Below, piece after piece: positions 1-64,000 of a DNA stretch of 64,000 nt. Made by a program: the position numbers and the translations under genes. Each line of letters begins with the position of its first letter. The first letter of the stretch is position 1. The notes beneath the pieces are model-generated. The model saw nothing but the letters and a program-made list of their open reading frames with translations. It did not search any database and had not been told where the DNA came from. The stretch lies in NCBI GenBank assembly GCA_019752115.1, contig JAIEMN010000012.1:1-64000 (forward strand), read 5' to 3'. The DNA is from Gemmatimonadaceae bacterium (lineage in GTDB: Bacteria; Gemmatimonadota; Gemmatimonadetes; Gemmatimonadales; Gemmatimonadaceae).

Positions 1-134
1 CACTCTTTGGCGAGCACCTCAGATGTGCTACGCCGCGACCAGCCGGGGGAAGGCCTTTCTCATTTCAACTTGGATGTGATCAGTTCAGCGACCTTCAGGG
101 AACGCACCAGAGCCAGTCGGGTGTACCACCAACC
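1..134. other. Window-edge segment before lolA
   Basis: No gene is recognised here. One forward frame stays open from base 1 to a TGA at 136-138, so the tail of an upstream protein could end here, but the translation resembles nothing I know. No clear promoter is visible. Confidence 0.3.
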
Positions 135-815
135 ATGATGCATGCCATGAAACCCGCCACGCTGGTGACCGCGCTCACCATCGCCGCCGCACCGACGCTT
201 GTGCGTGCGCAGAGTGCCGACGCCGCGTATGAGAGGGTCGCGAAGGCGTGGGCGAGCACGAAGACGCTCGACGCGAACTTCGAGCAAAAGATTACGAACC
301 CCGTGCTTGGCAAGACGGCCACCTCGCGCGGTCGCTTCCTGCAGCAGCGCCCCGGGAAGGTGTCCATCACCTTCACCGATCCCGCCGGCGATCAGATCGT
401 GGACGACGGCAAGCATCTGTGGGTGTATCTCCCGAGCAGTGCGCCGGGTCAGGTGCTCAAGCTGCCGAGTGATGCGGATGGGGCGATTGTCGCCGATCTG
501 CTCGGGCAGTTGCTCGACACGCCCAAAAAGGCGTTCACCATTTCGGGCGGCGAAAGCAGCACGATCGATGGCAAGAGCACGAAGCGGGTGCAGCTGGTGC
601 CGAAGGCAGCGAACACCGTGCCCTTCAGCAGGGCCGTGCTATGGCTCGATGACGCGAGCGCGCGGCCGGTGCGCGTGCAGGTGATCGACGGTCAGGGGAT
701 CGATCGCACCATCACGCTCACCACCTGGGTGCCCGACGCCGCGCTGCCGGCGAACGCGTTTTCCTTCAAGGTCCCGAAGGGCGCCAAGGTCTCCACCAAG
801 TTGCCCGGGCAGTAA
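135..815 (+). CDS. lolA: Outer-membrane lipoprotein carrier protein LolA
   Basis: Periplasmic chaperone that takes mature lipoproteins from the LolCDE transporter and carries them to the outer membrane. The 226-residue product opens with a signal peptide (hydrophobic stretch ending ...LVRAQ). It continues with the LolA pattern of an early TLDANFEQ-type segment, then RGRFLQQRPGKVSITFTDP, then DGKHLWVYLP, and it has the family's usual length. A second in-frame ATG at 147 gives a more typical Met-Lys signal peptide start. Neither start has a clear Shine-Dalgarno. The gene converges on the S41 protease gene with only eight bases between stops. It implies a diderm envelope. The family call is firm; the exact start is not. 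Confidence 0.88.
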   Translation: MMHAMKPATLVTALTIAAAPTLVRAQSADAAYERVAKAWASTKTLDANFEQKITNPVLGKTATSRGRFLQQRPGKVSITFTDPAGDQIVDDGKHLWVYLPSSAPGQVLKLPSDADGAIVADLLGQLLDTPKKAFTISGGESSTIDGKSTKRVQLVPKAANTVPFSRAVLWLDDASARPVRVQVIDGQGIDRTITLTTWVPDAALPANAFSFKVPKGAKVSTKLPGQ

Positions 816-823
816 CGCGGGAC

Positions 824-2467
824 TCAGGGCGTCGTCGGCACGCTCACCGTGCGGCGCTCGAGACCGCCGAACACATCGCGAGGGGTACGCGCCCCCTGCA
901 GCACCTGCACGGCGCGCTGGAGGGCGAGGTCGTCCTGCGTGCGGCGCAGGAACTCGGCGTCGGCGCCGAACGCGATGCGCGTCATTTCGTAACCGAGCGA
1001 GCGCGAGATCCACGGCGTGGCCGCGTCGAAAATCGCGCGCGGCGGAGCAACCTTCCGGGCGACCAGGTCGGCAAAGACTGCGTCGAGCATCGCCGGCGTC
1101 ACCGGATCGCCGGGCCCCTTGAGCGTGCGCTTGAGCTTCTGGGCTTCGGTCGAGATCGCGTCGCGATACTCCCCAACATGCTTGCCCATGGCGCGCGCGA
1201 GCGCCTGCACCGGTGCCGGCGTGACGGTGTCGCCCACGATCACATCGGGCGTAATCCCGCCGCCGCCAAAGACCGTGCGGCCGTTGTCGGTGCGGAAGCG
1301 CGGCTTGATCGTGTCGGGCACTGTGAGCTTGCCGGTGTCCGGCTCCTCATCGCGATCGTGCGCCGGCGGGCGATTGATGCTGCGCCCCACCGGCGTGTAC
1401 CAGCGGGCGATGGTCAGCCGCAGGCCACCGCCCGACGTGAGCGGATACACGTTCTGTGCACTGCCCTTCCCGAAGCTCGTGACACCCAGCACCACCGCGC
1501 GGTCGTGATCCTGCAACGCACCGGCCACGATCTCGCTGGCGCTCGCGCTGGAGCGATCGACCAGCACCGCCAGGGGCAGCGTGGGCCAGCGCTGCGGCTG
1601 GGAATCCGTGAAGACCTGCGGCGCCGACCCCGGGCGACCGCGCAGCTGCACGATGCTCTGCCCGCGATCGAGGAAGAGCTCGGCCACGCCCACGCCCTGC
1701 TCCAGCAATCCGCCGGGATTGCCACGCAGATCGAGCGCGAGCGAGCGCGCGCCCAGCTTCACGAGCGAATCCACCGCGTTGCTCACTTCCGCGGCCGTCT
1801 CGGCGCTGAAGACGTTCACGTCCACGTAGCCCACACCGTTCGGCAGCAGCGCGATGCGCTGCACCGCGCGCAGATGCACCTTGTCGCGCGTGAGCGTGAA
1901 CGTCTGGCGCTGATCGCCGCGCTCCACGGTGAAGGTCACCGTGCTGCCGGGCGCGCCACGCAGCGCGCGCGAGGTTTCATCGCGCGTCCAATTGCGCGTA
2001 CTCTCCTTGCCCACCATCACGATGCGATCGCCGGCCATGACCCCGGCCTGCTCGGACGGTCCGCCCAGCACCGGTTCGATCACGACCGGCCAGCCGTCGC
2101 GAATATCCACCTGAATGCCGATCCCGGCGTATGTGCCGCTGATCTGCTCGTTCAGGCGACGCATGCGCTCGTCGGTGAGGAACGTGGTGTACGGGTCCTG
2201 CAGCTCGCGCAGCATGCCGGTCACCGCCTTCGCGTAGATCGAGTCGGGACCGATCGAATCGACGTATTTGCGCGACACGGCCGCGACGACCTGATCGAAC
2301 AGGCGCGCGCCACCCAGGGGCGAACGCGACGGCTGGGCCGCCGCCGTGAGATCACGACCGGCCCACCAGCCGCCGAGCGACAGCAGGCCCACAAACACGA
2401 CCGCGGCCACGATGCCCCGCACGCGACGGCGCGGCGGACGTGGGGCGTCGGGAAGCACTTCAGGCAT
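824..2467 (-). CDS. S41 family C-terminal processing protease
   Basis: Membrane-anchored serine protease of the CtpA/Prc family, acting in the periplasm on protein C-termini. The 547-residue product has a basic N-terminus and one membrane segment (GIVAAVVFVGLLSLGGWWAG). A PDZ domain follows (about residues 95-180, with GIGIQVDIRDG and GVMAGDRIVMVG). The S41 catalytic domain then carries the nucleophile in SSASASEIVAGAL and the general-base Lys in TSFGKGSAQ. The start chosen is the ATG at 2467, which overlaps the tmk stop in an ATGCCTGA arrangement. An upstream in-frame start would run deep into tmk. Translational coupling to tmk is likely. Confidence 0.92.
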   Translation of the reverse strand: MPEVLPDAPRPPRRRVRGIVAAVVFVGLLSLGGWWAGRDLTAAAQPSRSPLGGARLFDQVVAAVSRKYVDSIGPDSIYAKAVTGMLRELQDPYTTFLTDERMRRLNEQISGTYAGIGIQVDIRDGWPVVIEPVLGGPSEQAGVMAGDRIVMVGKESTRNWTRDETSRALRGAPGSTVTFTVERGDQRQTFTLTRDKVHLRAVQRIALLPNGVGYVDVNVFSAETAAEVSNAVDSLVKLGARSLALDLRGNPGGLLEQGVGVAELFLDRGQSIVQLRGRPGSAPQVFTDSQPQRWPTLPLAVLVDRSSASASEIVAGALQDHDRAVVLGVTSFGKGSAQNVYPLTSGGGLRLTIARWYTPVGRSINRPPAHDRDEEPDTGKLTVPDTIKPRFRTDNGRTVFGGGGITPDVIVGDTVTPAPVQALARAMGKHVGEYRDAISTEAQKLKRTLKGPGDPVTPAMLDAVFADLVARKVAPPRAIFDAATPWISRSLGYEMTRIAFGADAEFLRRTQDDLALQRAVQVLQGARTPRDVFGGLERRTVSVPTTP

Positions 2468-3170
2468 AGGGATCGTCCAGCAGGGCCGTGGCGGCCAGGG
2501 CAAAGCGTTCCGGCCAGCGCTTGACCAGGACCTCCACGCACCGCGTCGTCACGGCGTCGGGGTCCACGTGCGCGCTGACATCGACCACCGGGCCAATCTC
2601 AGGATGCTGTTGTTGCCACGCGGGTTCGAGCGCGGCCGTGAAGGCGTCGCGCACGCGCGTGTGAAAGGCGGCGTCTTCACGCTCGAGCCGATCGGCCGCA
2701 CCGCGCGCCTGCATGCGGGCCATGGCCACATCCAGCGGCACGGAGAGCAAGAGCGTGAGATCCGGCGCCAACCCACCGGTCGCGACTGCGTTCGCCGCAC
2801 GCAGCGCCTCGATCGGCAGCCCGCGGCCGGCGCCCTGATACGCATACGTGGAGAGCAGGAAGCGATCGACCAGCACGATCGCACCGCTCGCCAGCGCCGG
2901 CTCGATCACTTCGCGTACCAGCTGCGCGCGCGACGCCGCGAAGAGCAGCGCCTCGGCCTCCGGCGCCAGCTGCGACTGCGGGTCGAGCAGCAGTTTGCGG
3001 ATGGCGTCGCCCGCCGACGTGCCACCCGGCTCGCGCACGGGCACGACCTCATGCCCGAGCGCGTGCAACATGGCCGTGAGCTTCTCCCACTGCGTCGTCT
3101 TGCCGACGCCTTCCCCGCCTTCAAGCGCGAGAAAGAGGCCGCGACGCGGGCTCCCCACCGTGTCCGTCAT
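2460..3170 (-). CDS. tmk: Thymidylate kinase
   Basis: Cytoplasmic kinase that converts dTMP to dTDP with ATP for DNA synthesis. The 236-residue product has the P-loop GEGVGKTT near the N-terminus, the REPGGT motif, and the DRFLLSTYAYQG segment that corresponds to the family's DR(Y/F)xxS motif. The start at 3170 (MTDTVG) puts the P-loop about 20 residues in, as is normal; an upstream in-frame start adds an unrelated Arg-rich leader. It lies ten bases after the YlbF-like gene and overlaps the S41 protease gene by eight bases. Confidence 0.95.
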   Translation of the reverse strand: MTDTVGSPRRGLFLALEGGEGVGKTTQWEKLTAMLHALGHEVVPVREPGGTSAGDAIRKLLLDPQSQLAPEAEALLFAASRAQLVREVIEPALASGAIVLVDRFLLSTYAYQGAGRGLPIEALRAANAVATGGLAPDLTLLLSVPLDVAMARMQARGAADRLEREDAAFHTRVRDAFTAALEPAWQQQHPEIGPVVDVSAHVDPDAVTTRCVEVLVKRWPERFALAATALLDDPYA

Positions 3171-3180
3171 GCCGCGTGAA

Positions 3181-3531
3181 TCAGGCGAGAATGATCGGGC
3201 TCGTCGCGCCCTGGCGGATGCCGTCGGCAATCCACTGGTTCACGCGCAGCATGAGCTTGTCGAAGTTGTCCTGCGCCGAGATCGCGGCCTGATACGCCGG
3301 GTTCACCTGCACCTGCTGCAGGAGCGCGTCAAGCTGCTGCTCCATCTCCGGCGTCGGCTCCTCGCCCCGGTCGATCAGCTGCTGCGCGCTGGTGCGGATG
3401 GCTTCCATCTGCCGCAACACCTGCGTGGCCTCGCGATCGTTGTTGAGCGCCTCGCTCGAGCGCTTCACGGCCTTGTATTCATCACTCTGGCCGATCGTGC
3501 GGCCGAGGTCCTTCGCCTTGTCTTCCAGCAT
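3181..3531 (-). CDS. YlbF/YmcA family protein
   Basis: Small 116-residue, mostly helical protein of the Com_YlbF type. In Bacillus, relatives (YlbF, YmcA, YaaT) form a complex affecting RNase Y, competence and biofilm; a role here is only inferred. The sequence has the family features: an early RTIGQSDEYK segment, heptad-like charged helices (QVLRQMEAIR), and NPAYQAAISAQDNFDKLM near the end. The correct start is the ATG at 3531, just after a GGAGG-containing ribosome site. The longer open frame upstream is antisense noise inside prmC. It sits between prmC and tmk in the minus-strand run. Confidence 0.8.
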   Translation of the reverse strand: MLEDKAKDLGRTIGQSDEYKAVKRSSEALNNDREATQVLRQMEAIRTSAQQLIDRGEEPTPEMEQQLDALLQQVQVNPAYQAAISAQDNFDKLMLRVNQWIADGIRQGATSPIILA

Positions 3532-3595
3532 GATATCGGCCTCCTCGGCCGTGCTCAGGGATCCCCTGCGGGATCGTCGACGTCGACGGAACTGC

Positions 3596-4507
3596 TCAGG
3601 ATGTCCACCGGGCGACCAGCACCCGGTCGCGACCCGCCAGATCCCGCACGAGTCGCACCTCGTCGTACCCCTGTGCGCGCGCCAGATCGGCGGTACGCAC
3701 GGCGCGGGTGGCGTCGAGTTCCAGCACCAGCCACCCACCCGGCTCCAGGACGGCCGGCGCGCCGGCCAGAAGAGCCTCATAACGCGCCATGCCGTCCCGG
3801 TCGGCGAACAGCGCCACCGGCGGTTCCCACGCCCGGACGCTCGCCGGCAGGGCGGGCGCCTCGGTATAGGCAATGTATGGCGGGTTCGAGACAATCACAC
3901 GGGCCCCGGCCCCGCCCGGTTTCAGGGTGGCCACGGGGGCCAGATCGGCACCCGCGCGGAACTCGACCGGCGTCGCCGGCGCCACGGCCTCCGCGTTGGC
4001 CTGCGCCACCGCCAGCGCGTCCTGCGACACGTCGGTGGCAATCACCCGAGTAAAGCGTCCCTCGGTCGCCAGCGCGAGGGCAATCGCCCCGGACCCGGTC
4101 CCGATGTCTACGGCCACGCCGCCCGGTGTGCCGGCGGTGACCCGCAGCGCCTCCTCCACCACGATCTCCGTCTCCGGTCGCGGAATGAGCACGCGCGCGT
4201 CCACCGCCAGCACCAGATCGCGGAAGGCCGCCCGTCCGACGCAGTAGGCGAGCGGCTCCCCCTGCCCCCGCCGTGCGGCAGCCCGCTGCACCGCCTGAAC
4301 CTCGTCGGCCGTGAGCTGGTCCCCGAGCGCACTCCGGCGGAGCACGTCGCCGGGCGCCACATCGAGCACGCCGGCCACCAGCAGCTGCGCTTCGCGCAGG
4401 GCATCGGCGCGCACCTCGGGCTCCAGTCGCTCCGCTGCCGCCAACGTGGTCGACACGGCCTGCACCAGCGCCCGCATCGGCAGCACGCCGAGCGGTGCGT
4501 CAGGCAC
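3596..4507 (-). CDS. prmC: Release factor glutamine methyltransferase PrmC
   Basis: SAM-dependent methyltransferase that N5-methylates the Gln of the GGQ motif in peptide chain release factors. The C-terminal methyltransferase domain shows the SAM-binding DIGTGSGAIALALA and the catalytic NPPY (in VIVSNPPYIAY). The helical N-terminal domain precedes it. I chose the GTG at 4507 because it overlaps the prfA stop (GTGCCTGA), the same layout as tmk and the S41 protease, and has an AAGAG upstream. The ATG at 4477 is an alternative. The substrate gene prfA lies directly upstream, the usual prfA-prmC pair. Confidence 0.93.
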   Translation of the reverse strand: MPDAPLGVLPMRALVQAVSTTLAAAERLEPEVRADALREAQLLVAGVLDVAPGDVLRRSALGDQLTADEVQAVQRAAARRGQGEPLAYCVGRAAFRDLVLAVDARVLIPRPETEIVVEEALRVTAGTPGGVAVDIGTGSGAIALALATEGRFTRVIATDVSQDALAVAQANAEAVAPATPVEFRAGADLAPVATLKPGGAGARVIVSNPPYIAYTEAPALPASVRAWEPPVALFADRDGMARYEALLAGAPAVLEPGGWLVLELDATRAVRTADLARAQGYDEVRLVRDLAGRDRVLVARWTS

Positions 4508-5570
4508 TGAGTTTCTCTTCGGCGTTCGCGAGCGCGAGGGCGTCGAGGAATTCGGTGAGATCACCATTCATCACGCGATCGATGTCGTACAACGTCACGC
4601 CGACGCGATGATCCGTCACGCGCCCCTGCGGGAAGTTGTACGTGCGGATCTTGGCCGACCGGTCGCCGGTGCTGACCTGCGATTTGCGCATGCGCGAGCG
4701 CTCGGCTTCCTGCTCGGCCAGTCGCAAGTCGAGCAGGCGGGCGCGCAGCACCTGCATCGCCTTGATCTTGTTCTGCAGCTGCGACTTCTGGTCCTGCTGC
4801 GACACCACGATGCCGGTGGGAATGTGCGTGATGCGCACGGCCGAGTCGGTGGTATTCACGCTCTGGCCGCCGGGGCCCGACGAGCGGAAGACATCGATGC
4901 GCAGGTCCTTGTCTTCGATCTTGAGATCGAGCTCTTCCGCCTCCGGGAGTACCGCCACGGTGGCCGCCGAGGTGTGAATACGCCCCTGCGTTTCGGTGGC
5001 CGGGACGCGCTGCACGCGATGCACGCCCGATTCCCAGCGCAGCACGCCAAAGACGCCGTCGCCGGTGACCTTGAAGACCGACTCCTTGATGCCGCCCAGG
5101 CTGCCTTCGGAATACGAGATGGGCTCGATCTTCCAGCCGCGGCGTTCGATGAAGCGGGAGTACATGCGCGCCAGATCGCCGGCGAAGAGGCCGGCTTCAT
5201 CGCCACCGGTGCCGGCGCGGATTTCCACGATGGCCGGGCGATCATCAAGGGGATCGCGCGGAATGAGAAGCGGCAGGAGCTCCTTCTCGAGCGTTACGCA
5301 CTCGGCCTCGAGTCGTTCGACCTCCGCTTTCGCTTCCGCCGCGAAATCGGGGTCATCGCCGTTCGCGAGGTCTTTCGCATCGGCCAACTCCTGCTCGGCT
5401 TTGTGCAGGCGCTGGACCTTGGCCACGACCTGCGCGAGGCGATGGTGCTCGCGACCGAGTTCAGCCAGCCGCGGGGCGTCCTTCGTCGTCTCGGGATCGG
5501 CCAGCAGCTGCTCCACTTCGGTGGCGCGTGTCAGCGCCTCGGCCATACGGTCGCGAAGGTGGCTCAGCAT
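4500..5570 (-). CDS. prfA: Peptide chain release factor 1
   Basis: Class I release factor that reads UAA and UAG and triggers peptide release on the ribosome. The 356-residue product has the GGQ motif in [17 protein letters not shown] and the PAT-type anticodon-mimic segment ([13 protein letters not shown]), which marks RF1 rather than RF2. Length matches the family. The downstream prmC, whose product methylates the GGQ Gln, overlaps its stop codon. The leader region carries a CRP-like palindrome only 18 bases from this start (see 5588-5601). Confidence 0.97.
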
Positions 5571-5582
5571 GTCATCGGGGAA

Positions 5583-5696
5583 TTTCGGTGATACTGGTCA
5601 CTGCGGGCACGTGACCTGCGTCGATAGGATTCGCGCGGGTCGGAAACCACTGACCGCGGCCGCGGACCTGTGGGGCTGGTGCGGGTATCACCGAAA
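5583..5696. repeat. 12-bp inverted repeat between prfA and the CRP/FNR gene
   Basis: TTTCGGTGATAC at 5583-5594 is the exact reverse complement of GTATCACCGAAA at 5685-5696, about 90 bases apart. Each arm contains a GTGAT/ATCAC half-site of the CRP type. The arms flank the centre of the divergent intergenic region (5571-5840). Confidence 0.7.
5588..5601. promoter_or_regulatory. Candidate CRP/FNR operator GTGA-N6-TCAC
   Basis: The bases GTGATACTGGTCAC form the core half-sites and 6-base spacing of the CRP consensus (TGTGA-N6-TCACA). The adjacent regulator has RETVSR in its recognition helix. In E. coli CRP the RETVGR residues contact GTGA half-sites, so self-recognition is plausible. The site is 18 bases upstream of prfA and about 240 upstream of the CRP/FNR start. 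Confidence 0.5.
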
Positions 5697-5840
5697 GATA
5701 ACCGAGACCAACCAGCACAGGGACCGGGACGCCAGTTCGCTGATGGCCGGAGGCGGCTTTGCCGCTCGCTGGTCCCGCACTTCCACCGTACCTTCTGGGT
5801 GTTCGGCCAACGCCGGGCTCCCGCCGACCTGAGGGAACCC

Positions 5841-6575
5841 ATGGTGACATTCGGCACGCCCCCTCTCCGCTTCACGCCTCCGACGATGAGCGTGTCGCTC
5901 GACCGTATTACCGACTTCCTGCAGACGGTCCCGCTCTTCCGGGAACTGGACCGTCCGTCCGTGCGTGGCTTCGCCGAGCTGACGCGCGAGCAGCGCTTTG
6001 CGAAGAACTCGATGATCGTCACCGAGGGCGACGCCGGGGATGCGCTGTTCGTGGTGCGCGCGGGTGAGGTGAAGGTGGTACTCGTGGGCGACGACGGCCG
6101 CGAGGTCATTCTCAACGTGCTGACCGTTGGTGATCACTTTGGCGAGCTCGCGCTGATCGACGGGCGCCCGCGCTCGGCGCACGTGGTCGCCACACAGCCG
6201 TCCATCCTGCTGGTACTGCGCCGGGCCGATTTCCGCCGCCAGGTGGAGCAGAATCCGCAGGTCGCGTGGATGCTCATGGTGGAGCTCTCGCGCCGCCTGC
6301 GGCAGGCCGACGGCACCATCGGCAGCCTGGTGCTGCTCGATGTGCCGGGGCGTGTGGCCAAGGTGCTGCTTGAACATGCGACGCCGGGTGAACCGGCCAC
6401 GCTGGTGAAGCAGCTCACGCACCAGACGATGGCCCACATGATCGGCGCCAGCCGCGAGACGGTCTCGCGCGCGATGGCGGAGTTCCAGGAGAAAGGATTG
6501 ATCTCGGTGCAACGGCGCGTCGTGACGATCACCAACCGACAGGCGCTCGAAGCGCGCGCCCGTCCGAAACTCTGA
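5841..6575 (+). CDS. CRP/FNR family transcriptional regulator
   Basis: DNA-binding regulator of 244 residues. The N-terminal cyclic-nucleotide-binding beta-roll includes HFGELALIDGRPRSAHVVA, which keeps the phosphate-binding-cassette Glu and the RSA triplet of CRP, so a cyclic nucleotide ligand is plausible. The C-terminal winged helix has ASRETVSRAMAEFQEKGLI. There are no cysteines, so an FNR-type Fe-S cluster is excluded. The start at 5841 follows GAGGG at a good distance; a second ATG at 5886 is possible. It begins a plus-strand run with an MBL hydrolase, an ECF sigma factor and its partner. Autoregulation through 5588-5601 is inferred. Confidence 0.93.
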   Translation: MVTFGTPPLRFTPPTMSVSLDRITDFLQTVPLFRELDRPSVRGFAELTREQRFAKNSMIVTEGDAGDALFVVRAGEVKVVLVGDDGREVILNVLTVGDHFGELALIDGRPRSAHVVATQPSILLVLRRADFRRQVEQNPQVAWMLMVELSRRLRQADGTIGSLVLLDVPGRVAKVLLEHATPGEPATLVKQLTHQTMAHMIGASRETVSRAMAEFQEKGLISVQRRVVTITNRQALEARARPKL

Positions 6576-6591
6576 TCCACGATTGACGCCT

Positions 6592-7479
6592 ATGGGGACG
6601 TCCCCGCGGGTCCGCATTCGTTTCTGGGGCACGCGGGGCACCTGCCCGTCGCCGGGGCCGCGGACGGTCCGGTACGGTGGCAACACGCCGTGCGTGGAAG
6701 TCCGCCCGACCCACGCACACGCCGACGATCCGATCATCGTCCTCGACGCCGGGTCGGGCATTCGCCTGCTGGGGCAGTACCTCATGCAGCATGGCGAATC
6801 ACAACGCGCGATTCACGTGTTTCTGTCGCACCGGCACCTGGATCATGTGCAAGGGCTGGCGCACTTCGGGCCGCTCTTCGGGCGCGCGCGTGCCATCCAG
6901 ATCTGCTGCGGCGACAGCGAACACGACACGGTCCCAGCCTTCGTGTCGAGCCTGGTGGCGCCACCCATGTTTCCGCACGTCGAAGGGCTCGCGCGCGCGA
7001 TCGAGACCTGCGAATGGCCCTACGGCAACCGCATCGACGTCGGCGCGCTCTTCCTGACCCGGTATCCTGCGCGCCACCCGGGCGAAGCGGCAGTCTTCCT
7101 CGTGCAGGATGCCGAGGGACCGCTCGTGGCCTATGCCCCGGACAATGAGCTCGGCTACGCCGAGGCCGACCCGGCGCTGGCCGCGTGGCGCACCAGCCTG
7201 GCGCGGTCACTGCGCGGCGTCCCCGTGCTGATCCACGACGCCACCTATCGGGCCGACGAACTGCCGCAGCATCGCGGGTGGGGGCATTCCTCGTCGGCGG
7301 AGGCCGTCCGGTTTGCGATGGAGTGCGAGGCGCGGACGCTCGTGCTCTTCCACCATCATCCCGACCGGGATGACGAGGCGGTCGAGCGCCTGGTGGAGGC
7401 CGCACGGGAGCAGGTGCTGCAGGCCGGCGGGGCGCTCCGGGTGTTGGCGGCGTGGGAGGGGCTGGGAATCGGGGTGTAA
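6592..7479 (+). CDS. MBL-fold metallo-hydrolase
   Basis: Metallo-beta-lactamase fold hydrolase of 295 residues. It shows the metal-binding HRHLDH (in LSHRHLDHVQG) and later His ligands, including LVLFHHHPDRDD. The early RFWGTRGTCPSPGP and YGGNTPCVEV motifs belong to a PhnP/phosphodiesterase-like subgroup. There is no signal peptide, so it is probably cytoplasmic. The substrate is unknown. A cyclic-nucleotide or phosphodiester substrate is suggested only by the CRP-type gene 16 bases upstream. I chose the ATG at 6592; a TTG at 6583 is in frame. Confidence 0.85.
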   Translation: MGTSPRVRIRFWGTRGTCPSPGPRTVRYGGNTPCVEVRPTHAHADDPIIVLDAGSGIRLLGQYLMQHGESQRAIHVFLSHRHLDHVQGLAHFGPLFGRARAIQICCGDSEHDTVPAFVSSLVAPPMFPHVEGLARAIETCEWPYGNRIDVGALFLTRYPARHPGEAAVFLVQDAEGPLVAYAPDNELGYAEADPALAAWRTSLARSLRGVPVLIHDATYRADELPQHRGWGHSSSAEAVRFAMECEARTLVLFHHHPDRDDEAVERLVEAAREQVLQAGGALRVLAAWEGLGIGV

Positions 7480-7524
7480 GGTTTCCGGGCGGCGGTGCAT
7501 TGTAGGGCACTCCAATGCCGACCT

Positions 7525-8082
7525 GTGACCATCCCTTCCCTGTCTGAGCGCGCGCGGCCCGTGCCGGCGCTGATGCCTGATCTGGTGGCCCTGCGCCAGG
7601 GCGAACCGGACGCATTGGCAGCGTGCTACTACGCCCATGCCGGACGGCTGCTGCAGGTGCTCGAGCGCTTCACCAACTCGCGCGCGGATGCGGAAGACGT
7701 CGTGCATGATGTCTTCGTGAAGCTGCCCGAGCTGGTGCGGCGCTACGATGAGCGTGGGCAGTTCAGTGGATGGATCACGCGGCTCGCCATTCGCGCGGCG
7801 CTGATGCGCGGGCGGCGCGACCGGCGGATGCTCCAGCTCGACGACGCGCGCGAGACCGCGGTCGACGACGAGGTGCGCGATGTGATCGCCCTGCGCACGG
7901 CGCACGACGCGATCGCCGCGCTGCCGGAAACGCTGCGGCATGTGCTGGTGCTGCGCGTGATGCTCGACCTGCCTCACGCCGAGATTGCGGCGCTGCTCGG
8001 CATCAGCGTGGGCACCTCGGAGGTGCGCCTGCACCGGGCCATCAAGCAACTGCGCGCGAGCGTAGGAGGCTCGCATGAGTGA
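7525..8082 (+). CDS. ECF-type RNA polymerase sigma factor
   Basis: Sigma-70 family extracytoplasmic-function sigma factor of about 185 residues. Region 2 includes AEDVVHDVFVKLPE and region 4 includes LPHAEIAALLGISVGTSEVR, a typical helix-turn-helix. It has only regions 2 and 4, as expected for ECF factors. The start is uncertain: GTG at 7525 is used, with GTG at 7495 and ATG at 7573 possible. The next gene overlaps it by eight bases (ATGAGTGA) and encodes a one-pass membrane protein, the usual sigma/anti-sigma arrangement. Confidence 0.9.
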   Translation: MTIPSLSERARPVPALMPDLVALRQGEPDALAACYYAHAGRLLQVLERFTNSRADAEDVVHDVFVKLPELVRRYDERGQFSGWITRLAIRAALMRGRRDRRMLQLDDARETAVDDEVRDVIALRTAHDAIAALPETLRHVLVLRVMLDLPHAEIAALLGISVGTSEVRLHRAIKQLRASVGGSHE

Positions 8083-9274
8083 ACACGACCCGTTGGACAC
8101 CGCCTTGCCCCCCGATCTGGCGGAGATCGAACGCCTGCTCCGCGCACCGGCGGCTGCGCCGCCGCCCGCGCTCCTCTCGCGCATTGAAGCGTCGCGCGAC
8201 CTGGGGGTGGTCGTGGAGCGGATGATGCTGGCCGAAGAAGTCTTTGCGCAGCGCACGCGACAGCGGCGCCTTCTCATCAGCATGGCCTCGGCGGCGGTGC
8301 TGACGATCGGTGCGTTCGGCGCGTGGCGTGTGCTGGGGCCGCATGGGGCGCGATTTGGACCGACGGAGGAGCTGCGCGGGGCCAGCGCGGCACCGCCCGC
8401 CGCCGCAGCGCCGTCGACGGCGAGTGAGGTGTCACGCCTGCTGCAACCGTGGCCAAGCGTCGCGCATGCGCAGGCGCCGGCTCGCGGGGACGGGATCCGC
8501 GCACCGGGTGCGCCGCTCGAACCAAGTGCTCTGGCACGCGTCGCCGCCGCCTCTCGCATGTACCGGCGCATTCAACGGGCCGACAACGGACGGATCCTGA
8601 GTGACACGCGATTCGAGGTGCGCTTGGACTCGAGCGAGACCAATGGCACCGCCCGGTGGATCCTCACCACACGCATTCCAGACGACGCGGGTTCGGGGGC
8701 GATCGAAATCGACTCAATCGTGCTGGACCGACGGACACTGCTGCCGGTGCAGCGCCGACTGCATGGGCGAGGGTTCAACCGCTACTATCGGTTCACTCCG
8801 CTGCAGCTGGTCGGTACGGATACGCTCGCGGATCAGTTCTTCAACGCATCGCCACTCGCGGCGCAGCCGCTCGGGTTCTCGCCTGGCCCCCGATCGCTCT
8901 ACTGGTTTAAGGCGCTCAACCCCCGTGGCACCCTGGTGCTCTCCGAGGCACATCTGGCGCTGCTCATGCGAACCTACCCGTTGTGGGTCGGGTGGAGCAT
9001 GCCGATCGAGGTCCTGTCGTCGCTCCAAACGCGATACCGCGACGGCAGCACAGGGGCGATTCAACTGCGCGTCGCGTCGCTGGATACGTTGCCCACAAAC
9101 GACGGCCGCGTGCCAGCGTACCGGCTCGAGATCAATTATGGAGGACGTCGACCGGAGCTCTGGTGGATCGGCGCGGCGAACGGTGAGTTGCTGCGCACGT
9201 CGCGCATGACGCCGCCCGGGCCGGTCGTTACCGAGGTCACCTCGCTGGAATCGATCCAGCCTGTGCGCCGCTGA
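8075..9274 (+). CDS. Probable membrane anti-sigma factor with large extracytoplasmic domain
   Basis: A 399-residue protein with a cytoplasmic N-terminal part of about 68 residues, one membrane segment (LLISMASAAVLTIGAFGAW) and a roughly 300-residue outside domain. I do not recognise the outside domain; it is beta-rich, with RFEVRLD, YRLEINYGG and repeated short strands. The gene overlaps the ECF sigma gene by eight bases, so the two are translationally coupled. By position and topology it is most likely the anti-sigma factor, with the outer domain sensing or binding an envelope signal. No zinc-binding HxxxCxxC motif is seen in the N-terminal part. Confidence 0.55.
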   Translation: MSEHDPLDTALPPDLAEIERLLRAPAAAPPPALLSRIEASRDLGVVVERMMLAEEVFAQRTRQRRLLISMASAAVLTIGAFGAWRVLGPHGARFGPTEELRGASAAPPAAAAPSTASEVSRLLQPWPSVAHAQAPARGDGIRAPGAPLEPSALARVAAASRMYRRIQRADNGRILSDTRFEVRLDSSETNGTARWILTTRIPDDAGSGAIEIDSIVLDRRTLLPVQRRLHGRGFNRYYRFTPLQLVGTDTLADQFFNASPLAAQPLGFSPGPRSLYWFKALNPRGTLVLSEAHLALLMRTYPLWVGWSMPIEVLSSLQTRYRDGSTGAIQLRVASLDTLPTNDGRVPAYRLEINYGGRRPELWWIGAANGELLRTSRMTPPGPVVTEVTSLESIQPVRR

Positions 9275-9286
9275 GCGGCGGCACAG
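9261..9286. terminator. Hairpin at convergent gene ends
   Basis: An 11-bp stem (CTGTGCGCCGC with GCGGC and GCACAG, one bulged G) has the plus-strand stop codon TGA as its loop. It lies between the converging anti-sigma-like gene and hyuB. There is no T-tract, so termination is tentative. Confidence 0.35.
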
Positions 9287-9292
9287 CACGCG

Positions 9293-10867
9293 CTACGCCG
9301 CGCCCCACCCGCCGCCGCCCGGCGTCTCGATCGTCAGCACATCCCCCGGCGCCATGGGCAGGCGCGTCTTCGCGGGCAGCAGCGCCCCATTGAGCAGGTT
9401 GCGCCCCGGCGCGCCGTCACCGCCACCGTTGGCCCCCGGTGGCGCCATCGTGCGCCGTTCGGTGAGCAGCGTGGCCGTGCACGGCACGAGCGCCTGATAG
9501 CGGCGCACCACGCCATCGCCGCCGCGATGCGTACCGACGCCACCGGTGCCGCGACGCACACTGTACTCGGTGATGCGCAGCGGATACGCTCGCTCCAAAC
9601 TTTCCACCGGCGTGTTGCGCGTGTTGCTCATCCCCACATGCACCGCATCCGGGCCGGGCCCGCGCGCGCTCGCGCCCTGGCCGCCACCGAGCGTTTCGTA
9701 AAAGCTCCAGCCGGGCGCACCGAGCGTGACGTTGTTCATGGTGCCCTGCCCGGCCGCTGGAATCACGAGGTCGCTGTGGCCGGCCCGCGCGGCCGCCTGC
9801 GCCAACGCGGCAAACACCACGTCGGTGATGCGGTTCGACAGCTCCACGTTGCCCGCCGCCACGGCACTCGGCCGCTTGGCATTGGCCACGCAATCGTCGG
9901 GGATGATCATCTGCAACGCGCGCGCGACTCCGTCGTTGACCGGCACATCGTCGTCGCAGAGCACGCGCAACACGAACACCGCCGCCGCCCGCGCTACGGC
10001 GGGCGGCGCATTCACGTTCCCACGCACCGCGCCACTGGTGCCGGTGAGATCGAGGTGCAGCGTCTTGTCGGCAATGCGTGCCTGCACCACCACTGGGATG
10101 GGCGCGTCCACCACGCCGTCACCTTCCAGCGCGTCGGCGGCCGACCCTTCGGCGCCTTCTAAAAGCGCGAGGCGCGCCCGCACGCGCCGCTCGGTGTAGT
10201 CGAGCAACGCATCCACCGCCGCGCCGAGCGTCTCGGCGCCCATGCGCCGATAGAGCTGCTGCCAGCCGCGCGCGCCGGAGGCGCAGGCCGCCCGCTGCGC
10301 GCGCAGGTCCCCTTCGCGCTCTCCGGGCGTGCGGACGTTGGCGAGCACCAGCCGCATCACATCGTCGTTCGGACCGGCCGCTGTTTCGAGACGCACCGGC
10401 GGCACGATGATCCCTTCCTGAAAGAGCTCCGTCGCGCCGAAGGGCATCGAGCCAGGGCTCATGCCTCCCACATCTGCGTGATGCGCGCGAACCGCGGCGT
10501 AGCCGATGATCTGCGAGGCGTCATCGGGGTGCGCGATGACCTCCACCATCGTGAGGTCCGGCAGATGCGACCCACCGGCGGACGGATCGTTCAGCAGGAA
10601 TACATCGCCCGCACGCACCCCAACGGCCCGCACCGCGGCGACGCTCTCCGGCATCGCACCCAGATGCACCGGAATGTGTGCGGCCTGCGCGACCATCCGC
10701 CCGGCGGCGTCGAAGATCGCACAGCTGGCGTCACGCCGCTCGCGGATGTTGGGCGAGATACTGCTGCGCTCGAGCAACCCGCCCATCTCCTCGGCGAGCA
10801 TCGCGACGCCCTGCGAAAACACGCTGAGTTCCAGCGCATCAAACGCCGGCGTTGGCAGCGCGCTCAC
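9293..10867 (-). CDS. hyuB: Hydantoinase B/oxoprolinase family subunit
   Basis: Beta subunit of an ATP-dependent amidohydrolase of the N-methylhydantoinase/5-oxoprolinase/acetone carboxylase group. The 524-residue product shows family segments: RRDASCAIFDAAGRMVAQAAHIPVH (read in part), HLPDLTMVEV, PGSMPFGATELFQEG, and a Gly-rich C-terminus (TPGGGGW). The start is the GTG at 10867, whose GTGA overlaps the upstream stop. The ATP-binding partner hyuA lies upstream, separated by a uracil-DNA-glycosylase-like gene, and all three overlap by four bases. The true substrate (hydantoin, oxoproline or other lactam) cannot be read from sequence. Confidence 0.88.
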   Translation of the reverse strand: MSALPTPAFDALELSVFSQGVAMLAEEMGGLLERSSISPNIRERRDASCAIFDAAGRMVAQAAHIPVHLGAMPESVAAVRAVGVRAGDVFLLNDPSAGGSHLPDLTMVEVIAHPDDASQIIGYAAVRAHHADVGGMSPGSMPFGATELFQEGIIVPPVRLETAAGPNDDVMRLVLANVRTPGEREGDLRAQRAACASGARGWQQLYRRMGAETLGAAVDALLDYTERRVRARLALLEGAEGSAADALEGDGVVDAPIPVVVQARIADKTLHLDLTGTSGAVRGNVNAPPAVARAAAVFVLRVLCDDDVPVNDGVARALQMIIPDDCVANAKRPSAVAAGNVELSNRITDVVFAALAQAAARAGHSDLVIPAAGQGTMNNVTLGAPGWSFYETLGGGQGASARGPGPDAVHVGMSNTRNTPVESLERAYPLRITEYSVRRGTGGVGTHRGGDGVVRRYQALVPCTATLLTERRTMAPPGANGGGDGAPGRNLLNGALLPAKTRLPMAPGDVLTIETPGGGGWGAA

Positions 10868-11568
10868 GGTGCCGACTCCGGCGCGTACTTCACGCCCGGG
10901 GGCGTCGGAAACCCCGCCTGAAAGAGCGTGAACTGGCAGCGCACCATCCATGCCTCCTGCAGATCGCTCATCTTCGCGCCCTTGCCCCGATTGGGCGCCA
11001 TGGACAGCAGCCCCTGCGCCGACGGATGCGGCAGCGACCGCCGCACCAACTCGGGCATCGGATGCTTCTTGAAAAACACGTCCATGGTGCGGGTCGCCAC
11101 GCGACCCAGCGTGACCACGCCCTTGAGCCCGTTCGCCCTGAGCTGCGTGATGTCGCGCATGATTCGCGCGAAGTTCGCCGCACTCTCGAGCTCCGTGCGC
11201 ACGGGCGCGCGGAAGCTCGCGCCATCGTCGGTGGGGCAGCGATCGAACGCGTTGGTGAGCGCCACGCCGTGCACTTCAGGGAAGAATCCCTCGGCCGTCA
11301 GCTTCCCCCCATCCCATTCCACGTTGGCGACACCCGCCGGCAGCGTGGCCGCGCCAATGCGTTCGAACACCGTGTAGAGATGTCGACCGGCCGCATCACC
11401 GAAGAACGGGAAGCCGCTCTTGTCGGCCCCGCGCGGCCCCGGCGCTTCTCCCAGCACGAGTACGTGAGTCGGACCATCGAGGGGCATGAGCAGCGGGACC
11501 GGTGTCCCCAGAATGCGACCCACCGGCGCGCTGCTTCCCATCCGAGACAACAGTTCGCGAGGACTCAT
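10864..11568 (-). CDS. Uracil-DNA glycosylase superfamily protein
   Basis: A 234-residue protein with the motifs of family 4/5-like uracil-DNA glycosylases: GEAPGPRGADKSGFPFFG (motif 1, GEAPG...G.PF.G.AG), a TNAFDRCP segment, and LPHPSA near the C-terminus (the HPS motif 2). It lacks an obvious four-Cys Fe-S cluster, as only one or two Cys are present, so it differs from classical thermostable UDGs. It is embedded between hyuA and hyuB with four-base overlaps on both sides (ATGA upstream, GTGA downstream). Enzymatic activity on uracil is an inference from motifs. Confidence 0.7.
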   Translation of the reverse strand: MSPRELLSRMGSSAPVGRILGTPVPLLMPLDGPTHVLVLGEAPGPRGADKSGFPFFGDAAGRHLYTVFERIGAATLPAGVANVEWDGGKLTAEGFFPEVHGVALTNAFDRCPTDDGASFRAPVRTELESAANFARIMRDITQLRANGLKGVVTLGRVATRTMDVFFKKHPMPELVRRSLPHPSAQGLLSMAPNRGKGAKMSDLQEAWMVRCQFTLFQAGFPTPPGVKYAPESAP

Positions 11569-13520
11569 GCGAGCTCCATCATCCAGCCACCGATCGGCAA
11601 GGCACGCGCCGTCCAGCCGTGGGCGACACGCATCGTCGCATCCGGGAGACGCACCACGGCGTTGCCCGTAATCGTCCGCGTCATGGCGCGACCATCGTCT
11701 TCATCCAGAGGAAGCTCGCCGCCGCGTTCAGGGCGCGCCAGATTCACACGCCACGGATCACTACTGAGCGTGGTGCGCGCGCTGATGAACTCGACCGGCC
11801 GGTCGAGCGTGAAGCCGGCGCGCACCTCGTGGCGGGCCACAAATCGCGCCGCGATGTCCGAAACCTTCTCGCCTGGCGTGACCGGCACATCCAGCTCATA
11901 GCCCTGCCCCACATAGCGCGCGCGCAGCCACCAGCGTGGCGTGAACTGCGGTTCGCCGCGCGCCAACGCATTGGCGGTATCGGTGAGGAGCGTGGCGAGC
12001 GCTTCATCGCTCATGGCCTCGGCCGTGGTTACGCAGCTTTGCAACTGCTCACGGCGCTCGGGGGCCAGGGCGAGGCCCAGCGCACTCAGCACGCCGGCAT
12101 GCGGTGGGACCACGACGCTACGCATGCCCAGCCGTTCCGCGAGCCCGCAGGCGTGCAACGGGCCACCACCGCCGAAGGCGATGAGCGGAATGCCGCGAGG
12201 ATCAATACCGCGCTCCACGCTCACGCGTCGCAGCGCGCGCGCCATGGTGGCGTCGGCCGTGGCGATGATCGCCTCGGCGGCGCGCTCCACGCTCACGCCA
12301 AGCGGCTCGGCGATGCGCGCCACCGCCTCGCGGGCCAGCTCGCGACTGATCGTCACTCCCCCACTCCACGATCCCGCGGCGATCGTGCCGAGCACGACGT
12401 GCGCATCGGTCACGGTCGCCTGCACGCCGCCGCGGCCGTAGGCCGCGGGCCCGGGTGCCGCGCCGGCGCTCTCCGGGCCAGCGCGCAGGGCGCCACCATC
12501 GTCGAGCCACGCCAGACTGCCACCGCCCGCCGCCACCGCCTCGACCAGCACACGCGGCAGCGCGATGGGAATGCCGGCGACGCCACCGCCACGCTCCACG
12601 AGCGGTTCGCCGTCGTCGATCAGCCCCACGTCGGCACTGGTGCCCCCGATGTCGATGGTGAGCGCCCGCGGAATGCCGAGCGCGCGGGCAATCGCGTCTG
12701 CTCCGGTCACCCCCCCGGCGGGACCGGAGAGCGCGAGCGCCGCGGCGTGCGTGGCGGCATCCGCACCCGAAAGCGTCCCGCCCGCCGACGTCATGACGCG
12801 CGGCGCCGGATAGCCCGACTCGGCGAGGCGCCCCGACAGGCCCGCGAGATAGCGCCGTACACTGGGGCGGGCATACGCCTCGGCCACCGTGGTCGCCATG
12901 CGCTCGTACTCACGGATCTCGGGGAGTACCTCGTGCGAGGTGATCACATCGGTCTCGAGCCCACGCGCGGCAACGGCGGTGCGTAGTGCGGCGGCGAGCT
13001 GCCGCTCATGTTCCGGCGCGCCGTACGCATGCAGCAGTGTGATGGCCACCGTATCCGGTTCCATCGCGAGCACGGCCTCCACCACCGCCTGCGCGGCGTC
13101 GGTCGTGAGCGCCTGCAGCACCCCTTCGGGCACGATGCGCTCGGGGACCGGCACCACGCGATCGGCCGGCACGAGCGGCGCCGGATGCTGCTGCGTGAGA
13201 TCGTACAGCCCGGCCCGCTCCTGCCGGCGAAGCTCCAGCACGTCGGTGAACCCCTGCGTGGCGCACGCGACCACGCGGGCGCCGCGCCGCTCGAGCAGCA
13301 GGTTGGTGACCACCGTGGTGCCATGGGCAATGTGCGCCACCGCGGGCGGGGCGATGCCCGAGACTTCGAGCGCCTGAATGACCCCCTGCGCCCGATCGGC
13401 GGGCACACTGAGCACCTTGGACGTGGAGATGGTGCCGTCTTCGTGCAGCGCCGCCAGGTCGGTGAAGGTGCCGCCGACGTCGATCCCGATGGCGACGCGC
13501 CCCTGCGCGCGCGGACTCAT
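11565..13520 (-). CDS. hyuA: Hydantoinase/oxoprolinase family ATP-binding subunit
   Basis: Alpha subunit of an ATP-dependent lactam amidohydrolase. The 651-residue product has an actin-like ATPase core: IGIDVGGTFTDLA at the N-terminus, HGTTVVTNLLLER, LTIDIGGTSADVGLI in the middle, and FGGGGPLHACGLAE near residue 500. The start is the ATG at 13520, whose ATGA overlaps the stop of the preceding gene. The longer open frame upstream of it is in the wrong frame of that gene. It is coupled to the UDG-like gene and then hyuB. Confidence 0.9.
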   Translation of the reverse strand: MSPRAQGRVAIGIDVGGTFTDLAALHEDGTISTSKVLSVPADRAQGVIQALEVSGIAPPAVAHIAHGTTVVTNLLLERRGARVVACATQGFTDVLELRRQERAGLYDLTQQHPAPLVPADRVVPVPERIVPEGVLQALTTDAAQAVVEAVLAMEPDTVAITLLHAYGAPEHERQLAAALRTAVAARGLETDVITSHEVLPEIREYERMATTVAEAYARPSVRRYLAGLSGRLAESGYPAPRVMTSAGGTLSGADAATHAAALALSGPAGGVTGADAIARALGIPRALTIDIGGTSADVGLIDDGEPLVERGGGVAGIPIALPRVLVEAVAAGGGSLAWLDDGGALRAGPESAGAAPGPAAYGRGGVQATVTDAHVVLGTIAAGSWSGGVTISRELAREAVARIAEPLGVSVERAAEAIIATADATMARALRRVSVERGIDPRGIPLIAFGGGGPLHACGLAERLGMRSVVVPPHAGVLSALGLALAPERREQLQSCVTTAEAMSDEALATLLTDTANALARGEPQFTPRWWLRARYVGQGYELDVPVTPGEKVSDIAARFVARHEVRAGFTLDRPVEFISARTTLSSDPWRVNLARPERGGELPLDEDDGRAMTRTITGNAVVRLPDATMRVAHGWTARALPIGGWMMELA

Positions 13521-14821
13521 ACGCGCCCCGGGCCCGACCGCGGCGGCAGCGCGGCATATCCCAGCGCGACGGTGACGGGGGCCATGAACATCCAGACGAC
13601 GTCGTTGTGCTGATGGAAGAGCATCGGCAGATGCTGCGCGAGCAGGCCAACGAACGCGATCACCGCCGACAGCATCGCGAGCCATGTCGCGGCACGTCCC
13701 GCGCGCGAGGATCGCCCACGCGCCCACCAGAGCAGCCCCGTGAGGAGCAGCAGCGGCTGCACCTGAAAGAGCGAGAGATTGCTCCCCATATACGGTGCGT
13801 GCTTGGTTACCGTGCCGGCGAGCAACAGGGCCATGCCGAGGATCCCACCGACGACATACCACAGCGTCCCGAACGCGGTGACTACGCCGCGCGCCCCGAG
13901 GCGGCGCTCGGCGAAGAACACCGCCAGCGCCAGCACGAGACCGGCAATCAGCGCGCGCCAGCGCCACTGGGGCGGCTCACGCAGCAGCGGCGTACGTGAG
14001 GCGGCGGCAAAGAGCACCGTGTCCTGCGCAATGAGCTTCGTGCCGTCGCGCAGGGTGACGCCGGCAAAATCGGTGGCGAGCCGCTCCGGCAGAAAGTCCG
14101 ACTGCCACTTGCTCAGATGCCGGTCGGCCTGCTGGCCGAGGGCCACTTCGATCCCGGCATAGATCGGGAGGTTGTCGCCGGTGATGCGCGCCGTCTCGCC
14201 GCGCCACGTGTAGTGCGTCTCCGCCGTGTCGAGTACCGGCTTGAGCGCGCCACCCAACGCCCAGTCGATCGCATCGCGCACGCGGGTCGAGCAATTGTCG
14301 TTGTAGTAGTCGTAGCGGTAGTACTTGTTGTCTTCCTGCACGTTCCAGAGCAGGAACTCCTGCAGGGCACCCTTCTGCGTATTCGTCAGTGACAGCACCT
14401 GCTTGCGGATGGAGCGATTCTGCCCCTGATACGCCGCATTGAAGGCGAAGGTGCGATAGCCCTCCATCCAATAGCGCGTGTCGCCCGTCAGAAAGCGCCC
14501 GAGGAAGTTCGGCTGATTGAAGTCGAACATCCCCCAATTGAACGCCACATCCTCGCCGGTCGACGCGTCAGCCATCGCGAGCGCGATGTGCCCGAAGCGC
14601 TCGAACACCTCGTCGCCCGGGCCGTAGGTATAGATCGCAAACGTGAGCGATTTGCCGCGTTCGGCGCGCGCGCTATCCAGCGCGGGCGACGTGCCGGGCG
14701 CGGGCGGCCGTGGCGTGCGCGGCACGTTGTCCGGGACCTGCGCCACCAACGCACTCGCGAGCAACACGAGTGGCGCGACCGTGCGCGCCAGAGTAGCCCC
14801 CACCGCACGCCAGTGGGCCAT
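13517..14821 (-). CDS. DUF4105 (Lnb N-terminal-type) membrane protein
   Basis: A 434-residue envelope protein. A signal segment is followed by a periplasmic domain with FGHIALAM (His78) and YNDNCSTRVRD (Cys177). These form the Cys-His pair of this NlpC/P60-like family, now named Lnb N-terminal periplasmic domain because some members have been linked to lipoprotein N-acylation. The C-terminal 140 residues form about four or five membrane helices. Lipoprotein acylation here is family-based inference, not something the sequence proves. It overlaps hyuA by four bases and the upstream oxidoreductase gene by one base (TGATG). Confidence 0.72.
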   Translation of the reverse strand: MAHWRAVGATLARTVAPLVLLASALVAQVPDNVPRTPRPPAPGTSPALDSARAERGKSLTFAIYTYGPGDEVFERFGHIALAMADASTGEDVAFNWGMFDFNQPNFLGRFLTGDTRYWMEGYRTFAFNAAYQGQNRSIRKQVLSLTNTQKGALQEFLLWNVQEDNKYYRYDYYNDNCSTRVRDAIDWALGGALKPVLDTAETHYTWRGETARITGDNLPIYAGIEVALGQQADRHLSKWQSDFLPERLATDFAGVTLRDGTKLIAQDTVLFAAASRTPLLREPPQWRWRALIAGLVLALAVFFAERRLGARGVVTAFGTLWYVVGGILGMALLLAGTVTKHAPYMGSNLSLFQVQPLLLLTGLLWWARGRSSRAGRAATWLAMLSAVIAFVGLLAQHLPMLFHQHNDVVWMFMAPVTVALGYAALPPRSGPGRV

Positions 14822-15825
14822 CAGAAGCGGATCTCTTTCCCGTCGTCCGCGGCCTTGTAGATGGCTTCCACCACCTTCTGCAGCTGCACCTGCTCCGACG
14901 GCAGCTCATAGGGCACCGTGCCGTTGATCATCGCCAGGAAGTGCGCGAGCTCGGCGCGATAGCTCTGCTGGAAGGCGCTCTCGCGCGACGCGGCCCCGGT
15001 GGGGGACACATCCACCGCGCGGCCATTCAGGTCCTTGATGACGCGCAGCGGCGAGAGACGGGCCGACCCGCGGGTGGCGTGCACCTCGAACCACCAGCGG
15101 TCTTCGTCATTCACGTAGCTCGACGACACATCGATGTTCACGATCAGCCCGTTCGCGCACTCGAGGAAGATCTGCATCGCATCTTCCACAGCGCTCGCCC
15201 CGCGCCCGCGCCGCATGCTCGACACCACACGCACCGGCTCCGGTTCCCCGGTGAGCCACATCGCGAGGTCCATGAGCGGGAAGCCGTGCTCGAGGAACAC
15301 GCCGCCACCCGACTCCGCACGGCGCAGCCGCCAGCCGTCGGCGTTCTTCTTGACCTGCAGCGAGCCGGCGCGGATGCTCGTCACCTGGCCCAGCTCCCCG
15401 TTGCGGATGAACTGCCCGAGTGCCTGCACATCGGTGCGGAACCGATGGTTGTGCCCCACGGCCAGCACGCGTTCCGACTTTTCCGACGCCGCGAGGCAGC
15501 GCTCGATGCCGCGCGCCGACAGCGACAGCGGCCGCTCGCAGAGCACGTGCAGCTTCTTGCGCAGGGCGCTCAGGACGTGCGGCTCGTGCAGGTGATTCGG
15601 CGTGGCGATCACCACCGCGTCGAGCTCATCGCTGTCGAGCAGCTCTTCGAAGTCGGTAAAGACGTCGGGCACGCCGAAGCGATCAGCCAACGCACGGGCT
15701 TTCGCCGCGTCGTTGTCGCAGAGCGCCACGAGCTTGGCCCCGCGCATCTTCGCGAGGACGGGGATGTGCGTCAGCTGGGCGATGGCACCCATACCGACGA
15801 CGGCAATGCGCACGTCGTCCTTCAT
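14821..15825 (-). CDS. Gfo/Idh/MocA family oxidoreductase
   Basis: NAD(P)-dependent oxidoreductase of 334 residues, probably acting on a sugar or cyclitol. The N-terminal Rossmann fold has VVGMGAIAQLTHIPVL, followed by the family's VIATPNHLHEPHV and a CERPLSLSARG segment. That segment matches the usual E-K-P motif but with Arg in place of the expected Lys (CEKP becomes CERP). This Lys often contributes to catalysis, so the change is worth noting. The substrate is unknown. It follows the SpoIID gene by 23 bases and overlaps the Lnb-type gene by one base. Confidence 0.85.
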   Translation of the reverse strand: MKDDVRIAVVGMGAIAQLTHIPVLAKMRGAKLVALCDNDAAKARALADRFGVPDVFTDFEELLDSDELDAVVIATPNHLHEPHVLSALRKKLHVLCERPLSLSARGIERCLAASEKSERVLAVGHNHRFRTDVQALGQFIRNGELGQVTSIRAGSLQVKKNADGWRLRRAESGGGVFLEHGFPLMDLAMWLTGEPEPVRVVSSMRRGRGASAVEDAMQIFLECANGLIVNIDVSSSYVNDEDRWWFEVHATRGSARLSPLRVIKDLNGRAVDVSPTGAASRESAFQQSYRAELAHFLAMINGTVPYELPSEQVQLQKVVEAIYKAADDGKEIRF

Positions 15826-15848
15826 TCACGCCTCCGAGGGAAAACAGG

Positions 15849-17201
15849 TCAGTCGGCGAAGCCGACGACGGTCCCCGGATAGTAATGGCGCAGGATCGTG
15901 CGGGCATCCGCCCCGGCCCGCGCCCGGCCGATGGCTCCCCACTGACACATCCCCACTCCGTGGCCGTTGCCGACACCGCGCAGCGTGAGCCCCGTCAGGG
16001 CGCCACGGCTGCGCGTTTCGCGCTCCACGGAAAAATACGTGCTGGGCAGCATGGCGCCACGCGCATCCCGGAGCACGTAGCGGATATCGCGGGCACTCAC
16101 GGCGATGTCGCCACGGTCGGTGGCGATGACCAGCGCCGCGGCCCGGCCGCTCGGCGTCCGCTCGGGGATCCGCACGCCGGTCACGGTGACCGGGCGCGGA
16201 TCACGCGACCCATTCGCCTGTAGGGCACGCCGCGCTGCCTCGGTCAGCAGCCCGGCGTCGAACTCCTGCGTCCAGCTGTTCCGAGACGAGAGGTCGCAGT
16301 ACGGCTTGCCCGTGCGCGGATCGGTGTCGTCTTCGGGGTGGAGGTAGGGCTCCTCCTTCGCGTCGCGCCAGGCCTCCTTGGGACCGGCGGTCTTGCCGCC
16401 ACACGACGAGAAGTAGGGCGCGTCCACCAGGAGCCCGCCAAAGCGCAGCACGAGCCCCTCCGTGGCCTGCACCGCGCCATCTACGACCGGATGCTCTGCG
16501 TCCACCCCACCGTACACCTGGCTGGTGACGCTGGCGGTGACGTGCCACCCGCTGGCGGGCACGACCGCCTCGCTCGCGGGCACGCGGATATACGTGTAGC
16601 TGCGGGCGGCGATGGCCTGCGCCTCGAGCGCCGCCTGATCGAGCGGATTGCGCGTCCCCAGCTCGAGTGGCACCACCCCGCGGAGGTACGATTCCACCGG
16701 CAGCCGATTCACCACCAGGATGCCGCTGTCCGTCGCCGTGAAGACCAGCTCCCCGCGATACCGCTTGCCGTTGTAGCGGAGAAAGCTGTCCCCATCGGAC
16801 GGGCGGGCCACGAAGGGGCCGGGTCGCCACGGCGTGGCATCGTCGCCGTCACCGGCGATGCGCAGCGACGCCCCGCGCTGCTCGACGCGCCAGCGCTCCC
16901 CGCCCGCGCCGCGCACGAAGCCGGCGCGACCACCGTCTTCGTCGATCTTCCAGCGGCCCGTCGCCGTCACCGGCGCGACGGGTGCCTTGCCCTCGAGGGC
17001 GACCAACACCTGACGATCACGGGCCAGATGCCCGTTGGCTTCGCCGCGCACCACCGGCGCGGGGGCCGGCGGCGTGCCGCCAATCGGCTGCAACGACGGC
17101 GCGCAGGCCCACGAGGCCCCGGCCAGCACCACGAGCGCGCCGAACAGCCCCGGTGCCACGTGGCGGTGCCACGTGGGGGCCGATGTCGCGGCGCGCGTCA
17201 T
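15849..17201 (-). CDS. SpoIID/LytB domain protein
   Basis: A 450-residue exported protein with the SpoIID domain, known in Bacillus as a lytic transglycosylase that trims denuded glycan strands. It shows the characteristic VESYLRGVVPLELG and YLHPEDD regions and the C-terminal signature GHGVGMCQWGAIGRA. Here Cys stands where Ser is usual (GMSQWGA). The N-terminus has a hydrophobic segment ending in SWACAP, a weak lipobox candidate. Sporulation itself is not implied; such proteins occur in non-sporulating bacteria. The gene is 13 bases downstream of hemL. Confidence 0.85.
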   Translation of the reverse strand: MTRAATSAPTWHRHVAPGLFGALVVLAGASWACAPSLQPIGGTPPAPAPVVRGEANGHLARDRQVLVALEGKAPVAPVTATGRWKIDEDGGRAGFVRGAGGERWRVEQRGASLRIAGDGDDATPWRPGPFVARPSDGDSFLRYNGKRYRGELVFTATDSGILVVNRLPVESYLRGVVPLELGTRNPLDQAALEAQAIAARSYTYIRVPASEAVVPASGWHVTASVTSQVYGGVDAEHPVVDGAVQATEGLVLRFGGLLVDAPYFSSCGGKTAGPKEAWRDAKEEPYLHPEDDTDPRTGKPYCDLSSRNSWTQEFDAGLLTEAARRALQANGSRDPRPVTVTGVRIPERTPSGRAAALVIATDRGDIAVSARDIRYVLRDARGAMLPSTYFSVERETRSRGALTGLTLRGVGNGHGVGMCQWGAIGRARAGADARTILRHYYPGTVVGFAD

Positions 17202-17214
17202 GGGGCGTGCACCC

Positions 17215-18528
17215 TCAGTCGCGCTCCGCTACGGCCGCGGCCATCGCGTCATCGAGGCGCGTGAGCGTCTCGGCGATTTCACTCGGGCCATGCGCCGCCG
17301 ACATGAAGGCCGCTTCGAACGCGCTCGGTGCGAGGTTCACTCCGCGACGACGCGCCGCATGGAAGAAGCGCTTGAACAGCGCAACGTCGCTCAACTTGGC
17401 GTCGTCGTAGGTGCGCACCGGGCCGTGCTGGAAGAAGAAGCCCCACATGCTGCCGGCGTGGCTGGCCGTGAGCGGCACACCGTGACGCGCCGCGATGTCG
17501 CGCAAGCCCTGCACCAGATTGGCCGTCTGCGCCGTGATGCTGTCGTGCACCTCGCGCGTGAGCGCGCGCAACGTGGCGAGACCACCGGCCATGGCCAGCG
17601 GATTGCCGGAGAGCGTGCCGGCCTGGTACACCGGCCCGGTGGGCGCGATGTGCTCCATGTATTCGCGCTTGCCGCCATACGCGGCCACGGGCAGGCCGCC
17701 CCCGATCACCTTGCCGAGTGCGGTGAGATCGGGGGTCACGTTGAAGCGCTCGCGAGCGCCGCCGTAGGCAATGCGGAAGCCGGTCATAACCTCGTCAAAG
17801 ACGAGCAAGGCGCCGGTTTCGTCAGCAATCTTCCGCAGGCCGGGGATGAACTCCGGCGTCGGCTCGATGAACCCGCTGTTCCCCACAATGGGCTCGAGCA
17901 TGATGGCCGCGAGCGGCACCTCACGCGCGATCCTGGCCACGGCCTCCAAGTCGTTGTACGGGCAGGTGATGGTGAGGTTCGCCAGCGCCGCCGGCACCCC
18001 CGGGGAGTCGGGGAGCCCGAGCGTGGCCACACCGCTGCCAGCCTTCACGAGAAAGGCGTCGGCGTGCCCGTGATAGCACCCTTCGAACTTGAGAATGTGC
18101 TCGCGCTTCGTGATGGCGCGCGCCAACCGCGCAATGCTCATGGCCGCTTCCGTGCCGCTGCTCGTGAAGCGCACCATCTCGAGGTGCGGCATGCGGTCGG
18201 CAATGAGATCGGCCAACTCGACCTCGCGCTCGGTGGGCATCCCAAAGCTCGTGCCCAACTGCATGACGCGCGCAACCTCCTCGAGCACCACATCCGGCGC
18301 GTGGCCAAGTACGAGCGGCCCCCACGACAGCACGTAGTCGATGTACTCGTTGCCGTCGACATCCCACACGCGCGCGCCCTTGCCGCGCGCGGCCACGATC
18401 GGATCGCCACCCACCCCGCGGAACGCGCGCACCGGCGAGTTTACCCCGCCCGGAAAGCGCGTACGCGAGCGTTCCATGACCTCGCTCGAGCGCGACGTAT
18501 TCGTCTGCATGGGGATCGTATCGCTCAT
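17215..18528 (-). CDS. hemL: Glutamate-1-semialdehyde 2,1-aminomutase
   Basis: PLP enzyme of the C5 pathway that converts glutamate-1-semialdehyde to 5-aminolevulinate for haem biosynthesis. The 437-residue product has FPGGVNSPVRAF near the N-terminus, DEVMTGFRIAYGG (with the PLP-ring Asp) and the Schiff-base Lys in GKVIGGGLPVAAYGG. Length is standard. Its start overlaps the rimO stop by four bases (ATGA). Confidence 0.97.
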   Translation of the reverse strand: MSDTIPMQTNTSRSSEVMERSRTRFPGGVNSPVRAFRGVGGDPIVAARGKGARVWDVDGNEYIDYVLSWGPLVLGHAPDVVLEEVARVMQLGTSFGMPTEREVELADLIADRMPHLEMVRFTSSGTEAAMSIARLARAITKREHILKFEGCYHGHADAFLVKAGSGVATLGLPDSPGVPAALANLTITCPYNDLEAVARIAREVPLAAIMLEPIVGNSGFIEPTPEFIPGLRKIADETGALLVFDEVMTGFRIAYGGARERFNVTPDLTALGKVIGGGLPVAAYGGKREYMEHIAPTGPVYQAGTLSGNPLAMAGGLATLRALTREVHDSITAQTANLVQGLRDIAARHGVPLTASHAGSMWGFFFQHGPVRTYDDAKLSDVALFKRFFHAARRRGVNLAPSAFEAAFMSAAHGPSEIAETLTRLDDAMAAAVAERD

Positions 18529-19946
18529 CGACCGTAGCTCCCTACCGAAGAAAGTTCTGAAACGAGCGGCAACGAACGCCCCGCCCGCAGTGGCGGCGCG
18601 CTGGCGGGCAGGTCGGCGACCTGCCGCAGCGTGGCCGTGAAGTCGTAGTCGTCCACGACATCGTCGATGGACACGTCCAGAAACGCCCCCGGCACCATCG
18701 GCGTGGCCGCCAGCGAGGCCGGCACGTGCACATGCACCAGCCCGTCGATGTCATCGGCCTGCCATGGCGCGCGCGCGGTCCACACGCCTGGTGCGTCTCC
18801 GGCGCGCTCGAGCAGCACTCGCGCCTCGCGGCCAAGGAATCGCTCGTACCGCTCCGCCGTGATACGGCGCTGCAGCTCCTCGATGTGCGCCTTCCGCTCC
18901 TGCTTGATGCTGTCGGCCACATCGTCTTCCATGGCGAACGCGCGCGTCCCTTCCTGCGGCGAGTACGTGAAGACGCCCACGCGGTCGAACTGCAGCTCCT
19001 CGAGAAAGTCGCACAACTGCACGAAGTCGCTCTCGGTTTCGCCCGGGAAGCCCACGATGACGCTCGTGCGCACCGCGAGATCCGGCACGATGTCGCGATA
19101 CAGCGCGAGCCGCTCGCGAATCGTCTTCTGCCGCTCGGGGCGGCGCATCCGCGCGAGCACGGCATCACTGCCATGCTGCATGGGCGTATCGAGGTAGCGC
19201 ACGATGCGCGGATTGGCGGCGATGACCTCCAGCAGCCGCGGCGTGATGCCGGTGCTGTAGAGATACATGTTGCGGATCCACGGGATGCTCGTTTCGCGCA
19301 CCAGCGCCTCGAGGAGCTCGGGGAGCCCGTTGCCATCGCGACGATCACGCCCGTAGTGCGCGAGATCCTGGGCCACGAGGTTCACTTCGCGCGCTCCCTG
19401 CACTTCCAGCAGCTGCGCCTCGCGCACCAGATCATCCACCGAGAAGCTGCGGTGCTTGCCGCGCATCAGCGGAATGGCGCAGAAGGCACAGCCGTGATCG
19501 CATCCCTCGGAGATCTTGAGGTAGCGCACATGCGCGAGGTCGCCGCTGAAGAGGCGCACGCCGGGATGCTCCACCAGCGAGCCACCAAGCAACCCGCGCT
19601 CCACCAGCTCCGGCACGATGCGATCGGTCTCGCTGTTGCCGAGGAAGACATCGACCTCGGGGAGCGCGTCGATCAGCTCGTCCTTGTGGCGCTCCACCAT
19701 GCAGCCGATCGCGAAGACCGCCTGGACCTTGCCGTCGTCCTTGAGGCGCGCGGCGTCCACGATGGCTTCGATCGACTCGGCCTTGGCCGCATCGATGAAG
19801 CCGCAGGTGTTCACCAGCACGACATCCGCGTCGCGCAGATCCTGCACCGGCTCGGCGCCATGCGCGACGAGATCGGCCAGGTAGCGCTCGGAGTCGACGG
19901 TGTTCTTGTCACATCCGAGGGTGACCAGACCGAACTTGAGACTCAT
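18525..19946 (-). CDS. rimO: Ribosomal protein S12 methylthiotransferase RimO
   Basis: Radical-SAM enzyme that adds a methylthio group to the conserved Asp of ribosomal protein S12. The 473-residue product has the N-terminal UPF0004 domain with its cluster Cys (LGCDKNTVDSE, NTCGFI, AIGCMVERH). The radical-SAM triad lies in CDHGCAFCAIP and a TRAM-like domain is at the C-terminus. The start ATG follows the yajQ stop by six bases. The identity over MiaB is supported by the VTLGCDKNTVDSE opening. Confidence 0.94.
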   Translation of the reverse strand: MSLKFGLVTLGCDKNTVDSERYLADLVAHGAEPVQDLRDADVVLVNTCGFIDAAKAESIEAIVDAARLKDDGKVQAVFAIGCMVERHKDELIDALPEVDVFLGNSETDRIVPELVERGLLGGSLVEHPGVRLFSGDLAHVRYLKISEGCDHGCAFCAIPLMRGKHRSFSVDDLVREAQLLEVQGAREVNLVAQDLAHYGRDRRDGNGLPELLEALVRETSIPWIRNMYLYSTGITPRLLEVIAANPRIVRYLDTPMQHGSDAVLARMRRPERQKTIRERLALYRDIVPDLAVRTSVIVGFPGETESDFVQLCDFLEELQFDRVGVFTYSPQEGTRAFAMEDDVADSIKQERKAHIEELQRRITAERYERFLGREARVLLERAGDAPGVWTARAPWQADDIDGLVHVHVPASLAATPMVPGAFLDVSIDDVVDDYDFTATLRQVADLPASAPPLRAGRSLPLVSELSSVGSYGR

Positions 19947-19952
19947 GACGAT

Positions 19953-20453
19953 TTACCGGTAGTTCCCGAATTGCAGCTCGACGCCGAAGTCGCCCTTCCG
20001 CAGCAGTGCGATGGCGTCCTGCAGGGCGTCCTTGTCGGGGCTCTGCACCCGTACCTGTTCGCCCTGAATATTGGCGGTGACCTTCTTGAGTTTGGCCTCG
20101 CGAATGGCGGCCGAGACCTTCTTCGCCGTCTCGCTGTCGAGGGCCATCTTGAGCTTCACTTCCGAGCGCAGGATTTCGTGGCTGCCGGGCTTCGGATCGG
20201 TGAATTCGAGATTCTTCACCGAGATGCCGCGCTTGATGAGCTTGCCGCGGAGCACGTCGATCAGCGCGGTATGCCGCATTTCCCCTTCTGCTTCGAGCTT
20301 GATCAGGTTCTCGGCGCGTGCAAACTCGATGAGCACGTGCGAGCCCTTGAAGTCAAAGCGCTGGGCGACCTCCTTGGAGGCCTGATTGACGGCGTTGTCG
20401 ACCTCCTGAAGGTCGCAGCCGGTCGTGACGTCGAATGAGTAGGTGCTGGCCAT
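19953..20453 (-). CDS. yajQ: YajQ family nucleotide-binding protein
   Basis: A 166-residue protein of the YajQ/DUF520 family. Some members bind cyclic di-GMP and others bind nucleic acids; the cellular role here is not shown. Family hallmarks are FDVTTGCDLQEVDNAVNQA at the start, QRFDFKG, and the C-terminal QVRVQSPDKDALQDAI with FGVELQFGNYR. It lies six bases upstream of rimO. A TAGTTT box six bases before the ATG suggests a leaderless start. Confidence 0.93.
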   Translation of the reverse strand: MASTYSFDVTTGCDLQEVDNAVNQASKEVAQRFDFKGSHVLIEFARAENLIKLEAEGEMRHTALIDVLRGKLIKRGISVKNLEFTDPKPGSHEILRSEVKLKMALDSETAKKVSAAIREAKLKKVTANIQGEQVRVQSPDKDALQDAIALLRKGDFGVELQFGNYR

Positions 20454-20459
20454 GCCTGA

Positions 20460-20465
20460 AAACTA
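20460..20465 (-). promoter_or_regulatory. TANNNT -10-like box of yajQ
   Basis: TAGTTT ends six bases before the yajQ ATG, and no Shine-Dalgarno is present. It is one of nine similar cases in the window. The same bases could instead be the T-tract of the rpoD terminator. Confidence 0.35.
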
Positions 20466-20467
20466 CA

Positions 20468-20502
20468 CGGCCCGGCGCCCGGACGAAGCGGGCGACGGGC
20501 CG
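20468..20502 (-). terminator. Probable intrinsic terminator downstream of rpoD/sigA
   Basis: A symmetrical 13-bp stem pairs CGGCCCG-CGCCCG with CGGGCG-CGGGCCG, with a single opposed unpaired base. It lies 22-56 bases after the sigma-factor stop and on the minus strand is followed by GTGTAGTTTT. The T-rich stretch is short. Confidence 0.5.
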
Positions 20503-20523
20503 GGGGGCACCGTGGGCGGGCAA

Positions 20524-21384
20524 TCAGCCCAGGAAGCTCTCGAGCGCCTTGGAACGGGAGACGTGCCGGAGGCGCGACAGCGCCTTCTCCTTGATCTGGC
20601 GCACGCGTTCGCGGGTGATGCCAAGCAGCGAGCCGATTTCCTCGAGCGTCATCGGCTCCGCGCCGTCGATGCCGAAGTAGAGGCGGAGGATCTTGGACTC
20701 GCGCTCCTTGAGGCTCCCCAGGCTTTCCTCGATCGCCTCGGTGAGCGCCTTCTCGAAGGTCTGCTCGTCGGGCGTGGCGTGGTTGGTGTCGGGGAGGTAG
20801 TCGAGCAGGCGGTTGTCTTCACCCGGCGTCAGCGGCGCATCCAGCGAGAGATGCACCTGCGAGATGGACATCGTCTTGGCGACTTCTTCTTCGGTGATGT
20901 CCATGCCATCGGCGATCTCGGCGTGCGTGGCTTCACGCCCGAGTTCCTGCAGCAGCGCGTTCGCGCGCTTGCCGATGCGATGCAGCGTCCCGGCGCGATT
21001 GAGCGGCACACGCACGATGCGCGACTGTTCCGCGAGCGCCTGCAGGATCGCCTGGCGGATCCACCACACGGCGTACGAGATGAACTTGATGCCCTTCGTC
21101 TCGTCGAACTTGTGGGCCGCACGGATGAGGCCGAGGTTGCCCTCGTTGATCAGGTCGGAGAGCGACACGCCCTGATTCTGGTACTTCTTCGCCACGCTGA
21201 CGACGAAGCGCAGGTTGGAGCGGACCAGCTTGTCGAGCGCGTCCTGATCTCCCGTGCGAATGCGTCGCGCCAATTCGGCTTCTTCCTCGCGCGAGATCAG
21301 CGGATACGCACTGATGTCTCGCAGGTATTGATCGAGTGAGCCTTCCTCGAACGACGCTTTCTTTTTGGGAGGAGTGACAGCCAT
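20524..21384 (-). CDS. RpoD/SigA-type RNA polymerase sigma factor
   Basis: Sigma-70 factor of 286 residues with region 1.2 (SLDQYLRDISAYPLISREEE), the primary-type region 2 (NLRFVVSVAKKYQNQG, INEGNLGLIRAAHKFDETKG, FISYAVWWIRQAI), region 3, and region 4 (MTLEEIGSLLGITRERVRQIKEKALSRLR, read in part). It lacks region 1.1 and any long spacer, so it is compact for a primary sigma factor. It could be the housekeeping SigA of this lineage or a group 2 paralogue. The start at 21384 follows GGAGGAGTGACAGCC-like sequence (GGAG visible). Upstream in-frame codons lie in the leader. Confidence 0.92.
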   Translation of the reverse strand: MAVTPPKKKASFEEGSLDQYLRDISAYPLISREEEAELARRIRTGDQDALDKLVRSNLRFVVSVAKKYQNQGVSLSDLINEGNLGLIRAAHKFDETKGIKFISYAVWWIRQAILQALAEQSRIVRVPLNRAGTLHRIGKRANALLQELGREATHAEIADGMDITEEEVAKTMSISQVHLSLDAPLTPGEDNRLLDYLPDTNHATPDEQTFEKALTEAIEESLGSLKERESKILRLYFGIDGAEPMTLEEIGSLLGITRERVRQIKEKALSRLRHVSRSKALESFLG

Positions 21385-21615
21385 GGGCGGTGTGGCGTGT
21401 GCTGAGGGACGTCGTGCAACCGCGTGGGGAGGGAAAACGCGGTGACCTGCAAACAACGGGATCCGGCGCAACATCGACAACCGGGACCTGCAAACTGTCG
21501 CGTCGGGCTCCGTCCGGGAAGACACGCCCGCGGCAGCGACAAGAAGGGTGATCTAGTCCACCCTCATTCGTCAACGCGTCCCGCCCGTTAATCCGGCGGA
21601 AGTGCGTCGGCGGTG
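21385..21615 (-). promoter_or_regulatory. Leader/promoter region of the sigma-factor gene
   Basis: A 231-base gap between lepB and the sigma gene. It contains an exact direct repeat GACCTGCAAAC at 21444-21454 and 21485-21495, 41 bases apart, and on the minus strand a TTGACG at about 21573-21578. No confident -10 pairs with the latter. The repeats are candidate operator half-sites. Confidence 0.35.
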
Positions 21616-22344
21616 CTACTCGACAGCCCGGCCGATGCGGGCCCAGCGCACATGTCCCCATCGGGATCCCCATCGGGATCCCCATCGGGGAAATGCCGAC
21701 GTGGAGTCAGGTTCGACACTGAAATAGAGGCGCCACGGCGCACCGATGAGGCGCGGTTCGGGCACAAAGCCCCAGTAGCGGCTGTCGAGCGAATTATCGC
21801 GATGGTCCCCGAGCACAAAGAAGTGTCGCGGTGGCACCACAATTGGCCCCCAGGAATCGCGCACCGGTGCATCTGGACCGGTGGTCCGAAAGACCCAGGG
21901 CTCGCGAACCCGCGCACCATTGCGCTCCAACTGCCCGTCACGCATCGCCAGCGTGTCGCCCGGCAATCCCACGACGCGCTTCACGAAATGCTTGTCGGGA
22001 TCGACTGGCCACGTGAACACGATCACATCGTCGCGCTGCGGCGTGCTCCATCCGGGAAGCCGCGTCGCAGTGAAAGGGAGGCGCGCCCCAAAGCGCAGCT
22101 TGTTCACCAGCAGAAAGTCGCCGGCGAGCAGCGTGCGCTCCATGCTCGCCGATGGGATCCGATAGGCTTCCACCGCCACGGTGCGGAGCAGGACGTACAG
22201 CACGAGCGCGGCGGCGAGGATCCGCACCCACTCGCGACGCCCCGCCCGCCCGCGCTGCCCGGCGCGACTGGCACGCCGGGCGCCGCGCGCCCGATTGGCC
22301 GCGCGCAGCGCCTCCGCACGCCGATCCAGACCGACCGGCGCCAT
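21616..22344 (-). CDS. lepB: Signal peptidase I
   Basis: Membrane serine protease that cleaves signal peptides of exported proteins. The 242-residue product has a basic cytoplasmic tail, one membrane helix (ILAAALVLYVLLRTVAVEAY), the catalytic Ser in IPSASMERTLLAGD, the catalytic Lys in HFVKRVVGLPGD, and box E (FVLGDHRDNSLDSR). It uses the ATG at 22344, ten bases after the ALDH stop. Its C-terminus carries a WGSRWGSRWG repeat from a 12-bp DNA repeat. Confidence 0.94.
   Translation of the reverse strand: MAPVGLDRRAEALRAANRARGARRASRAGQRGRAGRREWVRILAAALVLYVLLRTVAVEAYRIPSASMERTLLAGDFLLVNKLRFGARLPFTATRLPGWSTPQRDDVIVFTWPVDPDKHFVKRVVGLPGDTLAMRDGQLERNGARVREPWVFRTTGPDAPVRDSWGPIVVPPRHFFVLGDHRDNSLDSRYWGFVPEPRLIGAPWRLYFSVEPDSTSAFPRWGSRWGSRWGHVRWARIGRAVE
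21656..21689. repeat. 12-bp tandem repeat in the 3' end of lepB
   Basis: CCCCATCGGGAT is repeated 2.8 times without mismatch and is in frame with lepB, so it adds WGSR units to the protein's C-terminus. Slippage-prone and probably variable between strains. Confidence 0.8.
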
Positions 22345-22353
22345 CAAAATGTC

Positions 22354-23838
22354 TCAGTAGTTGTCAATCTGAGCGCGCTGCAACGCGCCCGAGTAGTCGA
22401 CGTAGCCGACCTTGGTTTCCGAATAGAACTCGTACACTTCCCACCCGCCCTCGCGGTGACCGTTGCCGGTCTCCTTCACCCCACCGAACGGCAGGTGCGC
22501 CTCGGCGCCGATGGTGGGGGCATTCACGTAGGTGATGCCGTTGTCGAGCTCCTGCATGGCCCGGAACGCCACGTTCACGTTGCGCGTGTAGACGCTGCTG
22601 GAGAGCCCGTAGCGCACACCGTTGTTCACGGCGAAGGCTTCGTCCACACTCTCGACGCGAATCACCGAGAGCACGGGGCCAAAGATCTCTTCCTGATCGA
22701 GCCGCGAGCCGGCGGTCACGCCGGTGAAGATCGTCGGCTGGAAGAAGAAGCCGCGGTCGAGCCCCTCCCCGGTCGCGCGCGCGCCACCGCATACAAGCGT
22801 GGCGCCCTGCTGCTTGCCGATCTCGATGTAGCGCTCGACCTTCTCGCGCGCCGCTTCGTGCACGAGCGGCCCCACGTCGGTGCCGGCCTTGCGACCATCA
22901 CCCAGCCTGAGCGTGCGGGCCCGCGCTTCGAGCCGCGCCACGAACGCGTCGTGAATGCCGGCCTGCAGGATCAGGCGGCTCGTGGCCGTGCAGCGCTGGC
23001 CCGTGGTGCCAAAGGCGCCCCAGAGCACGCCATCAAGCGCCAGATCGAGGTCGGCATCGTCGAGCACGATCTGCGCGTTCTTGCCGCCCATCTCGAGCGA
23101 GAGGCGCTTGTGCATGCGTCCGCACGTCTCCCCAACCAGACGACCCGTCTCGGTGCTGCCGGTAAACGAAATCACCGGCACGTCCGGATGCTCGACCAGC
23201 GCCTTGCCCACGACTTCGCCGTGCCCGTGCACCAGCTGGATGACCTCGGGCGGCAGCCCCGCTTCGAGGAGAATCTCGACCAGCACCGTGGCGGTGTGCG
23301 GCACATCTTCGGCCGGCTTGAGGATCACCGCATTGCCGCAGAGCAGCGCCGGGAACGCCTTCCAGGTCGGAATCGCCAGCGGGAAGTTGAAGGGCGTGAT
23401 GAGGCCGCAGATGCCAATCGGGCGGCGCATACTCATCGCCCACTTGTTCGCCAGCTCACTGGGCACCGTATGCCCGAACAGCCGGCGTCCCTCGGTGGCG
23501 GCGTAGTAGGCGGTATCGATCCCTTCCTGCACATCGCCGCGCGTTTCGGCGAGCGGCTTGCCCATCTCGCGCGTCATGATGTCGGCGAGCTCTTCCTTGC
23601 GAAGGGCGAGCAGATCGCCAACTCGGCGCAGCACATCACCGCGCGCCGGCGCGGGCGTCCGCTTCCAGAGGGCAAAGCCGCGCTTGGCGCTGGCCACCGC
23701 CGCCTCGATGTCGGCTACGCCGGAGGCCGGAAACTGGCCGATCAGGTCCTGCTGATCGGCGGGATTGCGATTCTCGAAATACTGCCCGGTCGTCGGCGCG
23801 ACCCAGTGGCCGCCGATGTAGTTCTTGAACGTGGTCAT
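22354..23838 (-). CDS. Aldehyde dehydrogenase family protein
   Basis: NAD(P)-dependent aldehyde dehydrogenase of 494 residues. Visible features are the general-base Glu in LSLEMGGKNAQIV, the nucleophile Cys in TTGQRCTATSRLI, the cofactor segment FTGSTETGRLVGE, and EEIFGPVLSVIR. The C-terminus (YSETKVGYVDY) resembles semialdehyde-type bacterial ALDHs; the exact substrate cannot be assigned. It overlaps the upstream membrane-protein gene by four bases (ATGA) and precedes lepB. Confidence 0.9.
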   Translation of the reverse strand: MTTFKNYIGGHWVAPTTGQYFENRNPADQQDLIGQFPASGVADIEAAVASAKRGFALWKRTPAPARGDVLRRVGDLLALRKEELADIMTREMGKPLAETRGDVQEGIDTAYYAATEGRRLFGHTVPSELANKWAMSMRRPIGICGLITPFNFPLAIPTWKAFPALLCGNAVILKPAEDVPHTATVLVEILLEAGLPPEVIQLVHGHGEVVGKALVEHPDVPVISFTGSTETGRLVGETCGRMHKRLSLEMGGKNAQIVLDDADLDLALDGVLWGAFGTTGQRCTATSRLILQAGIHDAFVARLEARARTLRLGDGRKAGTDVGPLVHEAAREKVERYIEIGKQQGATLVCGGARATGEGLDRGFFFQPTIFTGVTAGSRLDQEEIFGPVLSVIRVESVDEAFAVNNGVRYGLSSSVYTRNVNVAFRAMQELDNGITYVNAPTIGAEAHLPFGGVKETGNGHREGGWEVYEFYSETKVGYVDYSGALQRAQIDNY

Positions 23839-24413
23839 CCCGGAAATTTAGGCGACGGCGACCCTGCGGGGGCGCCCGGCGCGCCGCCGGCCGGTGTGGG
23901 CGCCGTCACCCCGCCCTCCGTGGACCCGGCGGGGCACGTCCACCCGGCCCCGCGATCGGCGGTCGGCACGGCGTAGCCCACCCGGGGCAACACCTCGCGC
24001 GCGCCCAGCACCACGCCCCACACGGTGACCAGCAGCGACGCGAGGTGCGCCCACCCCAGCCGATGGCGCCAGGTCCCGATCGCGCTCCAGACGCCCAGCA
24101 GCGCCACCCCGCCCGTGGCCGCGGTAAAGCCGATCAGCGGCGCCCCGCACTTGCCGGGCCACGGCCAGAACATGAGTCCCGCCGCCGCGGCCACCGCGAT
24201 CAGCACCTTGAGCCAGCTGACCCAGGGCTTCCCGCTCGCCCCGCTCACCGACGGCATGGGCATCGCGGCGGCCCCTTTGCCGGTCGGCAGCGCCTTGGGC
24301 GCCCCGCCCTTCGCCGGCACCGGCGCCGACGTGGCCATCAGCTGCTCGTCGGAAATGCTCGCGAGCTGCTTGTCGATCTTGGCGAGTTCGGCTTCCCAGT
24401 TGCGGTCGGACAT
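23835..24413 (-). CDS. Hypothetical membrane protein
   Basis: A 192-residue protein that I do not recognise. It has a charged N-terminal region (NWEAELAKIDKQLASISDEQLM), a Pro/Ala-rich linker, then three probable membrane helices (LIAVAAAAGLMFWPWP, FTAATGGVALLGVWSAIG, LASLLVTVWGVVLGA). The Gly/Pro/Ala-rich tail contains two Cys in the later part. It is coupled to the aldehyde dehydrogenase gene by a four-base overlap. The NtrC-type gene ends 34 bases upstream. Confidence 0.7.
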   Translation of the reverse strand: MSDRNWEAELAKIDKQLASISDEQLMATSAPVPAKGGAPKALPTGKGAAAMPMPSVSGASGKPWVSWLKVLIAVAAAAGLMFWPWPGKCGAPLIGFTAATGGVALLGVWSAIGTWRHRLGWAHLASLLVTVWGVVLGAREVLPRVGYAVPTADRGAGWTCPAGSTEGGVTAPTPAGGAPGAPAGSPSPKFPG

Positions 24414-24447
24414 GATCGGCGGTGTAGAGGGCGGGGACGCACCGGCA

Positions 24448-25821
24448 TCAGGCCGGCGAGCTTTCCCGTGTCAAAGCATAACGTTCGATCTTCTTGTAGA
24501 GATTCGACCGCGGCATGTCCAGCGCCCGCGCCGTCTCCGACACGTTCCAGTCGAACGCCCGCAGCTTGGCCAGCAAGAAGGCACGCTCGGCGGCCTGCTT
24601 GAACTCCTCGAAGGTCCCACAGTCGAGCAGGCTCCCCAGCCCCGCGGGCTCGGCGGCCCGCCGCCCCACCAGCCGCTCGACATCGGCCGCCTGAATCGTG
24701 GCCGCATTGGCGAGAATCACCAGCCGCTCCACGGTGTTGCGGAGCTCACGCACATTGCCGGGCCACTCGAGCTCGCTCAGTCGCTTGAGCGCCTCTTCGG
24801 AAATGCCACGCGCCGGCAGCCCGTCGCGCGCGGCGAACTGCTGCAGGAAGTGCACGACCAGCTGCGCGATATCCTCGCGCCGCTCGCGCAGCGGCGGCAC
24901 CGTGATGGGCACGACGTTCAGCCGATAGAAGAGGTCTTCGCGAAAGCGCCCCTCTTTGATCTCGGCTTCAAGCTCCTTGTTCGTGGCGGCGAGCACGCGC
25001 ACATCCACCTGCACCGGCTTGCTGCCGCCAATGCGCGTCACCACCCCGTCCTGCAGCACGCGCAGCACCTTGGCCTGCGCGCTCGACGACATGTCGCCGA
25101 TCTCGTCGAGAAAGAGCGTGCCGCCATCGGCCTGTTCGAACTTGCCGGCGCGATCGCTCACGGCGCCGGTGAACGAGCCCTTCATGTGCCCAAAGAGTTC
25201 GCTCTCGATGAGCTCACTGGGGATGGCCGCGCAATTCACCTCCACGAACGGCTTCTTCGCCCGCGGCGACCCGCGATGAATGGCGCGCGCCACCAGTTCC
25301 TTGCCGGTGCCGTTCTCACCGGTGATGAGCACCCGCGCCGGTGTCGCCGCCACCTTCTCGATGCGATCGAGTAACGCGCGAATGCCGAAGCTGCGACCCA
25401 CGATCTCGTACCGGCTTTCGATCGTCTCACGCAGCCGCGCGTTCTCTTCACTCAGTTGCCGCGTTGCGAAGGCGTTGCGCAGCAGCACGAGCACGCGATC
25501 GGTATCCAGCGGCTTTTCGAGAATGTCGTAGGCGCCCAGCTGCGTCGCCTCGACCGCCGTCTGAATCGTGGCGTGCCCGCTGATCATCACGACAGTGGCG
25601 TTCGGATCGGCCTGCCGGAGGCGCTTGAGTACCTCGAGCCCGTCGAGCCCCGCCATCTTCACATCGAGAAACACGAGCTGCGGCCGGAACGTGTCGTACG
25701 TCGCGATCCCCTCGGCGCCGCCGCTCGCGGTCTTCACCTCGAAGCCTTCGTACTCGAGCAGCTGCCCGAGGGCCTGACGAATACCGGGTTCGTCGTCGAT
25801 GACGAGAATGCGTCTGCTCAT
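24448..25821 (-). CDS. Sigma-54-dependent response regulator (NtrC family)
   Basis: A 457-residue two-component regulator. The receiver domain has Asp53 (VFLDVKMAGLDG). The AAA+ domain has the Walker A GENGTGKE, the sigma-54 contact loop GSFTGA (the family's GAFTGA with Ser for Ala), and GGTLFLDEIGDMS. A C-terminal Fis-type helix-turn-helix contains VSETARALDMPRSNLYKKI. It activates sigma-54 promoters when phosphorylated. No cognate histidine kinase is adjacent. Its start overlaps the upstream gene by four bases. Confidence 0.95.
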   Translation of the reverse strand: MSRRILVIDDEPGIRQALGQLLEYEGFEVKTASGGAEGIATYDTFRPQLVFLDVKMAGLDGLEVLKRLRQADPNATVVMISGHATIQTAVEATQLGAYDILEKPLDTDRVLVLLRNAFATRQLSEENARLRETIESRYEIVGRSFGIRALLDRIEKVAATPARVLITGENGTGKELVARAIHRGSPRAKKPFVEVNCAAIPSELIESELFGHMKGSFTGAVSDRAGKFEQADGGTLFLDEIGDMSSSAQAKVLRVLQDGVVTRIGGSKPVQVDVRVLAATNKELEAEIKEGRFREDLFYRLNVVPITVPPLRERREDIAQLVVHFLQQFAARDGLPARGISEEALKRLSELEWPGNVRELRNTVERLVILANAATIQAADVERLVGRRAAEPAGLGSLLDCGTFEEFKQAAERAFLLAKLRAFDWNVSETARALDMPRSNLYKKIERYALTRESSPA

Positions 25822-26624
25822 GGCGTGGTCCGGGAAGTCGCGCCGGCCGCGGCGCGGTACAACGTCAGCGCGCCGTTCACCACGCGCGCATCACTCACAT
25901 AACTGGGCAACGGTACCGGCAACCCGTCGGCGGCCAATGAATCGGACTGCGGCACCTTGTAGCGTGCGCGGCGTCGCAACGCACTCACGAGCCCGGGGAT
26001 CACCCGCGTGGGGACATCGATCCCGGTGATGCGCAGCTCGCGCACACGGTACTGCGCCAGGCCGGGGCGCACGGGCTCCAGGACCCCGGCCAGGAACAAG
26101 GTGTCGTGCCCGTCGAGGGCGGCGCCAATCACCGACCCGAACGCGCCCTCCCCCGCGAAATCGCGCAGCGCCACATCGGCGCGCAGCAGGAGCAGGTCGC
26201 GGTTCAGTGCCAGGTCCACGGTGCGCGCGCTGGGCGGGAGCTGACGCAGCAACGGCGCCAGCAACCCTGCGACCTGCGCGGCCGACAGGCTCACATACGC
26301 CGGCCCCCCGCGCTTCCGAAGGGCGCTGACCGTGGTCCCCGCCTCCGGCGCCAGCGCGTCGGTGTTCACGGTCACCCATCCGAGCGCCGCGTCTCGCGCC
26401 CGACGCTCGGCCTCGCGCCGGGCCGCCTCTTCCTTCGCGATGCGTGCGCCCTCGGGGCTATCGAGCCGCTCGCTGCCGCGCGCCGCCACATCGGTCACCT
26501 TATCCGCCGCGCCACGCGCCGCGCGACCGAGCACACTCGGCAGGCGATCGCCATAGAGCCAATAGCCGGCGGCTCCGCCGACCAGGAGCACCGTGGCACA
26601 ACCGATTCGCGTCAGACAGCCCAA
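25818..26624 (-). CDS. Hypothetical membrane-anchored protein upstream of the NtrC-type gene
   Basis: A 268-residue protein of unknown family. It has an N-terminal membrane anchor (ATVLLVGGAAGYWLYG), a charged Ala/Arg-rich helical stretch at about 55-85, then a domain with alternating hydrophobic strands (TVDLALNRDLLLLRADVALRD, read in part; RVRELRITGIDVPTRVIPG). The gene overlaps the response regulator by four bases and may act with it. The start is a TTG at 26624 with no Shine-Dalgarno, so the true N-terminus may differ. Confidence 0.65.
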   Translation of the reverse strand: MGCLTRIGCATVLLVGGAAGYWLYGDRLPSVLGRAARGAADKVTDVAARGSERLDSPEGARIAKEEAARREAERRARDAALGWVTVNTDALAPEAGTTVSALRKRGGPAYVSLSAAQVAGLLAPLLRQLPPSARTVDLALNRDLLLLRADVALRDFAGEGAFGSVIGAALDGHDTLFLAGVLEPVRPGLAQYRVRELRITGIDVPTRVIPGLVSALRRRARYKVPQSDSLAADGLPVPLPSYVSDARVVNGALTLYRAAAGATSRTTP

Positions 26625-26724
26625 GGGATGCGGGAGAGAGGTGAGCGGGAGAAGCTATGGACTCGACCGGGCGGGCGGCAGGCGCCGAGCGGCCGGTTGC
26701 TGGCGCGCCGGCGCCAGCCGCCGG

Positions 26725-26737
26725 CGGGTCGTACCCG
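26725..26737. promoter_or_regulatory. Palindrome CGGGTCGTACCCG at a divergent gene start
   Basis: A perfect 5-bp inverted repeat around CGT lies in the 146-base gap between the genes at 26624 (minus) and 26771 (plus). The core GGGTCGTACCC recurs at 41443-41453, with a relative at 50966-50977. Candidate operator. Confidence 0.45.
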
Positions 26738-26770
26738 TGATGGGCGGTGGGAGTTGCGCGTCCTTTCGAC

Positions 26771-27565
26771 ATGACGTCGCACCGTGCGGGACGGCCCCGC
26801 CTTCTTCGCTGGCTCGTCGGGGCGCTCCCGGTCGCCGCGCTCGTGGCGTGCGGGAAGGAGCTCGTCCCGCGCGATCTGGGCCCGCTCGACCTGGGCTACC
26901 ACGGCCACTGCGCCATCATCAACGGGCGCTACGACGTGATCGAGCCGATCGTGCGCTGGGCGGTCGTGGAACGGGTGCTCCCGCCAGACACGAGCCGCCA
27001 GCAGATCGAGGCGTTCTCGCTGTTGGGCAATGCCGACCGCTCGCTCCGGCTCATTGCGTGGTCGCGCGGCGAACGGCGCGACACGGTGCAGCTCCGCCGC
27101 GGACAGCACTATCGCTGCAGCGCCGAACGCGTCGTGATCGACCTCCCCGACCGCATGCCGGCGGGCACGATCGATCCGCGAGAAGGGACCGATGGGCGCC
27201 TGACGCGCACCCGCACCCTCGCGCTGGCGGTGGGCGCCGAAGGGGCGTTGACGGCCGAGTACACGCGCACCGGCGTGATTGGCTTGCGGATCCCGTGCGG
27301 CGCGAACTGTCGGTACGTCCCCGTGCCGTTCTCGTCGGTGACCACGCACAGCTGGACGCGTGTCTGGCCGGCGTATGAACGGGGCAAGCCGATTCCGCGC
27401 CGTTGGGCACCCCCGCGCGAACAGGCTCGGAATGATCGCATCGAAGCCGCCGAGCGGGCGTTGGAGCAAGGGGAGCGGATACCGACGCCGCCGATGATGC
27501 AATTGCGGCGGACCCGAACGGAAGACGCGGCCCGGGCGATGGAAAACGGGGGACCGCCGCTCTGA
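26771..27565 (+). CDS. Hypothetical lipoprotein
   Basis: A 264-residue protein with a lipoprotein signal peptide ending in AALVAC (lipobox, Cys about 27). The mature part shows no family I know. It contains YHGHCAIINGRYDVIEPIV early on, a possible disulfide pair in IPCGANCRYVP, and a charged, Arg-rich C-terminal tail (DDARAMENGG-like end). The start chosen is the ATG at 26771; an upstream ATG would spoil the signal peptide. It may sit in the inner or outer membrane. A GGGTCGTACCC palindrome lies 35 bases upstream. Confidence 0.65.
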   Translation: MTSHRAGRPRLLRWLVGALPVAALVACGKELVPRDLGPLDLGYHGHCAIINGRYDVIEPIVRWAVVERVLPPDTSRQQIEAFSLLGNADRSLRLIAWSRGERRDTVQLRRGQHYRCSAERVVIDLPDRMPAGTIDPREGTDGRLTRTRTLALAVGAEGALTAEYTRTGVIGLRIPCGANCRYVPVPFSSVTTHSWTRVWPAYERGKPIPRRWAPPREQARNDRIEAAERALEQGERIPTPPMMQLRRTRTEDAARAMENGGPPL

Positions 27566-27579
27566 GCGGCCGCCCCCCG
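27547..27579 (-). terminator. Hairpin terminator between convergent genes
   Basis: CGGGGG pairs with CCCCCG and GCCGCT with AGCGGC around a CTG loop. On the minus strand it is followed by GTTTTCC, so it can terminate the subtilisin gene. On the plus strand it spans the lipoprotein stop codon and has only ATTCCT after it. Confidence 0.5.
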
Positions 27580-27602
27580 ATTCCTAACCAGCCTGAAGCT
27601 GC

Positions 27603-28811
27603 TCAGTAGTTCGAGAACAGCAGCAGATTCGGCGAATTGCTCCCACGATTCAGCACGACGCCACTGGTAGCGTTCGCCCGCAGCGCGCTGACGACGGTTG
27701 CCGGCGAGGCCGCCGGATTTGCGCCGAGATAGAGCGCCGCCACCCCCGCGACGTGCGGCGTAGCCATCGACGTCCCGCTGATCGTGTTGGTGGCCGTGGT
27801 GCTCGTATACCAGGCGGAGGTGATCCCTGAGCCCGGCGCAAATAGATCAACGCAGCTCCCGTAGTTCGAGTACGACGCACGGGTGTCCGTCGTCGTGGTT
27901 GCCCCCACGGTGATCGCCGCGGCCACGCGCGCCGGCGAGAAGTTGCAGGCGTTCAGATTGCTGTTGCCGGCGGCGATCGCGAAGGTGACACCCTTGGTGA
28001 TGGCGCGCTGCACGGCGGCGTCCAGCGCCGACGACGCACCACCGCCGAGACTCATGTTGGCAACCGCCGGCAGGGTGGCGTTGGCCGTGACCCAGTCGAT
28101 CCCCGCGATCACGCCCGACGTCGTGCCCGAGCCGTTGCAATCGAGCACGCGAACGGCGACCAGCCTGACGTTCTTGGCCACCCCAAAGGTGGAGCCACCG
28201 ACCGTGCCCGCCACATGCGTCCCATGTCCGTTACAGTCGGTGGCGGTGCCACCGGTCGTGACGGCATCGAATCCGGCGATGGCGCGACCACCGAACTGCG
28301 TGTGCGACGTCAGAATGCCGGTGTCGATGATGTAGGCCGTGACACCGCTGCCGGAGCCGGTGTAGCTGTACGTGGTGCTGAGCGGCAGGGTACGTTGATC
28401 GACGCGATCAAGCCCCCACGTGGCACCGGTCTGCGTCGCCGACGCCGTGTAGATCTGCTCGTGTTCCACGAACGCAACGCGCGGGTCGCGGGCCACGCGA
28501 TCGGCATCACCGGCCGACTTGAGGCGGACGGTGAAGCCCTTGAGTGCGCTGCGATAGGTGCCGAGCACCCGTCCGCCATTGCGGCTCGCCACGTCATCGG
28601 CGTCGCCGTCGATGTCCTGCACATTGTCCTTGAGCACGACGATGTAGTCGTTGTCGTTCTGGTCGTCGTCGTCCTGATCGCTGCTCTTCGGGTTCTTCGA
28701 CGACGAGAAGAGGGGGCGATCGCTCTGGTCCGAGGGTGCGACCGATTCGGGCGACGAACAGGCCGCGAGCGCGAGGAGGGCGGCTGCGGAGAGGAATGAG
28801 GATCGACGCAT
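27603..28811 (-). CDS. Secreted subtilisin-type S8 serine protease
   Basis: A 402-residue exported protease with a lipoprotein-like signal (LLALAACSS, Cys18). A low-complexity Asp-rich linker ([11 protein letters not shown]) is followed by an I9 inhibitor propeptide (YIVVLKDNV ... RVAFVEHEQ) and then the S8 domain. The catalytic triad is visible: Asp in AYIIDTGI, His in [13 protein letters not shown] and Ser in [18 protein letters not shown]. It resembles proteinase K-type members. It is a single gene, with the start at 28811 selected by the signal peptide. Extracellular protein degradation is the likely role. Confidence 0.94.
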
Positions 28812-28944
28812 GAGGGAGGGATTGAGGGTCGCTGGCGGGACGAACGGCGCGAGATCCCCCACGAAATTCGTCCCAGTTCGCAATCGCACAAGTACCCACC
28901 GTCACAATCCCAGTGCCTTGTGTCACACGGGCGGCGGCCCTCAC

Positions 28945-30519
28945 CTACCCACTCGCGGGGGCCCCACGGACCGCGCCGCCCGCTTCCGGATGGTCCATCG
29001 GTCGATAGCGCAGGGCCTCCGCGACGTGCGGCGGGCCCACGCTCTCCTCTTCGGCGAGGTCGGCAATCGTGCGCGCCACCCGGAGCACCCGATGATACGC
29101 TCGCGCGGAGAGCAGGAGTCGATCGGCTGCCCGCACGAGGAGGGAGCGCGCTTCCGGGAGGAGGCGGGCCGCGGGGGCGATGAGGCGCACCGGGGCCGTG
29201 GCATTGGTGAACGCACTGGCGGACGCGCCGCCGCTGGACGCGTATCGCGTGGCCTGTCGCGATCGTGCCGCGAGGACGCGCCCCCGCAGGATGGCCGACC
29301 GAGGAGCGGTCGACTGTTCAGCGAGCGCGTCGGGCGGCACGCGGCGGACGGGGACGTGGAGATCGATGCGATCGGCGAGCGGCCCCGAGAGTCGGGCGCG
29401 GTGGCGTTCGAGGTCGGTGAGGGAGCAGCGGCAGGGTTTGTCATCGCAGCCGGCGTAACCGCAGGGACACGGATTGCTGGCCGCCACGAGCGAGAAGCGC
29501 GAGGGGAAGCCCACGGCGCGCGCGGCGCGGGCGACGACCACGTGGCCATCTTCGAGTGGCTGTCGCAGGGCCTCGAGAGTGTGTCGCGGGAAGAGGGAGA
29601 GTTCGTCGAGAAAAAGCACGCCATGATGGGCGAGGCTCACTTCGCCGGGGCGCGGCCATCCGCCGCCCCCAATGAGTCCCGCGGTGGAGATCGAGTGATG
29701 CGGCGCGCGAAAGGGGCGCGCGAGACTGGCGAGCGAGGCGTGAGCCGCGCCGAGTACGCCGGCGACCGAGTGAATGGCCAGCACCTCGAGGGCTTCGTGT
29801 TCGTGCAGGGGTGGCAGGATGCCCGGGAGTCGGCGCGCGAGCATGGTTTTGCCGGCGCCGGGTGGGCCGACGAGCAGGAGATTGTGTCCGCCGGCGGCGG
29901 CGATTTCCACCGCGCGGAGGGCGGTCTCCTGCCCCACGATGTCGGCCATGTCGGGCACGTCTTCAATCACCGCGTCGCGTCCCGCCGGCTTGGCATCCGG
30001 GCGAGCCGTGCCATCGCGCAGCGCGGTGACGAGTTCGGTGAGGGTCCGGGGCGCCATGGCACGCGCCTGGGGCACGCGCAGCGCTTCGGCGAGATTGTCG
30101 GGCGGCACGATGAGCAGGGCGTCGCTGGTCGCGGCGATGTGACGCGCGACAGCGAGCACCCCGCGAACGGCCCGGAGTTGTCCATCGAGCCCGAGCTCAC
30201 CGATCGCGCAGAGATTGGCCAGACTCCCGTCGGGGAGTTGGCCGCTGGCCGCCAGCAAGGCGAGGGCGATGGGGAGGTCGAAGGCGGTGCCCGTTTTGGG
30301 GAGGTCTCCGGGCTGGAGATTCACCGTGACGCGTCGGGGCGGCACGGTGAACCCCGAGTTGGCCAGCGCCGCGTGCACGCGGTCGCGGCTCTCCTTCACT
30401 GCCGTCGCGGCGAGCCCGACGAGCGTCCATTGGGGTAGCCCATTGGCTACATGCACTTCAACGAGGACATCGACGGCATCGATGCCCAGGACGGCGGCGG
30501 AAGCAACGGCGGCAAGCAT
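28945..30519 (-). CDS. comM: YifB/ComM family Mg-chelatase-like AAA+ ATPase
   Basis: A 524-residue ATPase with an N-terminal Lon-like domain (SAAVLGIDAVDVLVEVHVANG, read in part) and Walker A GPPGAGKTMLARRLPGILPP. It also has HHSISTAGLIGGG, Walker B (GVLFLDELSLFPR) and a C-terminal four-Cys zinc finger-like region (NPCPCGYAGCDDKPCRC). ComM acts as a branch-migration helicase in natural transformation, so DNA uptake is possible though unproven here. A TAGCAT box six bases before its ATG suggests a leaderless transcript. Confidence 0.93.
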   Translation of the reverse strand: MLAAVASAAVLGIDAVDVLVEVHVANGLPQWTLVGLAATAVKESRDRVHAALANSGFTVPPRRVTVNLQPGDLPKTGTAFDLPIALALLAASGQLPDGSLANLCAIGELGLDGQLRAVRGVLAVARHIAATSDALLIVPPDNLAEALRVPQARAMAPRTLTELVTALRDGTARPDAKPAGRDAVIEDVPDMADIVGQETALRAVEIAAAGGHNLLLVGPPGAGKTMLARRLPGILPPLHEHEALEVLAIHSVAGVLGAAHASLASLARPFRAPHHSISTAGLIGGGGWPRPGEVSLAHHGVLFLDELSLFPRHTLEALRQPLEDGHVVVARAARAVGFPSRFSLVAASNPCPCGYAGCDDKPCRCSLTDLERHRARLSGPLADRIDLHVPVRRVPPDALAEQSTAPRSAILRGRVLAARSRQATRYASSGGASASAFTNATAPVRLIAPAARLLPEARSLLVRAADRLLLSARAYHRVLRVARTIADLAEEESVGPPHVAEALRYRPMDHPEAGGAVRGAPASG

Positions 30520-30525
30520 GGAGCC

Positions 30526-30531
30526 ATGCTA
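30526..30531 (-). promoter_or_regulatory. TANNNT -10-like box of comM
   Basis: TAGCAT ends six bases before the ATG and no ribosome-binding site is seen. It is part of the window-wide TANNNT-N5-8-ATG pattern. Confidence 0.35.
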
Positions 30532-30604
30532 GGGCTGCCGGTGTCCGTGTGTGTCACCGAACGAACGCGCGTTGGATCATTCCAACGCGCGTCGCCGGTG
30601 GGGC

Positions 30605-32692
30605 TCAGTGCATCGCCGCCTTGGTGCCCGTGCCGAGGGTGTGCTTCGCGATCCACTCATACTCGCGCTTCATGCGGTCGAGCTGGTGGTAGTACTCGGT
30701 GAAGCCGTGCCCTTCGCGCGGGTAGAACACCAGCTCCACCGTCTTGCCGCGGTCCTTGAGGGCGCGGTAGAACTCCATCGGCTGCCCGATCGGCACGCGC
30801 TCGTCGTTGCCGCCGTGCAGGATCAGGAGCGGCGTCGTGACCTTGTCGCTGTAGGAGATGCCCGAGCGCTCGAGATACTTCTTGATGCTCGGGTTCACGA
30901 TGGAACCGTCGTACTGCGGGTCGCCGAAGAACGTGTTGATGTAGCCGGGAATGTCGGTGGTGCCCGCCATCGAGAGCAGGCTCGGCAGGCCGGCGCCCAT
31001 CATGGCGGCCTTGAAGCGCCCGGTCTGCGACACGACCCAGCTCGTCATGTACCCGCCGTAGCTCCACCCTTCGAACGCCATGCGCGTGGAGTCCACGACA
31101 CCGCGCTTGATGAGCGCGTCGACGCCGGTCATGATGTCCTTGTAGTCGCCGCCGCCCCAGTCGCCGGTGTTGGCGTGCATCCACCATTCACCGTAGCCGG
31201 TGGAGCCGCGCGGGTTCGGATAGAACACCGCCCAGCCGCGGGCGGCCCAGGTCTGCCCCGGGTCGGTGCCGAGCTTGAAGGCCGCGGTGTGCGCCCCCGT
31301 CGGGCCGCCATGCGCACTCACGATGAGCGGCACCTTGGCGCCCTCCTTGTAGCCCACCGGCAGCAGCAGCACCCCCTCGGCGTCCTTGCCGTCAAAGCTC
31401 TTCCAGCTCACCACCTGCGATGCACCAAGGGCGCGGTCGCTGAGCCAGGCGTTGGTCGTGGTCAGTCGCTTGGGTGCGGCGAAGCTCGCGTCGGTCACGT
31501 AGACCTCGGTGGGCCAGTCGGCGCTGTTGAGCGCGAGGGCGAACTTCGAGCCATCCGCATTGGGCGAGAGGCCGCCCACGAGCAGCTTCTGCGTGCGCTG
31601 TGTGTACTTCTTGGCGGCCACGTCGTAGCTGTACAGCGACTGGTAGACGCGATCGCTGGCGGTGAACCAGAGCTCCTTGCCGTTGGGCGACCAGCGGACC
31701 GCGCCGGCGCTCACGTCGAACGTGGCCTGCTTGTGGCTCGTCATGGCCTTCGTGGCGACATCCATCGTGACGATGAACGCGTTCCACAGCGTGCGGGCCA
31801 TGATGCCGTCCTTGTGCGGCGCGAACTCGTGCGGCACGCTCGTCCAGGCGAGCGTCTTGCCGTCGGGCGAGAACGCCGGCGCCGACTCCACGTCATGGTT
31901 CGTGGTGAGCGGCGTGAGCTGCTTGCTCGCTACCTCCACGAGGTACGCATCGTGGCGCTCGTCGCGAATGAGCGTGGTGGGCGCCGCATAGAACGCCAGC
32001 GTCTTGCCATCGGGGGACCAGCTCGGCAGCGCGCTCACGGTGAAGTTGCCGCTCGTGATCTTGCTCGCCGCGCCCGTGGTGGCGTCCACGACCCAGATGT
32101 GCACGAGGCGGAAGTCGCTCTCGAACACCTTCGGGTCATCGCGACGGCGCGCCTTCGCTTCCTGCTCGCGCGTGAGCGTATCGGTGGTGAGGATGGCGAG
32201 CTTGCTGCCATCGGGGCTCCACACATAGCCGCTTACGCCGTCCTTGATGCTCGTGAGCTGACGCGCCTCACCGCCGTCGGCCGGCAGCAGCCAGATCTGC
32301 GGGCGCGGGCCATTCTCCCCGGTGCCGGTACCGCGCGCGGCCACGAAGGCGATCGTCTTGCCGTCGGGGCTCCAGGTGGGCTGGCTTTCGCCGCGCTCGC
32401 CGAACGTCAGCTGGCGGGCTGCGCCACCGGCCGACGGCACGATGAACACATGCGAGCGGCGCTCGTGCGTATCGCCGAGCGCGGTGTCGCCGCGGGCGTT
32501 GGGGTGTTCCCACGCGCTCACCGTGTAGAGCACGCGATTGCCGTCGGGGGACATGGCGATGCCCCCCACAGCCTTGAGACGCATCACATCGGATTCATCG
32601 AGGCCGCGCGACTGCGCGTCGGCGGCGACGGACCAGAGCAGGGGCACGACGGCCGCACCGAGGCGGACCGTGTGAGCAAGCAGACGGGACAT
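30605..32692 (-). CDS. S9 family prolyl oligopeptidase
   Basis: Secreted serine peptidase of 695 residues. The signal peptide ends in AADAQS. An N-terminal beta-propeller built of WD40-like/TolB-type repeats (GGIAMSPDGNRVLYTVS, PTWSPDGKTIAFVA, GYVWSPDGSKLAIL) is followed by the alpha/beta-hydrolase domain. The nucleophile is in GWSYGGYMTSW, the acid in GGNDERVPIGQP and the His in REGHGFTEYYHQ. It resembles dipeptidyl/acylaminoacyl peptidases. The start at 32692 is set by the signal peptide; the upstream in-frame stretch is shadow coding. It stands alone and is divergent from the MBL gene. Confidence 0.94.
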   Translation of the reverse strand: MSRLLAHTVRLGAAVVPLLWSVAADAQSRGLDESDVMRLKAVGGIAMSPDGNRVLYTVSAWEHPNARGDTALGDTHERRSHVFIVPSAGGAARQLTFGERGESQPTWSPDGKTIAFVAARGTGTGENGPRPQIWLLPADGGEARQLTSIKDGVSGYVWSPDGSKLAILTTDTLTREQEAKARRRDDPKVFESDFRLVHIWVVDATTGAASKITSGNFTVSALPSWSPDGKTLAFYAAPTTLIRDERHDAYLVEVASKQLTPLTTNHDVESAPAFSPDGKTLAWTSVPHEFAPHKDGIMARTLWNAFIVTMDVATKAMTSHKQATFDVSAGAVRWSPNGKELWFTASDRVYQSLYSYDVAAKKYTQRTQKLLVGGLSPNADGSKFALALNSADWPTEVYVTDASFAAPKRLTTTNAWLSDRALGASQVVSWKSFDGKDAEGVLLLPVGYKEGAKVPLIVSAHGGPTGAHTAAFKLGTDPGQTWAARGWAVFYPNPRGSTGYGEWWMHANTGDWGGGDYKDIMTGVDALIKRGVVDSTRMAFEGWSYGGYMTSWVVSQTGRFKAAMMGAGLPSLLSMAGTTDIPGYINTFFGDPQYDGSIVNPSIKKYLERSGISYSDKVTTPLLILHGGNDERVPIGQPMEFYRALKDRGKTVELVFYPREGHGFTEYYHQLDRMKREYEWIAKHTLGTGTKAAMH

Positions 32693-32811
32693 GGTGTGTC
32701 CTGGGGGAGAGGCGGGAATCCGGCCCGCTCGGCACCAGCGCGCAAGCGGACCCGCGCACAATATTGACGTCGCCCCCGTCCCGCGCGAGCGCCTCCAGCC
32801 CGGTCGTCCCG

Positions 32812-33684
32812 ATGCCCGACACCCTTCGCCGTCGTACGACGCGCCTGCTCGCTGGCCTGCTGCTCGCCGCGCCCGTGCATGCGCAGTCGCCGTCGCCGTC
32901 CCCGTCGCCATCGCGCGCCGCGACCGACGCCGTCTACGCCGTCCGCTACGGGACGCTGACCGCCTTCCCGGTCGCCTCGCTGATTGCCGGCGCGGACACC
33001 AGCCGTCGGATCGACGGCGCCCTGATGGTGTGGGTCATCACGCGCGCCAACGGCGAGGTGTGGATGGTCGACGCCGGGTTCTATCGGGAGAAGTTCATGA
33101 CCCGCTGGAAACCCGCCGACTACGTCAAGCCATCGGACGCCATCGCGGCCCTCGGGATTCGCCCGGAGCAGGTGACCGACATCATCGTCTCGCACGTGCA
33201 CTGGGATCACGCCGACGGGCTCGATCTCTTTCCGAAGGCGCGCGTGTGGATGCAGCAGGAGGAGTTCACACACCACGTCGGCGACGGTGGCACCTCGCTC
33301 GATCGCATGCTGGACCCGGTGGACGCGCCCATGTTCTGGCAGATCAAACAGGAGGGGCGACTGCGGCTGGTGCAGGGCGACGCGCAGTCACTTGCGCCGG
33401 GGATCACCGTGTACACGGGCGGCCGCCATACCTTTGCGTCGCAGTACGCCGTCGTCGAGACGCCAACGGGGCGCGTCGTGCTCGCATCCGATAACGCGTA
33501 TCTCTACGAAAACCTCGACACCCACCAGCCGATCGCGCAGACGCTCGACAAGGCATCCAATCTGGCCGCGCAGGCTCGCATGCACGCGTTCGCCGCGAAC
33601 GGCGGCGTGATCGTGCCGGGGCACGATCCGGCGGTCATGACGCGGTTTCCGCTGGTGAAGCCGAACGTGGTGCGGATCCGGTAG
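32812..33684 (+). CDS. Secreted MBL-fold hydrolase (AHL-lactonase-like)
   Basis: A 290-residue metallo-hydrolase with a signal peptide (LLAGLLLAAPVHAQ) and a Ser-Pro repeat (SPSPSPSPS). The MBL domain carries the di-metal motif HVHWDHADG, the bridging Asp in VVLASDNAYLYE, and a late His in VIVPGHDP. Its segments resemble the N-acyl-homoserine lactonase subgroup. The substrate is not certain and lactonase is only the family label. The chosen ATG is at 32812. Confidence 0.87.
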   Translation: MPDTLRRRTTRLLAGLLLAAPVHAQSPSPSPSPSRAATDAVYAVRYGTLTAFPVASLIAGADTSRRIDGALMVWVITRANGEVWMVDAGFYREKFMTRWKPADYVKPSDAIAALGIRPEQVTDIIVSHVHWDHADGLDLFPKARVWMQQEEFTHHVGDGGTSLDRMLDPVDAPMFWQIKQEGRLRLVQGDAQSLAPGITVYTGGRHTFASQYAVVETPTGRVVLASDNAYLYENLDTHQPIAQTLDKASNLAAQARMHAFAANGGVIVPGHDPAVMTRFPLVKPNVVRIR

Positions 33685-33690
33685 TGCGGT

Positions 33691-35322
33691 TCAGCGCTTG
33701 GGCGTGTGCGTCAGCACGCGCCCCGCGCGCACGCCGGTGGGCTTGGACGCCGCCACCGCCACCACGCCGTTCACCACCACCGTCTCGATCCCGCGTGGAT
33801 ACTGGTGCGGTTCGGTGAATGTGCTCAGGTCCTTCACGGTGGCCGGGTCGAACACCACCACATCCGCATAGGCGCCCACTTGCAGCACGCCGCGATCGGT
33901 CAGGCCGAGCCGCTGCGCCGGCATCTGCGTCATCTTGTGCACCGCGACCGGGAGCGTCAGCACGTGCTGCACGCGCACATACTCGCCAAGCACGCGCGGG
34001 AACGTGCCATAGGCACGCGGATGCGGATGCCCGTCGCCCGGCTGCGACAGGCGCCCGTCGCTCGCGATCATGGTAAACGGCGAGGCCATGATGCGGCGCA
34101 CGTCGCTTTCGTCGAGAACGTGATAGATCGCATTGCCGCCGCCCTTGAGCATCGCCTCGAGCACCAGCTCGGCGCCGTGCTGCGGCGTAGGCGTGAGCCC
34201 GCGACGTGCCGCCCAGTCCTTGAGCGTCTTCCCCTCGAGGCTCTTGTCCCACGCCACGCGCGAGAACTGCACGCGCGCCAGATCGCCACCGCCGCGGTCG
34301 TTCAGAATGTTGTCCACGATGCCGGCCAGGATGCTGTCTTTCGTTGCCGGCCGCGCCACGCGTGCCCGGAACTCGGCATCACCACCGGCCATCGCCCAAC
34401 TCGGCACGAGCACGCCGATGCCGGTGTGCGTGGCCGTGTACGGATACTGGTCGATCATCACATCCGTGCCGGCCTTTCGCGCACTGTCAACCATGGCGAG
34501 CGTCACCACGCTCTTCCCCCACATCTGCTGCCCCACCGCCTTGTGATGCGTGAGCATCACCGGGATGTGTGCCTGGCGTCCGATCTCGAGCGCTTCGCCT
34601 ACGCCATCCAGCAGTCCGATGCCTTCCTTGCGCAGGTGCGACGTGTAGATGCCGCCACTGTCGCTCGCCACCTGCGCCAGCGCGATGACTTCGTCGACCT
34701 TGGAGTACGTGCCCGGGAGATAGAGCAGACCGGTGGACAGCCCGAAGGCGCCCTGCCCCATCGCTTCCGCCACCAGCCGGCGCATCTGCTGCAGTTCGTC
34801 GGCGCGCGGTGCGCGCGCGGCCATCCCCATCACGGTGCGCCGGACATCGTTGTGCCCCACGAGGTAGGCCACGTTGATGCCGGGCTTCGCGGTCCGCACC
34901 GAATCGAGATACGGCGCGAGCGGTAGCGGCGAACCGCCATCGGGGCCGCCAAGGGCGAGTGTGACCCCTTGCCGGAGTGCGCTCTCCATAAGCGGCAGCT
35001 GCAGGAGCGGCTCCAGATGCGCATGGAGATCGATGAACCCCGGCGTCACGGTGCGCCCGGTCGCGTCGATGACGCGTTTCGCGCGCCCAGTAGGCACCGA
35101 CGCCGCGAGGGCAACAATGCGATCGCCGCGAATGCCCACGTCCAAACGTCGCGCGGCGGCCCCGGTGCCATCGAGCACCATGCCGCCGCGGATCACCACG
35201 TCAAAACTGTCAGCCGGTTGCGCCACGCGGGGCGCCGGCCGGTCGGCGCGCGTCGCGCTCCTGGTGGAGAGCCAGCCAACCGGAAAGGCCAGCGGCAGCA
35301 GGAGCGCGGCGCGGGCGCGCAT
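33691..35322 (-). CDS. N-acyl-D-amino-acid deacylase-type amidohydrolase
   Basis: A 543-residue exported amidohydrolase with an N-terminal hydrophobic signal (ALLLPLAFPVGWLST). Metal ligands are visible in GFIDLHAHLEP and later in TMIASDGRL. The D-aminoacylase pattern is present: GLSTGLLYLPG, TSHLRKEG, HHKAVG, and SQPGDGHPHPRAYGTFPRVLG (read in part). It likely hydrolyses N-acyl-D-amino acids, perhaps from cell-wall turnover. Its ATG overlaps the FKBP stop by one base (TAATG), so the two are coupled. It faces the MBL gene tail to tail with six bases between. Confidence 0.92.
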   Translation of the reverse strand: MRARAALLLPLAFPVGWLSTRSATRADRPAPRVAQPADSFDVVIRGGMVLDGTGAAARRLDVGIRGDRIVALAASVPTGRAKRVIDATGRTVTPGFIDLHAHLEPLLQLPLMESALRQGVTLALGGPDGGSPLPLAPYLDSVRTAKPGINVAYLVGHNDVRRTVMGMAARAPRADELQQMRRLVAEAMGQGAFGLSTGLLYLPGTYSKVDEVIALAQVASDSGGIYTSHLRKEGIGLLDGVGEALEIGRQAHIPVMLTHHKAVGQQMWGKSVVTLAMVDSARKAGTDVMIDQYPYTATHTGIGVLVPSWAMAGGDAEFRARVARPATKDSILAGIVDNILNDRGGGDLARVQFSRVAWDKSLEGKTLKDWAARRGLTPTPQHGAELVLEAMLKGGGNAIYHVLDESDVRRIMASPFTMIASDGRLSQPGDGHPHPRAYGTFPRVLGEYVRVQHVLTLPVAVHKMTQMPAQRLGLTDRGVLQVGAYADVVVFDPATVKDLSTFTEPHQYPRGIETVVVNGVVAVAASKPTGVRAGRVLTHTPKR

Positions 35323-35822
35323 TACTTGGCCGCCGTCAGTTCGACGTCGAACACCAGCGTCGAGTTCTGCGGAATACGGCTCGGATCGGGCGACTGGTTC
35401 GCGTAGGCCAGCGACGAGCCGATCACCAGCTTGCGCTTGCCACCCACCCGCATGCCCACGACGCCGAGATCCCACCCCGGAATCACGAAGCCGGCCCCGA
35501 GGGGGAACTTGAGGACCGTCTTGCCGACGTTGCTGTCGAACACCGTGCCCTTGGGAATCCAGCCGGTATAGAACACCGAGATCGTGTCGCCCGCCGCGGC
35601 CACCTTGCCGGTGCCGACGGTGAGGTCCTGAATGAACAGATTGTCGTTCACCTTCGTCATGTTGGAGATCACGACGCCGGTGGCCGACGCATACGTCTCG
35701 ACCGCGGGATTGGAGGGGATATTGGGCACGGCGGTGGTGTCGGAGCCAAGGCAGGCGGTCAGGGTCAGCAGCGCGCCGACAAACGGCAGCGCACGGCGAA
35801 TCGAAGGCAGAGCAAGACGCAT
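35322..35822 (-). CDS. FKBP-type peptidyl-prolyl isomerase, lipoprotein
   Basis: A 166-residue isomerase anchored as a lipoprotein (LLTLTACLGS, Cys about 24). The C-terminal FKBP domain shows VFYTGWIPKGTVFDS, FPLGAGFVIPGWDLGVVGMRVGGKR (read in part) and NSTLVFDVELTA. It folds secreted proteins by turning prolyl bonds. The following deacylase gene is coupled by a one-base overlap, which may mean that it assists that secreted enzyme (inference). Confidence 0.93.
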   Translation of the reverse strand: MRLALPSIRRALPFVGALLTLTACLGSDTTAVPNIPSNPAVETYASATGVVISNMTKVNDNLFIQDLTVGTGKVAAAGDTISVFYTGWIPKGTVFDSNVGKTVLKFPLGAGFVIPGWDLGVVGMRVGGKRKLVIGSSLAYANQSPDPSRIPQNSTLVFDVELTAAK

Positions 35823-35978
35823 GGACGGACCAGGTTGAGGACGCGCCGGTCGGCAGCGGTTGCCGACCTCGCGGAAAAGACCCGGGAAAGATAGCGCGTC
35901 CCTACCCCGGCGGGACGAGCGCCACGCCCGCGCGGGGGCCGCGAATGGCGCACGGTTGCGCCCTCCCCGGGGCTCGCC

Positions 35979-35984
35979 TACGCT
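35979..35984 (+). promoter_or_regulatory. TANNNT -10-like box of the ThrE gene
   Basis: TACGCT ends five bases before the ATG at 35990, with no ribosome-binding site. Part of the leaderless-like set. Confidence 0.35.
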
Positions 35985-35989
35985 GCGGT

Positions 35990-37336
35990 ATGGCTACCCC
36001 GCGCCGCACCCCGGCTGACCTGCTGAGCATGACGCCCACCGACATGGAGCTGCACCGTGTCGTGGCGGCGACGCCGGCCATGACGGCAGGGGCCGATGAC
36101 GCCCGGGCGCGATCCGCACGGCGGTTCATTTTGCAGCTCGCGCGCGCGCTGCATCAGCACGGGACGCCCGCGCACCGACTGGAAGCGGCACTCTCGACCG
36201 CGGCCCGCCGACTTGGGCTGCAGGCCGAGTTCTTCTCGACCCCCACCAGCATCATGGTCGGGATCGGCGCGCTCGAAGAGCAGCAGGTGCACCTGCTGCG
36301 CGTGGAGCCGGGCGAACCGAATCTCGGGCAACTCAACGCGCTGGGCGCGATCACGCGCGATGTCGTGGATGGGGTGATCACCCCGGACGAAGGGCTGCGG
36401 CGCATCGATGCGCTCGACGCCGAGCCCCCCACGTATCCGACGTGGCTCGTCGTGGTGGCCTTTGTGCTCTCGTCGGCGGCCGTCGCCTGCTTTCTCAAGG
36501 TCCGCACCGGCGACGTCGCCACCGCGTCGGTCCTTGGTCTGCTCGCGGGCGCGATTGCCATTCTCGCCGGCCGGTGGGAATCCACACGCCATGTCACCGA
36601 GCCCCTCGCCGCCTTCGTCGTCACCGCCGTGGCGTTTCTCGCCGACGCGGTGCTGCACACGCGCAGCGGCTATGCCACGTCGCTCGCCGGTCTCGTCGTG
36701 CTCTTTCCGGGCCTCACCTTCACCATCGCGCTCACCGAGCTGAGTACGCGACATCTCGCCTCGGGCACGGCCCGACTCAGCGGCGCGCTCGTGACGTTCC
36801 TCGGCCTCGGTTTCGGGCTCGCGTTGGGTGCCAAGGCGGGCGCGTGGGCCGGCGCTGGATTGAGTGACTCACTGCCGCAGCTCGCGGGGCTCCTTTCACG
36901 CGCCGAACTGCCCGTCTGGGCCGAGTGGGCAGGACTCATCGTGGCGCCGCTCGCGTTCACGGTGCTGCTGAACGGCCCACCACGCGACGCGCCGCTCATC
37001 GTGCTGGCCTGCGCCGTCGCCTACCTCACCTCCAAGTACGCCGGCGCCGCCATGGGTGAAGAACTCGGCGCGTTTCTCGGTGCGCTGGTCGTGACCGCCG
37101 GCAGCAACGTGCTCGCGCGCCTGCGACGCCGCGTGGCGATGGTGACGCAGGTGCCGGGGCTGCTCATTCTGGTCCCCGGGAGCATCGGCTTCCGCAGCGT
37201 GCGCAGTCTGCTCGATCAGCAGGTCGAAGCCGGCATCGCGACCGGGTTCCGCGTGGCGATCGTGGGCATCTCGCTCGCCGCGGGGATGCTCGCGGGGAAT
37301 GTGGTCACGCGGGCGATGAATCGGGTACGGCGGTAG
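35990..37336 (+). CDS. ThrE-type threonine/serine exporter
   Basis: A 448-residue membrane protein with the ThrE N-terminal domain (soluble part with RFILQLARALHQHGTPAHRLE, FFSTPTSIMVGIG) followed by about ten membrane helices. The C-terminal helices match the ThrE_2 domain (LLILVPGSIGFRSVRSLL), so both parts are fused in one polypeptide. Such proteins export threonine or serine by proton exchange. The start at 35990 has an ATG with no Shine-Dalgarno; a second in-frame Met is at MTPTDMEL. Confidence 0.85.
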   Translation: MATPRRTPADLLSMTPTDMELHRVVAATPAMTAGADDARARSARRFILQLARALHQHGTPAHRLEAALSTAARRLGLQAEFFSTPTSIMVGIGALEEQQVHLLRVEPGEPNLGQLNALGAITRDVVDGVITPDEGLRRIDALDAEPPTYPTWLVVVAFVLSSAAVACFLKVRTGDVATASVLGLLAGAIAILAGRWESTRHVTEPLAAFVVTAVAFLADAVLHTRSGYATSLAGLVVLFPGLTFTIALTELSTRHLASGTARLSGALVTFLGLGFGLALGAKAGAWAGAGLSDSLPQLAGLLSRAELPVWAEWAGLIVAPLAFTVLLNGPPRDAPLIVLACAVAYLTSKYAGAAMGEELGAFLGALVVTAGSNVLARLRRRVAMVTQVPGLLILVPGSIGFRSVRSLLDQQVEAGIATGFRVAIVGISLAAGMLAGNVVTRAMNRVRR

Positions 37337-37355
37337 GGGGCCTCGAGCGCCGGCG

Positions 37356-38696
37356 CTACCGCTCCGCCGCCGCCGCCACCGTGGCCCGATACGCCGGACG
37401 CGCCCACGCGAGCAGCGCGAGCGTGATCGTCATGCCGATCACCGAGTTCACCGAGATGCTCCACCGCACGCCATCCGGTGCGTTGAAGACATGGTCGGTA
37501 AGCAGCGCCACCGCGGTGGGGCCGAGCGCGCCCGAGAGCAGATTCACCACGAGCTGATACACGGCGCTCCCCTGCCCGCGCAGTCGCGCCGGCATGGCTT
37601 CGGCAATGGCCGCGTTGGCGGCGCCCCACGGCAACGCGGCAAAGACATTCACCGGCAGGAGCAGTGCCGCGGCGAGATTCGCGTCGCTGAGCAGGGGAAA
37701 GGTTCCGGCGAGCACCAGCATGCCCAACGCGCCCACCATGCCCACGCGAATGGGGGCATCGACGTGACCCTTGCGCGTCCAGTAGTCGGTGAGGCGACCA
37801 CCGGCGATCACGCCGAGCGGGCCGAGGATACCCGTCAGTACGCCCATCAGCGCACCCGTCTTGGCCACCGGCCATCCGTGCGCGCGCAGGAAGAATGCGG
37901 GCAGCCACGCGCCCATGCCGTAGTTCACGCTGGCCGAGCAGGCAAAGCCCAGCGACAGCGCGAGGATGGTGCGCGCGTGGCGCCGCACGTACGCGACGAG
38001 ATCGCTCGACACCCCCGGCTCGTTCGCGCGGGCGGCTCGCGTGGCGACGGGTCTCGGCTCGCCCATGGTGAGCGCGAGCGCCGCGACGAGCAGACCAGGC
38101 AGCCCGATGATGAAGAAGGCCACCTGCCACGGGAAGACGTCACCCACGAAGGGCACGGTCATGCGTCCTTCGCCACTGAAGCGCCCCACGACGTACGCGC
38201 CCAACGCGTACGCCACGCCGCTGCCAGCGAACGTCCCCATCATGTACGTGCTCATCGCGAGACCGAGCTGTCGGCGCGGAAAGCGGTCGGCGATGATCGA
38301 CACCGCCGCCGGCCCCAGCGTGGCTTCGCCCACGCCGATGCCGATGCGCGCGGCAAACAGCTGCGCATAGCTCGAGGCCATTCCGGTGAAGGCCGTCATG
38401 AGGCTCCACACGGCGGCGCCCAGCGCCACGATGCGCGGGCGATGTCCGCGATCCACCCACCGTCCGATCGGTAACCCCAGCACCGAGTAGAACACCACAA
38501 AGCTCAGCCCCATCAGGAGGCTCACCTGCGTGTCGGTGATGTGGAGGTCGCGCTTGATGGGCTCGACGAGCAGGTTCAGGATCTGGCGATCCACGAAGCC
38601 GGACACATTCGCGATCGTAAGAATCGCGACCGCATACCACGCTCTGGAAATGGAGCCTGTCGACGCCGGGGGCGTGTCGGTCGATTCGGAGGTCAT
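37356..38696 (-). CDS. MFS transporter (spinster-like)
   Basis: A 446-residue major-facilitator transporter with twelve predicted helices. The motif A region GLPIGRWVDRGHRPRI is present in the loop after helix 2, and FAARIGIGVGEATLGPAA matches the spinster-type motif in helix 4. The substrate is unknown. The start is the ATG at 38696; the upstream Met would reach into the divergent gap. It is convergent with the ThrE gene (19 bases between) and divergent from the phosphopantetheinyl transferase gene. Confidence 0.9.
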   Translation of the reverse strand: MTSESTDTPPASTGSISRAWYAVAILTIANVSGFVDRQILNLLVEPIKRDLHITDTQVSLLMGLSFVVFYSVLGLPIGRWVDRGHRPRIVALGAAVWSLMTAFTGMASSYAQLFAARIGIGVGEATLGPAAVSIIADRFPRRQLGLAMSTYMMGTFAGSGVAYALGAYVVGRFSGEGRMTVPFVGDVFPWQVAFFIIGLPGLLVAALALTMGEPRPVATRAARANEPGVSSDLVAYVRRHARTILALSLGFACSASVNYGMGAWLPAFFLRAHGWPVAKTGALMGVLTGILGPLGVIAGGRLTDYWTRKGHVDAPIRVGMVGALGMLVLAGTFPLLSDANLAAALLLPVNVFAALPWGAANAAIAEAMPARLRGQGSAVYQLVVNLLSGALGPTAVALLTDHVFNAPDGVRWSISVNSVIGMTITLALLAWARPAYRATVAAAAER

Positions 38697-38755
38697 GGCG
38701 GATTCGCGCACTCCGGAAAGCTGCCGAGACGCCAACGAAATTGCATCCCGGGGGG

Positions 38756-38761
38756 TACCTT
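38756..38761 (+). promoter_or_regulatory. TANNNT -10-like box of the phosphopantetheinyl transferase gene
   Basis: GGTACCTT contains TACCTT, which ends eight bases before the ATG at 38770. The same GGTACCTT-N8-ATG arrangement occurs at 41480-41498. Confidence 0.4.
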
Positions 38762-38769
38762 TTGTTGGT

Positions 38770-39558
38770 ATGCCATTCCCATCGGGCCCGACGACGGGTC
38801 ACTCGTCCCCAGCGGCAGCGACGGCGTTGCCGCGTGTGCACGGCACGCCGGCGCACGCCCATCGGCCGGATGTGCAGTTGGTCCCCGTGCCGTGCCCGGT
38901 GATCACCAGCGACGAGGAGTGGCGCGAACAGCGCGTCGCGTTGATCGATAGCGGGCGGCTGCATGCGCGCGAGGCCACCATGGCCGACCTGTTGCCGGTG
39001 GCCCGCCGCGGCACCTTCGTCGGTGGGCGCATGGCCATGCGCGAAGCGCTCACCTCGGTGCTGGGCGTGGATACCGTTCCGCCCGTGATGCGCAACTCGC
39101 GCGGCGCGCCGGTGCTTCCGCCGGGCGTGACGGGCTCCATTTCACATAAGCGCGAGTTGGCGCTGGCGGCGGTCACGCGCCAGGATCAGGCCGTACGCCA
39201 TGTGGGCGTGGATCTGGAAATGCGGCCATCGCTCGCCGATCTCGAACGCCCCTCGATCGCGCCGCGCATCCTGACCACCACCGAGCGCGCCGAGCTGACC
39301 GCGGAGCAGCTGGATCCCCTGGTGGAGCGCGAACGCGTACTCGTCCACTTTGCGGTGAAGGAAGCGGTCTACAAGGCGATCGACCCGTTCGTCGAACGCT
39401 ATGTCGGCTTCACCGAAGTGGAGCTGATCGTGGATGCCAACGGCACCGCCGAAGTCGCCCTGCTGCTCCCGGAGCCGGTCGTGCAGGATGTGCGTGTCGA
39501 AGCGCAGTGGTTCGTGGACGGCGACTGGCTCGTCGCGACCGCGTTCTCGTACCGCTAG
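38770..39558 (+). CDS. 4'-phosphopantetheinyl transferase superfamily protein
   Basis: A 262-residue EntD/Sfp-type enzyme that moves 4'-phosphopantetheine from CoA onto a Ser of carrier proteins. Motifs are GSISHKRELALAAV, the metal ligands in VGVDLEM, and FAVKEAVYKAI (the W/FxxKEAxxK signature). It probably serves polyketide, peptide or fatty-acid carrier proteins not in this window. The start at 38770 is the first ATG after the divergent gap. Only 73 bases separate it from the MFS gene start. Confidence 0.9.
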   Translation: MPFPSGPTTGHSSPAAATALPRVHGTPAHAHRPDVQLVPVPCPVITSDEEWREQRVALIDSGRLHAREATMADLLPVARRGTFVGGRMAMREALTSVLGVDTVPPVMRNSRGAPVLPPGVTGSISHKRELALAAVTRQDQAVRHVGVDLEMRPSLADLERPSIAPRILTTTERAELTAEQLDPLVERERVLVHFAVKEAVYKAIDPFVERYVGFTEVELIVDANGTAEVALLLPEPVVQDVRVEAQWFVDGDWLVATAFSYR

Positions 39559-39568
39559 CGCAGTCGCG

Positions 39569-40366
39569 TCATCGCTTCCGCGCCACGTGGCGCACCACGC
39601 CGCCGAACAGATAGCGGCGGCCACTCACGACCTCGAACCCCTCGCGCTCGAGGAGCCGCGCAAAGTCGGCGTCGCTCATGAAGGCGTCGATGCTGTGCGC
39701 GATGTAGCCGTACACGACCGGGTCACGGTGCCAGAGCCAGCCGACCAGATTGCCGGCCGTGCGCAGGTACCACAGAAAGAGCGTCCGCCACCAGCGTGCG
39801 GCGGGGCGATAAAAATCGATGGTCGCCAGCAGACCGCCGGCACGCAGCACGCGCGCGATCTCCCGCACACTCTGCGCCGCACTCGGCACATTGCGAATGC
39901 CGTAGCTCGCCGTCACGACATCGATCGACGCATCGGGCTGCGGGAGCGCCATCATGTCGCCCACCACCGGTGCGACGCGATCGGCCACATCGCGATCCAC
40001 GCCCGCCAGGCGACCATGAGCCGCCTCGATCATGCGGGGCGAGGCATCGAGCGCCGTCACCCGCGCCCGCGGCCACGCGCGCGCCAGGGCGCAGGCCACA
40101 TCCCCGGTGCCACTGGCCAGATCGAGCGCCTCGCGCACCTCGAGACGCTCGCGCGCCACCACGGCCTGCACGGCCGCGAGCGCTTCGCGCTTCCACCCGG
40201 CGTCCATCCCGAAGGAGAAGAGCCGCGTGAACGCGTCGTAGCGCGGCGCGATGACGTCGAACATCGGCGTCACGAACGCCTGCTTCCGCTGCGGATCGGC
40301 GAGATGCGCCGCAACGTCGAGATCGCCGAGGCGAACGGGGCGGGAGGTGGGGGGCGGCAGCGTCAT
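39569..40366 (-). CDS. ubiE: Ubiquinone/menaquinone methyltransferase UbiE/MenG
   Basis: SAM-dependent C-methyltransferase of 265 residues, probably making menaquinone from demethylmenaquinone. Visible motifs: MFDVIAPRYDAFTRLFSFGMD at the start (read in part), the SAM site in DLASGTGDVACALA, the family signature SYGIRNV, and REIARVLRAGG. Only 21 bases separate its ATG from the divergent thioredoxin-like gene, so their promoters overlap. Confidence 0.92.
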   Translation of the reverse strand: MTLPPPTSRPVRLGDLDVAAHLADPQRKQAFVTPMFDVIAPRYDAFTRLFSFGMDAGWKREALAAVQAVVARERLEVREALDLASGTGDVACALARAWPRARVTALDASPRMIEAAHGRLAGVDRDVADRVAPVVGDMMALPQPDASIDVVTASYGIRNVPSAAQSVREIARVLRAGGLLATIDFYRPAARWWRTLFLWYLRTAGNLVGWLWHRDPVVYGYIAHSIDAFMSDADFARLLEREGFEVVSGRRYLFGGVVRHVARKR

Positions 40367-40374
40367 GAGCGGAC

Positions 40375-40380
40375 TAGTTT
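40375..40380 (+). promoter_or_regulatory. TANNNT -10-like box of the thioredoxin-like gene
   Basis: TAGTTT ends seven bases before the ATG at 40388, within the 21-base divergent gap. A leader is impossible if this box is used, so the transcript would be leaderless. Confidence 0.4.
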
Positions 40381-40387
40381 ACATACC

Positions 40388-40996
40388 ATGCCCACGCCCG
40401 CCCCGGTTCCCGTCAGCTTTGGGTCACTCGTGCTCGCCCTGAGTCTGCTGGGCGGGGGCGTGCTCGTGGCCAAACGGGCCACCGCCGACGGCACCGACCA
40501 GCCGGGCAACATCCTCGCCTCCGCGGGACTCGTGCCCGGCACCGACACGGCCCCGGCCACCGCCCCCAGGCTGGGCCAGACGCTGGGCACCACCCGCGTG
40601 AAGGACCTGAGCGGCAAGGTGGTGCCGCTCGTTCCCGCCGGTCAGCCGGGGGTGCTCATGATCAGCTCACGGACGTGCAGCTGGTGCAAGCGCACCCTCA
40701 AGGACCTCGGCGAGATGAGCGGCACGCGTGCCCTGCCCCGCTTCACTGTGCTCACCCTGGAAGGGGCGAGCGAAGGGGTGCCGATGCTCGCCAAAGAGCA
40801 TCTCACCGGCGCGCGGCTCGTGGGTCCGGCGACGGGCAATGATGAGGTGCTGCTGACGTTCCGCTTTCCCGGCACGCCCACGCTCATCGCCGTCGATCGC
40901 AACGGACGCGTGGTCCGCGTGATTCCCGGCTACCCCATTCGCGACGAACTGCAGCGCCTGTGGAGCGTGATGGTCGGCGAATCAACCGCCCCCTAG
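40388..40996 (+). CDS. Exported thioredoxin-like protein
   Basis: A 202-residue protein with an N-terminal hydrophobic anchor (LVLALSLLGGGVLVAKRA) and a thioredoxin fold. The redox motif is CSWC (SSRTCSWCKRTL), and the cis-Pro segment FPGTPTLIAVDRNGRV is present, as in TlpA/ResA-type proteins. It probably works outside the inner membrane in disulfide exchange. The longer upstream open frame in this reading frame is shadow coding over ubiE. Its 3' end overlaps the convergent VKOR gene by 15 bases, pairing a thioredoxin-like protein with a quinone-linked disulfide generator. Confidence 0.85.
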   Translation: MPTPAPVPVSFGSLVLALSLLGGGVLVAKRATADGTDQPGNILASAGLVPGTDTAPATAPRLGQTLGTTRVKDLSGKVVPLVPAGQPGVLMISSRTCSWCKRTLKDLGEMSGTRALPRFTVLTLEGASEGVPMLAKEHLTGARLVGPATGNDEVLLTFRFPGTPTLIAVDRNGRVVRVIPGYPIRDELQRLWSVMVGESTAP

Positions 40997-41497
40997 CGCT
41001 CGCACCCGCTTCTTCTCGAGCGTCACCAGGACCGCGCACGTCGTAATCGACACCGCCGAAATCGCGCACCACGGGCAGAAGCTCTTGAGCACGATGAACT
41101 CGCCGTACTTGAGGCGCACCGTGAAGAGCACCGCCGGCCACACCAGCAGCTGCAGCAGCGTCGCCGGCCACACCGCGTCTTCAAGGCTCGGCAGCGAGCC
41201 AACGATCGCCGCCACGAACAGCAGGGTGTACCCCACCGTGCCGATCAGCGCGACATCGACGCCCAGAAACCAGCCGAAGCGGCTCCCCTGCACGTACTCG
41301 CAGCCGCCGCTCCCGGTACACGCCAGCGAGCCCACCATGCCCAATTTCCACAGGTGGAGATAGAGCGCCACCAGGGCGTTCACGAGGGCCAACACGGCGA
41401 TGAACTTGCGGATGCTCACGGCGAATCGGGCTGAGGGGTTCCGGGTCGTACCCGGCTCTATCGCGTAAGATCGCCCGACGGTACCTTCGCGCGCCAT
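40982..41497 (-). CDS. Vitamin K epoxide reductase (VKOR) family protein
   Basis: Membrane protein of 171 residues with about four helices. Bacterial VKORs oxidise a thioredoxin-like partner and pass electrons to quinones, replacing DsbB. Both Cys pairs are visible: CTGSGGCEYV early on (with the GxxCxxV and G-D/P-G-x-G pattern) and the active CPWC (SFCPWCAISAV). The ATG at 41497 has a strong GGAGGGAGG upstream on the minus strand. It overlaps the divergent DUF485 start by two bases. A GTG at 41419 is an alternative. Confidence 0.87.
   Translation of the reverse strand: MAREGTVGRSYAIEPGTTRNPSARFAVSIRKFIAVLALVNALVALYLHLWKLGMVGSLACTGSGGCEYVQGSRFGWFLGVDVALIGTVGYTLLFVAAIVGSLPSLEDAVWPATLLQLLVWPAVLFTVRLKYGEFIVLKSFCPWCAISAVSITTCAVLVTLEKKRVRALGGG
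41441..41455. promoter_or_regulatory. Palindrome CCGGGTCGTACCCGG
   Basis: A perfect 6-bp inverted repeat with a 3-base centre. It lies in the VKOR leader, or inside the VKOR coding start if the ATG at 41497 is used, and 41 bases upstream of the DUF485 gene. The core GGGTCGTACCC is identical to that at 26726-26736. Confidence 0.45.
41482..41487 (+). promoter_or_regulatory. TANNNT -10-like box of the DUF485-actP operon
   Basis: TACCTT within GGTACCTT ends eight bases before the ATG at 41496. It matches the phosphopantetheinyl transferase arrangement exactly in box and spacing. Confidence 0.4.
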
Positions 41498-41837
41498 GAC
41501 GCCTCCCTCCGGATCTTCCCCCGATGCGTCCCGCCCGGCCCCGTCGGCGGACGCCCTCCGCGCCACCCGACAGGTGGCCGCCCAGCGCTGGCGGATCGCG
41601 ATCCTGCTGACGATCGGCATGGTGCTGGTCTACTTCGGGTTCATCGCCCTCGTTGCCTTCGCCCCGGCGCGTCTGGGCGCGCTGCTGACCGATGGGCTGA
41701 GCATCGGCATTGTGCTTGGCGCCTGCGTGATCGTGGCCGCGTGGCTCCTCACGTACGTCTACGTGCGCTGGGCGAACACGGTCTATGACCCGGCGCTCGC
41801 CGCGCTGCGCGACCAGCATACCGGAGGCCGCCGATGA
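41496..41837 (+). CDS. DUF485 domain membrane protein
   Basis: A 113-residue protein with two membrane helices (IAILLTIGMVLVYFGFIALVAF and GIVLGACVIVAAWLLTYVYVRWA, read in part) and the DUF485 layout, as in E. coli YjcH. The gene overlaps the acetate transporter gene by four bases (ATGA), as yjcH precedes actP in many bacteria. The exact partner role in transport is not established. No Shine-Dalgarno is seen, and a leaderless start is likely. Confidence 0.88.
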   Translation: MTPPSGSSPDASRPAPSADALRATRQVAAQRWRIAILLTIGMVLVYFGFIALVAFAPARLGALLTDGLSIGIVLGACVIVAAWLLTYVYVRWANTVYDPALAALRDQHTGGRR

Positions 41838-43390
41838 TGCAGGCGCCAGCCGCTGCCGCGGCGACGAGCTTCGGGAAACCGGATCCCGTCGCCATCGGCT
41901 TCTTCGCGGTCTTCATCACGATCACGCTGGGCATCACCTACTGGGCGGCCCGCCGTACGCGCACCGCCGAGCACTTCTACGCCGCCGGCCGCTCGGTGAC
42001 GGCCGGCCAGAATGGCTTCGCGCTGGCGGGCGATTACATGAGTGCCGCATCGTTCCTCGGAATCGCCGGCCTCGTGTCTACCAGCGGCTTCGATGGCCTG
42101 ATCTACTCCACCGGGTGGCTCGTCGGCTGGCCCGTCGTGCTCTTCCTCATCGCCGAGCCGCTGCGCAATCTCGGCCGCTATACCTTTGCCGATGTGGTGG
42201 CCGCGCGGCTCAATCCCACCCCGGTGCGCATCAGCGCCGCGTACGGCACACTCGCCACGATCGCGTTCTATCTCATCGCGCAGATGGTCGGCGCCGGCAG
42301 TCTCATTCGCCTGCTCTTCGGCATTCCGTACGAAACGGCGGTGATGATCGTGGGCGCGGCGATGATGGCGTACGTCCTCTTTGGCGGCATGCTCGCCACG
42401 ACGTGGGTGCAGATCGTGAAGGCGTTCCTGCTCCTGGGTGGCGCGGCCATGCTCGCGCTGATGGTGCTCGCCAAGTTCGGCTTCAATCCGAGCGCCCTCT
42501 TTGCGGCAGCGGCGAAGGCCAATGGCGCCGGCGTGCTCGCACCCGGCAAGCTCGTCTCGAACCCCGCCGATGCGATCTCGCTGGGACTGGCGCTCATGTT
42601 CGGCACCGCGGGGCTGCCGCACATTCTGATGCGCTTCTATACCGTGCCCGATGCGCAGACGGCGCGGAAATCGGTGTTCATCGCCACGGGGCTCATCGGC
42701 CTCTTCTACCTGATGACGTTCATCCTGGGCTTCGGCGCCATGGTGCTGGTTGGCCCAGCCACGATCAAGGGGATCGACGCCGGCGGCAACATGGCCGCCC
42801 CGATGCTCGCCGAGCTCCTCGGCGGACGCGCCTTCCTCGGTTTCATCGCGGCCGTAGCCTTTGCCACCATTCTCGCCGTCGTCGCCGGCCTCGCCCTGTC
42901 GGGGGCCGCCGCGATCTCCCACGATCTCTGGTCAAGTGTCGTGCGGAAGGGACAGCCCAAGCCGGGCGAAGAGATTCGCGTCGCGCGTCTCGCCACCATC
43001 GCGCTCGCCCTGGTGGCGATCGCCCTCGGCATGGCCTTCAAGGGGCAGAACGTGGCGTTCATGGTGGGCCTCGCCTTCGCCATCGCGGCCAGCGCGAACT
43101 TCCCCGCCCTAGTGCTGAGCGTGTTCTGGCGCCGCACGAGCACGGCGGGGGCCGCCGCCAGCATGATCGTGGGAACGACGGCGACATTGGGGCTGATCGC
43201 CCTTTCGCCCGCCGTCCAGGTGGATCTGCTCCACCATGCGTCGGCCGTCTTCCCGCTCAAGAACCCGGCGCTCGTCACGATCCCGCTCTCCTTCCTCACC
43301 GGGATCCTGGTCTCCGTGGTCGCCCCGGACCGCGATGCCGACGCGCGCTTCGCCGCGCTCGAGGCGCAGACCCTGCTGGGCGATCACTGA
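41834..43390 (+). CDS. actP: Cation/acetate symporter ActP
   Basis: Sodium/solute-symporter family protein of 518 residues with about 13 helices. Visible hallmarks are AEHFYAAGRSVTAGQNG at the start, GDYMSAASFLGIAG, TFADVVAARL, and LMFGTAGLPHILMRFYTVPD. These match ActP-type acetate/pyruvate transporters. It lies in an operon with the DUF485 gene. Acetate uptake in this organism is the best reading, but related short carboxylates cannot be excluded. Confidence 0.92.
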   Translation: MMQAPAAAAATSFGKPDPVAIGFFAVFITITLGITYWAARRTRTAEHFYAAGRSVTAGQNGFALAGDYMSAASFLGIAGLVSTSGFDGLIYSTGWLVGWPVVLFLIAEPLRNLGRYTFADVVAARLNPTPVRISAAYGTLATIAFYLIAQMVGAGSLIRLLFGIPYETAVMIVGAAMMAYVLFGGMLATTWVQIVKAFLLLGGAAMLALMVLAKFGFNPSALFAAAAKANGAGVLAPGKLVSNPADAISLGLALMFGTAGLPHILMRFYTVPDAQTARKSVFIATGLIGLFYLMTFILGFGAMVLVGPATIKGIDAGGNMAAPMLAELLGGRAFLGFIAAVAFATILAVVAGLALSGAAAISHDLWSSVVRKGQPKPGEEIRVARLATIALALVAIALGMAFKGQNVAFMVGLAFAIAASANFPALVLSVFWRRTSTAGAAASMIVGTTATLGLIALSPAVQVDLLHHASAVFPLKNPALVTIPLSFLTGILVSVVAPDRDADARFAALEAQTLLGDH

Positions 43391-43692
43391 GCCATGGGGG
43401 CCCGGCACACTTTGACCGCCAGGCACCCGGCACTTTCGTCCCAACGGGACGAAGGCGTAGCGGACCGGCGGTGTCGCCCGCGCGTCATCGCTGAATTGCT
43501 TGAAGTTCCATAAGCCTTTACAAGAAAAGGCTTTGCCTCATTGTAACGAACGTGATTTCAAGCAAGGAATCGTGAGGCAACCTCTGGCATACCGGTTGCA
43601 TTAGACCGTGCCCGTATCCTCGGGTTCGCCGAGGGGGACACTTCTGCCGATGTCGGCTTCGCCCGTGTCCCGACTCGATTCCTTGCTTCAGA
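43391..43692 (+). other. Hairpin-rich 302-base leader before the diguanylate cyclase
   Basis: No gene is seen. Five inverted repeats occur in order: TTCGTCCC-AAC-GGGACGAA at 43435-43453; AAGCCTTT/AAAGGCTT at 43512-43533; TTGCCTCA/TGAGGCAA at 43533-43580, enclosing 32 bases; CCTCGG-GTTCG-CCGAGG at 43618-43634; and GGGACAC/GTGTCCC at 43635-43671, with an inner GCCGA/TCGGC. The patch from 43500 to 43570 is unusually AT-rich for this window. It may hold an actP terminator (second hairpin) and a structured RNA leader. It does not match the c-di-GMP-I riboswitch consensus. Confidence 0.5.
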
Positions 43693-44982
43693 ATGCTCGA
43701 CCGCATTTCTCGACGACTGGCAATTTGGGCGTTGTTGGCCATCGCTCCGGCGGGTGCTGCCGCGGCCACGGTCAGCGGCATGACCGGAACCAGTCTCACG
43801 GATGCCGCGCCCCTGCTCTCGGCCGTGGCGTTGCTCGTGTCGATCCTCGGCTGGCGGCTGCTCCATCAGCAGTTGCAGGGGCAGCGCCGCGAAGATCACT
43901 CGCTCCGGGAACAGGTCCGCCGCCTGCACGAAGCGATGCATGCCAGTGCCGACGGACTCTTCGTGCTGCAGGCCATGCGCGACGAACACGGGGTCATCAC
44001 GGACTTCCGCATTACGGACGTGAACGGCATCGGCGCGTCGCTGCTGCGGCGGTCCGCGGACACGCTCACCGGACGGTCGCTGCGGGGCGATCTGGCGAGC
44101 CCCTTCGCCGAACAGCTGTTCGAGCGCTATGTGTGGGCGCTGTCCACGGGTTCCCCGATCGTCGAGGACGTGCGCGTACACCGGCAGCATCTCGCGGCAC
44201 GCTGGGTCCTGCACCAGGCAATGCCCATGAGTGACGGCCTCGCGGTGACGGTACGCGACATCTCCCAGCGCAAACGCGAAGAGCGGACGCTGCGCCGCGC
44301 GTCCCTCACCGATGATCTGACGGGGCTCTACAACCGCCGCGGGTTCATGGCGCTGGCCGATCAGCAGCTGCGCATGGCGCGGCGCAATGGTCGCGATTGC
44401 GTGGTGCTGTATGCGGACATGGATGGCTTCAAGCAGCTCAACGACGACCACGGGCACGCCGTGGGCGACAAGGCGCTGATTCTCGTGGGGCGCCTCCTGC
44501 GCGAAACCGTCCGTGACTGCGATGTGGTGGCCCGACTTGGCGGTGACGAGTTCACGATTCTCGCCTGCGACGCCGACGGCACCGGCGCGCGCATCATTCA
44601 GAAGCGCATCGAGGAGCGTCTCGCCGTTGCCAACAGCAGCGGGGAGCTCCCAGCGCCGCTGCAGCTCACGATTGGCTACACCCGCGTGCGCCCGAGTGAT
44701 CACTCGAGCGTGACCGAACTCCTCGCGCGCGCGGATCAGCTGTTGTACGCCCGCAAGCGGCGCCGACACCTCACGCGGTTGCATGGAACGCCAACCGTCA
44801 CGACCGAAACGCACGCGGCACGTCCGCGCGGCCCGCGTCGCACGCCGCGCGTGGCGCCGGTGGCTGTGCCGGCCGATGTGGCGGCCGTCGCGATCGCCGC
44901 TGCACGCAACCTGCCCGTTCGTACGCCGGTCGCCGATCCGATGCCGATGGTTCCGCCGCTCCGGCTACACGTCAGCTCGTAG
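43693..44982 (+). CDS. Membrane PAS-GGDEF diguanylate cyclase
   Basis: A 429-residue protein that probably makes cyclic di-GMP from two GTP. It has two N-terminal hydrophobic segments (about residues 8-25 and 38-55), a PAS-like domain (about 78-195, ending VTVRDISQRK) and the GGDEF domain. The active-site motif is GGDEF at 283-287. The inhibitory I-site RxxD is RDCD at 274-277, exactly five residues upstream, so product inhibition is likely. The C-terminal 65 residues are a low-complexity Ala/Pro/Val-rich tail. The leader is unusually structured. Confidence 0.93.
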   Translation: MLDRISRRLAIWALLAIAPAGAAAATVSGMTGTSLTDAAPLLSAVALLVSILGWRLLHQQLQGQRREDHSLREQVRRLHEAMHASADGLFVLQAMRDEHGVITDFRITDVNGIGASLLRRSADTLTGRSLRGDLASPFAEQLFERYVWALSTGSPIVEDVRVHRQHLAARWVLHQAMPMSDGLAVTVRDISQRKREERTLRRASLTDDLTGLYNRRGFMALADQQLRMARRNGRDCVVLYADMDGFKQLNDDHGHAVGDKALILVGRLLRETVRDCDVVARLGGDEFTILACDADGTGARIIQKRIEERLAVANSSGELPAPLQLTIGYTRVRPSDHSSVTELLARADQLLYARKRRRHLTRLHGTPTVTTETHAARPRGPRRTPRVAPVAVPADVAAVAIAAARNLPVRTPVADPMPMVPPLRLHVSS

Positions 44983-45008
44983 GCGGCGCGATTCGAGCGC
45001 CCTACGCG

Positions 45009-45044
45009 AAGAGCGCCGTCACCACTCTGGTGGCGGCGCTTCTT
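45009..45044. terminator. Bidirectional hairpin at convergent ends
   Basis: AAGAGCGCCG-CACCA pairs with TGGTG-CGGCGCTTCTT around a short CTC loop. It lies between the cyclase end and the kinase gene end (the kinase stop falls inside it). The AAGA/TCTT flanks give a weak T-tract on each strand. Confidence 0.45.
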
Positions 45045-46797
45045 CGTCGCTACTGGGTCCTTCCAGCAGGCGGCGCCACCACGGCCGCTGATCTTCCGCC
45101 CGCCGCATGGCCCGGACCACTTCCCGCCAGGCCGCGCGCATCTCCTGCGCGTCCTCGAAGCGATCGTCCACGCGCTGCGCGAGCCCGCGCGCCAACCACG
45201 AGCCCAGCTCCTCGGCAAACCCGAGCTCCTGCAGACGCTCCGGCAGCGTGTCGGAGAGCTGCTGGGCGAGAATCATCTCCGCCTTGCCATCTCCGAACGG
45301 CGGCTTGCCGGTGAGCACAAAGAACACAATGCTCGCGATGGCATAGCAGTCGGTCGCCGGCCCCTGCGCTTCTCCCAACAGCTGCTCCGGTGCGGCGAAG
45401 CTCGGCGTCCCACTGGTACCCGCCTTCTCATCGCCCAACGCGTAGGCGATGCCGAAGTCGCCAATGCGCCACCGCCGGAAGCGATCGATGAGGATGTTCT
45501 CCGGCTTGAGATCCCGGTGAATGATCCCGCTCGTGTGCGCGGCGTGCAGCGCCTCGAGCACTTCATCGACCTGCGGCGCGATCTCCTCGAAGGGGCGCGG
45601 TCCTGAGCGCGACACCAACTGCGCCACCGACCCCCCTTCGGCGAGCTCCATCGTGTACCAGACGATGCCGCCACGGCTGTCACTGTCGTAGATCGGCACG
45701 ATGGCTGCGTGCGCAAGCTGTGCCGCCAGACGCGCTTCGCGCCGGAAGCGCGCCACCGCGACGTCGTCCTTCGCGATGTGCGGATGCAGCACCTTGATGG
45801 CCACCTCGCGCGAGAGCGAGAGGTCACGGGCGCGCCACACACTGCCGAACATCCCGCTCCCCAACGGGGCGAGAATCTCGTAGTCGTCGGACGTGGCCCA
45901 CCGCAGACGCCCTTCCGCCGACGCCAATGTGCTCGGCAGCTCGTCGCCTTCGGGGGCGATGAACATCGGCCGGACCGACACATTCCGATCAAGTTCGCGC
46001 AGCATCGCCGCGATGCTCGGATAGCGCGCGTCGGGATCGGGGTCGAGCGCACGCTGAATGACGGTCCCGAGCGCCTGCGGGCACTCGGGGCGCAACAAGG
46101 ACAGCGGCGGCACGTGATCGTGCGGCGCGGTTTCACCGGTCAGCATGACGAAGAGCATCGCCGCCAGCTGCCACTGATCGGACGCCGTCGTGGGCTTCCA
46201 CTCGCCGGGCGCCCACTCGGGGGCCCACGGGGTAAACGCCTCGTCGGGGATCAGCCCGGCCGGTCGATGTTCGCGCGGCAACACCCACTCCCAGCCGAGC
46301 AGCCAGAGGCGCCCGCCCGGCGTCAGCCAGACTGTACTGGGCGACACCGCGCCGTGCGCGCTCCCCGTGTCATGCAGATAGGCCAAGGTGGCCCCCGCTT
46401 CGCGCAGCACCTGGAGCGCGAACGGAATGCCATCCGGCCCCAGGCGCATCACGCGCGACCAGACGGTTTCGCCGCTGATCCAGCGCCGCAGATAGCCCGG
46501 TCCGCGCCGACTCTCCTGATACGACGCCCAGTAGTGATACGTGGTGGGAATCGAGGGATGGTTGCGATGGGCGAGCGCGCGCGCCTCATGCTGCAGCCAC
46601 TCACCGTGCGCCTCGTTCTGCACGCTCACGAGCGACAGCGAGCGTCCCAGGGCGTCCACCACTTCCTGATAGTGGCGATGCTCCCGCTGCACGGCCTCGT
46701 CGCCCCACGACCACCCAGGCGGCAGCGACCACGACGCCAAGTGGGGCGGCGGCGAGGCGGTAGGCTCGTGGTCGGTGGAGGAGCTGATCAGGGGCAT
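45019..46797 (-). CDS. Tandem protein kinase: N-terminal pseudokinase plus active Ser/Thr kinase
   Basis: A 592-residue cytoplasmic protein with two kinase-like domains and no membrane segment. The C-terminal domain (about 305-560) is complete: Gly loop GSGMFGSV, VAIK Lys335, HRDLKPEN with Asp429, DFG at 447-449 and APE at 469-471. The N-terminal domain (about 25-275) keeps the fold (APE-like WAPEW, ASDQWQLAAMLFVMLTG). However, its HRD is replaced by HGA at 148-150 and its DFG by LGW at 167-169, so it is predicted to be inactive. The start at 46797 is set by the end of the histidine kinase gene, eight bases upstream. Confidence 0.88.
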   Translation of the reverse strand: MPLISSSTDHEPTASPPPHLASWSLPPGWSWGDEAVQREHRHYQEVVDALGRSLSLVSVQNEAHGEWLQHEARALAHRNHPSIPTTYHYWASYQESRRGPGYLRRWISGETVWSRVMRLGPDGIPFALQVLREAGATLAYLHDTGSAHGAVSPSTVWLTPGGRLWLLGWEWVLPREHRPAGLIPDEAFTPWAPEWAPGEWKPTTASDQWQLAAMLFVMLTGETAPHDHVPPLSLLRPECPQALGTVIQRALDPDPDARYPSIAAMLRELDRNVSVRPMFIAPEGDELPSTLASAEGRLRWATSDDYEILAPLGSGMFGSVWRARDLSLSREVAIKVLHPHIAKDDVAVARFRREARLAAQLAHAAIVPIYDSDSRGGIVWYTMELAEGGSVAQLVSRSGPRPFEEIAPQVDEVLEALHAAHTSGIIHRDLKPENILIDRFRRWRIGDFGIAYALGDEKAGTSGTPSFAAPEQLLGEAQGPATDCYAIASIVFFVLTGKPPFGDGKAEMILAQQLSDTLPERLQELGFAEELGSWLARGLAQRVDDRFEDAQEMRAAWREVVRAMRRAEDQRPWWRRLLEGPSSDEEAPPPEW

Positions 46798-46805
46798 CCT
46801 CCAGT

Positions 46806-49800
46806 TTAACGCCGCAGCGCGCCCGATGCTTCCCGCACCGACGGCAGGATCACCTCGACACGGGTGCCCACACCGATGCGACTCGTCACACTGATCGTAC
46901 CGCCCCACCCTTCGATCAAACGGCGGCTGATCGCGAGTCCGAGTCCGCTCCCGCTCGTCCGGGTCGAAAAATGCGGCTCGAAGATCCGGGGAAGGACATC
47001 CTCGGCAATCCCGCAGCCGTCGTCGCTGACCACGATGCGGACCTGCCCATCGGCGGCGGTCACCTCCACCCGCACCGTACGGGCGCCGGCCAACCGCGCA
47101 TTCTCGAGCAGGTTGATCAGCACCTCGCGCAACTCGTCGCGTGACGCCACCGCGATGCACGCAGCATCGGGGGTCACGGCCTGCCATTGCACCGCCGCAT
47201 CGCTGGGATCGGCATCGCCCAGCCGCTCGAGCTGCACGACGTCCTGCACCACCGCGGTGACGTCCACGGCCACCGGCGCCAGGCGCTCGGCCGGCGCCGT
47301 GCCGTAGCGACTGAAGGCCCGCGCGATTTCGTCCAGGTGATCGATCTCCTGCAGCACGCGACCCACATTCGTCTCGAGAATCTCCGCGAAGTCGCCCCGA
47401 CCATCGCGATAGGCCCGACGCAAATGCTGCACGCCGAGGCGAATGGGCGTGAGCGGATTCTTGATTTCGTGGGCCACCTGCCGCGCCATTTCGCCCCAGG
47501 CGAGCACGCGCTGCGCCGATGCAAGTTTCGTCACATCGTCGAGCGTGAGCACCGCACCACTCGGCAGTCGGGTGAGTCGCGCGCGCAGTTCGCGACCGTC
47601 GAGCCGGAGTTCGAACGCCTCTTCGTCGGCCGTCCCCGCCAGGAAGGCGCGCGCCTGCCGCACGAGTTCTGCATGCGCCGCCGGCCAGCTCGCCAGCGTG
47701 GTCTCGCGCACCGGGAAGCCCAACAACGCATCCGCGCGCGGATTGGCGAGACTCACCGATTCGCCCTGCAGGAGCCCCACCACACCCGAGGCCACATGCT
47801 GCAGCACCGCCGAGGTGCGTCGCTGCGCCGCCTCGAGCGCCTGCCGACTTGCGGCGAGATCATCGGCCATGCGGCTGAAGGCGCGGTACACCGGCGCGAA
47901 CTCGGACGCCGGTGCGGTGCCAAGCTGAGGCGACTCGCCACCCGCGGCGAGGGCGAGTGCCGCCTCACGCAGCGCGCCCACGGGCTGGGCCAGTGAGCGC
48001 GCGGCGAGCCCGCTCGACCAGATCGCTGCCAGTGCGCCCAACATCGTGGCAAAGACGACGAGCACGCCCAGATCCTCGCGTCGCGCGTCGAGCGCGAATT
48101 CGCCGCCGCGGGCCGGTGTCACCAGCACCGCTTCGTTGGCGGCGGCGGTGATGGGGACGGCGACGCTGGGCAGCGGCCCGCGACCGAAGCGGCGATAGCC
48201 GATCAGCGCGTCGGACTCGCCGACCCGCAGGCGCCGCGTGGTGAACAGGTCGTCGCTGGTGAAGTCGGTCTCGGTCAGCGTCACCGGCAACAGGCGGCCC
48301 AGTGGTGCCAGCGCATCGAGCACCGAGTCGCTGGCGGTCACGAGCAGGCCTTGCTTGTACAGAAAGAGCGGTGCCCCCGTACTCGAACGCTGCGTGCCAA
48401 GCGGGCGAGTCTCCTGCTCGGCGGCCGCGACGCGCAACGTTTCGCGCACCAGCAGTTCGCGCGCTGCCCGATCGTCGTCCTGCAGACGCACCCACGCCCA
48501 CAAGGCGAACAGGCCAGCGGGGACGATGAAGAACGTGAGGAGCGCGCCCGACAGTCGAACACGATAGCTGCGCGACCAGCGCGCCCGCCGCACACGAACC
48601 AGCCGTCCGAGGGCGCCATCGGCGAGTGCGGTGGCGGTCCACACCACGAGCACCACGAGCACATCGAGCATCACCAGCAGGGCGCCGCGCGGGAGCAACG
48701 CGTCGAGCCCGCGCAGATCCACCTCGACATGCACGCGTCGCATTTCGCCGGTGTCGATGGTGCTGGGCCCCACGACGCCATCGCCGTGCAACGCGTCGGC
48801 GCGACGGCGCCAGGTGATGCGCCCGGTGAGCACATCGCCGGCTAGCGGCGTACTCAACTCGAGCTTGTAGGGGGCGACGGTGCCGCGCGTCCCGGTCACA
48901 CCGGTGAACGCCGCAAAGGCATCCGCAGGCAGGAGCGCAGTGCGTGGCGGCACCGCCACCGTCAGCACACTGCTGTCGGTGAGTGGCACCCCCGCGAGGA
49001 GCAGGCGCGTCGGGCCATCGGTGACCGTGCGGATCTCGATCGCGCGACTGAGTCGCGCGAGCATGGCCACCGTGGCCTGCGCGCCCGCCGGATCACTCAC
49101 CGGCGCCAACTCGAGCACTGTGGAAGCGGTATCCGTGTTGGCCGGCAACCACCGCGCGAGGCGCGCGGGATATCCCGCGGCCGCGAGTTCGCTCCCGGCA
49201 TAGCGGCGCAGCAGGACATCGGCGCCGGTGCCACGCAGTGGTTCGTCACGCACCGACATCGCGAACCGTTCGAGCAGCCGCAGCGCGTTCTCGTCCACCG
49301 CCGACAGACGTGCCAGATCATGCTCCACGAGCGCGACACGCGCCCGCACGGTGGCGCCCCACGTCAACGTGACCGCGCCACTCCCCGCCACGACGGCCGC
49401 AGCCACCACCTGCGCGAGGCCACGTCGGGTGAGCGCGAAGGCCGCGATGGCACAGATCCACGGAATCGGATACCACCCGGGCCACGACCCCGAGGCTTCG
49501 ATGAGGACCGGGGCCATCATCGCTGCGATCACCGCCAGCATGGGCGCGAGCACCGCCGGCAATCCGCGCCGAGTCCCGAGCGCCACCTGCCCCGCCGCGG
49601 CGCCGGCCAGCAGCACCACCGCACCGACGAGGGCGAGCGCCAGCTGCCACGCCGACCAGAGCCCCACGCTCGGACCCGCGGCCGGCAACCCGATGCCGCG
49701 CGCCAGATCGCGCAGCAGGAAGGGCCCGCCACCGGCCGCAATCACCAGCAGCAGAATGGCCACGCGACGCGAGGGGCGCTGGCGCGTCGCCCGCAGCACG

Positions 49801-50930
49801 AACAGCAGCACCGCGAGCACCAGCGACGCCGACAGCAGCAGCGCGGCCGCCGTGGACGTAAGCGGCCCGCCCATCGGCGCAAAGAAGTTCGCCGGATCGA
49901 ACAGCGACGACAGATTCGACAGTCCGGGCAACGGCGACATCGCCACGGTGGCGAGCGCGAGGCTCGTACTGGCAAAGCGCTCGAGCGTTCCCGATGGGCG
50001 GCGCCACGCGATCGCCAGCATGGCGACGAGCGCGACGAACAGCGCCACCGCGGTCCGTGAGCGCGCCCGCTGCTCGGTGGCGAGGCGTGTCTCGCCTTCG
50101 GTGTATGTGGTCGCCCGGACCCGCGCGAGGCGCGTGGGCCCGATCTGCACCACCATCACGGTCGAACCGGGTTCCACCCGCGTGCTGTCAGGTGATTCGA
50201 TGATCGTGTGCGCGGCGTCGATGCGCCCCGGCAGCGTGCGCAGCAGCGGGCGCGTGAAGCGATCCGCCGGTGGCGCCGACGTCAGCAAGGCGGCGGCGAC
50301 AATCTCGATCTGCCCATCGGGCGAGAGCGCCCGCGCGATCACCGAGGTGTGAAACACCCCGTCGATCAGGGCGACGCCGGAGCCTCCGGTGGCCGACACC
50401 GGCGTGTGCAGCTGTCCGGCACGGGCCACCAGCCGTCCACCGCGAAACACCAAGAGCGCCGACTCCACATCGGTGGGCAGCGGCGCGGCGATCGCCGGCG
50501 TGCGCCCCTCCATGACGTCCGCGACGAAGCTCGCCTCCGTAGCGCGCTGGCGGACCGCCTCCCGGAGCGCTTCCGCCACCTCCCGCACGCTGGCCGAGAC
50601 CTGCTCGGCCCGCGTTTCGCGCTCGGTGGCCGACCAGCGTGGCCAGTCGCGCCGCATGGAGGAGAGCGTGGCCGTATCGGCGGCACCGACCAGCACCCCG
50701 ATCGTGAGGGCGACCACAGAGACCATGGCCAGCCCCCGGGGCCGCCGCACCCCCGGCAACAGCGCCGCCGCCGCGAGCGTGGCCCCGCCGCAGACCACGA
50801 GCCGGGGCCACCCCGGCGCCTGCTGCCACCACGCCAGGGCCAGGAGCGCCGACGCCGCCGCCAAGACCCAGAGCGCCGGCCAGCGATCGGCCGTCGTGGA
50901 GGAGGATCCGGGAGGGGTGGGCGAAGCCAT
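46806..50930 (-). CDS. Very large membrane sensor histidine kinase (NtrY-like)
   Basis: A 1,374-residue sensor kinase, far longer than usual. The N-terminal 550 residues have many membrane helices interrupted by an outside domain. A second long extracytoplasmic region (about 560-790) is followed by another membrane helix, an outside loop and a final helix. Then come HAMP, a PAS domain (LLQGESVSLANPRADALLGF), HisKA (VAHEIKNPLTPIRLGVQHLRR, read in part, with the phospho-accepting His) and HATPase (SDDGCGIAEDVLPRIF, SGLGLAISRRLIEGWGG). There is no receiver domain and no adjacent response regulator. The signal is unknown. It is co-transcribed with the tandem kinase gene. Confidence 0.9.
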   Translation of the reverse strand: MASPTPPGSSSTTADRWPALWVLAAASALLALAWWQQAPGWPRLVVCGGATLAAAALLPGVRRPRGLAMVSVVALTIGVLVGAADTATLSSMRRDWPRWSATERETRAEQVSASVREVAEALREAVRQRATEASFVADVMEGRTPAIAAPLPTDVESALLVFRGGRLVARAGQLHTPVSATGGSGVALIDGVFHTSVIARALSPDGQIEIVAAALLTSAPPADRFTRPLLRTLPGRIDAAHTIIESPDSTRVEPGSTVMVVQIGPTRLARVRATTYTEGETRLATEQRARSRTAVALFVALVAMLAIAWRRPSGTLERFASTSLALATVAMSPLPGLSNLSSLFDPANFFAPMGGPLTSTAAALLLSASLVLAVLLFVLRATRQRPSRRVAILLLVIAAGGGPFLLRDLARGIGLPAAGPSVGLWSAWQLALALVGAVVLLAGAAAGQVALGTRRGLPAVLAPMLAVIAAMMAPVLIEASGSWPGWYPIPWICAIAAFALTRRGLAQVVAAAVVAGSGAVTLTWGATVRARVALVEHDLARLSAVDENALRLLERFAMSVRDEPLRGTGADVLLRRYAGSELAAAGYPARLARWLPANTDTASTVLELAPVSDPAGAQATVAMLARLSRAIEIRTVTDGPTRLLLAGVPLTDSSVLTVAVPPRTALLPADAFAAFTGVTGTRGTVAPYKLELSTPLAGDVLTGRITWRRRADALHGDGVVGPSTIDTGEMRRVHVEVDLRGLDALLPRGALLVMLDVLVVLVVWTATALADGALGRLVRVRRARWSRSYRVRLSGALLTFFIVPAGLFALWAWVRLQDDDRAARELLVRETLRVAAAEQETRPLGTQRSSTGAPLFLYKQGLLVTASDSVLDALAPLGRLLPVTLTETDFTSDDLFTTRRLRVGESDALIGYRRFGRGPLPSVAVPITAAANEAVLVTPARGGEFALDARREDLGVLVVFATMLGALAAIWSSGLAARSLAQPVGALREAALALAAGGESPQLGTAPASEFAPVYRAFSRMADDLAASRQALEAAQRRTSAVLQHVASGVVGLLQGESVSLANPRADALLGFPVRETTLASWPAAHAELVRQARAFLAGTADEEAFELRLDGRELRARLTRLPSGAVLTLDDVTKLASAQRVLAWGEMARQVAHEIKNPLTPIRLGVQHLRRAYRDGRGDFAEILETNVGRVLQEIDHLDEIARAFSRYGTAPAERLAPVAVDVTAVVQDVVQLERLGDADPSDAAVQWQAVTPDAACIAVASRDELREVLINLLENARLAGARTVRVEVTAADGQVRIVVSDDGCGIAEDVLPRIFEPHFSTRTSGSGLGLAISRRLIEGWGGTISVTSRIGVGTRVEVILPSVREASGALRR

Positions 50931-50935
50931 GGCCC

Positions 50936-50941
50936 ACAATA
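50936..50941 (-). promoter_or_regulatory. TANNNT -10-like box of the histidine kinase operon
   Basis: On the minus strand TATTGT ends five bases before the ATG at 50930. No ribosome-binding site is visible. Confidence 0.35.
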
Positions 50942-50962
50942 CCCCGAAGCCGGGCGGGAGGC

Positions 50963-50980
50963 GACGGGTCCTTACCCGTC
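50963..50980. promoter_or_regulatory. Palindrome GACGGGT-CCTT-ACCCGTC at a divergent start
   Basis: A perfect 7-bp inverted repeat with a 4-base centre in the 67-base gap between the histidine kinase and the secreted-protein gene. The GGGT...ACCC core resembles the GGGTCGTACCC sites at 26726 and 41443, with one extra central base. Confidence 0.4.
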
Positions 50981-50985
50981 CCGGT

Positions 50986-50991
50986 TATCTT
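50986..50991 (+). promoter_or_regulatory. TANNNT -10-like box of the secreted-protein gene
   Basis: TATCTT ends six bases before the ATG at 50998. GCAGGG lies between, so a weak ribosome site is an alternative reading. Confidence 0.35.
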
Positions 50992-50997
50992 GCAGGG

Positions 50998-51780
50998 ATG
51001 TCGCCCGCCCTTCGCTTTTGCGTGCCTGCGTACGCGGCGCTCCGCCGATGGCCTGCCGCCCTCCGCGCGCGGGCCACGTGGGCCGCCACCTGGCTGGCGC
51101 TCGTCGCCGTGCCGGGCGCCGCCCAGTCGCCCGCCGCCAAGGCGCCGGTCCGTTTGGACGAGGGCAGCTTCACGATCACCCTCAACGGCCAGCGCGCCGG
51201 ACGCGAACAGTTTTCGATTCAGCAGGTCACGGCCGCGGACGGCGCGACCCTCGAGGTCCGTGCGGAATCGGCCGTCAGCGACCGGCGGAGCGCGATGCGC
51301 CTCGACGCTGACAGCGCGGGCACGCCGGTGCGGTACTCCGTGGAAGAGCGACGGGGCGCCGAGCTCACGCTGCGCCTCGGTGGCCAGCGCGTGCGCGGGC
51401 GCTTTGCAACGTTGGCGCGGAGCCTCACCGGTGAAGCCGCGCGCGAGTACATGCTGCGCCCGGGCGCGGTCGTCGTTGAAGAGGACGGCATCGTGCAGCA
51501 TGCCCTGCTGGTGCGCGGCGCCGCGGCAACCACGACGACCGGCGTGACCCTCCCCAGCCTCACCCCGATCGCCAATGCGCAGGGCGTGGTGCGGATCGTG
51601 CCCGAAGCCGATGGCGACATCGTCGCCATTGCCGGGGTGCGCATCCCCGCCCGGCGGTGGCGCTGCGTCACCAACGATGGTGAGGTCCGGTTGGTATGGA
51701 CCGATGTGGAGGGGCATCTGCTCCGCCTCAGCATTCCCGCGCGCAACCTCGATGCGCTGCGTGATGATGTGCCCCGTTGA
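50998..51780 (+). CDS. Hypothetical secreted protein
   Basis: A 260-residue exported protein that I cannot name. It has a signal peptide ending in GAAQS (WAATWLALVAVPGAAQ) and a beta-rich mature domain (FTITLNGQRAGREQFSIQQV, VRYSVEERRGAELTLRLGG, WRCVTNDGEVRLVWTD, each a strand pair). The shape recalls DUF6134/DUF3108-like periplasmic domains, but the match is impressionistic. It lies 87 bases upstream of the TolC gene on the same strand and could be co-transcribed. It is divergent from the histidine kinase gene with a shared palindrome. Confidence 0.68.
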   Translation: MSPALRFCVPAYAALRRWPAALRARATWAATWLALVAVPGAAQSPAAKAPVRLDEGSFTITLNGQRAGREQFSIQQVTAADGATLEVRAESAVSDRRSAMRLDADSAGTPVRYSVEERRGAELTLRLGGQRVRGRFATLARSLTGEAAREYMLRPGAVVVEEDGIVQHALLVRGAAATTTTGVTLPSLTPIANAQGVVRIVPEADGDIVAIAGVRIPARRWRCVTNDGEVRLVWTDVEGHLLRLSIPARNLDALRDDVPR

Positions 51781-51867
51781 CCGTGCCGGTCCGGACGCAC
51801 TGAAACCATTCCGCGGGGGCCCGCGTACGCCCCGCTGTAACGACTCTTCTTCCTTTCGCTTCGTCCC

Positions 51868-53367
51868 ATGAGACTTTCCGCGACTGCTCTCGGATTCGCG
51901 CTCGCGCTCGCCACGGTGACCGGGGGCCTGCGCCCCACCCAGGCGGTGGCGCAGGCCGCACCCGCCGCGGGCAACGTGCTGACGCTTGCCGACGCCATTA
52001 CGCTGGCCCGGCGCAACAACCCGGGGCTTCAGACCTCACTCAATGCCCGTCGCACGGCGGCCGCCAACGTGCGCGCCGCGAATGGCCAGCTCATTCCCAC
52101 CGTCAGCACGGGGTTCGGCGCCGGCTATCGTGAAGGCCGTCAGCAGTTCTTCGCCGGTCAGGGCTTCGGGTCCACGAACGACCAGCTCTCCACCGACGCC
52201 AACGCCAGCGTGTCGCTGAGCCTCACGCCGGGCTTCCTGCAGGATCTCGCGGCCGTGAAGGCCAGCCGCGACGCCACCGAAGCCGACATCACGGTGGCCG
52301 AGCAGAACCTGCGCAATACGGTGACCACGCAGTATCTCACCGCGCTGCAGGCGCAGGCGCGCGCCTCGCTGCAGGACACGCTCCTCGCGACCACCACCGC
52401 GCAGCTCCAGCTGGCCCGCGCCCGCCTGCAGGTGGGCTCCGGCACGCAGCTCGATGTGCAGCGCGCCGAAGTGGCCGATGGTCAGCAGCGCGTGGCGTCA
52501 CTGAACGCCAAGAATCAGGCACAGATCGAAATCGTGCGGCTCTTCCAGCAGATCGGCATTGCGCCGGTGCTCGACATCAAGCTCGACGCGAATCTGCCCG
52601 CCACGCCCACGGTGGATCTCTCGCAGGTGCTCGACCAGGCCAAGAAGTCCAACCCGCAGCTGGCCGCGCTGTCGGCGCGCGAGCAGGCCGCGAGCAAGTC
52701 CCTCTCCTCGGCCAAGCGCGCGTACCTGCCGTCGATGTCGCTCAGCGCCAGCCTGTCGGCCTTTGCCAATCGCTACACGAACACCAATCAGCTGATCACG
52801 AGTGGGCAGGCCTCGCTCGCGGCGCAGAAGGCGTCATGCATTCGCGGCGAAGAGGTGCGCGCGGCGCTCAACCTGGCCAACAACCTCGCGGCGTGCAACG
52901 CGATCGCCTGGACCGCGGCGAACGAGCAGTCCATCAAGGACTCGCAGGCCAAGTATCCGTTCGGCATGACGCGCAACCCGTACAGCCTCAACGCCAGCTT
53001 CTCGCTCCCGATCTTCAACGGGTTCCGTCGCGAACAGCAGATCGAAGCGGCGAGCGTGCAGCGCAAGAACGTGCAGAACGACCTCCGCACGCAGGAACTG
53101 CGCGTCACCGCCGATGTCACGGCGGCGTACCTCTCCCTCAATACCGCGCAGCAGACGGTGGTCCTCCAGGAGCAGAACGTGCGCACCGCGCGCACGGCGC
53201 TGCAGCTGGCGCAGGAGCGCTACCGCGTGGGCGCGATCAGCATCGTCGATCTCGTGCAGGCGCGTGGTGACTATGAACGCGCCGAGACCGACCGTATCAC
53301 CGCCGTGTACGACGTCCAGCGCGCCTTTGCCGCGCTCGAAAACGCCGTCGGGCGTCCCCTCCGCTAA
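51868..53367 (+). CDS. TolC family outer-membrane channel
   Basis: A 499-residue outer-membrane efflux protein with a signal peptide (ending near AVAQA) and the two OEP halves. The first repeat includes LTLADAITLARRNNPGLQTSLN; the second includes YSLNASFSLPIFNGFRREQQIE (each read in part) and QERYRVGAISIVDLVQA. It should form the trimeric exit duct for the MacA-MacB-like pump encoded directly downstream. The adaptor follows after 12 bases. The interior insert with four Cys (CIRGEE, NLAACNAI) may form disulfides outside. Confidence 0.93.
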   Translation: MRLSATALGFALALATVTGGLRPTQAVAQAAPAAGNVLTLADAITLARRNNPGLQTSLNARRTAAANVRAANGQLIPTVSTGFGAGYREGRQQFFAGQGFGSTNDQLSTDANASVSLSLTPGFLQDLAAVKASRDATEADITVAEQNLRNTVTTQYLTALQAQARASLQDTLLATTTAQLQLARARLQVGSGTQLDVQRAEVADGQQRVASLNAKNQAQIEIVRLFQQIGIAPVLDIKLDANLPATPTVDLSQVLDQAKKSNPQLAALSAREQAASKSLSSAKRAYLPSMSLSASLSAFANRYTNTNQLITSGQASLAAQKASCIRGEEVRAALNLANNLAACNAIAWTAANEQSIKDSQAKYPFGMTRNPYSLNASFSLPIFNGFRREQQIEAASVQRKNVQNDLRTQELRVTADVTAAYLSLNTAQQTVVLQEQNVRTARTALQLAQERYRVGAISIVDLVQARGDYERAETDRITAVYDVQRAFAALENAVGRPLR

Positions 53368-53379
53368 CCGAGCACCATC

Positions 53380-54663
53380 ATGAAGACTTCCGTGAAGTGG
53401 GGCATTGGCATCGTCGCCGTCGCCGGACTCGGCGCCCTCGGCGTCGTGGCCGCCAAGAAGCAGGGCACGAAGCCCGTGGAGGTGCGCGTGGAGGCCGTGG
53501 AAGCCCGCGATCTCGTCTCCTCCGTGCAGGCCAGCGGGCAGATTCAGCCGCGCATCAAGGTCAACGTGTCGTCGGACCTGACCGGCAAGATCGTGCGTCT
53601 CGCAGTGCGCGAAGGCGACATGGTCAAGAAGGGGCAGTTCCTGCTCCAGATCGACCCCGAGGCCGCGACCGCGGCCATGCAGCGGGCCGAAGCGCAGCTC
53701 GCGTCGGCCCGCGCACAGGCCGCTCAGGCCAAGGCGAACCTCATCCAGGCCCAGCGCAACTACGAGCGGCAGATGCAACTCAAGCAGACGCAGCCCGGCA
53801 TGGTCAGTGAGGAGCAGCTCGAGCAGCTCCGCACGCAGACGGAGGTCAACAAGGCGCTTGCCGAAGCGGCGAACTACGCCGTGGAGCAGTCGGTGGCCTC
53901 GGTGCGCGATGCGCGTCAGAACCTCGGCCGCACCACCATCACGGCGCCGATGAGCGGCAAGGTCACGCGGCTGAATGTCGAAGAGGGTGAAACGGCGATC
54001 ATGGGCACCCTGAACAAGGATGCCGCCACGCTGCTCACCATCTCCGACATGAGCATCCTCGAGACGAAGGTGAAGGTCGACGAGACCGACGTGGCTCGCA
54101 TCAGCGTGGGCGACTCGGCCGTCATCCAGATCGACGCCTTTCCCGATACGACGTTCCTCGGCAAGGTCGTCGAGATCTCGAACAGCTCCGTTGCCAAGGC
54201 GGCCGCCACCAACACCGGTGACCAGGCGATCGACTACGAAGTGCGCGTTCAGCTGCTCAACCCGCCGGTGGATACCCGCCCGGACTTCTCGGCCACGGCC
54301 AAGATCATCACCGCGCAGCGCAAGAACGTGCTGAGCATCCCGATCATTGCCTTGTCGGTGCGCGAGAACGAGTCGCTCCCGAACGGGGATTCGGCGGTCA
54401 CGGTGGGCAAGCAGCCGGCCAAGGAAGTCGGCAAGCGCGATGTGGAAGGCGTCTTCATCGTGGGGACGGACAACAAGGTGACCTTCCGCCCCGTAAAGGT
54501 GGGGATCACCGGCGAGCGCCACTTCGAGGTACTTTCCGGTCTCAAGGCGGGCGAGCAGATCGTGGCGGGCACGTACCAGGCCATCCGCGAACTCAAGGAC
54601 GGGGCCCTCATCAAGCCCAGCAAGCCCGAGGAGAAGAAGGCGGCCACGGGAGCGAAGAAGTGA
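53380..54663 (+). CDS. Periplasmic adaptor of HlyD/MacA type
   Basis: A 427-residue membrane-fusion protein that joins inner-membrane permeases to the TolC channel. It has one N-terminal membrane anchor ([18 protein letters not shown]), the lipoyl halves ([34 protein letters not shown]), a coiled-coil hairpin rich in Ala/Gln/Glu (about 105-200), and a beta-barrel region. It is longer than MacA in the C-terminal part. The ATPase gene overlaps its stop by four bases (GTGA). Confidence 0.92.
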
Positions 54664-55466
54664 GCACCACCGACGAGATCGGCCTGAGCACCACCGGCGA
54701 GCGCATGGCCGTCACGGCCACGCACGGCGCCACCCCGTCTTCGGATTGGGTGATCGTGACCCGCCAGCTCAAGCGGCAGTACGACATGGGCGGTGAAATC
54801 GTCCGCGCCCTGCGGGGGGTCGATCTCGCCATCCGTCGGAACGAGTACGTCGCCATCATGGGCCCGTCGGGCTCGGGCAAGTCCACGCTCATGAATCTCA
54901 TGGGCTGCCTCGATACACCGAACGAGGGCGAGTACTGGCTCAACGGCATGCTCGTCTCGGCCATGTCCGACGATCAGCTCGCCCGTGTTCGCAACAAGGA
55001 GATCGGGTTCGTCTTCCAGACGTTCAACCTCCTGCCCCGCGCCACGGCGCTCCAGAACGTCGAACTGCCGCTCGTGTACGCCGGGGTCTCGGCCGAAGAG
55101 CGCAAGGCACGGGCGATGGAAGCGCTCGAGCGCGTGCAGCTCGGCCAGCGCGTGCATCACCGCCCGAACGAACTCTCCGGCGGTCAGCGTCAGCGCGTGG
55201 CGATCGCCCGCGCCCTGGTGAACCGGCCGTCCATGCTCCTCGCGGACGAACCGACCGGTAACCTCGACTCGCAGACCTCGGAAGAAATCATGAAGGTCTT
55301 CGAGGAGCTCGCCACGCAGGGCCAGACGGTCGTGATGGTGACCCACGAGCCCGACATCGCCGCCCACGCCCGCCGCGTGGTGGTGCTGCGTGACGGCGTG
55401 ATCGCGAGTGACGAAAAGCGCGAGCAGTTCATCGAGCGTGTGGGTCTGACACACGCGGCGCACTAA
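54660..55466 (+). CDS. MacB/LolD-type ABC transporter ATPase
   Basis: A 268-residue ATP-binding subunit. It has Walker A ([18 protein letters not shown]), a Q-loop ([11 protein letters not shown]), the signature [15 protein letters not shown], Walker B ([12 protein letters not shown]) and the switch His (VMVTHEPD). It starts with a GTG at 54660 overlapping the adaptor stop. The family's ATPases are normally fused or paired with one FtsX-type permease. Here a single ATPase precedes six permease genes and ends just before a strong terminator. Confidence 0.95.
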
Positions 55467-55481
55467 GTTCTCGGCCGAAAA

Positions 55482-55586
55482 GCTCACACAGAGTACATGG
55501 GGACAGACGGGGTCACGGTGAACAGCCGTGACCCTTTTCTTTGCTCTCCCTGTGCGCACGTCAGTCCCCGTGTGCCCTGTGTGAGC
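55482..55586. repeat. Imperfect 23-bp inverted repeat enclosing a terminator
   Basis: The arm at 55482-55504 (starting GCTCACACAG) and the arm at 55564-55586 (ending CTGTGTGAGC) match as reverse complements at 20 of 23 positions. Two of the three mismatches still allow G-U pairing in RNA. The 105-base unit encloses the terminator at 55510-55543. No target-site duplication is obvious. It could be a dispersed palindromic element or a large regulatory RNA stem. Confidence 0.75.
55510..55543 (+). terminator. Strong intrinsic terminator after the ABC ATPase gene
   Basis: A perfect 9-bp stem GGGTCACGG/CCGTGACCC with a 7-base loop is followed by TTTTCTTT. It lies 43 bases after the ATPase stop and before the first permease gene. 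This is the clearest rho-independent terminator in the window. Confidence 0.85.
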
Positions 55587-55641
55587 AGTTCATGACATCT
55601 CAGTGGGTGAAACGATCGGCACGTGGGCGCGTAGGGTCGCC

Positions 55642-56889
55642 ATGCACTTTTTCGAAGCCGTCATCCTCGCCCTGCGCACCATCCGCACGCAGAAGCTCAA
55701 GAGCGCGTTCACGCTCCTGGGCGTCTGCATCGGGGTCATGTTTCTCATCTCGGTGGTGTCGATCGTCGAAGGGATGGGTCGCTACATGCAGGACGACCTC
55801 ATCGGCAAACTGATCGCCGTCAACACCTTCGAGCTGCGCAGCCGGCCGAACATCAACATCGGCGATATCGACGACGCCACGTGGGAGGAGTACCGCAAGC
55901 GCCCGCGCCTCGACATCACCGATGTCCCGCCCGTCACGCGCGTTCTCCCCGATGGCGTGCGCTGGTATCTGAGCAGCGAGGACAACGTGCGGGCCACCAC
56001 GCCCACCAGTGGCAAGCCGCGCTCGGTGCAGGTCTACGCGGTTGACGGCGACTATTTCGAGATCAAGAAGCTGGGCATTGCCCGTGGCCGGCCGCTCACG
56101 GCGCAGGAGCTGGCACGCGGCGAGAAGACGGTCGTGATCGGTCAGGATGCGGCGGAGCGGCTGTTTCCCGGCGTTGATCCGCTGAATCGCGAACTGAAGC
56201 TGGGCGGGGTGCCCTACCGCGTGGTCGGGATCGCCGAGTCGCAGGGCTCTGCCTTCGGGGTGTCGTTCGACAATTTCCTTGTCGCGCCCTGGCATGCGCC
56301 CGTTCGCCGGCTGCTGAACTCGCGGCCCAACATCGTGGACGCGGTCGCCATTCAATCGCCGAGCGACGCGGCCATGAAGGAAACGATGGAGATCGTGCGG
56401 GCGGCGATGCGCGCGCAGCACAAGCTGCGCCCGGCGCAGAAGGATGACTTCTCGCTGCAGACCGCCGATTCGGCGCTGGAGTTCTGGAACAAGATGAAGC
56501 AGTACCTCGTGCTGGCGGGGATCGCACTGCCGGCGATCGGCCTCGTCGTCGGGGCGATCGTCATCATGAACATCATGCTGGTGGCGGTGTCCGAACGCAC
56601 CCGTGAGATCGGGATCCGCAAGGCGCTGGGCGCCAAGCGGCGCGACATCCTGGCCCAGTTCCTGATCGAAGCGTCCACGCTGGGCACGGTGGGCTCCGCG
56701 GTCGGCGTGGGGCTCGGGATCGGCTTGGCGAAGCTGATTGCGGCGGTCTCCCCGTTGCCCGCCAGCGTCGCCCCATGGTCCATCCTGGTGGGTGTCACCC
56801 TCGGCGCTGGGGTCGGCATCATCTCCGGCGTGTATCCGGCGAGCCGCGCCGCGCGGCTCGATCCCATCACCGCCCTGCGGCAGGAGTAG
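55642..56889 (+). CDS. MacB/FtsX-type permease 1 (odd type)
   Basis: A 415-residue ABC permease with one N-terminal membrane helix (FTLLGVCIGVMFLISVVSIV), a periplasmic MacB_PCD domain and three C-terminal FtsX helices. These include LVVGAIVIMNIMLVAVSERT and the motif SERTREIGIRKALGAKRRDI. It ends in LDPITALRQE. The start at 55642 follows TAGGGT, either as a ribosome site or a -10 box; a GTG at 55603 is in frame. It forms the first of three odd/even permease pairs and follows the terminator at 55510-55543, so it needs its own promoter or readthrough. Confidence 0.9.
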   Translation: MHFFEAVILALRTIRTQKLKSAFTLLGVCIGVMFLISVVSIVEGMGRYMQDDLIGKLIAVNTFELRSRPNINIGDIDDATWEEYRKRPRLDITDVPPVTRVLPDGVRWYLSSEDNVRATTPTSGKPRSVQVYAVDGDYFEIKKLGIARGRPLTAQELARGEKTVVIGQDAAERLFPGVDPLNRELKLGGVPYRVVGIAESQGSAFGVSFDNFLVAPWHAPVRRLLNSRPNIVDAVAIQSPSDAAMKETMEIVRAAMRAQHKLRPAQKDDFSLQTADSALEFWNKMKQYLVLAGIALPAIGLVVGAIVIMNIMLVAVSERTREIGIRKALGAKRRDILAQFLIEASTLGTVGSAVGVGLGIGLAKLIAAVSPLPASVAPWSILVGVTLGAGVGIISGVYPASRAARLDPITALRQE

Positions 56890-56892
56890 CGC

Positions 56893-58158
56893 ATGTCGGC
56901 GTTCCGTACACGACTCTCGGCGGTCGCCGAAGGGGTGGTCATCGCGCTCGATGCCGTCCGCGCCAACAAGGTGCGCGCGGGGCTCACCATCCTCGGCATC
57001 GCCGTCGGCGTCTTCGTCGTGGTCGCGATATCCGCAGCGGTACACGGCATCAACGAGTCGGTGGCGAAGGACTTCGCGAGTACCGGCCCCACCACGTTTT
57101 TCGTCACGCGCTATCCTATCAGCTTCGAGAACTGCGACGGCAGCGATGGCACCTGCACGTGGTTGCGCAATCCACCGCTGCGGTCGCGTGAAATCGACAT
57201 GCTGCGGCAGTTGCAGAGCGTCGAGGCCGTGGGCGAGCGGTTGGACTGGGGGGCCAAGGTGAAGTTCCGCGATCGCGAGCTGTCGCAGGCTCCGGTCGAG
57301 GGATACTCCGCCGAGTGGACGTCGATCAGCGCGCCGGCGGTCTATCCCGGGCGGGCCTTCACGGCGGCCGAAGTCCGATCGGCGGCGCGCGTCACGGTGA
57401 TCTCCACGCTCATGAAGGAGCGCCTCTTTGGCGATGGCGATCCGATCGGCCGGCAGATTCTGCTCAACAACGTGCCGTTCGAAGTCATCGGCGTGTACAA
57501 GGACAACAGCAGCTTCCTGAGTGGCGGTGAGCGGCCCAAGGCGGTTGTGCCCATCACGGCGCTCACCCGCTATATCGGCGCGCGGGCCAGCAACATCGGC
57601 CTGGCAGTCAAACCGCGCGAGAGCCTCGAGCCGGCGGTTGCCCGCGACGAAGCCATCGACGAAGTCACCGCCATGCTGCGCGGGCTCCGCGGTCTGCGCC
57701 CGAACGAAGAGTCGAGCTTCGCAATCCTTACCCAGGACAAGTTGTTCGAGACGTACAACAAGATCTTCGGGATGTTCTTCCTGGTGATGATCGCGCTGTC
57801 CGGCGTGGGACTCATCGTCGGCGGCGTGGGCGTGGTGGCGATCATGATGATCTCGGTGACCGAGCGGACGCGCGAGATCGGCGTGCGCAAGGCGCTGGGC
57901 GCGACCAAGGCCACGATTCTCTGGCAGTTCCTCGTGGAGGCAGCCACGCTCACCGGCATCGGTGGCGCGATCGGGCTCTTCGTGGGCTGGCTGGGTAGCG
58001 TGGCGATCCGCTCGTTCACCCCCATCGAAGCGAGCATCCCCCCCATGGCAGTCGTCGTGGCCCTCGGTGCCAGCGCAGTCACGGGTGTGCTCTTTGGCAT
58101 GCTCCCCGCCAGCCGGGCCGCGCGCCTCGATCCGGTCGAAGCGCTCCGGTACGAGTAA
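56893..58158 (+). CDS. MacB/FtsX-type permease 2 (even type)
   Basis: A 421-residue ABC permease three bases after permease 1. It has an N-terminal helix in NKVRAGLTILGIAVGVFVVV, a periplasmic domain, and FtsX helices with MISVTERTREIGVRKALGAT. It ends in LDPVEALRYE, as canonical MacB does. The periplasmic domain has a short Cys-bounded loop CDGSDGTC, shared with permease 4 (CDGTDEKC) but missing from permease 6. That loop suggests a disulfide outside the membrane. Confidence 0.92.
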   Translation: MSAFRTRLSAVAEGVVIALDAVRANKVRAGLTILGIAVGVFVVVAISAAVHGINESVAKDFASTGPTTFFVTRYPISFENCDGSDGTCTWLRNPPLRSREIDMLRQLQSVEAVGERLDWGAKVKFRDRELSQAPVEGYSAEWTSISAPAVYPGRAFTAAEVRSAARVTVISTLMKERLFGDGDPIGRQILLNNVPFEVIGVYKDNSSFLSGGERPKAVVPITALTRYIGARASNIGLAVKPRESLEPAVARDEAIDEVTAMLRGLRGLRPNEESSFAILTQDKLFETYNKIFGMFFLVMIALSGVGLIVGGVGVVAIMMISVTERTREIGVRKALGATKATILWQFLVEAATLTGIGGAIGLFVGWLGSVAIRSFTPIEASIPPMAVVVALGASAVTGVLFGMLPASRAARLDPVEALRYE

Positions 58159-58211
58159 CCGCGGTTTCCCCCGGCGGGAACAGGCATGGGTGGGGTGGTT
58201 ATTGTTGAAGG

Positions 58212-59453
58212 GTGAAAACCCGTGACGCGGTCGTCCTCGCCCTTTCCCAGCTTCGCGTCCAGAAGCTGAAGAGTTTCTTCACCCTGCTCGGTGTCATGAT
58301 CGGGGTGATGTTCCTCATTGCCGTCGTCTCGATCGTCGAGGGGATGGGCAAGTACGTCGAGGAAGATTTCGCCTCGCGCCTGATCGGCACGAACAGCTTC
58401 ACGCTGCAGCGCTTCAGCAACGTGGGCCCGGGCGGCAATCGCGGCTTTGACGCGCGCGCGGCGGCGCGCCGCCCCCTGCTCCGCATGACCGATGTGGACG
58501 CCGTGAAGGCGGTCCTGCCGCCGACCATGCGGGCGAGCATCAGCAGCACCACGTTCAAGTACGCCTCCGCGCCGGGCGCGCGTCCGCGACAGGTGCAGGC
58601 CGTGGCGGCCGATGTGAACTACTTCGTCATCAAGAACTACAAGATCACGAAGGGCCGCCCCTTTACGGACCAGGAAGTGCGGGCCAGCTCGCCCGTCATC
58701 GTGATCGGCACCGAAGTCGCCGACCACTTCTTTCCCGGCCTCGATCCGGAAGGACGGCAGCTCCGCATCGCCGGCGTGCCGTTCACCGTGATCGGCATCA
58801 TCGAGAAGCAGGGGTCGGTGTTCGGCTTTTCGCTCGACCGGCTGGCGATCGCGCCCTACACCAGCCCCATGGGCCGCATCATTCGCCCGGCCAAGGATGT
58901 CGGAAGCCTCGTCGTGCAGGTCCCGCGACAGGAAGATCTGCAGGATGGCATGGAGCTCGCCCGCGGCGCGCTGCGCGCGGTGCGCGGGCTGCGCGCGGGG
59001 GAACCCGACAACTTCGGGCTCGTCACGCAGGATGCCGCCTTCGGCTTCATCAAGCAGCTGAAGGGGCGCCTCGTCGTCTTCGGCACCGCGCTGCCGGCGG
59101 TAAGTCTGGTGGTCGGCGCAATGGTGATCATGAACATCATGCTGGTCGCGGTGGCCGAACGCACGCGAGAGATCGGGGTGCGGAAGGCGCTGGGTGCGAA
59201 GCGCGCCGATATCCTGTCGCAGTTTCTTGTGGAAGCGGCCACGCTCAGCACCCTGGGCGCGGCCATCGGCATCGCCCTGGGCATCGGGCTCGCCAAACTG
59301 ATCTCGGCGTTCACCCCGTTGCCCGCGGCCGTCGCGCCGTGGTCGATCGCCGCCGCCATCGTCACGGGGGCGGGCGTCGGCATTGGCGCCGGGCTCTATC
59401 CCGCCAGTCGCGCGTCGAAGCTCGACCCCATCGCCGCCCTGCGCTCGGAGTAA
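58212..59453 (+). CDS. MacB/FtsX-type permease 3 (odd type)
   Basis: A 413-residue odd-type permease. The helix FFTLLGVMIGVMFLIAVVSI is closely similar to permease 1, and the C-terminus AERTREIGVRKALGAKRADI ends in LDPIAALRSE. It starts with a GTG at 58212 preceded by GAAGG. The 53-base gap after permease 2 has a small hairpin (GTTTCCC/GGGAAC). It opens the second pair. Confidence 0.9.
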   Translation: MKTRDAVVLALSQLRVQKLKSFFTLLGVMIGVMFLIAVVSIVEGMGKYVEEDFASRLIGTNSFTLQRFSNVGPGGNRGFDARAAARRPLLRMTDVDAVKAVLPPTMRASISSTTFKYASAPGARPRQVQAVAADVNYFVIKNYKITKGRPFTDQEVRASSPVIVIGTEVADHFFPGLDPEGRQLRIAGVPFTVIGIIEKQGSVFGFSLDRLAIAPYTSPMGRIIRPAKDVGSLVVQVPRQEDLQDGMELARGALRAVRGLRAGEPDNFGLVTQDAAFGFIKQLKGRLVVFGTALPAVSLVVGAMVIMNIMLVAVAERTREIGVRKALGAKRADILSQFLVEAATLSTLGAAIGIALGIGLAKLISAFTPLPAAVAPWSIAAAIVTGAGVGIGAGLYPASRASKLDPIAALRSE

Positions 59454-59456
59454 CCC

Positions 59457-60716
59457 ATGTTCGCTCGCCTCTTTCTCGTCTTCGAAGGCGTGGGCATGGC
59501 ACTCGAGGCCATCCGCTCCAACAAGGTTCGCGCGGGTCTCACCATTGCCGGCGTGGCGATCGGCGTGTTCGTGGTCGTGGCGATGGGCTCGGTCGTGTCC
59601 GGCATTCGCGCGTCGTTCCAGCAGGATCTCGATCAGATCGGTGCGACGAGCTTCTTCGTGCAGCGGCGCGACAACGGCATCAGTGGCTGCGACGGTACCG
59701 ACGAGAAGTGCCCCGATCGCTCCAATCCACCCATCAGCTTTGACGAGTGGGCCATGATCCGCCGCCTCCCGGGCGTCGGTACGGTGATCGGCTCGCTCGG
59801 CGGGCAGGCCAACTTCGCCTACAAGAACAGCCGCGTCGACAATGTGGGCTACGACGCCTACAGCGTGGACTGGCCCGAAGTCAACGGTGCCGACATTGCC
59901 CCGGGGCGCAACTTCACGCGCAACGAAGACGCCGCCGGGTCGCCTGTCGTCCTGATCAACGACACGCTCAAGACGCAGCTCTTCGGCATGTCCGACGCCG
60001 TGGGCAAGGCGATCACGCTCAACGGCCAGCAGTTCACGGTGATCGGCATCTACTCACCGCGCGCCGGCTTCCTGCTGTCACTGCAGGGCAAGGGCCCCGA
60101 TACCCCGCGGGCCATCGTGCCCATTCAGGCCGCTGTGCGCCAGCTGGGGGCCTTCAAGAGCGGGCTGCTGCTCACCGTACGCCCCAGTGCGTCGGCGCGG
60201 CAGGATGAAGTGATGGACGAGGTCACCGCCGCCATGCGCGCGAGTCGCGGGCTCAAACCCGGTGATCGCCAGACCTTCTATCTCGTCTCGCAGGATCGCC
60301 TGCTCGATACCTTCAACCAGCTCTTTGGCGCGATCTTCGCCGTCGGCCTCGCCCTGTCGGCGGTGGCGCTGCTGGTGGGTGGCGTGGGCGTCGTGGCGAT
60401 CATGATGATCTCGGTCACCGAGCGGACGCGTGAGATCGGCGTCCGAAAGGCGCTCGGCGCCACGGCGGCCACGATCCGCTGGCAGTTCCTGGTGGAGGCG
60501 GCGACGCTCACCAGCATCGGGGCGCTCCTCGGGTTGGGGCTCGGCGCCCTGCTCGCCTGGGGGATTCGTGCCAACAGCAGCATTCCGGCCTTCCTCCCCA
60601 TGTCCATCGTGATCACGGCCCTCGCGGCCAGCGCCATCACGGGCGTGGCGTTCGGCATGCTGCCGGCGGTGAAGGCCTCCCGCCTCGATCCGGTCGAGGC
60701 GCTCCGCTACGAATAA
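59457..60716 (+). CDS. MacB/FtsX-type permease 4 (even type)
   Basis: A 419-residue even-type permease three bases after permease 3. The N-terminal SNKVRAGLTIAGVAIGVFVVV mirrors permease 2, the FtsX motif is TERTREIGVRKALGATAATI, and the tail is LDPVEALRYE. The extracytoplasmic domain has the Cys loop CDGTDEKC. Substrate unknown, as for all six. Confidence 0.92.
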   Translation: MFARLFLVFEGVGMALEAIRSNKVRAGLTIAGVAIGVFVVVAMGSVVSGIRASFQQDLDQIGATSFFVQRRDNGISGCDGTDEKCPDRSNPPISFDEWAMIRRLPGVGTVIGSLGGQANFAYKNSRVDNVGYDAYSVDWPEVNGADIAPGRNFTRNEDAAGSPVVLINDTLKTQLFGMSDAVGKAITLNGQQFTVIGIYSPRAGFLLSLQGKGPDTPRAIVPIQAAVRQLGAFKSGLLLTVRPSASARQDEVMDEVTAAMRASRGLKPGDRQTFYLVSQDRLLDTFNQLFGAIFAVGLALSAVALLVGGVGVVAIMMISVTERTREIGVRKALGATAATIRWQFLVEAATLTSIGALLGLGLGALLAWGIRANSSIPAFLPMSIVITALAASAITGVAFGMLPAVKASRLDPVEALRYE

Positions 60717-60795
60717 GGCCGGCGCGGGTGTCCCGGTGGGCCCGCCGGACGGGCCCTTCGGCCCTTTCCTGACACCGCGGGGTGCGTCCCCGTAT

Positions 60796-60801
60796 TAGCC
60801 T
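60796..60801 (+). promoter_or_regulatory. TANNNT -10-like box of permease 5
   Basis: TAGCCT ends five bases before the ATG at 60807. The preceding 90-base gap also has GGGCCC palindromes (GGGCCC-GCCGGAC-GGGCCC) that could end transcription from permease 4, so pair three may be transcribed separately. Confidence 0.35.
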
Positions 60802-60806
60802 GCAGT

Positions 60807-62051
60807 ATGCGTCCGATCGACATCCTGCGCATGGCCCTCGGCCAGCTGCGCGTGAACCCGCTCCGCACCCTGTTCACGCTGCTCGGGATCGTGGTGTCGG
60901 TCGGGTTTCTGGTGGCCGTGGTGGCGATCATCCAGGGGATGAACGCGTACGTGAAGGAGAACTTCGCCGACTCGATGATCGGCGTGAACACCTTCCAGGT
61001 GCGGCGTCTGCCGGTGAGCCTTGGCCTCTTCACCGACGACCAGTTCCGCGTGCTGCAGCGCCGGCCGCGCATCAGCGAAGACGATGCCGCCGCCGTGCAG
61101 GCTGCCCTGCCCGACGCCCTGGCCATCAGCCTGCAATCCGGCTGGCCCACCCCGCAAAGCGATGTGGTGTACCGCGACCGCACGCTCGGCAGTGTGATGA
61201 TCTTTGGCGTCACCGCCGACTATCAGGTCGTGCAGGACTATCGCTTCCGCGCCGGTCGGCCCCTGAGCGACGTGGATGTACACGAACGGCGGAACGTCAT
61301 CGTGGTCGGCACGGATGTCGCCGACAAGCTCTTTGACGGCGCCGACGCGATCGACAAGGAAGTGCGGGTGGCCGGTCAGCGGTTCACGATCGTGGGCGTC
61401 ACGCAGCCCAAGGGACGCGTCCTGGGGCAATCGTTCGACGGGTTCGTGCTGATGCCGATCACCGCCTTCGAGGCGATCTACGGACGTCGGCAGGCCACCA
61501 CGATCTCCATCAAGATGCGCGAGGCCGATGAGGTCGGCCCCGCGATGGCGCGCGCCGAAGAAGCGATGCGGATCTCGCGCGGCCTGCGTCCGTCCGATCG
61601 CAACAACTTCGACGTCGACACTGCCGACGCCATCGTCAAGTTCTGGAAGCAGCTGACGCGTGTCCTCTTCGCCGTGGTGCCGGCGGTGGTGGCCATTGGC
61701 GTGCTGGTGGGCGGCATCGTGATCATGAACATCATGCTCATGGCCGTCACGGAGCGCACGCACGAGATCGGGCTGCGAAAGGCCGTAGGCGCCACGTCGG
61801 CGGATGTGCGCCGGCAATTTCTCGCCGAGTCGGTGGCGCTGGCCATGTGCGGCGGGCTGCTCGGCGTGGCCGGCGGCAGCGGGATGGCCCTGCTCGTCTC
61901 GGTCTTCTCGCCCCTGCCCGCCCGTGTCACCGGCTGGAGCGTCGCGGTGGCGCTCATCCTCGGGGCCGGTATCGGCGTGCTTTTTGGCGTGTATCCCGCT
62001 GCCCGCGCGGCGCGACTCGATCCGATCACGGCCATGCGCGCGGAGACCTGA
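60807..62051 (+). CDS. MacB/FtsX-type permease 5 (odd type)
   Basis: A 414-residue odd-type permease and the most divergent of the odd set: helix FTLLGIVVSVGFLVAVVAII, then TERTHEIGLRKAVGATSADV. It ends in LDPITAMRAET. It begins the third pair after a 90-base gap, the largest between the permeases. Confidence 0.9.
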   Translation: MRPIDILRMALGQLRVNPLRTLFTLLGIVVSVGFLVAVVAIIQGMNAYVKENFADSMIGVNTFQVRRLPVSLGLFTDDQFRVLQRRPRISEDDAAAVQAALPDALAISLQSGWPTPQSDVVYRDRTLGSVMIFGVTADYQVVQDYRFRAGRPLSDVDVHERRNVIVVGTDVADKLFDGADAIDKEVRVAGQRFTIVGVTQPKGRVLGQSFDGFVLMPITAFEAIYGRRQATTISIKMREADEVGPAMARAEEAMRISRGLRPSDRNNFDVDTADAIVKFWKQLTRVLFAVVPAVVAIGVLVGGIVIMNIMLMAVTERTHEIGLRKAVGATSADVRRQFLAESVALAMCGGLLGVAGGSGMALLVSVFSPLPARVTGWSVAVALILGAGIGVLFGVYPAARAARLDPITAMRAET

Positions 62052-62052
62052 C

Positions 62053-63303
62053 ATGCCGCGCCCGTCGCTCGCCGCCATCTCGGAGAACGTGGGCATTGCC
62101 CTCGAGGCGCTCCGCGTGAGCAAGCTGCGGTCGGCGCTCACGATTCTTGGCGTCGTGATCGGCGTCGCCACCGTGATGACCATGGCCGCGATGGTGCAAG
62201 GCATTCGCGATCAGATCGTCACGACGATCGAGGTGGCCGGCCCCACGACCTTTTACGTGCTGAAGAAGTTCTCGCAGGTCCCGCTCAATCCGGACAACCT
62301 GCCGAAGGATGTTCGCATCCGCCCGGACCTCACCCGCGAGGAAGCCGACGCGATCGCCCGACTGCCGGAGGTGGCGTACGCGAGCATCTGGGCGCAAACG
62401 CTGGCGCGCATCGAGGCCGACGGCATCCGCTCGCAACAGATGGCGGTCTTCGGTGCCGACGACGGCTACACCCGCATCCAGGGCGGCGAGCTCGTGGACG
62501 GTCGCTGGTTCACGCGTGCGGAGCTGGCCGTCGGTGCGCCGGTGGTGGTGCTGGAGAGCGGCACCGCGCGGTCGCTCTTCGGCCAGGAGCCCTTGATGGG
62601 GCGCACGGTGCAGATCGGCGGTCGCCCGCTCACGGTGATCGGCCTCTGGGAAGCGCCGGAAAACATCTTTGCGCCGCCGGGGCAATCGGTGGGGGCCGTG
62701 GTGCCCTATCTGCTCATGGAGCACGCCTACCCGATCGACAAGAACAACGCACTCTGGATTCCGGTGAAGCCACGGGCCGGTGTCTCGGTGGCCGCCGCGC
62801 AGGGCGCGGTGACCATGGCACTCCGCGAGCAGCGTCATCTCCGGCCGGCCGATCGCAACACCTTCGATCTCGTCACCCAGGATCAGATCCTCGACACCTT
62901 CAACAGCATCACCAGCGTCTTCTTCCTGGTGATGATCGTGTTGAGCGGCGTGTCGCTGCTGGTTGGCGGGATCGGCGTGATGGCCATCATGACGGTCTCG
63001 GTCACGAGCCGCACCCGCGAGATCGGCGTGCGCAAGGCGCTTGGGGCGACGCGGCAGGACATCCTGATTCAGTTTCTCGTCGAGGCCTCCACGCTCACCG
63101 GCATCGGCGGCGCGATCGGCATCGTGCTCGGCCTGATCATGGGGCGCATCGCCGCGCTCGCGCTCAAGGTGGACGCCCCGGTGCCGCTCGCGTTCACCGT
63201 GGTCGCCGTCGTGGTCTCGGTCACGATTGGCGTCGTGTTTGGCATGGTGCCGGCCCGGCGGGCGGCGCGACTCGATCCCATCGAAGCGCTGCGCTACGAA
63301 TGA
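62053..63303 (+). CDS. MacB/FtsX-type permease 6 (even type)
   Basis: A 416-residue even-type permease. The start at 62053 lies one base after permease 5; the longer open frame upstream is wrong-frame coding inside it. It has an N-terminal helix LTILGVVIGVATVMTMAAMV, the FtsX motif TSRTREIGVRKALGATRQDI, and the tail LDPIEALRYE. It lacks the CDGxDxxC loop of permeases 2 and 4. No further subunit follows before the next leader region. Confidence 0.92.
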   Translation: MPRPSLAAISENVGIALEALRVSKLRSALTILGVVIGVATVMTMAAMVQGIRDQIVTTIEVAGPTTFYVLKKFSQVPLNPDNLPKDVRIRPDLTREEADAIARLPEVAYASIWAQTLARIEADGIRSQQMAVFGADDGYTRIQGGELVDGRWFTRAELAVGAPVVVLESGTARSLFGQEPLMGRTVQIGGRPLTVIGLWEAPENIFAPPGQSVGAVVPYLLMEHAYPIDKNNALWIPVKPRAGVSVAAAQGAVTMALREQRHLRPADRNTFDLVTQDQILDTFNSITSVFFLVMIVLSGVSLLVGGIGVMAIMTVSVTSRTREIGVRKALGATRQDILIQFLVEASTLTGIGGAIGIVLGLIMGRIAALALKVDAPVPLAFTVVAVVVSVTIGVVFGMVPARRAARLDPIEALRYE

Positions 63304-63501
63304 TTCCGCACTCCGGCGTGCGAGATGAGCCGCCTTTCATCCGCGGCGCCGAATTCATATTCTCGCAGGGTTAAGTCTGGAACGCCGTCGCCGAGACTAG
63401 GCGGTGAGACGTTTCGTCCCAGCGACTATTTCGCGCCGCCGCCGGCGCTACCGCTGGTATTTCACGACGAACGTCACGCAGCGTTGTGAGGAGTCCCGCC
63501 G
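63304..63501 (+). other. Leader region of the globin-coupled sensor gene
   Basis: A 198-base gap with no gene. An AT-rich patch (TTCATATTCT, about 63353-63362) stands out. Further on are GCGCCG/CGGCGC pairs and a GAGGAG ribosome-binding site just before the ATG at 63502. TTTCGTCCCA occurs here (about 63413-63422) and also before the diguanylate cyclase (43434-43443). Confidence 0.4.
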
Positions 63502-64000
63502 ATGTTTGCCCTGTTCAAGGGAAAGCCGCAAGCCGAACGTGAGTATCCCGTCGGCCAACTCACGGTGACCGATCCGGACATTCGCAAGCGCATCGATTTC
63601 CTGCGCGTCACCGCCGCCGATCTGGGCGTTATTCGCGCGTGGGAGAGCGCCTGCAAGGGCGTCTGCGACCCGATGATCGATGAGTTCTATCAGTTCATTT
63701 CGCGCACCCGCGAGACGCAGGCGATCATCGAGAAGCACACCACGGTGGACCGGCAACGCCCCATGGTCACGCGGTATGTCCTCGGCATGTTCGCCGGCAC
63801 GCTCGATGACGGCTACATCAAGTACCGTCAGCATGTCGGTCAGGTGCACGAGCGCATCGATCTGGATTCGAACTGGTATGTCGCGATGTACGAAGTCATT
63901 CGCGACCACATGTTCAAGGCCGTGGAGTCGGCGGGCGCCACGCCGGCCGAACAGCGGCGCTTCGAGCGGGCCTTCGATCGCCTGCTCAACCTCGACATCG
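63502..64000 (+). CDS. Globin-coupled sensor, N-terminal part (cut by the window end)
   Basis: The first 166 residues of a protein that runs past the window; no stop is reached. It starts after GAGGAG with MFALFKGK. The domain is protoglobin/globin-sensor-like: helices with DPDIRKRIDFLRVT, VCDPMIDEFYQFISRT, and the proximal-His region RQHVGQVHERIDLDSNWYVAMY, where H in VGQVHERI is the likely haem ligand. Such domains usually precede a GGDEF, methyl-accepting or kinase output domain. The output here is not visible. Confidence 0.85.
   Translation, partial: MFALFKGKPQAEREYPVGQLTVTDPDIRKRIDFLRVTAADLGVIRAWESACKGVCDPMIDEFYQFISRTRETQAIIEKHTTVDRQRPMVTRYVLGMFAGTLDDGYIKYRQHVGQVHERIDLDSNWYVAMYEVIRDHMFKAVESAGATPAEQRRFERAFDRLLNLDI

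Follow-up and report, generated by a model that had tools for sequence, protein, structure and literature searches.

We found that the gene pair at 45019-50930 of the window (the whole stretch of 64,000 nucleotides analysed here, from a soil-type bacterium of the Gemmatimonadota) encodes a predicted tandem pseudokinase-kinase directly behind a giant membrane histidine kinase, and that the pair probably represents two systems in one operon, an NtrYX-like sensor and a tandem kinase regulated in cis. The best reading of the kinase, whose function we infer, is that of an autoregulated tandem protein recruited late into the operon. Direct cross-talk from histidine to Ser/Thr phosphorylation, as suggested in the original prediction, is possible but unsupported. 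Our search for literature on Ser/Thr and histidine kinases in Gemmatimonadota returned nothing specific.

A degenerate and an intact kinase domain in one protein

The tandem kinase gene (45019..46797, minus strand; 592 residues) has a clear ribosome-binding site, GGAGG, and its product has no predicted transmembrane stretches and is thus expected to be soluble. Its start lies 8 nt past the stop of the 1,374-residue histidine kinase gene (46806..50930, also minus strand), and these coordinates confirm the close spacing originally described. The C-terminal domain (approximately residues 297-565; 45022..45909) matched Pfam Pkinase with an E-value of 6.8e-44 and gave a 257-residue alignment to PknB of M. 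tuberculosis (Z 32.7) at 35% identity. HRD (427-429), DFG (447-449) and the beta-3 lysine K335 are all intact, and in an alignment of 33 tandem-kinase orthologues, from which all residue counts given here were taken, G313, K335, E354, H427-R428-D429, K431, N434, D447 and G449 were invariant. With this full catalytic residue set, the C-terminal domain is a predicted active PknB-like Ser/Thr kinase, in agreement with the original description of an intact kinase. Unlike PknB-type kinases, the protein has neither a transmembrane segment nor PASTA repeats and carries a pseudokinase domain fused in front; it falls outside the Stk1/PknB PASTA family NF033483 (240 bits, cut-off 450) and gave no PASTA match.

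The N-terminal domain (approximately residues 1-290; 45928..46797) has HGA (148-150) at the place of HRD and LGW (167-169) at the place of DFG, and lacks the beta-3 lysine. When searched alone against Pfam Pkinase it stayed below significance (E 0.11). A profile of 24 N-domain sequences reached PknB and PknA at E ~1e-35 with the whole domain covered, hhalign paired the N-terminal with the C-terminal domain (probability 100%, E 1.8e-42), and the AlphaFold2 model gave the N-terminal domain the bilobal secondary structure of a kinase. The tandem model has a pTM of 0.55 and leaves undefined how the two kinase domains are oriented to each other. Because the C-terminal domain dominated Foldseek and VIA-align comparisons of the whole tandem model, the N-terminal domain was judged by its profile and by the secondary structure of the model.

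Conservation in the N-terminal domain is divided between structural and catalytic positions. The alphaC-Glu, APE-Glu, alphaF-Asp and subdomain-XI Arg are kept in 33/33 orthologues; the beta-3 Lys and the catalytic-loop Asn are found in 0/33, and the HRD-Asp is retained in just two, with xRR or HGx at the HRD place in relatives. A DFG-type Asp, lost in the window's own family, is present in 17 of the 33, all from other families. Taken together, these results identify a genuine kinase fold that has lost its catalytic residues, that is, a pseudokinase predicted to be catalytically dead and retained for its fold. The claim of an N-terminal kinase fold without HRD and DFG therefore stands by profile, hhalign, AlphaFold2 and residue alignment, and it survives the structure prediction that had been proposed as a way to refute it.

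To place this protein in a wider context, we surveyed 200 genomes (116 from the order and 84 from outside it). Two-domain orthologues were found in 108 of the 116 order genomes and in none of the 84 others, a distribution indicating that the tandem design is ancient and belongs to the order as a whole. JAK JH2-JH1 and GCN2 are eukaryotic pseudokinase-kinase tandems, and in JAKs JH2 controls JH1. The protein resembles these, and the tandem kinase-pseudokinases of plants (PMC6170490), in joining a degenerate to an active kinase with structural residues kept; unlike them it is bacterial and soluble and has no extra domains, and the resemblance is one of architecture only. By analogy, control of the live domain by the pseudokinase in cis is the most likely arrangement: the pseudokinase would set the activity of the live domain by contacting that domain itself or by binding a ligand or a partner.

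It has been previously reported that bacterial pseudokinases include the families ActPs1-3, GLW, CP1, DYD and DLHK, and that few experimental studies of them exist (PMC12599244). As in these, all three catalytic motifs are lost in the window's family (HGA, LGW, no beta-3 Lys). GLW pseudokinases carry GLW instead of HRD and a membrane segment C-terminal to the domain (PMC12599244), whereas the proteins described here have HGA or xRR at the HRD position and no transmembrane segment, which sets them apart from that group. A text search of the same review found no tandem or Gemmatimonadota pseudokinase. Fusion to an active kinase, near-universal presence in the order, and the loss of catalytic residues with structural ones kept make this pseudokinase a clean natural case in which to test how such domains exert control in bacteria.

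The giant sensor and its probable partner, an NtrX-like regulator

The histidine kinase has approximately 10 transmembrane stretches. HAMP (slightly under cut-off), HisKA and HATPase_c were identified by Pfam and PAS by structure, and the H-box, HEIKNPL, is NtrC-type; this HAMP-PAS-HisKA-HATPase_c architecture with an NtrC-type H-box is that of an NtrY-type kinase. AtoS came first among the best 25 of 93 NCBIfam hits, and Pfam hits to E 1 included no NtrY model. Three extracytoplasmic alpha/beta modules are predicted from the structural model alone; Foldseek gave a clear match for the PAS domain only and no fold family for these modules.

Head-to-head with the sensor gene stands a MacAB-TolC-type export operon on the plus strand, an arrangement seen in each of the 20 loci initially read from the order and in 7/8 loci from the wider class. 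Its first gene encodes a TolC-type outer membrane factor (51868..53367; Pfam OEP, E 1.9e-52) that is conserved beside the sensor. It is followed by a MacA/HlyD-type adaptor (53380..54663; position conserved), a putative ABC ATPase of the MacB/LolD type assigned by position, sequence and BLAST families (54660..55466), and five MacB-type permease genes (55603..62051; at 55603, 56893, 58212, 59457 and 60807), the first with MacB_PCD and FtsX and the other four from the same BLAST family. Between sensor and operon lies the gene of a secreted protein (50935..51780, plus strand; start position uncertain), whose relatives at the equivalent position match DUF6134. As the export operon is the usual head-to-head neighbour of the sensor, the signal is likely to be envelope or export-linked. 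The stretch between sensor and operon showed no convincing sigma54 promoter in 22 loci, and the operon is therefore not an obvious direct target.

The absence of a nearby response regulator, also part of the original prediction, holds for the genes tested in ~37.5-55 kb but not for the window: an orphan sigma54-type regulator with a receiver, a sigma54 AAA+ domain and a Fis-type HTH lies on the same strand 21 kb downstream of the sensor (24448..25821, minus strand). Its best NCBIfam match is NtrX, at 462.5 bits against a cut-off of 600 for NF051870, and for this reason we call it NtrX-like. AtoS and NtrX, the best matches of sensor and regulator, both come from systems with NtrC-type regulators.

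Across the 200 genomes, sensor and regulator occurred together in 163 and were both missing from 31, with the sensor alone in four and the regulator alone in two; joint losses are nested, in genus g24 and in genome G161. When both genes were on one contig, the regulator was downstream of the sensor, in the same orientation and no more than 60 kb away, in 79 of 82 pairs (median 13 kb), never directly adjacent to the sensor in the genomes measured (nearest 3.9 kb), and 20/21 regulator loci had no other histidine kinase within ~5.5 kb. Genes between the two, such as a ComM-like gene, are likewise kept nearby, so part of this linkage is regional synteny. With co-inheritance and synteny as its basis, the predicted partnership is strongly supported at the level of sequence, and on co-occurrence together with same-strand linkage we rejected the idea of a truly partnerless sensor. 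These observations, with the export operon as neighbour, most likely place the histidine kinase in an NtrYX-like system as its sensor. The survey pairs a seemingly orphan giant sensor with an orphan NtrX-like regulator across a large part of a class that has received little study, and it connects that sensor with a MacAB-TolC-type exporter.

In Rhodobacter sphaeroides, NtrYX has been reported to control the cell envelope (PMC7240162). The pair described here is like NtrY/NtrX in combining a membrane histidine kinase (HAMP, PAS, NtrC-type core) with a receiver-sigma54-Fis regulator. It differs in a far larger sensor region (~970 residues before HAMP), in genes that are mostly 4-60 kb apart instead of in one operon, in a regulator that scores under the NtrX cut-off, and in the tie to a MacAB-TolC-type operon. 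In such a system the sensor would detect an envelope signal through its three extracytoplasmic modules, and the HEIKNPL histidine would pass phosphate to the NtrX-like sigma54 activator. A genome-wide search for the extended dyad CGGCA-N5-TGCCG gave 37 occurrences versus 41 in the reversed control, that is, no excess.

Linkage of kinase and sensor, and alternative readings

In Gemmatimonadaceae, the host family of the locus, sensor and kinase genes stand in tight tandem in 47 of 57 genomes spread over many genera; seven more have them close (within ~2 kb) but on opposite strands and one has them in tandem at 6.4 kb, the arrangement having been called for 55 of the 57. In the sister family the two are linked in 0/18. 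The kinase is kept where sensor and regulator are lost (genus g24 and G161; G069, G070, G210, G161), and the sensor is kept without the kinase in genus g7 and G085 (G035, G125, G142, G085) and in the class outside the order. Conservation of the two as neighbours, which had been proposed as a check, holds within the family and fails beyond it, and each gene persists without the other. From this comparison, the tandem kinase predates its present location and became the neighbour of the sensor only within one family. Under the two-system reading, it was in Gemmatimonadaceae that the kinase gene came to follow the sensor gene immediately, and co-transcription there probably keeps the amount of kinase in step with that of the sensor.

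The tight tandem and the seven pairs within ~2 kb are what one would cite for a single pathway of histidine kinase and Ser/Thr kinase, in which the pseudokinase docks on or is controlled by the sensor and the two phosphorylations are coupled. We consider this quite unlikely, given the missing linkage in the sister family, the persistence of either gene without the other, and a sensor that already has its own co-inherited regulator. That co-inheritance and linkage also undercut the original idea that a histidine kinase without a regulator signals into the Ser/Thr kinase. The stronger form, in which the pseudokinase domain docks or senses for the giant histidine kinase and a soluble Ser/Thr kinase is built physically into an NtrYX-like envelope pathway, coupling histidine and Ser/Thr phosphorylation in Gemmatimonadaceae, is very doubtful; what suggests docking is the shared operon. 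Hstk-type hybrids of cyanobacteria combine a Ser/Thr and a histidine kinase in one polypeptide. The locus is like them in associating both kinase types, and unlike them in having two ORFs that are linked in one family only.

Ser/Thr kinases act on response regulators in other bacteria, and the tandem kinase could have an indirect tuning effect on the NtrYX-like system if either the NtrX-like regulator or the export machinery were its substrate, with no direct contact between it and the histidine kinase. The shared operon in the family is consistent with this, as is genus g24, where the kinase still adjoins the export operon (locus L113); outside the family, however, its neighbours are unrelated queuosine biosynthesis-like and GGDEF genes, and we regard such tuning as unlikely. 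That the kinase feeds a c-di-GMP circuit seems highly improbable to us, although a diguanylate cyclase gene adjoins it in both families: a PAS-GGDEF gene (43693..44982, plus strand) is convergent with it within the genus, and in five genomes of the sister family the gene immediately upstream, in the same orientation, is a GGDEF gene. GGDEF genes are common anyway, the two kinds of protein are dissimilar beyond their GGDEF domains, and a conserved sigma54 promoter of its own precedes the genus gene, which argues against its co-transcription with the kinase.

This putative promoter, a -24/-12 box (TGGCATACCGGTTGCA; 43585..43600, plus strand), lies ~103-115 bp before the diguanylate cyclase start in 23 genus genomes; the 24th also has the box, with a less certain start. 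We do not assign the cyclase gene to the NtrX-like regulator, since the alphaproteobacterial NtrX motif GCA-N9-TGC gave a single upstream hit in the 24 genomes. Some of the sister-family GGDEF proteins have a GAF-like N-terminal half.

A probable NtrYX-like system with split genes

We found that sensor and regulator most likely form an NtrYX-like envelope system with split genes, accompanied by an order-specific tandem kinase that would be regulated by its own dead domain and that lies in the sensor's operon in one family. Both open reading frames of the original prediction were borne out in the window sequence: a sensor histidine kinase of 1,374 aa (46806-50930, minus strand), then, 8 nt downstream, a Ser/Thr tandem kinase of 592 aa (45019-46797, minus strand) with a good ribosome-binding site. 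The window comes from a Gemmatimonadota genome, whose named relatives are Gemmatimonadaceae and Gemmatimonadales MAGs. The accompanying premise that the sensor has no response regulator nearby proved wrong, as an orphan regulator with receiver, sigma54 and Fis domains is encoded on the same strand (24448-25821, minus strand); its best match was NtrX, at 462 bits, under the 600-bit cut-off.

Scored across one set of 200 genomes, sensor and regulator co-occurred in 163; 4 had the sensor alone, 2 the regulator alone and 31 neither (Fisher P-value 1e-29). Because this test ignores shared ancestry, the joint absences nested within positive groups (genus g24 and genome G161) weigh more than the P-value. 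A single deletion does not account for these joint losses, since g24 keeps the kinase, which lies between sensor and regulator, and the export operon that adjoins it (locus L113). Furthermore, in 79 of 82 same-contig pairs the regulator was downstream of the sensor on the same strand and no more than 60 kb away (range 3.9-59.5 kb, median 13 kb); of the remainder, one pair is separated by 73 kb and the genes of the other two lie far from each other, and 36 more pairs, on different contigs and hence uninformative, stand outside this count. General regional synteny accounts for part of this linkage. In 20 of 21 loci the regulator had no other histidine kinase gene as a neighbour within about 5.5 kb. 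Phosphotransfer in the system would run from sensor to regulator.

A tandem kinase with a dead N-terminal domain

The C-terminal kinase is the sole Pfam match in the tandem kinase (E 6.8e-44), and the N-terminal half by itself gave no significant Pfam match (E 0.11). A profile of this half from 24 orthologues matched PknB and PknA across the full domain (~1e-35), and its alignment to the profile of the C-domain had a probability of 100%. In addition, an AlphaFold2 model (33 sequences, mean pLDDT 82.7, pTM 0.55) displayed a kinase arrangement in both halves, with their relative orientation undefined at this pTM. All catalytic residues of the C-domain are kept in 33/33 orthologues. In the N-domain, the alphaC Glu, APE Glu, alphaF Asp and subdomain-XI Arg are invariant across the 33, whereas the HRD-Asp survives in 2 and the beta-3 Lys and catalytic Asn occur in none. 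The pseudokinase claim was thus right: the fold is that of a kinase, the catalytic residues are gone and the structural ones remain. Sister families carry xRR at HRD and DLR at DFG, and to judge from these motifs the N-domain was therefore very probably already dead in the ancestor of the order. The dead domain most likely controls the tandem kinase in cis.

The tandem kinase is most likely order-specific. Of the 116 order genomes with a completeness of 90% or more, 108 have full-strength orthologues, some of them fragmentary in broken contigs. Such orthologues are lacking in all 84 genomes from outside the order, and the matches there had single-kinase strength.

The predicted operon pairing with the sensor held in the family but not in the sister family. 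Both genes could be placed in 57 family genomes. The kinase follows the sensor in tandem in 47 of these; another 7 carry the two genes on opposite strands, 1.4-2.1 kb apart, and in the loci read an aldehyde dehydrogenase-like gene fills the gap. In 1 genome the tandem pair is separated by 6.4 kb, and in 2 the genes are on different contigs. The sister family showed linkage in 0/18 genomes; 16 have the genes on different contigs, some possibly as assembly effects, and in a single-contig genome they are 1.9 Mb apart. Each gene is also kept without the other: the kinase without sensor or regulator in genus g24 and in genome G161, and the sensor without kinase in genus g7 and in genome G085. The association is therefore real and family-level, not obligatory, and the kinase probably joined the operon of the sensor within one family.

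Sensor modules and the neighbouring exporter

Pfam recognised HAMP, HisKA and HATPase_c in the sensor, and a PAS domain (residues about 1046-1132) was recognised by structure (Z 11.9). PAS is an optional module, since it is gone from several relatives, which show an alignment gap at about 1037-1131 (orthologues in loci L062-L066, L068 and L032). The sensor has about ten hydrophobic stretches, and a model of residues 1-1175 (pLDDT 82.3, pTM 0.74) displayed three alpha/beta modules with transmembrane helices on either side and, following the first module, a membrane block of several helices; as modelled, the three would be extracytoplasmic sensor modules.

The sensor lies head-to-head with genes for an outer-membrane factor, HlyD adaptor, ABC ATPase and MacB-type permeases in 20/20 order loci first read, and the same arrangement, with most of the genes, recurs in 7/8 loci of the wider class; an exception to this adjacency is the single-contig sister-family genome G216 (locus L103). 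No sigma54 promoter was evident between sensor and export operon in 22 loci, and the exporter may therefore be the source or reporter of the signal rather than a direct target. It has been previously reported that NtrYX of R. sphaeroides controls envelope genes, one cyclase/phosphodiesterase gene among them (PMC7240162), and that sigma54 has a general link with the cell exterior (PMC3162934); by analogy, both would fit the same role here, without proving it.

In the window, the MacAB-TolC-type operon (51868-62051, plus strand) combines one ATPase gene with five consecutive MacB-type permease genes. In many relatives the interval between sensor and export operon contains a creatininase-family gene and a gene for a secreted DUF6134-like protein (for example L067:15839-16600, L105:14393-15133 and equivalents).

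Diguanylate cyclase genes beside the kinase

Convergent with the tandem kinase is a PAS-GGDEF diguanylate cyclase gene (43693-44982, plus strand), preceded by a sigma54 -24/-12 box (43585-43600, plus strand). This box lies about 103-115 bp before the gene start in 23 genus genomes, and a perfect box is likewise present in the 24th, where the start is uncertain. The dyad CGGCA-N5-TGCCG, which resembles activator binding sites, occurs with zero mismatches in 11 of the 24 upstream regions (loci L071-L094), in most cases about 137 or 197 bp upstream of the box; the copy in the window carries two mismatches. Five sister-family genomes (loci L036, L037, L039, L041 and L044) carry a same-strand GGDEF gene upstream of the tandem kinase, and in one of them the two open reading frames abut.
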